From a virus: DNA of 22,850 bases. Below the pieces are notes generated by a model that was not told where the DNA came from, did not search any database, and saw nothing but the letters and a program-made list of their open reading frames with translations. Shown one piece after another: positions 1 to 22,850 of this stretch. Each line of letters starts with the position of its first letter. The stretch's first letter is position 1. The position numbers and the translations under genes were made by a program. The DNA lies in IMG/VR virus record IMGVR_UViG_3300020171_002235, positions 1 through 22,850 of that record, one strand, 5' to 3'.

Positions 1-147
1 ATGACTAAAGTTCGTTGCCCTTTTTGTGGCGACATTATAGAATCAAAATATCGTCACGATTTTCAAGAATGTTCTTGCAAAAAAACATTTATTGATGGTG
101 GAAATGATTATATCCGAACAACTGTAAATGCGGAAATAATTTCGTAA
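1..147 (+). CDS. Small zinc-ribbon protein, DUF7695-like
   Basis: This frame encodes 48 residues starting at the first base of the window, so an upstream start cannot be excluded. Cysteines at 6, 9, 24 and 26 (CPFC and CSC) form a probable zinc-binding site, followed by a GGNDYIR segment. The pattern CxxC, then HDF..C.C, then DGG.DYIR is what I recall for the small phage family DUF7695, whose function is unknown. The gene lies 7 bp upstream of the methyltransferase-like gene and is probably co-transcribed with it. The cysteine pattern is seen directly; the family name is recalled, not searched. Confidence 0.7.
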   Translation: MTKVRCPFCGDIIESKYRHDFQECSCKKTFIDGGNDYIRTTVNAEIIS

Positions 148-154
148 ACTATAA

Positions 155-790
155 ATGACAATAAATAGAAAATTAAGAATATTTGATGGTTGTACTGAAT
201 TTGGTTCAGAAACACAAGCCTTTAAAAATCGTGGACATGAAGTAATAACATTAGGTATTAATGGTAATGTTACAATTAAATGTGATATTCGTCAATATTT
301 TCCATCAAAAGATGATTATTACGATTTAATGTGGTTTAGTCCTCCATGTGATCAATTTTCTATCGCGGGTACAAGATGGCGAGGATCATGTAAACATAAT
401 CATAATGATATGTCAATAGTAGAAGCTTGTTTTAGAATTGTAGATACTTATAAACCTAAATATTGGATAATCGAAAATCCCGCCTTTGGTCTTAGACAAA
501 TCATTGGTAAACCCAAAATTAAAATTAATTATAGTGATTTTGGATATATCGCAAAAAAACCCACCGATTTGTGGGGAGTTTTGCCATTAAAATTTTTAAG
601 ATATAAAACGCCAACTCCAAAAGAAAAAATGATTTCTAATTTCCAATATTTAAAGTCTTCACCGAATATGACAATGAAACAAACTCGATCAATAATACCA
701 TATAATTTAGGATTGGCATTATGTTATGCTCTTGAAGATGAAATTCTAAATATTAAACCGCCAAAAACAAATCAAATATATTTCGAGTAA
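155..790 (+). CDS. C5 cytosine-specific DNA methyltransferase-like protein
   Basis: This 211-residue protein resembles a compact DNA cytosine-5 methyltransferase. An FDGCTEFGSE segment near residues 10-19 fits the S-adenosylmethionine-binding motif I. SPPCDQFS around C65 fits motif IV with the catalytic cysteine, although classical enzymes have PCQ. ENPAFG at 107-112 fits motif VI. A C-terminal R..IPYNLGLALCYALE segment resembles motif X. It is shorter than typical stand-alone enzymes (over 300 residues), leaving little room for a target-recognition domain, so it may be a solo viral modifier with relaxed specificity or a diverged relative. No restriction enzyme lies beside it. Likely roles are protection from host restriction or marking of viral DNA, both inferred. 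Confidence 0.72.
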   Translation: MTINRKLRIFDGCTEFGSETQAFKNRGHEVITLGINGNVTIKCDIRQYFPSKDDYYDLMWFSPPCDQFSIAGTRWRGSCKHNHNDMSIVEACFRIVDTYKPKYWIIENPAFGLRQIIGKPKIKINYSDFGYIAKKPTDLWGVLPLKFLRYKTPTPKEKMISNFQYLKSSPNMTMKQTRSIIPYNLGLALCYALEDEILNIKPPKTNQIYFE

Positions 791-792
791 AC

Positions 793-1287
793 ATGAAAAT
801 TTGTGTAATAAATGAAAATTTCGAAGAGGCAATAACCGCTTTAAAGTCAAAGAGTTTCTTCAATGAAAATATTATATATAGATTTTTATATGATAAATTA
901 AAACCATCATATAAAAAATATTTATTAGAGCACGATTTAGATAAAAATCGAATTATTATTTATTTAACCCCCGATAAAAAGAATCGAGAAATCGTTAAGA
1001 AGTACAAACATCAAATAGTATTTTTAAAATCGGAAACTCTTGATATTAGAAAAACATTAAATGATATTTTTCGTGGAAAAATGGATCATAAACAACTTCT
1101 AATTGATTTATCAAAATTTCAAAATAGACATATTTTAATGTGGTTGGAATCCACGGCAACAACTTCGCATATTGTCGCAAAAAGAATGTCAGAAATTGAC
1201 AAATTTGTTTATAATCCATACTTTAAATATCTTATTGTTTATGGTCTTTATGGATGTAATGCTAATACAATGTGGGTGAAAAAGTGA
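793..1287 (+). CDS. Hypothetical protein, 164 aa
   Basis: I do not recognise this protein. It begins 2 bp after the preceding stop and its last codons overlap the start of the ERCC4-type nuclease gene, so it sits inside a tight operon. The sequence is soluble and lysine-rich, with a central hydrophobic strand (RIIIYLTPD) and a C-terminal half containing RHILMWLES and FKYLIVYGLYG. No signal peptide, membrane segment or cysteine cluster is visible. Its place between a methyltransferase-like gene and a structure-specific nuclease suggests a role in DNA transactions; this is inferred from neighbourhood only. Confidence 0.6.
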   Translation: MKICVINENFEEAITALKSKSFFNENIIYRFLYDKLKPSYKKYLLEHDLDKNRIIIYLTPDKKNREIVKKYKHQIVFLKSETLDIRKTLNDIFRGKMDHKQLLIDLSKFQNRHILMWLESTATTSHIVAKRMSEIDKFVYNPYFKYLIVYGLYGCNANTMWVKK

Positions 1288-1889
1288 TAATCGACTATCG
1301 TGAAACCGTTCTTTTTAAATATTTTAAAGACGCGACAATAGAAAATTTACCCATTGGAGACATTATTGAAAACGGGTTTTGCATTGAACGAAAATCTCCA
1401 AAAGATTTTTTAAGTTCAATATTAAATCATCACGTTTTTAATCAGGCAATTAATCTACATGATAACTATCCAGAACGATGTGTAATTATTGTCGAAGCCG
1501 ATCTTAAAAGTCTTGTAGATACAATTCACTTTAGTGGTATTCCTAATATCACAATTGAGGGAGTAAGAGGGGCAATCGCAAGTTTATATATTAAATATAA
1601 GGTGCCCGTTTTACTTGCATCGAATCGTCATGGTTTTGTAGAAATGGTAAATAAATTATTAGAAAAAAATAATGAATCTAAAGAAGAATTAGTATTTATC
1701 GAATCACCAATATCAAAAAGGAAAGCCAATTACAAATTGCAAATATTAATGCAAATACCTAAAATTGGATATAAAAAGGCACAAAAGATATTAGATCATT
1801 ATGCGACATTTGAAAACCTTAAAATAATGGATAGACCAAAAGGGGTTTCCGAAACAGATATTAATAACATATTAGAGGCACTTAAATAA
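1284..1889 (+). CDS. ERCC4/XPF-family nuclease with helix-hairpin-helix domain
   Basis: The protein carries the XPF/Mus81/Hef nuclease signature: IIDYRE at the N-terminus, then GD (25-26), ERK (35-37) and D41, matching GDxnERKx3D, which binds the catalytic metal. Residues about 150-180 (QIPKIGYKKAQKILDHY) form a helix-hairpin-helix DNA-binding element, as in archaeal and eukaryotic XPF relatives that cut branched DNA at junctions. There is no helicase domain. I chose GTG 1284 because it overlaps the upstream stop by 4 bp (GTGA) and has GGGTGA at 1274-1279 as a ribosome binding site; an in-frame GTG at 1272 would add four residues. A role in recombination, replication-fork processing or resolution of packaging intermediates is inferred. 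Confidence 0.85.
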   Translation: MIIDYRETVLFKYFKDATIENLPIGDIIENGFCIERKSPKDFLSSILNHHVFNQAINLHDNYPERCVIIVEADLKSLVDTIHFSGIPNITIEGVRGAIASLYIKYKVPVLLASNRHGFVEMVNKLLEKNNESKEELVFIESPISKRKANYKLQILMQIPKIGYKKAQKILDHYATFENLKIMDRPKGVSETDINNILEALK

Positions 1890-1905
1890 GTATAAATACT
1901 ATTAT
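1889..1905 (+). promoter_or_regulatory. Archaeal-type TATA promoter for the 1923 gene
   Basis: TATAAATACTATTA lies immediately after the nuclease stop codon, with TATAAATA at 1891-1898. The ATG at 1923 is 32 bp from the first T, so initiation about 25 bp downstream of the box would give an almost leaderless mRNA. Nearly the same element occurs before the genes at 6644, 8810, 11919 (-) and 17586 (-), which supports a functional site. Confidence 0.65.
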
Positions 1906-1922
1906 AACGTATAAGGGTTATT

Positions 1923-2237
1923 ATGTCAAAATTTAAAATCGGTGATAAAGTGATGGGATATGGTACTATGTATCATGATTATAATACCCCATTTTATGGT
2001 GAAATCAAAAATATTGAAAGTGATTGTGGTTCTATTTACTATGAAATAAAAGGACAATATCCAATCAAAAATCTTCCAAAAGAAGGTTGTCAAATAATAT
2101 GGTGTTGGGAAAAACATCTTAAATTATATGATGAAAATAAATATAATATAGTATTTACTAAATATATGGAAGTTATTGAATATGAAAAAAAGAAGAAACA
2201 ACTAATGAGTGAAATTAAATTTATAATTAAGGAATAA
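1923..2237 (+). CDS. Hypothetical protein, 104 aa
   Basis: I cannot assign a function. The N-terminus (KFKIGDKVMGYG) looks like the first strand of a small SH3-like barrel, as in many short viral proteins, and the C-terminal third is a charged helix rich in lysine and glutamate. Four cysteines or tryptophan-flanked cysteines in the middle (DCGS, GCQIIWCWEK) do not form a convincing metal site. It has its own TATA element and starts a new transcription unit that probably continues into thyX 4 bp downstream. Confidence 0.6.
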   Translation: MSKFKIGDKVMGYGTMYHDYNTPFYGEIKNIESDCGSIYYEIKGQYPIKNLPKEGCQIIWCWEKHLKLYDENKYNIVFTKYMEVIEYEKKKKQLMSEIKFIIKE

Positions 2238-2241
2238 ATTT

Positions 2242-2823
2242 ATGAAAATCGAATTAATCGCAATAACACCCGATGCGGAGAAAGTAATAGAGTTGTCGGG
2301 TCGAATTGCATATCAATCTCAAGATAAGATTACCAAGGATAGTGCAGAAAAATTTATAAAATCATTGATAACTCGTGGGCATACGAGTGTCATTGAACAT
2401 GCTTCCGCTACTTTTTATATATCGGGAATAAGTCGATCGTGTTCACACCAATTAGTTCGACATCGTTTAGCAAGCTTCACTCAGAAAAGTGAAAGATATG
2501 TTACTTTAAAAGATTTTAAATATGTAATACCCGAAAGTATAAAGAATAATGATACATCATCTATAATATTTAAATCTGCAATGGAATATTTAAATGGATG
2601 TTATAAATCTTTAAATGACTTAGAAATTAAAAAAGAAGACGCCAGATTTGTACTTCCAGAAGCAACGGAAACGGAATTGGTTATGACGGCAAATTTTAGA
2701 GAATTAAGACATATTATAAAACTTAGAACGGATAAAGCGGCTCAATGGGAAATTCGTGAAGTTTGCCAAGAAATGCTTAAAATATTAAAAGAAAACGCAC
2801 CAAGTTGTTTTGGAGATTTATAA
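2242..2823 (+). CDS. thyX: Flavin-dependent thymidylate synthase ThyX
   Basis: ThyX converts dUMP to dTMP using methylenetetrahydrofolate, with FAD and NADPH as reductant. The ThyX signature RHRxxSxxxxSxRY is intact at residues 73-86, and the upstream HTSVIEHA segment (47-54) and the C-terminal FRELRHIIKLRTDKAAQWEIR segment fit the nucleotide- and flavin-binding regions. At 193 residues it is near the short end of the family. It belongs with the class III ribonucleotide reductase and P-loop kinase nearby, forming a set that would raise the dTTP supply for an AT-rich viral genome. It lies 4 bp downstream of the preceding gene with AAGG as a modest ribosome binding site. Confidence 0.95.
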   Translation: MKIELIAITPDAEKVIELSGRIAYQSQDKITKDSAEKFIKSLITRGHTSVIEHASATFYISGISRSCSHQLVRHRLASFTQKSERYVTLKDFKYVIPESIKNNDTSSIIFKSAMEYLNGCYKSLNDLEIKKEDARFVLPEATETELVMTANFRELRHIIKLRTDKAAQWEIREVCQEMLKILKENAPSCFGDL

Positions 2824-2825
2824 TC

Positions 2826-3020
2826 ATGAATGCAAGAAACTATCAAAACGCATTGCATTTTGTGGGCGCGACAAGTTCATTCTTAACAATATTTGGGGTT
2901 TTCATGGTGGGCTCTGGAGATGTTCGAGGAATTTTATTAATGATTTTTGGTGCTATATTAACACGAGTAAGTAGTGAAATTGAATTTAGAAAAATGCGGG
3001 AAATTGTGAGAGAAAGATGA
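2826..3020 (+). CDS. Small two-helix membrane protein, 64 aa
   Basis: The protein has two hydrophobic segments, roughly residues 9-27 (FVGATSSFLTIFGVFMVG) and 31-46 (VRGILLMIFGAILT), followed by a charged tail (EIEFRKMREIVRER). A helical hairpin in the membrane is likely. I chose ATG 2826 because GGAG at 2812-2815 precedes it by about 10 bp; an upstream in-frame TTG at 2805 lies inside thyX. Its stop overlaps the next ATG as ATGA. Small viral membrane hairpins can be holins, superinfection-exclusion proteins or membrane anchors, but nothing here decides between these. Confidence 0.65.
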   Translation: MNARNYQNALHFVGATSSFLTIFGVFMVGSGDVRGILLMIFGAILTRVSSEIEFRKMREIVRER

Positions 3021-3118
3021 ATAAGTTTAAATATTTTATATATATTTTTATGATGACGTTTTTTGTCCTTTTTGTTGTAATATTTATAATATTATATTTA
3101 TTTGGAGTATCATTTTGA
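3017..3118 (+). CDS. Single-pass membrane microprotein, 33 aa
   Basis: This frame of 33 codons starts with ATG overlapping the upstream stop (ATGA, 3017-3020) and ends overlapping the TTG start of the kinase gene (TTGA, 3115-3118). After MNKFKY nearly every residue is hydrophobic and aromatic, giving one membrane helix. The double 4-bp overlap is the best evidence that it is translated. It follows another small membrane protein, so the two may form a complex. No function can be assigned. Confidence 0.5.
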   Translation: MNKFKYFIYIFMMTFFVLFVVIFIILYLFGVSF

Positions 3119-3597
3119 AAATCGGATTGTGCGGTACAAGTTGTTCTGGAAAAACAACATTAGCTTTACAACTTTTAAATTATTTTAAATTTGATTTAGT
3201 TCATGAAATTGCACGGAATTATCCACGCGATTTTTTACATCTTGAAAATATTCAATATGATATTTTTTTTGATCAAATTCGTGCAGAAATGTTTGCCGAT
3301 AGAAACGTTGTAACCGATCGAACAATAATAGATAATTATCAATATATTACAAAAAATCACAAACCAAGAAAATATCTTTTAAATTTAATTCGTTCGTGGG
3401 TACAAACATATGATATAATATTTCTATGTAAAAAATTACCGTTTGTCGATGACGGATTTCGTATTGATTATAATATAGAAGATAAATTAATCTCCTTTAT
3501 GAATTGTAATTTGATTGAATATGAAATTTTAGAAGGAAATCAAGAATATCGATTTGAAAAAGCAAAAAAAATTATAGAATTGGAGTTATATAAATAA
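3115..3597 (+). CDS. P-loop kinase/ATPase (AAA_28-like), possible nucleotide kinase
   Basis: A Walker A loop GTSCSGKT occupies residues 7-14, so the protein binds ATP or GTP. A TDRTIIDNYQY segment around D68-R69 fits the acceptor-site DR motif of small nucleoside or nucleotide kinases, and FVDDGFRID resembles the region after the second strand in the AAA_28/NadR-like group. At 160 residues it is a single-domain enzyme. Between ThyX and NrdD, a deoxynucleoside or dNMP kinase role is plausible; the exact substrate is not visible. It starts at TTG 3115 with GGAG (3104-3107) about 8 bp upstream and TTGA overlap with the preceding microprotein. Confidence 0.7.
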   Translation: MKIGLCGTSCSGKTTLALQLLNYFKFDLVHEIARNYPRDFLHLENIQYDIFFDQIRAEMFADRNVVTDRTIIDNYQYITKNHKPRKYLLNLIRSWVQTYDIIFLCKKLPFVDDGFRIDYNIEDKLISFMNCNLIEYEILEGNQEYRFEKAKKIIELELYK

Positions 3598-3598
3598 A

Positions 3599-3850
3599 AT
3601 GTTTGAATATTTAGTACCACTTGCCGTTTTTGGAAGTTTTGTTGCAAACTTTCCGGCAATTTATAAAATCTTAAAAACAAAGAAGGCAAAAGATTTAAGT
3701 CTTTTGACATCATCTTTATGGGTATTGATTACATTAATATTTACAATTCACGGAATGGAAATTAATGATATTTATTTTGTGATTTCAAATTTTGTAATGT
3801 TTATAATTAATGTAATAATAGTAATATTAATATGGAAATATGGAAGATAA
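3599..3850 (+). CDS. SemiSWEET/PQ-loop-like three-helix membrane protein
   Basis: The 83-residue protein has three hydrophobic helices (about 4-22, 37-52 and 58-79), the triple-helix unit of the MtN3/SemiSWEET and PQ-loop families. The stretch FPAIYKILKTKKAKDLSL at the end of helix 1 matches the family pattern PQxxKxxKTKxAxxLS, with alanine in place of glutamine. An asparagine in the last helix (ISNFVMF) sits where SemiSWEETs have the substrate-pocket Asn. Bacterial SemiSWEETs work as dimers moving sugars across the membrane. A transporter in a virus is unusual, and the altered PQ residue may mean changed function. The gene follows the kinase directly. Confidence 0.7.
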   Translation: MFEYLVPLAVFGSFVANFPAIYKILKTKKAKDLSLLTSSLWVLITLIFTIHGMEINDIYFVISNFVMFIINVIIVILIWKYGR

Positions 3851-3853
3851 ATT

Positions 3854-3940
3854 ATGAGACAATTATGTGATGAATGTGATGAACGATTTTTTGTGAAGTG
3901 TATTTCCCATTTGGTTCTTGTTATTGGGATAGAGAGGTAA
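3854..3940 (+). pseudogene. Short cysteine-rich ORF, possibly frameshifted
   Basis: ATG 3854 opens a 28-codon frame beginning MRQLCDECDERFF and then turning hydrophobic. If one base is re-read at the T6 run (3887-3892), the frame continues to 3960 and encodes CEVYFPFGSCYWDRE followed by a basic tail. That gives four cysteines spaced CX2CX5CX8C, a plausible zinc or iron-sulphur site, and reads more like a real protein than the zero frame. It may be a frameshift mutation, a sequencing error in a homopolymer, or recoding. The extended frame overlaps the nrdD start by 14 bp. Confidence 0.35.
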
Positions 3941-3946
3941 AAAAGA

Positions 3947-6607
3947 ATGAAAGAAATTAATAGTTATATAGATAAATCTGATTGGCGGATAAATGAAAAT
4001 GCTAATACGGGATTCTCAATTTCAGGATTAAAAAGTTATATTTCATCAACAATTTTAGCAAAAGATTCCTTATCACGATTACCAAGAAATATTAGAGATG
4101 CACATAAAAACGGTGAAATTCATATTCACGATTTGGATGGATCACTTTGGTCACCTTATTGTCTTGGAGCTGATTTACAACAATTAATGTTTGAAGGATT
4201 AAAAAATCCGGTTGGAAGTATGTCAAATCCGGCAAAGTATCTCGATACTATGACTGACCATATGGTTAATTATCTTTATATGAGTCAAAATGAATTTAAT
4301 GGTGCTCAAGCCTTTTCTAATGTTGATACTCTTTTATCCGGGTATGTTATTGGTCAAGATTATAGTTATATAAAACAATGTTTACAAAGATTAATATATA
4401 ATATTTCATATCCTTTACGATCTGCATTTCAATGTATATCTGAAGACACCCAAATTCTTACTAATACTGGTTGGAAATATTATAATGAAATATCCGAAAT
4501 TGATAAAGTTGGAACATTTAATTTAGTAAATAATGAATTAGAATTTTTAATTCCTGATAAAATTGTAAGATATAATTATAATGGAAAAATGATTCATATT
4601 GCTAATATGAGAACAGATCAATTAGTTACTCCCGAACATCGTATAATTAAAACAGAAACAGAAAATTTAAGTCAAAAATGGATGTTTATAGAAGCAAAAG
4701 AATTGTTAGAAAAAAAGATATTTTGTCTTCCTATTACCACTCAATATAATATAAAAGATTATAATATTACTGATAATGAATTAAAATTACATGCGTGGAT
4801 AATATCCGAAGGAACTTATCGTTCTGGAAATTCATTTAGAATTTATCAAAGTACTAAAAGTATTTTTTTAGATGAAATAAGAAATCTATTAAAAGTGAAT
4901 AATATAGATTTTTTTGAAACATCACAAAAATCCGGATTTGGTGGAAAAGATGTTGTAATATTTAATTGTAGTAAAAAAAGAAATATTGAATTTAATATTA
5001 TAAAAGAAATTCCTAATACGTTTTTATTATTATCTAGAAAACAAGCAAAATTATTTTTAGATGAATATAGAAAGGGTGATGGAAGTAATAATAAATATCA
5101 ATATAGAATATACTCAAAAAATAAAAATAATATTGAAATGATAGAGGCTCTTTGCGTAATATCCGGATATGGTTTTCATACGATTTATCATAAACAAAAT
5201 GGGGTTGCATCAATTAGATTAATAAAATATTTTAAAAATAAAACTTATATTTATAAAAACAGAAATAATGCTATAGAAGCGATAGATTATAATGGTCTTG
5301 TATGGTGTGTAAGAAGTAAAAATGAATCGATGATTACTAAACGTAATGGAAAAATTGCAATAACTGGTAACACACCATTTATAAATTTTTCATTTGATTT
5401 AATACCGCCGAAACATATGAAGAATGAACCAGTTCTTATTGCTGGGAAAACACATGAAAGTTTATCTTATGGTGATATGCAAAAAGAAATGGATATGATA
5501 AATAAAGCATTTTTAGAAATTATGTTGAAAGGCGATTCGCAAGGAAAACCATTTACTTTTCCAATTCCAACTTATGGAATTACTAAAGAATTATTAAATA
5601 AAAATGATGAAGTAACAAATTTACTTTGGCAATTATCTACAAAATTCGGAAATCCTAACTTCATGAATTACATTGCTACAAATGCAGACCCTTCTGATGT
5701 CAGGGCACTTTGTTGTCGATTAAATTTAGATATTTCAAAATTACGAGGTCGTGGATTATGGAATATAGGAAATAAGACAGGTTCTCTTGGAGTTGTAACA
5801 TTGAACTTCAATCATGCATCTAAAGACGGTGAAGATCATTTTATAGAACTTATAGACGATTATTATGATTTGGCTATACAAGAACTCTTAATAAAGAGAA
5901 AGTATATCTACGAAGCTTTTAATAAAGGATTATTACCATTTACAAGATGTTACCTTCCCGAAAAAGATCCATTTGCGACATTTTTTAATACTATTGGAAT
6001 TCATGCAATGAATGAAGCTTGTATAAATATGTTCGGAGAAACAATTGAATTTCATCAAGATTTTGTAGTTGAAATTCTCAAACATCTTAGAAATAGAGTC
6101 GATGAAACTACGGAAGAAACCGGAATTTTACATAACATTGAACAAACTCCCTGTGAGGGAGCCACACATCGTTTAGCAAAATTAGATAAAAAATTTGGAC
6201 TACCAACACAAGGAACGAATAATCCTTTTTTAACTAATTCAACTCATTGCCCGGTTAACACAATTTTCGATTGGACGGCTACGGTTAAAGTTCAAGAAAA
6301 ATTTAATACTTACTATTCGGGCGGTACAATAATGCACGGATTTACGGGAGAAGATATTTTACCCGAAAGAGCGGAAAAAATAATTAAACAAATGTCAAAA
6401 GAGACAACCATTCCGTATTATAACTTAACTCCTACATATTCTATATGTCAAGACCATGGAAGATTTGCCGGAAATGTTCCAATATGTCCGACATGTAATA
6501 ATATGAATTATGTGTACTCACGTGTGGTAGGTTATTTACAACCCGTACAAAAATGGAATAAGGGAAAACAAGAAGAATTTAGAATGAGAAAGGAATATAA
6601 AATTTAG
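3947..6607 (+). CDS. nrdD: Anaerobic (class III) ribonucleoside-triphosphate reductase with intein
   Basis: NrdD reduces ribonucleoside triphosphates to deoxyribonucleotides with a glycyl radical, which oxygen destroys, so the host is anaerobic at least part of the time. The N-extein holds NGEIHIHDLDG and GGAQ-like substrate segments (here NGAQAFSNVD). The C-extein holds the CCRL pair (C589-C590), the loop GNKTGSLGVVTLNF, a metal site near the C-terminus (CQDHG ... CPTC) and the glycyl-radical motif RVVGYLQPV with G862. Removing the 313-residue intein leaves about 573 residues, near the family norm. The start has GAGAGGT upstream. The activase NrdG is absent from the window and may be elsewhere or supplied by the host. 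Confidence 0.95.
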   Translation: MKEINSYIDKSDWRINENANTGFSISGLKSYISSTILAKDSLSRLPRNIRDAHKNGEIHIHDLDGSLWSPYCLGADLQQLMFEGLKNPVGSMSNPAKYLDTMTDHMVNYLYMSQNEFNGAQAFSNVDTLLSGYVIGQDYSYIKQCLQRLIYNISYPLRSAFQCISEDTQILTNTGWKYYNEISEIDKVGTFNLVNNELEFLIPDKIVRYNYNGKMIHIANMRTDQLVTPEHRIIKTETENLSQKWMFIEAKELLEKKIFCLPITTQYNIKDYNITDNELKLHAWIISEGTYRSGNSFRIYQSTKSIFLDEIRNLLKVNNIDFFETSQKSGFGGKDVVIFNCSKKRNIEFNIIKEIPNTFLLLSRKQAKLFLDEYRKGDGSNNKYQYRIYSKNKNNIEMIEALCVISGYGFHTIYHKQNGVASIRLIKYFKNKTYIYKNRNNAIEAIDYNGLVWCVRSKNESMITKRNGKIAITGNTPFINFSFDLIPPKHMKNEPVLIAGKTHESLSYGDMQKEMDMINKAFLEIMLKGDSQGKPFTFPIPTYGITKELLNKNDEVTNLLWQLSTKFGNPNFMNYIATNADPSDVRALCCRLNLDISKLRGRGLWNIGNKTGSLGVVTLNFNHASKDGEDHFIELIDDYYDLAIQELLIKRKYIYEAFNKGLLPFTRCYLPEKDPFATFFNTIGIHAMNEACINMFGETIEFHQDFVVEILKHLRNRVDETTEETGILHNIEQTPCEGATHRLAKLDKKFGLPTQGTNNPFLTNSTHCPVNTIFDWTATVKVQEKFNTYYSGGTIMHGFTGEDILPERAEKIIKQMSKETTIPYYNLTPTYSICQDHGRFAGNVPICPTCNNMNYVYSRVVGYLQPVQKWNKGKQEEFRMRKEYKI
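4433..5371 (+). mobile_element. Intein in NrdD (313 aa) with diverged LAGLIDADG domain
   Basis: The NrdD sequence breaks between YPLRSAFQ and TPFINFSFD, which join perfectly in other NrdD proteins. The insert starts with C163 (CISEDTQILT, splicing block A) and ends with ITGN at N475, followed by T476 as the +1 nucleophile. The penultimate residue is G instead of the usual H. Two LAGLIDADG-like motifs, LHAWIISEGTY and LFLDEYRKGDGS, flank the endonuclease core. The first motif has E in place of the usual acidic D, so cleavage activity is uncertain. Splicing is probable because the reading frame and both junctions are intact. Confidence 0.92.
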
Positions 6608-6610
6608 TAA

Positions 6611-6627
6611 AGTATAAATACTATTAA
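6611..6627 (+). promoter_or_regulatory. TATA promoter before the HNH gene and RNA ligase
   Basis: AGTATAAATACTATTA sits just after the nrdD stop, with TATAAATA at 6613-6620, 31 bp before ATG 6644. The sequence is nearly identical to the element at 1889-1905 through the CTATTA tail, and both genes also share TTATTATG at the start. No ribosome binding site is visible, as expected for a leaderless transcript. Confidence 0.65.
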
Positions 6628-6643
6628 GTACAATAAGATTATT

Positions 6644-7267
6644 ATGTGTGATTCGTATAAACAATGGTTAAACAATGGATGTCCTAAAGTATATTGTAAT
6701 TGTGGTTGCGGAAAAGAAATTATTATAACGAAATGGCATAAATCTAATGGAATACCTAATTATATTTGTGGACATAGTGGAAGGGGAAAATTTCGTAGTA
6801 TAGAAACAAAACAAAAAATGAGAAAATCACATAAAGGATTACAATCGGGAAAAAACCATCCAATGTATGGAAGACATCATACGGAAAAAACTAAAGAAAA
6901 AATTAGAAATAATAAACCTAATTGTCAAGGAAAAAATAATTCGAATTATATAGACGGTCGTTCATTTGAACCTTATTGCGAAAGATTTAATGAAAAAACA
7001 AAAGAAAGAATACGAGAACGTGATAATAGAACTTGTCAATTATGTGGAAAAAATGAACAAGATAATAAACAAAAATTAGATGTTCATCACATACATTATG
7101 ATAAAGAAAATTGTTATCCGGATTTAATTAGTTTATGTCATAAGTGTAATAGTAAAGTAAATAAAAATAGAAATTATTGGGAAGAATATTTTATAAAAAT
7201 ATTGGAAAGAAATAATTTATTGAATTTAAATAATAAAAAACTAAAATTTATAGAGGAAAGAATGTGA
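6644..7267 (+). CDS. Free-standing HNH homing endonuclease with NUMOD3 motifs
   Basis: The 207-residue protein has three parts. Residues 1-45 are a cysteine/histidine module (YKQWLNNGCPKVYCNCGCGKE, then IPNYICGH) that also occurs twice in the endonuclease at 11038-11919. The middle holds a NUMOD3 DNA-binding segment (GKNHPMYGRHHTEKTKEKIR). The C-terminus is an HNH nuclease with CQLCG, LDVHHIHYD and LCHKCNSKVN. Such genes cut cognate alleles lacking the element and spread by repair. It lies between nrdD and the RNA ligase, whose GTG start overlaps its stop (GTGA), so the insertion is woven into the operon. Confidence 0.9.
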   Translation: MCDSYKQWLNNGCPKVYCNCGCGKEIIITKWHKSNGIPNYICGHSGRGKFRSIETKQKMRKSHKGLQSGKNHPMYGRHHTEKTKEKIRNNKPNCQGKNNSNYIDGRSFEPYCERFNEKTKERIRERDNRTCQLCGKNEQDNKQKLDVHHIHYDKENCYPDLISLCHKCNSKVNKNRNYWEEYFIKILERNNLLNLNNKKLKFIEERM

Positions 7268-8175
7268 CACAACTTCAAGGAAAATTAGTAAAATATCCTA
7301 AAATTTTTACTTTAGGCTCATTAGAAAATGAAGGAATTAGTGATGAATATTGTATCGTGCAATCTAAATTAGATGGTGCAAACTTTAGATGTCGTTATTT
7401 ACCAGAAGAAGATAAATTAATATTCGGTAGTCGTGAACAAGAATTATTGGACAATACTGACCCCGAAAAATGGATTGCGATAAAATCTTATAAGAAAGCA
7501 TTCGAAAAACATAAAGAATCATTTATTTCGAATGTAGTTTATTTTTCCGAGTCCATGCAAAAACATACTTTAGAATATAAAGACATCCCAAACACAATCG
7601 GGTATGATATATTTGATTTAACACGTAATGAATTTTGGGATTGGCGTGCCGCTAAAGTCGCATTCGAAGATATCGGCATCCCTTTTATTAATGTTCATTA
7701 TGAGGGATTGTTAAAAGACATACTAAGAGAACAACTATTAGAATATATAAAAGCTTCACCATACCGTAAAGAAGGTGATGAAGGAATCGTTATAAAAAGT
7801 TATTCAAGGTTGAATATTTATGGACGTCCATTATTTGCAAAAATCGTTGATCCGGTATTTAAGGAAAAAAATAAAACAGTTTTTAAAGGCGAAACGCCAA
7901 AAGTAAAAACTAATGATTCGGAAATTGTAAACGAATATTTCACTGAAGGACGACTTATCAAGGCTATAAATTACTTTAAAGATAATGATGAAGTAATAGA
8001 TATGTCTTTAATACCAAAATTATTTAAATATATATCGGAAGATATATTAAGTGAAAATATTTTGGAAATTGCAAAAGATTATAATTCAATAGACTTTAAG
8101 AAATTTAATAATATTGTAGCGGGAAAATCCGCAAAAATGTTAAAAGAATATTTGATGAATGAGGTAATAAAATGA
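7264..8175 (+). CDS. ATP-dependent RNA ligase (Rnl2/RNA_ligase family)
   Basis: All nucleotidyltransferase motifs are visible: motif I KLDGAN with the adenylated lysine at K35, motif III YFSESMQKH, motif IIIa GYDIFD, motif IV EGIVIKS and motif V FAKIVDPVF. These match the RNA ligase family that includes T4 Rnl2 and related archaeal and viral enzymes, which seal nicks in RNA via ligase-AMP. The C-terminal third is a helical domain without obvious motifs. Roles may include repair of tRNAs cut by host defence or RNA processing (inferred); no partner kinase-phosphatase is nearby. The start is GTG 7264 with GAGG about 7 bp upstream. Confidence 0.9.
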   Translation: MTQLQGKLVKYPKIFTLGSLENEGISDEYCIVQSKLDGANFRCRYLPEEDKLIFGSREQELLDNTDPEKWIAIKSYKKAFEKHKESFISNVVYFSESMQKHTLEYKDIPNTIGYDIFDLTRNEFWDWRAAKVAFEDIGIPFINVHYEGLLKDILREQLLEYIKASPYRKEGDEGIVIKSYSRLNIYGRPLFAKIVDPVFKEKNKTVFKGETPKVKTNDSEIVNEYFTEGRLIKAINYFKDNDEVIDMSLIPKLFKYISEDILSENILEIAKDYNSIDFKKFNNIVAGKSAKMLKEYLMNEVIK

Positions 8176-8492
8176 AAGATATAAAAATTAGTACACCAAT
8201 AATGTTAATAATAACGGCAATATTAGCGTGGTTTGTATATGGAACGATAAATGGGGTGTTTTCAATGGTATTATTAGATATTATACTTTCAATATCATTG
8301 ATAATAGCCATGATACCAATTGTGGGTATATTTATTATGATGATGATTACGGAAATATTTACTATACCAATGATTTTATCGTTTACAAATATTGAATATA
8401 CGTGGTTAGTAACTGCAATGAAAGTGGTTACATATATAATTGGAACAATTATAACACTTGTAACGACGATATGGATATTAAATAAGACATGA
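8172..8492 (+). CDS. Small integral membrane protein, 106 aa
   Basis: I do not recognise this protein. It is almost entirely hydrophobic, with three or four helices (about 9-29, 32-60, 62-72 and 77-103) separated by very short loops and a lysine at each end. It begins with ATGA overlapping the ligase stop and has GAGGT just upstream of the ATG; the same 16-bp start context (ATGAGGTAATAAAATG) is repeated at the next gene. It could act in lysis, membrane remodelling or exclusion, but no motif supports any of these. Confidence 0.65.
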   Translation: MKDIKISTPIMLIITAILAWFVYGTINGVFSMVLLDIILSISLIIAMIPIVGIFIMMMITEIFTIPMILSFTNIEYTWLVTAMKVVTYIIGTIITLVTTIWILNKT

Positions 8493-8501
8493 GGTAATAA
8501 A

Positions 8502-8753
8502 ATGTTAGACAAAAGGGAACTTGAAATATTACAAAAAGTAATTGAAAGAAATGATATAAATCCAACCAATAATGTTGATTTCAATAGATTTACGACTAAT
8601 TATTTTCAACAGGGAAATTTCATGATTTGCACCGTAAGTCTTGATGGAAATGTTATAACGGCGGGAGTCGCAAAAAGGAATCCAAGTGATAAGTTCTTCG
8701 CTATAATCGGAATGAATCAATCTTTTACGAATGCTCTAAAAAATTTATTTTAG
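8502..8753 (+). CDS. Hypothetical protein, 83 aa
   Basis: The protein starts with a charged helix (LDKRELEILQKVIERND) and continues into a beta-rich part (NFMICTVSLDGNVITAGVAKRNPSD) ending in a helix. It looks like a small globular cytoplasmic protein. A good GAGGT ribosome binding site precedes the ATG by 7 bp. It is the last gene of the unit: its stop codon lies inside the stem of a hairpin followed by a T-rich tract. I cannot name a function. Confidence 0.6.
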   Translation: MLDKRELEILQKVIERNDINPTNNVDFNRFTTNYFQQGNFMICTVSLDGNVITAGVAKRNPSDKFFAIIGMNQSFTNALKNLF

Positions 8754-8770
8754 AGTAATTTCTTTTTTTA
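8734..8770 (+). terminator. Hairpin plus T-tract terminator
   Basis: CTCTAAAA (8734-8741) pairs with TTTTAGAG (8748-8755) around a 6-nt loop, and is followed by a T-rich tail ending in seven Ts (8763-8769). The hairpin overlaps the last codons of the 8502 gene. T-tracts alone can end transcription in archaea, and the stem adds support. Confidence 0.65.
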
Positions 8771-8776
8771 GATAAC

Positions 8777-8806
8777 TTTAAATACTATAAGATATAATAT
8801 AGTATT
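8777..8806 (+). promoter_or_regulatory. TATA promoter with overlapping palindrome
   Basis: TTTAAATA (8777-8784) followed by CTATA lies 33 bp before ATG 8810, matching the other leaderless promoters here. AATACTATA (8781-8789) and TATAGTATT (8798-8806) form a perfect 9-bp inverted repeat with an 8-nt spacer covering the box and the expected initiation region, a natural place for a repressor or self-regulating protein to bind. Confidence 0.55.
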
Positions 8807-8809
8807 ATT

Positions 8810-8968
8810 ATGACACCAATAGAGGAAACTTTAGTGATGTATTCACAATTATGTAAAGAACATAGAAAATTAGTTAAAAAATATGGAGATTATTTTGAAC
8901 TTGAAAGTCTTGAACTTGAACTTTTAAGATGTGAGGCACAATTAAGAAATTTGGGAGTTGATTTTTAA
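8810..8968 (+). CDS. Small helical protein, 52 aa
   Basis: This gene encodes 52 residues starting with MTPIEETLVMYSQLC and ending GVDF. It has no hydrophobic segment and is strongly helical and charged (KEHRKLVKKYGDYFELESLELELLRCEAQLRNL), consistent with a short coiled coil. It has its own promoter with an embedded palindrome and no visible ribosome binding site, suggesting a leaderless transcript. It is the last rightward gene before the convergent structural module. A regulatory role, including autoregulation through the palindrome, is possible but unproven. Confidence 0.6.
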   Translation: MTPIEETLVMYSQLCKEHRKLVKKYGDYFELESLELELLRCEAQLRNLGVDF

Positions 8969-8977
8969 ATATATTAG

Positions 8978-9004
8978 AAGACTTAATTAAAAAATTTAAG
9001 TCTT
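8978..9004. terminator. Bidirectional hairpin between convergent genes
   Basis: AAGACTTAA (8978-8986) and TTAAGTCTT (8996-9004) form a 9-bp stem with a 9-nt A/T loop exactly between the two convergent gene blocks. The left-strand copy overlaps the stop codon of the fibre gene. It may stop transcription from both sides, though neither side has a long T-tract. Confidence 0.45.
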
Positions 9005-10564
9005 GATAATATAATTCGCCACACCAAAAGGTTGCATAATATTATGGGGCGTGTCCGAACCAACATAATCGCAATAACTTGCATTAGGTGCTGATGTGTT
9101 CGTTCCACTATCCATGGCCAAATAGGCACCACCCCCCGAACTTTTGTATATACCGTGCCGGTGAGTTGGCATTTCAGCGATTGCAAGTTGATGCGTTTCC
9201 GCTCCTGATTTGTCGCCCCTTGCCCGGACGGTCAGACCAGATCCCGCACCTGCACCTATTACAGCCCGTCCCAGAAAATCGGGTACATTAAATGTAGTGC
9301 TGCCGTCCCCAACGCCATAATTAGTATCGACTACCGCAAATAATTCGGAATATGTGGTTCTACTTACCGCGGCGCCATCACAATTATGAACTATGAATTT
9401 ATTTGCTATAAAAGAATGTAATCCTTCAACTTTTATATCATATTTATAATTGAAAATGGATTTATCTTTTTTGCTTCTATTATATGAAGATATTTCGCGA
9501 ATAGAAAAAGTAAATGGTATTTTATTATATTCAATAAATTTTATTTCTTTAATATCTTTTCTATATTTTTCTGGTATTTTATATATTAATGAATTATGAA
9601 TATATGGTGCTATTTTATTAAAAAAAATATCATTACTTTCTCTATCAATACATAAAGTTTTTCCTTTAGTATTATTTCTTGGGTAAAGAATAGTTTTTAT
9701 ATTCATACTTGAAAAATATTCTTGAATTAAAGATAAAGAGTCGTCGTTGAATCCTTCGGTATGTAAATTAACCCTAAAATAGTTTGGATATCTTTTATCT
9801 TTTGAAAGTGATCCATCATCCATATACCAATAAGCTAAACCTATATCTCCCAATTGATTTAAAAGATCAATAGAAACTTTATCCTTTTTTATTAATTCAC
9901 ATATTTCGGGACAAAATGTTTTAAGAGATTTTCTAAAATTTACCCATCCCTTTTTATCATTCCAACCACCTTTATTAATTCCATATTGAAGAGTAGTATT
10001 AAGAAGTTTAGCGGTATCTTTTGCATATTCTTCTTGGGGTAAGCCGTGTCGAACGGAAAAACGACCATTTTTACTTATTGATCCATCACCTAAATACATT
10101 CCAAGAATAGCTTGTTTTCCTTGTTTTGTAAGAGTTTCTTCATATCTAAATATAACATCATCTATTTTTAAATTTTGTGCTTCCACCCATCCACGATTAG
10201 TCCATATTGGATGATTTTTTGTTAAAGTTAAGGTTCTTTCACCTATATCCTTTCCCTTTTCAATTTTTAAACGAAGCCATTCATTTTTTTCGGCTTTATT
10301 TTTCATCCAATCAATAATTTTTCCTTTTTTAATTTCTCCGGTTATCTCATCAAAAGCGAGTACTTCTATGTTCTTTTTTTCTTCAACAATTTTATCTATT
10401 CTTTCTTCTGTTCCATCTGCCAAAGTTACTTTACTATCACCCGTTAAACAAAGTAGCCATCCCGTTGGCGCACTTGTACCACCATAAGGTAATATTGCAC
10501 CTACCGGCATCATTGCATTTAATAATGCTGCCGTTATTACATCTCCTGCTATCCATGCTGTCAT
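8996..10564 (-). CDS. Tail-collar-domain fibre protein with intein
   Basis: Once the intein is removed this is a 166-residue short fibre. The N-part (MTAWIAGDVITAALLNA ... VGAILPYGG) joins APTGWLL to CDGAAVSRTTYSELFAVV, the phage tail collar motif found in T4 short-fibre-like and many other fibre tips. GDGSTTFNVPDFLGRAVIGAG, MPTHRHG and the C-terminal MQPFGVANYIIK complete the family pattern. Such proteins sit at the distal tail and help in host recognition. The extein DNA is clearly GC-richer than the intein and most of the genome, suggesting acquisition from another virus. The gene is last in the leftward module. Confidence 0.9.
   Translation of the reverse strand: MTAWIAGDVITAALLNAMMPVGAILPYGGTSAPTGWLLCLTGDSKVTLADGTEERIDKIVEEKKNIEVLAFDEITGEIKKGKIIDWMKNKAEKNEWLRLKIEKGKDIGERTLTLTKNHPIWTNRGWVEAQNLKIDDVIFRYEETLTKQGKQAILGMYLGDGSISKNGRFSVRHGLPQEEYAKDTAKLLNTTLQYGINKGGWNDKKGWVNFRKSLKTFCPEICELIKKDKVSIDLLNQLGDIGLAYWYMDDGSLSKDKRYPNYFRVNLHTEGFNDDSLSLIQEYFSSMNIKTILYPRNNTKGKTLCIDRESNDIFFNKIAPYIHNSLIYKIPEKYRKDIKEIKFIEYNKIPFTFSIREISSYNRSKKDKSIFNYKYDIKVEGLHSFIANKFIVHNCDGAAVSRTTYSELFAVVDTNYGVGDGSTTFNVPDFLGRAVIGAGAGSGLTVRARGDKSGAETHQLAIAEMPTHRHGIYKSSGGGAYLAMDSGTNTSAPNASYCDYVGSDTPHNIMQPFGVANYIIKT
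9383..10450 (-). mobile_element. Intein with LAGLIDADG endonuclease in the collar fibre (356 aa)
   Basis: The insert spans residues 39-394. It starts with C39 (CLTGDSKVTLADGTEERI, block A) and ends FIVHN, with C395 as the +1 nucleophile, so all canonical splicing residues including the penultimate histidine are present. A block B-like TLTKNHPIW follows. Two good LAGLIDADG motifs, ILGMYLGDGS and GLAYWYMDDGS, keep their acidic residues, so the homing endonuclease could be active. Its AT-rich DNA contrasts sharply with the extein. Splicing would restore GWLL-CDGAA. Confidence 0.95.
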
Positions 10565-10577
10565 TTAAATCACTTCT

Positions 10578-11051
10578 TTAAAACGTTACGTCCAAATCTA
10601 CCGTGAGAGTAAAATCTTCGGTTTTTGTTATTAATGTTGTCGCACTTGATATTAATATTCGATCGAGCATGACGCCCGTATTCGAACTTACCGAAGAACT
10701 CGTTCCGCCGAAAAATGCGATTTCGGTTATCGTTCCACTATTTGCTTGAGCAACATTAAAAAAAGCACTAAAAGTTCCGGTTTGTGCGGCTCTTGTGTAA
10801 ACCACTTCGGAACGATCCAATTCACTAACGAGAATTATTGAACCCGCAGACGCTATACCGCCTGAGTGACCTACGGCACAATGCTTTATATAAGCTCCCG
10901 TATTTCCACCCATTCCGTCAAGTATAAGTTGCTCACCAACGTTGGTAATAGTGTTGGGCATCACAATCGTATGTATGGTTTTTCCTGTTTGTGCATTTTT
11001 TAATGTCGTTCGTATTATATTATTAAATTTTAAGTTTTCATTGATGAACAT
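10578..11051 (-). CDS. Putative distal tail or baseplate protein, 157 aa
   Basis: The protein is beta-rich, with repeated short strands, many small and polar residues and no membrane segment. NTITNVGEQLILDGMGG and ITEIAFFGGTSSS resemble structural proteins found near tail-tip and fibre genes of many viruses, where they pair with the collar fibre. The exact family is not recognised. Its ATG 11051 lies inside the end of the upstream HNH gene (14-bp overlap), with GGTGAGG about 11 bp before it, so translation of the two is probably linked. Confidence 0.6.
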   Translation of the reverse strand: MFINENLKFNNIIRTTLKNAQTGKTIHTIVMPNTITNVGEQLILDGMGGNTGAYIKHCAVGHSGGIASAGSIILVSELDRSEVVYTRAAQTGTFSAFFNVAQANSGTITEIAFFGGTSSSVSSNTGVMLDRILISSATTLITKTEDFTLTVDLDVTF

Positions 11052-11919
11052 TGTTTAGTTTCCTCACCCTTTTATTATTATGACATTTCATACATAGGGG
11101 GACAAGTTTCCAAGGTTTACCATTACATCCTTGTTTTTTATCTTCATCTACATGATGGACAGACAATTTTCTTATTTTACCCGTTTTAGTTATATTATTC
11201 CTTTCTTCTTTACCACATAAATAACATTTTCTTCCATATTGTTCTCTTACTTCTTCTCTTTTTTTCTCTGTCCATTTTTCACAATAAGGTTCAAAAGAAA
11301 TACCGCCTTTCCAATTAGGATTTTTATCACTACTACATTTTCCTAACCGTTTTTCCGTTATTTTTTCTTTAGTTTCTTTAGTATGTTGTTTACCATACAT
11401 TCCATTGTTTTTTCCACTATTAGCTTCTCTCATTTTTTGTTTAGTTTCTTCGGAGGGATGTTTTCCTAAATGTGCTTCTCTATTTTTTTGTTTATGTTCT
11501 TCAGATTTAGGCTTTCTTAATTTTTGTTTATGTTCTTCAGATTTAGGCTTTCTTAATTTTTGTTTAGTTTCTTCGGTATGTCGTTTTCCTAAGTTTGCTT
11601 CTCTTATTTTTTCTTTAGTTTCTTCGGAGGGTGGACAATGACCACGAATATATTTAGGAATACCATCGGATTTATGATATTTTTTTATAATAATTTCTCC
11701 ACTACATCCACATTCACAATAAATTTTAGGACATCCATCTTCTAACCATTTTTGATATGATTCGGGTATTGGATAAATTCTACCTTGATGTCCATTAAAA
11801 TATTTAGGAATCCCATGATATTTATGTAATTTCGTAATAATTATTTCCCCATGACACGGACAACTACAATAAACCTTTGGACATCCATCATCTAACCATT
11901 GTATATAAGAATCGTGCAT
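11038..11919 (-). CDS. HNH homing endonuclease with repeated NUMOD3 motifs and duplicated zinc module
   Basis: The 293-residue protein begins with two copies (about 1-44 and 52-94) of a module with pattern SYxxWLxDGCPKxYCxCxC, then EIII.K.HK..GIP.Y..GH; the 6644 gene has one copy. A chain of NUMOD3-like repeats follows (SEETKEKIREANLGKRHTEE, SEEHKQKLRKPK twice, and others), which would contact DNA as a modular string. The C-terminus is an HNH nuclease: CYLCGKEE, LSVHHVDEDK, LVPLCMKCHNNK. It sits between the tail hub gene and a distal tail gene and is a likely mobile insertion. Confidence 0.88.
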   Translation of the reverse strand: MHDSYIQWLDDGCPKVYCSCPCHGEIIITKLHKYHGIPKYFNGHQGRIYPIPESYQKWLEDGCPKIYCECGCSGEIIIKKYHKSDGIPKYIRGHCPPSEETKEKIREANLGKRHTEETKQKLRKPKSEEHKQKLRKPKSEEHKQKNREAHLGKHPSEETKQKMREANSGKNNGMYGKQHTKETKEKITEKRLGKCSSDKNPNWKGGISFEPYCEKWTEKKREEVREQYGRKCYLCGKEERNNITKTGKIRKLSVHHVDEDKKQGCNGKPWKLVPLCMKCHNNKRVRKLNNVHQ

Positions 11920-11939
11920 AATTGTTATTTATATGTAAT

Positions 11940-11955
11940 TAATACTATTTATAGT
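11940..11955 (-). promoter_or_regulatory. TATA promoter before the HNH gene
   Basis: On the minus strand CTATAAATAGTATTA places TATAAATA at 11953-11946, 34 bp upstream of ATG 11919. It matches the other leaderless elements except for G in place of C after the box. A second TATAAATA at 11933-11926 is too close to the ATG to drive it. Confidence 0.55.
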
Positions 11956-11968
11956 TATCTTTTCATAT

Positions 11969-13363
11969 TTAACATTGACAAAGTGAAGCCCTCGCATCAT
12001 ATAAACTTCCACGACCGTAATCGCATTTTGCGGGATATGTTGCGTGAATTTTAAAATTTAAGTAATGAGAACTTGCCATTAAAAATGTTTCTGTAGGAAC
12101 AAGAGTTTCCGTTTCACTTACATTCCATGCAATTGTTAGTCGCATTTCTTCTTTTTCTAATTCTCTCACGCGTTCTTGAAGAACTCGTTGAATTCCGATA
12201 AATTCCGTAGTATAATCGCCAACATTTAACTCTACTGTACCTTTAAGATATTCTAATTTAATTTTATTGATAATATAATATCCATCTATTGATTCTAAAT
12301 CATCAATAATTCGAATGGATTCACCAGGTGTAAAAGATGTTACATAAGATGCATTCATGAGAATATTATTATATAGCAATGGACTTTTATATTTTGATAT
12401 ATAAGTATTTGCATATGCCGTAGCATCCGATCTTGTTGTAAGCCACTTATTAGTTAAACATTTTGTGAATCTTCCATATGTTTCGATGGATGATTTATCT
12501 TGCCTCGCCGCATAAATAGGATAAGAATAAATATAATCCATCAAAAGAACAATACTTGAGGCGGGGGCACTTGATAGAGTTACAATTTTGGATTCTTTTA
12601 TAACTTCATAATTTTCTGGAATCTGTTCAAGACTATTAACGACTACTTTTATAGTAGTTGGCGCTTCATTCAGTGTAAATATCTTTGAACTGAAATCTCC
12701 CGTAAATGTTTCTTGAGTAGTGTAATTAACATTGGAGCCGGTCACACGAATATCATTACATATTTCGTTATGCTCGCGTTTCCATTCACCGAATATAGCA
12801 TTACTGCCGGAAGTTTGCCTTTGAATTGTAATACCGGATACCGTATTACCGCGCGGTGTGAAATATATATTTTTTGATGAGTCCGTGTCTATTAGATAGC
12901 CTAAACTTTCCGCAAGTTTTCCTACAATACTTGAAATATAATCATCCGCCAAAAACCTATTTATTGTTACTCCGCTCGCTACGGTAGTTGGGGTTAAGTC
13001 CGTATAAGTATTAATAAGTTCTTCGAATATTGCTTCGGGCGTGGTGTTAGAATATACTTTTTGTACCATTGTACGGGAAAGAATTTCCCCGCAAGAGAAC
13101 GCCTCGATGGTATAATATTCTTTTTTATTTGATGTTTTACATCTTCCTCGAAAAATACCGGTTCCCGAATATGATAAAAGAACTTCCACATTCGGGTCAA
13201 AACCTATGAATCCAGAAAGTGAGTCAATACTCCTTGAAACTTTAAAAGTTAGTTTATGAAGTAACTTTTCAAGTTCCCTTTCTAATTTAAAATCGATAAC
13301 ATATCCAATGATATTAATATCCGTTGAATTTACGATATATTGAAAGGTGTAAGGGTTTGCCAT
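11969..13363 (-). CDS. Tail hub / gpD-like baseplate protein
   Basis: This 464-residue protein follows the tape measure and distal tail genes, the place of the hub protein in siphovirus tails. An early hydrophobic-charged stretch (VIDFKLERELEKLLHKLTFKV) precedes a segment TTPEAIFEELINTYTDLT that recurs in late-control gene D/gp27-like hubs, and later parts (FGEWKREHNEICNDIRVTGS, FTPGESIRIIDDLESIDGYYIINKI) fit the same beta-rich fold. Hub trimers close the tail tube and carry the fibres. The C-terminus (AKCDYGRGSLYDARASLCQC) is cysteine-rich and unusual. GGAG lies about 6 bp before the ATG. Confidence 0.72.
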   Translation of the reverse strand: MANPYTFQYIVNSTDINIIGYVIDFKLERELEKLLHKLTFKVSRSIDSLSGFIGFDPNVEVLLSYSGTGIFRGRCKTSNKKEYYTIEAFSCGEILSRTMVQKVYSNTTPEAIFEELINTYTDLTPTTVASGVTINRFLADDYISSIVGKLAESLGYLIDTDSSKNIYFTPRGNTVSGITIQRQTSGSNAIFGEWKREHNEICNDIRVTGSNVNYTTQETFTGDFSSKIFTLNEAPTTIKVVVNSLEQIPENYEVIKESKIVTLSSAPASSIVLLMDYIYSYPIYAARQDKSSIETYGRFTKCLTNKWLTTRSDATAYANTYISKYKSPLLYNNILMNASYVTSFTPGESIRIIDDLESIDGYYIINKIKLEYLKGTVELNVGDYTTEFIGIQRVLQERVRELEKEEMRLTIAWNVSETETLVPTETFLMASSHYLNFKIHATYPAKCDYGRGSLYDARASLCQC

Positions 13364-13373
13364 TAAATCTCCA

Positions 13374-13805
13374 TTAAGCCTTCATTATATTTGCTCCCTC
13401 AAGGAAACTGAGATCACAAGTTAGGCGAGGATCTCCGCCTTCTTGTCTTATTCTTACATTATCAAAAATACCATACAACAGTGTTGTATTAATACTTCCA
13501 CTCCAATCGTTCATAGAAATTTTATAATCAATATCATATTTATTATTACACATATCAAGGCAAGTTTTGATATCTGTCATCGGAATTTCAAAAGTAATTT
13601 TTGCTTGAGCATTAATTCCAGTAATACAAATAGTGTCACTTTTTTCATTAATTAATCGTCCTGTCGTTAAAGAAGTATTATCGACAATTGGTAATCCAAA
13701 TTGTATTACGCCATTACTTTTTGTGATTTCAAAACTATTACAATTATCAATCGTATAAATCGTATTATATACGCTTCCACTATATTGTGCGATTTGTATT
13801 GTCAT
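13374..13805 (-). CDS. Putative distal tail protein, 143 aa
   Basis: The small protein lies directly after the tape measure gene, its ATG overlapping that gene's TAA by one base. This is the usual place of a distal tail or tail-tip adaptor. The sequence is beta-rich (KITFEIPMTDIKTCLDMCNN, NTTLLYGIFDNVRIRQEGGDPRLTCDLSFLEGA), consistent with a ring-forming adaptor binding the hub. I cannot match it to a named family, so the call rests mainly on position and strand-rich composition. Confidence 0.55.
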   Translation of the reverse strand: MTIQIAQYSGSVYNTIYTIDNCNSFEITKSNGVIQFGLPIVDNTSLTTGRLINEKSDTICITGINAQAKITFEIPMTDIKTCLDMCNNKYDIDYKISMNDWSGSINTTLLYGIFDNVRIRQEGGDPRLTCDLSFLEGANIMKA

Positions 13806-15364
13806 TATCTTACGCCCGATCTTTTTGAATTTGTATAAAACACTTTCTCAATTTTTGCCACGATATCATTAATATCCGATTTTGATGTAACTTGAGTGTT
13901 ATTAAAATTTACGGTCATATTAACGGTCTGTCCCATATTTCCTATTCGTGATAGTGGAATAACTGCTTCCGGTCCCCTTTCACCAATAAGTGATACTCTT
14001 GGAGTTGTAACGATTCCACCTTCCGCCATTGCGGGTCCCCAAGATACGCCATATTCACCTGGATCATAGCCTTCATTTCCCCATTCGGTCGAACCTAATC
14101 CGCCTTGAAATCCCCCACCGCTACTTCCTCCCGTGTGAGAAATATTGATATACGGTATTTTGTTCATTAAATCGATAATGTGATTCACCAAACTTTCCCA
14201 AGCAGTTTTAATTGTTGCACAAAATCTATTGATTATTACTATAATTTCATCCCACAAATTTCCCAACGATGATGTGATACCTTCCCACCATTTCCCAAAT
14301 CCTGTAGTGATACCTTCCCACCAATTCCCGAATCCTGTGGTGATGACTTCCCACCAATTCCCGAATCCTGTAGTGATACCTTCCCACCATTTCCCAAATC
14401 CTGTAGTGATACCTTCCCACCAATTCCCAAATCCTGTAGTGATACCTTCCCACCAATTCCCGAATCCTGTAGTGATACCTTCCCACCATTTCCCAAATCC
14501 TGTAGTGATACCTTCCCACCAATTCCCAAATCCTGTAGTGATACCTTCCCACCAATTCCCGAATCCTGTAGTGATACCTTCCCACCAATTCCCGAATCCT
14601 GTAGTGATACCTTCCCACCAATTCCCGAATCCTGTAGTGATACCTTCCCACCATTTCCCAAATCCTGTGGTGATGACTTCCCACAAAATTCCTAAAATTT
14701 TGAGAGTCCCTTCAACGACGAATCCCCATAAGCCTTGTATTGCGCCGGCAGGATCTTTTAAAATTCCCGCAATAGTTTCGCCGAGCCATTTACCTAATGA
14801 TACTAATATCGGCATTACATTATAATAGAATGGAAGTATCAAATATTTTAATAATAACACCATAATAGGTTTAAAAATCGCTGATAGTACCATTGCAATA
14901 GGATATAATGTGAGTTGAAGAATTGCAGACAATCCTTTTAATATCGCTTGAATTGGGGCAAGTGATTGTAAGACCCCAACTACCATCATTACCGCCCCGA
15001 CAAGAATCCCTAATTTGGTAACTATTCCCATAAGACCTTTCGATCCGCCACCAGAAGCTTCCGCACCTTTTGTGAGTGGTTGTAGGTGTTCCGGATTTGT
15101 CATACTCTGATATGCAGCACCAGCTTTTGCATATGTTTTTCCGTCGCCACCCTCAAATTTTCCGGTTATTTTTTTTGAAAGGTCAAAGGTTTTATCTAAA
15201 AATTTTGTGAACGAACTCGATCCTAATATTGTTCGAATTTGTTTTTCTAATTTTCCGGCCCCCTTTTTTCCAGATTTTTCGATATTATCTTCTAAGTCCT
15301 TTCCAATATTTTTATCGACTTCTCCTTCGATGACGACTTTGAAATGTCCAATGTCTTCTGGCAA
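13805..15364 (-). CDS. Tape measure protein with tryptophan repeats
   Basis: This 519-residue protein sets tail length and fills the tail tube. The N-terminus (FKVVIEGEVDKNIGKDLEDNIEKS) is a helical start, residues about 110-200 are strongly hydrophobic with several helices that may insert in the host membrane, and the C-terminus has AEGGIVTTPRVSLIGERGPEAVIPLS, a motif common at tape measure ends. In between are twelve 11-residue units GFG(N/K)WWEGITT. The length is short for a tape measure; at about 0.15 nm per residue the tail would be near 80 nm. It starts at TTG 15364, overlapping the end of the frameshifted chaperone. Confidence 0.92.
   Translation of the reverse strand: MPEDIGHFKVVIEGEVDKNIGKDLEDNIEKSGKKGAGKLEKQIRTILGSSSFTKFLDKTFDLSKKITGKFEGGDGKTYAKAGAAYQSMTNPEHLQPLTKGAEASGGGSKGLMGIVTKLGILVGAVMMVVGVLQSLAPIQAILKGLSAILQLTLYPIAMVLSAIFKPIMVLLLKYLILPFYYNVMPILVSLGKWLGETIAGILKDPAGAIQGLWGFVVEGTLKILGILWEVITTGFGKWWEGITTGFGNWWEGITTGFGNWWEGITTGFGNWWEGITTGFGNWWEGITTGFGKWWEGITTGFGNWWEGITTGFGNWWEGITTGFGKWWEGITTGFGNWWEVITTGFGNWWEGITTGFGKWWEGITSSLGNLWDEIIVIINRFCATIKTAWESLVNHIIDLMNKIPYINISHTGGSSGGGFQGGLGSTEWGNEGYDPGEYGVSWGPAMAEGGIVTTPRVSLIGERGPEAVIPLSRIGNMGQTVNMTVNFNNTQVTSKSDINDIVAKIEKVFYTNSKRSGVR
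14274..14669 (-). repeat. Twelve tandem 33-bp repeats in the tape measure gene
   Basis: Twelve head-to-tail 33-bp units, 396 bp in total, encode T-G-F-G-(N/K)-W-W-E-(G/V)-I-T. Four copies (1, 6, 9 and 12 in protein order) have K and the rest N, and copy 10 has V for G. Degenerate half-units flank the array (GILWEVITT before, SLGNLWDEI after). Eleven-residue Trp/Phe repeats are known in tape measure proteins, but here they are almost identical, implying recent expansion. Confidence 0.95.
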
Positions 15365-15368
15365 CGAT

Positions 15369-15901
15369 TTACCCCATTAGTTCTGATATCGATTTCTTTA
15401 TTGTGTTTTCCATATTTTGGTTTTGGAATTCAAAATATAGTGGTATAAGTTTAGTATAAATTTCCATTTCGTATGCACTCATCTCATCAATACTTTCCGG
15501 TTGAATTCCAAATGTCATGAACCAAAATTTAGTAATATAACGATTGATTTCATTATCGGATTTTAAGCCCCGCCAAACACTTCTAATACTTTTTTTTTAT
15601 CTTTTTTGAAATTATTATAGGCGTCTATTTGCTCGAAAAGGAAATCACCAAGATTAGAATCTAATTCATTTTGAATATATTCTAATGTCGTGGGAAATGG
15701 CGCACTAACAAGACATTTTTGAAGTGTTAAGGTACGCAATTGTCCGTATCGTGGATTTACTTGTACGTTTTTACCTTGCACATTAATATTTGCCACTTGA
15801 TCAAGTATGTCATTTTGAGCGCCAAAGGATAGCCTTTTTATGGTTACTTCCGGTTTTCCTTCGCCATCCCAATATTCTTCAATATTTATAGTTTTTGACA
15901 T
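15369..15901 (-). CDS. Tail assembly chaperone GT fusion (-1 frameshift)
   Basis: The G frame (15563-15901) ends with KKDKKKVLEVFGGA. Slipping back one base on the A9 run (15590-15598) leaves residue K104 and continues as SIRSVWRGLKSDNEINRYI for 73 codons to TAA at 15369, giving about 177 residues. The second frame has its own upstream stop exactly at the slip site, so it is only reachable by frameshifting. It contains no good start of its own before the middle. This G/GT arrangement between tail tube and tape measure is the conserved pattern of long-tailed phages, in which GT helps tail tube polymerise around the tape measure. Confidence 0.85.
15563..15901 (-). CDS. Tail assembly chaperone G (unshifted product)
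   Basis: The 112-residue product reads MSKTINIEEYWDGEGKPEVT at the N-terminus, then a helical region (FGAQNDILDQVANI, LRTLTLQKCLVSAP, LGDFLFEQIDAYNNFKK). The fold is typical of gpG-like chaperones that coat the tape measure and are not present in the virion. GAGGT precedes the ATG by about 4 bp. It is expected in large excess over the GT form. Confidence 0.8.
   Translation of the reverse strand: MSKTINIEEYWDGEGKPEVTIKRLSFGAQNDILDQVANINVQGKNVQVNPRYGQLRTLTLQKCLVSAPFPTTLEYIQNELDSNLGDFLFEQIDAYNNFKKDKKKVLEVFGGA
15590..15598 (-). other. Programmed -1 frameshift slippery site
   Basis: Nine consecutive A on the minus strand give the heptamer A AAA AAA in the zero frame (codons AAA AAA AAA, then GTA). 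After a -1 slip the next codon is AGT and the second frame is open for 73 codons. No strong downstream hairpin is obvious in this AT-rich DNA. Confidence 0.8.
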
Positions 15902-15908
15902 GTTAACC

Positions 15909-16865
15909 TCAAGGCATCGCCGAAGCTTGGTTTACGACTTGTACAATGCATGATTCGGGAATTATATCTATAACTTCTGATTGCTCCGTCTCCACGTTTT
16001 GCGTGCCAAGTGAATGTCTTTCAATTACAGCATTAGTAAATATGAATGACCAAATTTTCTTTACGGATGCGCTTGTTTCGCCATTATTCAATGATATTGT
16101 TATTCCCGTTTCACCCGATACCATTGTACTATTTGGTGCAGATAATGTATTACCACCATAAGCAAGTCTTAAATATTGCGATGCATCATCAAAAAAATTT
16201 GTAGTAGTGATATCATAAGTTCTCTGTCTCATATCATATCTTGATGCTTTACGTGAACCTAATCCCCATTTCAAAGCCGCATTGTTTGTAATACTTAATT
16301 CAACCGATTCCGTGTTCGCTACGGTTGTTCCCGTAGGATATTGAATTGATCCATAAGAGAATGGGAAAACTCCGCCACTTGATAATATTTGAGTTGTACT
16401 ACCGGAAGTTAGACTTTCATCGGCATAAGTAAGACTTAAAGAACATTTTGCGGGTTCATCACCAACAGCGGTCGATATTTTACAATCATTAATTATGCAA
16501 CCAAGATATTTACGAACCGTACCGGAAATACCGTTTTCAATGGTTAATGAAGGTGGTTGATTAGCTTCAGTAAAAGTGTGCCAATATGCCGATGTTGCCG
16601 AACCGGAAGTTGTAAGACCACCCATAACTCCCTTCATAAACCAGGGTTCATTGATATCAAACTCTATTGATAATGTACCTTCAATTTTGCCGGCTACGTG
16701 TGCAACCGCACTTCGATTGCCAAGTTGAAATAATCTTCGAGTATTATTTTTTATATCGACTGATCTAATTTGAAGATTTTGACCAAAAATTTTGTCGCAT
16801 GTTGCCGCACCCTTAAAAGTACTCTCATATCCGAAGTGTACGTAATTACTTTCGCCGCCCGGCAT
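15909..16865 (-). CDS. Major tail tube protein
   Basis: This 318-residue beta-rich protein directly precedes the tail chaperone, as the tube protein does in siphoviruses. GGESNYVHFGYESTFKGAA, the SVDIKNNTRRLFQLGNRSAV segment and KIEGTLSIEFDIN, followed by CSLSLTYADESL and GITISLNNGETSASVKKIW, match the pattern of phage tail tube proteins that form hexameric rings around the tape measure. No extra Ig-like domain is visible. The start has a perfect archaeal ribosome binding site (GGTGAT) inside the end of the upstream 40-residue gene, and high expression is expected. Confidence 0.8.
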   Translation of the reverse strand: MPGGESNYVHFGYESTFKGAATCDKIFGQNLQIRSVDIKNNTRRLFQLGNRSAVAHVAGKIEGTLSIEFDINEPWFMKGVMGGLTTSGSATSAYWHTFTEANQPPSLTIENGISGTVRKYLGCIINDCKISTAVGDEPAKCSLSLTYADESLTSGSTTQILSSGGVFPFSYGSIQYPTGTTVANTESVELSITNNAALKWGLGSRKASRYDMRQRTYDITTTNFFDDASQYLRLAYGGNTLSAPNSTMVSGETGITISLNNGETSASVKKIWSFIFTNAVIERHSLGTQNVETEQSEVIDIIPESCIVQVVNQASAMP

Positions 16866-16867
16866 TT

Positions 16868-16990
16868 TTAATCACCGCCGGATAAATTATCTTGTCTTTC
16901 AAGATATTCTAAAATAAGGGGTTTAAGATTAAAAAACTCAACAAGCGATTTTTCGGATTTTATTTTTTCAATTAATTCTTCCTTTGACAT
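16868..16990 (-). CDS. Small helical protein, 40 aa
   Basis: ATG 16990 to TAA 16868 encodes 40 residues (MSKEELIEKIKSEKSLVEFF ... LERQDNLSGGD) with AGGTG about 5 bp upstream. Its end carries the GGTGAT used by the tail tube gene, so the two are translationally coupled. It is helical and charged with no motif. It may be a tail or scaffold accessory peptide; the evidence is the ribosome binding site, the coupling and the clean frame. Confidence 0.6.
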   Translation of the reverse strand: MSKEELIEKIKSEKSLVEFFNLKPLILEYLERQDNLSGGD

Positions 16991-17029
16991 ATTACACCTT
17001 TTACTTACATACAATAAACAATACTAATA

Positions 17030-17037
17030 AATATAAA
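17030..17037 (-). promoter_or_regulatory. Possible TATA box for the tail tube transcript
   Basis: On the minus strand TTTATATT (17037-17030) preceded by GAAA lies 47 bp before ATG 16990. Initiation about 25 bp downstream leaves a leader of some 18 nt holding the AGGTG site. It differs from the leaderless TATAAATA promoters. Confidence 0.35.
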
Positions 17038-17082
17038 TTTCATTTATAAGATAATGTAAATTAAAATTAGAAAAACATTTGG

Positions 17083-17127
17083 TATCAAAATTGTATATAA
17101 ATATATATATAGTTTACTATTTTGATA
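17083..17127 (-). promoter_or_regulatory. Inverted repeat in the gap downstream of an HNH gene
   Basis: TATCAAAAT (17083-17091) and ATTTTGATA (17119-17127) form a 9-bp inverted repeat around 27 nt of alternating A/T. It lies in the 167-bp non-coding stretch between the HNH gene and the 40-residue gene. It may end the HNH transcript or bind a regulator. Nothing else is recognisable in the gap apart from the possible TATA box. Confidence 0.35.
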
Positions 17128-17157
17128 ATAAAATATAAATTTAATATAATAGTTATG

Positions 17158-17586
17158 TTAAACGATTTTATTACTTCGTTCTATTTCATGTGGGCATTCA
17201 CCAAAAGAACCTTTTGCACAATTACAATTAAAACATAAAACTTGATATCCTTCGGGAAAATTATTTTTTATAAGATTAAGACATAATTGTAAACTATAAT
17301 ATTTATTTGGTCTTTTATTTTTTCCGTATATCAATCTTCCACAATCTATATGATCAATCGATAAAAACTCTATATGTTTTTCTCCACAACAATTACATTG
17401 CATTGTACCGTTAGAATAGTGTTCTATTACTTTTATTTTAACATTATAACGATAATCTTTATCATATTTTCTTCTTTTATTACTTCGACGATATTCTATT
17501 CGACTAAGATCAAAACATTCTTTAGAACAATATCTTTGATTGTGTCCAATTTTAATAAATTCTTTACCACAAAATAGACAATTCAT
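17158..17586 (-). CDS. HNH endonuclease, small zinc-rich type
   Basis: The 142-residue protein begins with a treble-clef-like zinc site (CLFCGKEF ... RYCSKECF). The nuclease core reads CNCCGEKHIEFLSIDHIDC, with D-H as the first catalytic residues, then a basic spacer GKNKRPNKYYSLQL and YQVLCFNCNCAKGSFGECPHE with the N of HNH and a second pair of cysteines. This arrangement is common in solitary HNH genes of viruses. It lacks NUMOD3 motifs, so it is a different lineage from the other two. It sits between tail completion and tail tube genes and is a probable mobile insertion. Confidence 0.85.
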   Translation of the reverse strand: MNCLFCGKEFIKIGHNQRYCSKECFDLSRIEYRRSNKRRKYDKDYRYNVKIKVIEHYSNGTMQCNCCGEKHIEFLSIDHIDCGRLIYGKNKRPNKYYSLQLCLNLIKNNFPEGYQVLCFNCNCAKGSFGECPHEIERSNKIV

Positions 17587-17600
17587 GATATTATATTATT

Positions 17601-17617
17601 TTAATAGTATTTATAGT
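17601..17617 (-). promoter_or_regulatory. TATA promoter before the HNH gene
   Basis: On the minus strand CTATAAATACTATTAA spans 17616-17601, directly behind the tail completion stop codon, with TATAAATA at 17615-17608, 29 bp from ATG 17586. It is the same element as at 1889 and 6611. Confidence 0.65.
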
Positions 17618-18028
17618 TTATTCTATCGTATTCATATAACTTAATAAACTTACTTCAAGAACGTATTGAAAGAAATTTATGTAACTTGCAACCTTTCTTT
17701 CCGAATTTTTCTTAAAAATATCAAATCCCGTAAGTGACTTACGATTCGCACGGATGATACGCTTGACTTCATCTCTAACATCAAGCATTTGAGTTCTTGA
17801 TTTCGTTCTAATATCGATTGTGAGAAAAACTTCGTTTCTATATGACGTATAACCTAAAGATTTCGGGGTTTCTATAATATTGAGAGTATATATCTTTATG
17901 GCAGTAAATTGATTATAATCGTGTAATTTTATTGAATCGTCATAATAAAAATACGGCTTAGCACAATTTGATTCGTCCCAATTATCATTTAAGCAATTAT
18001 ATATTAATAATTCTTCATCGATTGCCAT
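17618..18028 (-). CDS. Tail completion (terminator)-like protein, 136 aa
   Basis: The protein lies between the connector and the tail tube, the place of the tail terminator or completion protein that caps the tail for joining to the head. FTAIKIYTLNIIETPKSLGY and NEVFLTIDIRTKSRTQMLDVRDEVKRIIRANR form the beta-strand then long helix typical of this fold. The C-terminus (YINFFQYVLEVSLLSYM) is the closing strand. The assignment combines position, size and this pattern. Its start is 3 bp after the connector's stop. Confidence 0.65.
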   Translation of the reverse strand: MAIDEELLIYNCLNDNWDESNCAKPYFYYDDSIKLHDYNQFTAIKIYTLNIIETPKSLGYTSYRNEVFLTIDIRTKSRTQMLDVRDEVKRIIRANRKSLTGFDIFKKNSERKVASYINFFQYVLEVSLLSYMNTIE

Positions 18029-18031
18029 ATT

Positions 18032-18934
18032 TTAGTAATACCTCGATGATAAAATTTCAGTTCTTTTTGTTAATATTTTTTCCGCTTGTTCATTCCATTT
18101 TTCCCATCTTTGATTTGTATCAAGAACCGTACCCATCGTACTTTGTGGATATACTACATTGAGGTCTTCCTTTCCTCCTACTATTTGTGTTGCCGTCATC
18201 ATCACCGCCGCTTTTTTAATATCTCCCGGACAAATTGTTTCTCCATAATCGTAAGTTATTCTTGCATTACTTCTTTGCCAAAGAGGATATCGTGAAACAA
18301 AATATATTATACCTCTTTCGTAGTCAATCCAATAATCTTGATTCCTACCCTCAGTATAAGTTGCAATAAAATCAGTCCAATTACTACCATCCCAAACCTC
18401 AATTTTAGTCGTACCCGAAACAAATGCCCGTATAGACCGATGCTTTAGTGCCACCGCAATTCTTGTAGAGTAATCATAAGGATAAGTTCCCCGGTATCCC
18501 CATAATCGATCTTGTATTCTAATATTATAATATTCGTTCGTTACCCTTACTTTTCGCCATGCATGATGTGTAATTTTATCTATGGAATCACAAACATCAC
18601 TTATAATATCCTCGACTTCGAATCGTGTCGGATTCGTGGAATCGCTAAACTGTGTGCGACCCATGAATGAAGCAACTTCCCTTGCCGTACAATAATATTC
18701 ATTGTCGGCTTGAAACGGATCAGTATAATCGCTATAAACCGAACTTCCACTATCATAAAATCGCATTTTATACCAATGCGTCGAGGTGCCCGTTTCATCA
18801 TAAAAAGTATTATTAGTAATAACTTGCGAAGCCAATTCCGAATAGCTCGCACTTTGTAATACACTTCGTTCGATTATAACATAATTCCAAGATGTTTCTG
18901 TATTTGGTATATCAAAATTTATATAATTACCCAT
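18032..18934 (-). CDS. Head-tail connector (adaptor) protein with N-terminal Fn3-like domain
   Basis: The 300-residue protein has two parts. Residues 1-75 form a beta-rich, fibronectin-like domain (ETSWNYVIIERSVLQSA, THWYKMRFYDSGSSVYSDYTDP). The second part has an adaptor start (YCTAREVASFMGRTQF ... FEVEDIISDVCDSIDKITHHAWR), common to gp6/gp15-like neck proteins that bind the portal, followed by a beta-rich insert and a helical C-terminus (DIKKAAVMMTATQIVGG). It links the head, whose genes are outside the window, to the tail. Its ATG overlaps the preceding stop as TAATG. Confidence 0.72.
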   Translation of the reverse strand: MGNYINFDIPNTETSWNYVIIERSVLQSASYSELASQVITNNTFYDETGTSTHWYKMRFYDSGSSVYSDYTDPFQADNEYYCTAREVASFMGRTQFSDSTNPTRFEVEDIISDVCDSIDKITHHAWRKVRVTNEYYNIRIQDRLWGYRGTYPYDYSTRIAVALKHRSIRAFVSGTTKIEVWDGSNWTDFIATYTEGRNQDYWIDYERGIIYFVSRYPLWQRSNARITYDYGETICPGDIKKAAVMMTATQIVGGKEDLNVVYPQSTMGTVLDTNQRWEKWNEQAEKILTKRTEILSSRYY

Positions 18935-19935
18935 TATTGTTCAATTCCCCTTGCTTTTGGTTTAATTTGTCGCCCACTTGCGGTTGGTTTAGTTTGTCGC
19001 CCACTTGCGGTTGGTTTAAATGTAACGATTATTCCATCAATAGTATAATTTGCAGTTCCTTCTCCTACGGCAACTGATAATTGCACATCAATTGATAAAT
19101 TTAATTCATTATTTAATTTTTTAATTAAAGTATCGATGGAATAATTTTTATCTATAATAGCTTTTAATATTATATCAATAACATAATTTCTATCAATATT
19201 AGTTAATTTTATTAAAGTATCAATTGAATAATTTCTATCAATATTTAATTTCTTAATTAAAATATCAATAACATAATTTCTATCGATATTTAATGCTTTT
19301 ATTAATATATCAATATTATAATTTGAATCGATTGATTTTTTGAAAATAACATCAAGAACGTAATTTCGATCTATATTTAATTTTTTAAGTAACGTATCAA
19401 TAGAACAATTAATATCAATATTTAATTTTTTAAATAAAACATCTAAATTATAATTTTTATTGTTTATTCCCGCACTTGATAAAATTAAGTCAAGAACATA
19501 ACTTTTATCAATATTAGTTAATTTAAGTAAAGCATTAATAACATAATTTCTATCAATATTTAATTTTTTAATTAAAGTATCAATAGAGTAATTTTTATCA
19601 ATATTTAACTTTTTAAATAAAGCATCAATAACATAATTTCTATCAATATTAGTTAATTTTATTAAAGTATCAATTGAATAATTTATAATTCCCGTTTTTT
19701 GTAATATTACATTAATAACATAATTTCGATCAACATCTAATAATTTTATTAATGTATCAATTGAATAATTTTTATCAATATCTAATTTTTTAAGTAGAGA
19801 ATCAATGGTATAAGTTTTGTCTGTTCCACCTACGGATACAGTCTCATTGAACTGCCCGTATCCAGGTAGTAAATACTTCGCAGATACTGTTTCATTCACT
19901 AATCCATATCCTGGAAGTAATCTTACTGTCGTCAT
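18934..19935 (-). CDS. 15-residue-repeat protein with basic C-terminal repeats
   Basis: Function is unknown. The N-terminus has two copies of LLPGYG..NETVS, seen in viral fibre-like proteins. Then come about 17 copies of a 15-residue unit, consensus N-I-D-R/K-N-Y-x-I-D-x-L-I-K-K-L, often alternating between YSIDTLIKK and YVIDxLLK forms. The C-terminus ends TFKPTASGRQTKPTASGRQ, a repeat also found at the end of the gene at 22005. No membrane segment or signal peptide is seen. The repeat suggests a long rod, either coiled-coil-like or a solenoid. It sits between a foreign fibre gene and the connector gene, so a head or tail fibre component is likely. Confidence 0.7.
   Translation of the reverse strand: MTTVRLLPGYGLVNETVSAKYLLPGYGQFNETVSVGGTDKTYTIDSLLKKLDIDKNYSIDTLIKLLDVDRNYVINVILQKTGIINYSIDTLIKLTNIDRNYVIDALFKKLNIDKNYSIDTLIKKLNIDRNYVINALLKLTNIDKSYVLDLILSSAGINNKNYNLDVLFKKLNIDINCSIDTLLKKLNIDRNYVLDVIFKKSIDSNYNIDILIKALNIDRNYVIDILIKKLNIDRNYSIDTLIKLTNIDRNYVIDIILKAIIDKNYSIDTLIKKLNNELNLSIDVQLSVAVGEGTANYTIDGIIVTFKPTASGRQTKPTASGRQIKPKARGIEQ
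18963..19016 (-). repeat. Two 27-bp repeats encoding PTASGRQ(I/T)K
   Basis: Two 27-bp units (18963-18989 and 18990-19016) end this gene. The stretch 18998-19030 is identical over 33 bp to 22093-22125 in the other repeat protein, a direct repeat about 3.1 kb apart. Confidence 0.9.
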
Positions 19936-19936
19936 T

Positions 19937-21445
19937 TTAACTCAATGTAATATAAGGATCAACATAAACCGGATTTGTTGTTACTTTCCCAAGATACACT
20001 TTAGCTACGATATACCCAGCTTCTTGCGGGGTGAATGATACTGACAGTTTCTGTTTTATCTCCCCCGTTAAATTCTCTGTCCATGATGCTGTACTCGTTG
20101 TTTGCGCTGCCGGAGTTCCGAACCATGCCATCTTATCGTTCACGAAAGAAGCAAGAGGAAAACCCGAAGTACCGAGATACTCCAGTTCCATCCATATCTC
20201 ATCATCATCAAGCGCTGCGGCTTCGTTATGAATTATTTCTACCGTTGCTATCTTTGCGCTACCTACAACTGAATTCCACTGCGCTATGGGTGGACTTTCA
20301 AGCGGACTGATATACGCAGCGCCGGTTATCGGTGTCATCTTCATGGAAAATGCAGCGTTGAGATAACAGTTATCCGCCTGTATTATTGACCCCTGATATT
20401 TGTGGTGTTCAAACCGATAATTGAGGTCTCCTGAGTGACAGTTATCAAGAAGCACTTCCACACCGCCCTGTCCTGGAATTGTTCCTGATAGCACTACGGC
20501 GTTTGCGCCAAGTTTACAGTTCTTGATTTTTACGGTACTCGCGCATGCGGTGCTGCCAAGCACTAACGCGGACGCGCCTATTGGAGATAAATCACATCCA
20601 TTCAGTTCAAATGTAGATGCAACAGATACATTTGATTTAATTAAAACAGACGGGAAAACAGAACCTGTTATTGTCCCGCCGATCCAAAATATTTTTCCGT
20701 GTCGAAAATACAAGGCCTGTGCGATTGCTGCAAATTGGATATTTGTATTTTTTAGAATAATTAAACAATCATCGTTTACAGCAGATGCTCCTACTATACC
20801 AAAATAGATATGACTTGTCGTAGATGTTGTAATTATTTTCAAATTACAGGTATCCAGCACAATATATGTTGGAGTTATTGACCCCAAATACAAAGGAGAC
20901 GAAGTTCCGGTAGTTCCTGCATTGAACGTGACACCATATATATATATGATTCCAAGTATGTACATATCTCCAGGAGACGTGGTAGTTATTGTTGCGGTTG
21001 TTGCTATTGTTGTCGGTGGTGTTGCCGTATCCACAACACATAAAACCATACACGGCAACGCAGCCGTTCCAGGACTGGTAAGCGTTAAATCCGTTGCTTG
21101 CGTTTCGGCATGATTATTACTCAACCAAACCGTATCTCCCGCTGCCATCCACGCCAGAGCATTCGCAAGTCTTGCATGTGCCGCAGTCCATCCGTAAGTC
21201 TCATTTCCCGTGACCTCGACCCAATCTGTAACAGTCCCATCAGCCGGCTGCGCTGCGCCTTTTGTCAATACCCAAACAGGCTCAGTTGCGCCAGATGTCC
21301 CCCCTGCTGCTGTTCTGAAACATCGTTCGCTTCCCACAGCAGGAGCAGCAAGCTGCCGAACAATAGACCCAGCGCCATAAACAGTAAGTGCTGCCCATTG
21401 TGCAACTGCTGTATGTTTCGTTGAACCGCAATACCAGTTACTCAT
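19937..21445 (-). CDS. Beta-rich fibre/adhesin protein, GC-rich, foreign composition
   Basis: The 502-residue protein starts SNWYCGSTKHTAVAQWAALT, with the pattern W.A.TVY..GS.V and EPVWVLTKGA that recurs in viral head-fibre and tail-fibre proteins. The middle is a run of short strands and turns (DLTLTSPG, MVLCVVDTATPP, IYIYGVTFN, IVLDTCNLKI, VKIKNCKLGANAV, VEVLLDNCHSGDL), fitting a right-handed beta-helix as in receptor-binding or carbohydrate-active fibres. The C-terminus (GEIKQKLSVSFTPQEAGYIVAKVYLGK) looks like a beta-sandwich. The DNA is much richer in GC than neighbouring genes, pointing to transfer from another virus. It is translationally coupled to the gene before it (TAATG). Confidence 0.75.
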   Translation of the reverse strand: MSNWYCGSTKHTAVAQWAALTVYGAGSIVRQLAAPAVGSERCFRTAAGGTSGATEPVWVLTKGAAQPADGTVTDWVEVTGNETYGWTAAHARLANALAWMAAGDTVWLSNNHAETQATDLTLTSPGTAALPCMVLCVVDTATPPTTIATTATITTTSPGDMYILGIIYIYGVTFNAGTTGTSSPLYLGSITPTYIVLDTCNLKIITTSTTSHIYFGIVGASAVNDDCLIILKNTNIQFAAIAQALYFRHGKIFWIGGTITGSVFPSVLIKSNVSVASTFELNGCDLSPIGASALVLGSTACASTVKIKNCKLGANAVVLSGTIPGQGGVEVLLDNCHSGDLNYRFEHHKYQGSIIQADNCYLNAAFSMKMTPITGAAYISPLESPPIAQWNSVVGSAKIATVEIIHNEAAALDDDEIWMELEYLGTSGFPLASFVNDKMAWFGTPAAQTTSTASWTENLTGEIKQKLSVSFTPQEAGYIVAKVYLGKVTTNPVYVDPYITLS

Positions 21446-21948
21446 TATTCAATCACCTCAATCAGATTATTATTAGCTTCAAGTGTATTAGCAATAGCAA
21501 ATATCGCATCAAGCCTGGTGTTTATTCTTCCCAATACGACAGTGGTGATTCCAAGATAGGTAGCTATTTGCGTTGGTGTATATGTCGCTTTGAGCCAATC
21601 TATCAGTGGTTTTATTGCCACGATTATTTTGACATCCCGATGATTCATAAGGTATCTGACTAACCTCCTCAGAAATGCCTGCTTTGTCGTGAAATCGAAT
21701 GTATAGTTTGCGGGGTTTGAATGCTCTTCTTCAAACTTGGATATTAATTTCTGCTCCTCGTTATCTATGAGCATTGCATTTATCGAGGGGACTCGATCCA
21801 GCATAATGACATTAACATCAGTATCGGCATTCGCCAGATACTGTATAAAATGCAAAGCGCCGAGGTGGTCGATGTGACGTTCCCTTACTGACCGTCTGCC
21901 ATCTTTCTGTACTTGATTTTCAATTATCTGACTGGATATTATTGCCAT
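21445..21948 (-). CDS. Conserved fibre-associated phage protein, 167 aa
   Basis: The N-terminus reads MAIISSQIIENQVQKDGRRS then RERHIDHLG, a pattern I recall from a widespread phage family found beside fibre genes, whose function is unknown. A helical middle (AMLIDNEEQKLISKFEEE) and a C-terminal segment (YTPTQIATYLGIT) that may be a small helical DNA- or protein-binding unit follow. I chose ATG 21948 because the family starts MA.ISS and AAGG lies about 5 bp before it; GTG 21954 would add two residues. It shares the higher GC content of the fibre gene downstream and probably moved with it. Confidence 0.65.
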   Translation of the reverse strand: MAIISSQIIENQVQKDGRRSVRERHIDHLGALHFIQYLANADTDVNVIMLDRVPSINAMLIDNEEQKLISKFEEEHSNPANYTFDFTTKQAFLRRLVRYLMNHRDVKIIVAIKPLIDWLKATYTPTQIATYLGITTVVLGRINTRLDAIFAIANTLEANNNLIEVIE

Positions 21949-22004
21949 TTTCACCTTAATAATATATTGGTAATTACTTCATAAATACTTAGTTTTTATA
22001 TTCT

Positions 22005-22850
22005 TTATTTCATTTCTATTGCTTTTGGTTTAATTTGCCGCCCACTTGCGGTTGGTTTAATTTGCCGCCCACTTGCGGTTGGTTTAATTTGCCGCCCACT
22101 TGCGGTTGGTTTAAATGTAACGATTCTTGCTATTATACTATCAATCGAATATGTTTCATTAATATTTAATTTTTTTATTAAAATGTCGATTATATAAGTT
22201 TTATCAATATTTAACTTCTTTATTAAAGTATCAATCGAATAATTTGAACCAATAAGATATAACAATAATGTATCGATGACATAACTCCTTTCAACATTTA
22301 ATTTTTTTATCAAAACGTCAATCGAATAATTCCGAGTAATTGAACGTTTTATTAAAATATCAATTACATAACTTTTTTCAATATTTAATTTTTGAATTAA
22401 TGTATCAATTGAATATTGTTCATTAATATTTAACAATTTTATTAAAATATCAATTACATAAGTTTTATCAATATTTAATTTCTTGACAAGAGTATCTAAA
22501 GTATAAGTTTTATCAATATTTAATTTCTTGACAAGAGTATCTAAAGTATAAGTTTTATCAATATTTAATTTCTTGACAAGAGTATCTAAAGTATAATTCG
22601 AAGTAATTGAATATTTTAATATGGCATCAATAACATAACTTCTTTCAATATTTAATTTCTTTATTAAAGTATCTAAAGTATAATTATCTTCGATATTCAA
22701 TTTTTTAAGTAAAATATCCGCGACGTAAGTTTTATCAATATTTAATGATTTTAATAAAACATTAATAGAATATTCTTTGTTGATATTTGCTTTCTTTAAT
22801 AATGAATCAATAACATAAGTTTTATCTATATTAAGAACAGTAAGTAATGT
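22005..22850 (-). CDS. 15-residue-repeat protein, partial (runs off the window)
   Basis: The frame is open from the window edge (22850) to the stop at 22005; the true start is outside. It encodes at least 16 copies of the same 15-residue unit as the 18934 gene (for example NIDKTYTLDTLVKKL) and ends with three copies of PTASGRQIK. A TTG at 22700 is internal to the repeat, so it is not a believable start. The two proteins are paralogues, flanking the GC-rich fibre pair. A 49-bp gap separates this gene from the GC-rich gene downstream. Confidence 0.75.
   Translation of the reverse strand, partial: TLLTVLNIDKTYVIDSLLKKANINKEYSINVLLKSLNIDKTYVADILLKKLNIEDNYTLDTLIKKLNIERSYVIDAILKYSITSNYTLDTLVKKLNIDKTYTLDTLVKKLNIDKTYTLDTLVKKLNIDKTYVIDILIKLLNINEQYSIDTLIQKLNIEKSYVIDILIKRSITRNYSIDVLIKKLNVERSYVIDTLLLYLIGSNYSIDTLIKKLNIDKTYIIDILIKKLNINETYSIDSIIARIVTFKPTASGRQIKPTASGRQIKPTASGRQIKPKAIEMK
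22031..22111 (-). repeat. Three 27-bp repeats encoding PTASGRQIK
   Basis: Units at 22031-22057, 22058-22084 and 22085-22111 are identical to each other. They give a basic, low-complexity tail with one more copy than the paralogue at 18963-19016. Confidence 0.92.
22461..22595 (-). repeat. Three identical 45-bp repeats
   Basis: Copies at 22461-22505, 22506-22550 and 22551-22595 are identical to each other, while the other 45-bp units in the gene have diverged. This shows recent expansion by slippage or unequal recombination and predicts copy-number variation among relatives. Confidence 0.9.

Follow-up and report, generated by a model that had tools for sequence, protein, structure and literature searches.

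A tandem 14/15-residue repeat in a probable archaeal tailed virus looks like a recurring virus-particle building block rather than a dedicated gene-swapping device

Introduction

In what is probably a tailed virus of archaea, two genes just upstream of the head-tail connector gene encode long arrays of a short repeat and bracket two further genes of higher GC content. This arrangement raises the question of whether the repeat genes exist to move the genes between them or are themselves part of the virus particle. An earlier note on this DNA had favoured the former, describing a fibre-exchange locus bounded by a repeat scaffold, in which recombination at a shared 33-bp stretch could delete, duplicate or swap the enclosed genes. 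The analysis presented here leads us to a different view, namely that the repeat looks like a component used again and again in virus particles, and not like a device dedicated to swapping genes.

The stretch analysed (the window) is an entire IMG/VR record of 22,850 bp, and sequence ahead of repB lies outside it. Read from right to left on the minus strand, the genes are repB, the 169-aa and 502-aa genes, repA, the connector, a 136-aa gene, the tail tube, the tape measure and the distal tail genes. The features on which the argument rests are the following.

22005..22850, minus strand: repB, repeat-array protein with about 16 units of 14/15 aa and three C-terminal copies of PTASGRQIK; N-terminus off the contig
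22479..22596, minus strand: exact 45-bp period in repB, about 2.6 copies of one unit; recent unit duplication
22093..22125, minus strand: 33-bp stretch in repB identical to 18998-19030, encoding the start of the C-terminal module (IVTFKPTASGR)
21445..21954, minus strand: 169-aa protein, family not recognised; relative searches empty
19937..21445, minus strand: 502-aa probable beta-helix fibre/tailspike-like protein with a C-terminal beta-sandwich; low-confidence model
18934..19935, minus strand: repA, with two N-terminal copies of LLPGYGxxNETVS, an array of about 16 units of 14/15/16 aa and two C-terminal copies of PTASGRQ
18998..19030, minus strand: 33-bp stretch in repA identical to 22093-22125, in the identical frame
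18032..18934, minus strand: head-tail connector-like protein (phrog_17057; HCTV-1 gp117 homologue), the anchor of the locus, with an extra N-terminal domain of about 75 aa
17618..18028, minus strand: 136-aa protein after the connector, by position a probable tail terminator or completion protein; homologue in G002
15909..16865, minus strand: tail tube protein (Phage_tube_2, E 1.4e-16)

We infer an archaeal host from the haloviral relatives of the connector and tube, from an Archaeoglobi provirus that carries the same repeat, and from an ERCC4-type nuclease gene; this gene (1272-1889, plus strand) and a ThyX gene (2242-2823, plus strand) fit such a host. Several other features of the window deserve mention. 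The tape measure gene (13805-15364, minus strand) contains 12.7 copies of a 33-bp unit at 93% identity (WWEGITTGFGN), the number of which is possibly a tail-length variable. An intein (Intein_splicing and LAGLIDADG_2) resides within a phage tail-collar domain protein (8996-10564, minus strand), a structural gene being an unusual intein host. The anaerobic ribonucleotide reductase NrdD (3947-6607, plus strand) is interrupted at about residues 165-455 by an insertion without a Pfam match, the ends of which resemble those of a second intein. Three HNH/NUMOD-type homing endonuclease-like reading frames are dispersed at 6644-7267 (plus), 11038-11919 (minus) and 17158-17586 (minus), the second assigned by a NUMOD3 match and the other two by eye.

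Results

Two paralogous repeat genes

As the earlier note had described, both repeat genes are open reading frames that encode repeat arrays and end in PTASGRQ copies; each array comprises about sixteen units. The repA product is 333 aa long, with its units spaced by 15 residues eleven times, by 14 three times and by 16 once, and that of repB, open at the contig end, is 281 aa long, with twelve spacings of 15 and three of 14. The two proteins are 57.5% identical. Since units of repA and repB are about as similar to each other (0.50) as units within either gene (0.53 and 0.51), and farther from the units of other viruses (0.28-0.44), the two genes are lineage-specific paralogs. An exact 45-bp period in repB further indicates that array length changes through unit duplication.

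The 33-bp identity between the two genes is exact, as claimed, with orientation and reading frame alike and a chance expectation of 0. TRF places tandem repeats at 18950-19019 and 22025-22114, where a 27-bp module encodes PTASGRQIK, and the 33-bp stretch is coding sequence of this tandem module and no separate recombination site. The identity is explained by the paralogous C-terminal modules of repA and repB.

A repeat family in other viruses

The earlier note did not recognise the repeat family, and the libraries do not name it either: Pfam and NCBIfam gave no repeat match reaching cut-off, PHROGs gave only partial matches to unrelated families, and the PDB gave no sequence match. Weak Pfam and PHROG matches (SulA, Bystin, HTH proteins and others) were matches of composition to a few units and were discarded. 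Single-sequence searches of IMG/VR with repA were empty, likewise with the connector; patterns with a fixed 15-residue spacing had no match in IMG/VR, and tandem PTASGRQ occurred nowhere else in that collection. With repA and repB, tblastn against phages and plasmids returned nothing past a single match at E=4, and a literature search found no paper describing the repeat. The mixed spacing, together with composition filters, is probably why the standard homology searches failed.

The family was uncovered in IMG/VR by a flexible-spacing pattern of three Y-x-x-D-x-L-h cores, which returned nine stretches, eight of them, on seven contigs, carrying long arrays of the repA/repB-type unit. The pattern required one GAT codon, and the family thus extends to at least seven other viruses. 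A repeat HMM built from ten three-unit segments matched arrays in these viruses (G001-G007) at E 1e-7 to 1e-139 and 0 shuffled reading frames, and this single HMM unites the window repeat and the arrays of contigs L028-L037 in one family (tandem Y-x-[ILM]-D-x-L-[LI], 14/15 residues). One of these viruses, G004, is identical with an element, a provirus, on a contig of the Archaeoglobi MAG JdFR-42. Only one of 13 pattern matches in the genome collection was genuine, again the Archaeoglobi provirus, and the repeat is carried by 1 of 393 genomes of the phylum of JdFR-42.

Across the arrays the consensus is I/L(-4), K(-2), T(-1), Y(0, 79%), T/S, I/L/M(2), D(3, 98%), x, L, L/I, K, K, with percentages that reflect a unit finder which itself accepted only D/N at position 3 and, at position 0, only aromatic or aliphatic residues; in short form it reads I-x-K-T-Y-[T/S]-[I/L/M]-D-x-L-[L/I]-K-K. 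None of the libraries searched describes the 14/15-residue repeat, which, as judged by pattern and HMM, is recurrent in mostly unrelated viruses.

Proteins that carry the repeat

Arrays form the bulk of the protein in the window and in L031, L033 and L035. Elsewhere they are C-terminal additions to proteins of different kinds: a 563-aa beta-helix-type fibre protein (L030:15057-16745; fold assigned by eye), a DUF2341 protein (L037:5758-8451; E 1.7e-44), a lectin-like protein in L034 (domain assigned by eye), and collar- and baseplate-like proteins in L028 (both assigned by eye). Each array protein also closes with a short motif of its own, namely PTASGRQ in the window, NERIADLNV in L033, VYxKSxQ in L030 and LNLDYSKYN in L037. 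At L028:5237-7188 the collar-like protein and the next repeat array are in different frames, a split that is probably a frameshift, be it a sequence error or programmed.

A protein of about 190-230 aa with an N-terminal AATVxVxEGNGA-like motif lies beside the repeat genes in 6 of the 7 other viruses. It ends WDEI/YDEI-like where read and belongs to no Pfam or PHROG family.

L030:11038-11610, L031:8487-9065, L028:8264-8842, L034:8545-9135, L035:8373-9008, L036:4333-5016: AATVxVxEGNGA-like protein

The capsid-connector interval

The connector is identified by its match to phrog_17057 (E 1.2e-37) and by lying, in the gene order of relatives, between the capsid and the tail genes. It shares 35% identity with HCTV-1 gp117 over residues 81-293 (39% in another alignment), and gp117 lies five genes past the major capsid gene. 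The window itself holds no capsid gene, the head position of the locus being assigned by synteny. The extra N-terminal domain of the connector (18692-18934, minus strand) is fibronectin-III-like by eye, has no Pfam match and is absent in HCTV-1 and G002; the connectors of L049 and L051 bear different N-terminal extensions.

In the nearest relative, G002, the connector, the 136-aa protein and the tube are homologous to those of the window, and the genes follow one another as major capsid (phrog_24667), small genes with a short repeat ORF among them, a 191-aa gene, a 414-aa gene, a repeat protein, a fibre-plus-repeat protein, a small gene, the connector, the 136-aa homologue and the tube. G003 and G005 likewise have the array between their capsid and tail genes. 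Arrays in G006, and part of those in G001, lie among tail genes, indicating that the repeat module is not head-specific. The interval of HCTV-1, L048 and L051 holds three to four small genes, and in L049 it is taken up by about 7 kb of adhesin-like genes with a Laminin_G_3 lectin domain among their products; the repeat HMM has no match in any of these viruses. Given that interval content differs among the five relatives, with repeat genes present or absent, the interval is a variable virion-accessory locus of this virus group.

The genes between repA and repB

The earlier note called the two enclosed genes GC-rich. The term is a relative one: GC is 45% in the 502-aa and 40% in the 169-aa gene, vs 29-41% in other virion genes and 22% in the repeat genes, whose low value is due to their I/N/K/D/Y codons. 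With GC3 at 0.35-0.41 vs 0.23-0.33 in other virion genes, the composition of this cassette is only moderately atypical.

The description of the fibre gene as foreign holds up well. A full-length relative of the 502-aa protein, 49% identical, occurs in L040, a viral contig of 51% GC without repeats, and tail proteins of Xanthomonas phages are similar to the N-terminal part of that relative. That the 502-aa gene moves between virus lineages is thus well supported, given that its relative sits in so GC-rich and repeat-free a contig. The model of the protein (pLDDT 46) consists of a beta-helix followed by a beta-sandwich, and its best Foldseek matches in the PDB are phage tailspikes (E 4e-4, TM ~0.3 for this model), so that it looks like a beta-helix fibre or tailspike-like protein. 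For the 169-aa protein, relative searches including PHROGs found none.

Possible exchange at the locus

That the cassette would differ between related viruses had been anticipated, and different genes indeed occupy the corresponding locus in the relatives compared. Two readings would give the repeat genes a part in this variation. According to one, unrelated tailed viruses, some infecting archaea, append a new short-repeat fold to many virion proteins as a stalk that can be extended, and the paralogs here supply the homology for in-frame exchange of the fibre genes between them, which we consider unlikely. The other, and a quite improbable one in our judgement, is a dedicated fibre-exchange locus in which repA and repB would recombine with each other and thereby remove the 169/502-aa cassette, duplicate it or exchange it between viruses. 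The 33-bp copies are in frame and 3,095 bp apart, and what remained after a crossover would be a single complete repeat gene followed by the connector. The 502-aa relative in an unrelated virus and the moderately deviant GC3 speak for the same reading. Codons of shared residues, too, are identical in 21/24 cases at the C-terminal ends (0.88 vs 0.53 expected), whereas the arrays are near expectation from codon usage (0.66 vs 0.64); this weak test suggests local conversion of the 3' ends, or else recent sharing or tandem spread, although the codons come from tandem copies and are non-independent.

However, no other virus was found with two repeat genes around a fibre cassette and common ends, and with tandem PTASGRQ confined to this virus within IMG/VR, no partner with matching ends was found. 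The repeat gene is single, or part of a fibre gene, in G002, G003, G005 and G006. Moreover, relatives that have no repeat genes (L048, L049, L051) vary the locus too. A scaffold of repeat genes that bounds or drives fibre exchange is therefore not borne out, since relatives vary the locus without such bracketing and the 33 bp belong to paralogous C-terminal modules; the exchange locus bounded by a scaffold survives as a minority possibility.

Fold of the repeat unit

At a pLDDT of 36.7, the AF2 model of repA is too poor to rely on, and only short helices were noted in it. Across 156 units, Pro never occurs at positions 2-8 and is present at 1, 9, 10 and 13, Gly is maximal at positions 8-10, and the hydrophobic moment of positions 2-9 peaks at 96-100 degrees, which is the helical angle. 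On the simplest reading, the unit is probably a short amphipathic helix (about positions 2-9), capped at either end, with an N/G cap and an extended link.

A beta-type fibre fold (trimeric beta-spiral or beta-solenoid), invisible to single-chain AF2, is less likely but conceivable. The K-T-Y-T-I segment round the Tyr is rich in beta-branched residues and alternates in hydrophobicity in 15-residue units, AF2 failed on the single chain, and known 15-residue fibre shafts are trimeric. The adenovirus-type triple beta-spiral shaft is such a trimer, built of 15-residue units with a conserved Gly/Pro turn; that turn, however, is absent here, and helical periodicity is strongest in positions 2-9. The continuous right-handed coiled-coil rod of 15/4 periodicity considered in the earlier note, for which YadA-type stalks provide the comparison, is very unlikely: a 15-residue period dominates repA and repB and positions 2-9 are amphipathic, but, judged from sequence, the period is not the constant 15 of an uninterrupted pentadecad helix (14, 15 and 16 being mixed, 14 and 15 even within one array), 14-residue units prevail in the other viruses (95 vs 61 units), and each unit has capping residues or Pro/Gly, with position 10 (Gly/Asn) and position 1 (Thr/Ser/Asn/Pro) resembling the two ends of a helix segment and Pro at 1, 9, 10 and 13 in homologous arrays such as that of L034.

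Discussion

On balance, we favour the view that repA and repB are paralogs of an unnamed repeat that serve as extensible stalks in a variable locus ahead of the connector, together with a laterally acquired 502-aa spike, for first contact with the host. They would be lineage-specific paralogous virion proteins, composed mostly of the 14/15-residue repeat and placed just upstream of the connector gene, where relatives keep capsid-decoration or adhesin genes. The array may be a stalk or spacer that can be extended, its length being altered by unit duplication, and its ends (LLPGYGxxNET and PTASGRQ) may attach or display. The 502-aa protein encoded between the repeat genes would be a beta-helix spike gained laterally, and the stalks would carry or accompany it, projecting from the head or neck. 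Stalk and spike together would then make the initial, reversible contact with the surface of the host. The sequences show the repeat family, the gene order, the 502-aa relative in another lineage, unit duplication and the fusions in other viruses, and we infer the virion location, fold and adhesion role of repA and repB. On the virion, the repeat proteins would most likely serve as a spacer of variable length or as an adhesin module.

Naming the repeat could allow annotation to spot, among the now hypothetical proteins of archaeal and environmental viruses, those that belong to the surface, and the capsid-connector interval is usable as a marker for adhesin-like genes of this virus group. The structure of the repeat may also reveal a new extensible stalk fold.

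Among known systems, HCTV-1 and HVTV-1 (Thumleimavirales) are like the window in having a homologous connector and tube in the same order and accessory genes between capsid and connector. In contrast to the window, the interval of HCTV-1 holds four small genes (gp113-116) and no repeat or beta-helix genes. The best fold matches to the 502-aa protein, CBA120 TSP4 (5w6h) and Fri1 gp49 (6c72), likewise combine a beta-helix with a C-terminal sandwich, a likeness at class level only (pLDDT 46, TM about 0.3). Phage structural proteins can bear add-on domains such as collagen-like repeats and Ig-like domains. Like the repeat described here, these are appended to various virion proteins, vary in copy number and are probably surface-exposed; in contrast to them, the window repeat has no Gly-X-Y or Ig signature, differs in unit length and sequence, and matches no library model. 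As for the proposed function, the haloarchaeal virus HFTV1 is documented to attach head first (PMC9973310), its capsid turrets being held responsible (PMC12494034). These turrets (gp30/gp31; PMC12494034) make a head-borne first contact with the archaeal surface, a role like that proposed for repA and repB. The turret head has a deacetylase-like domain where the proteins here have repeat arrays.
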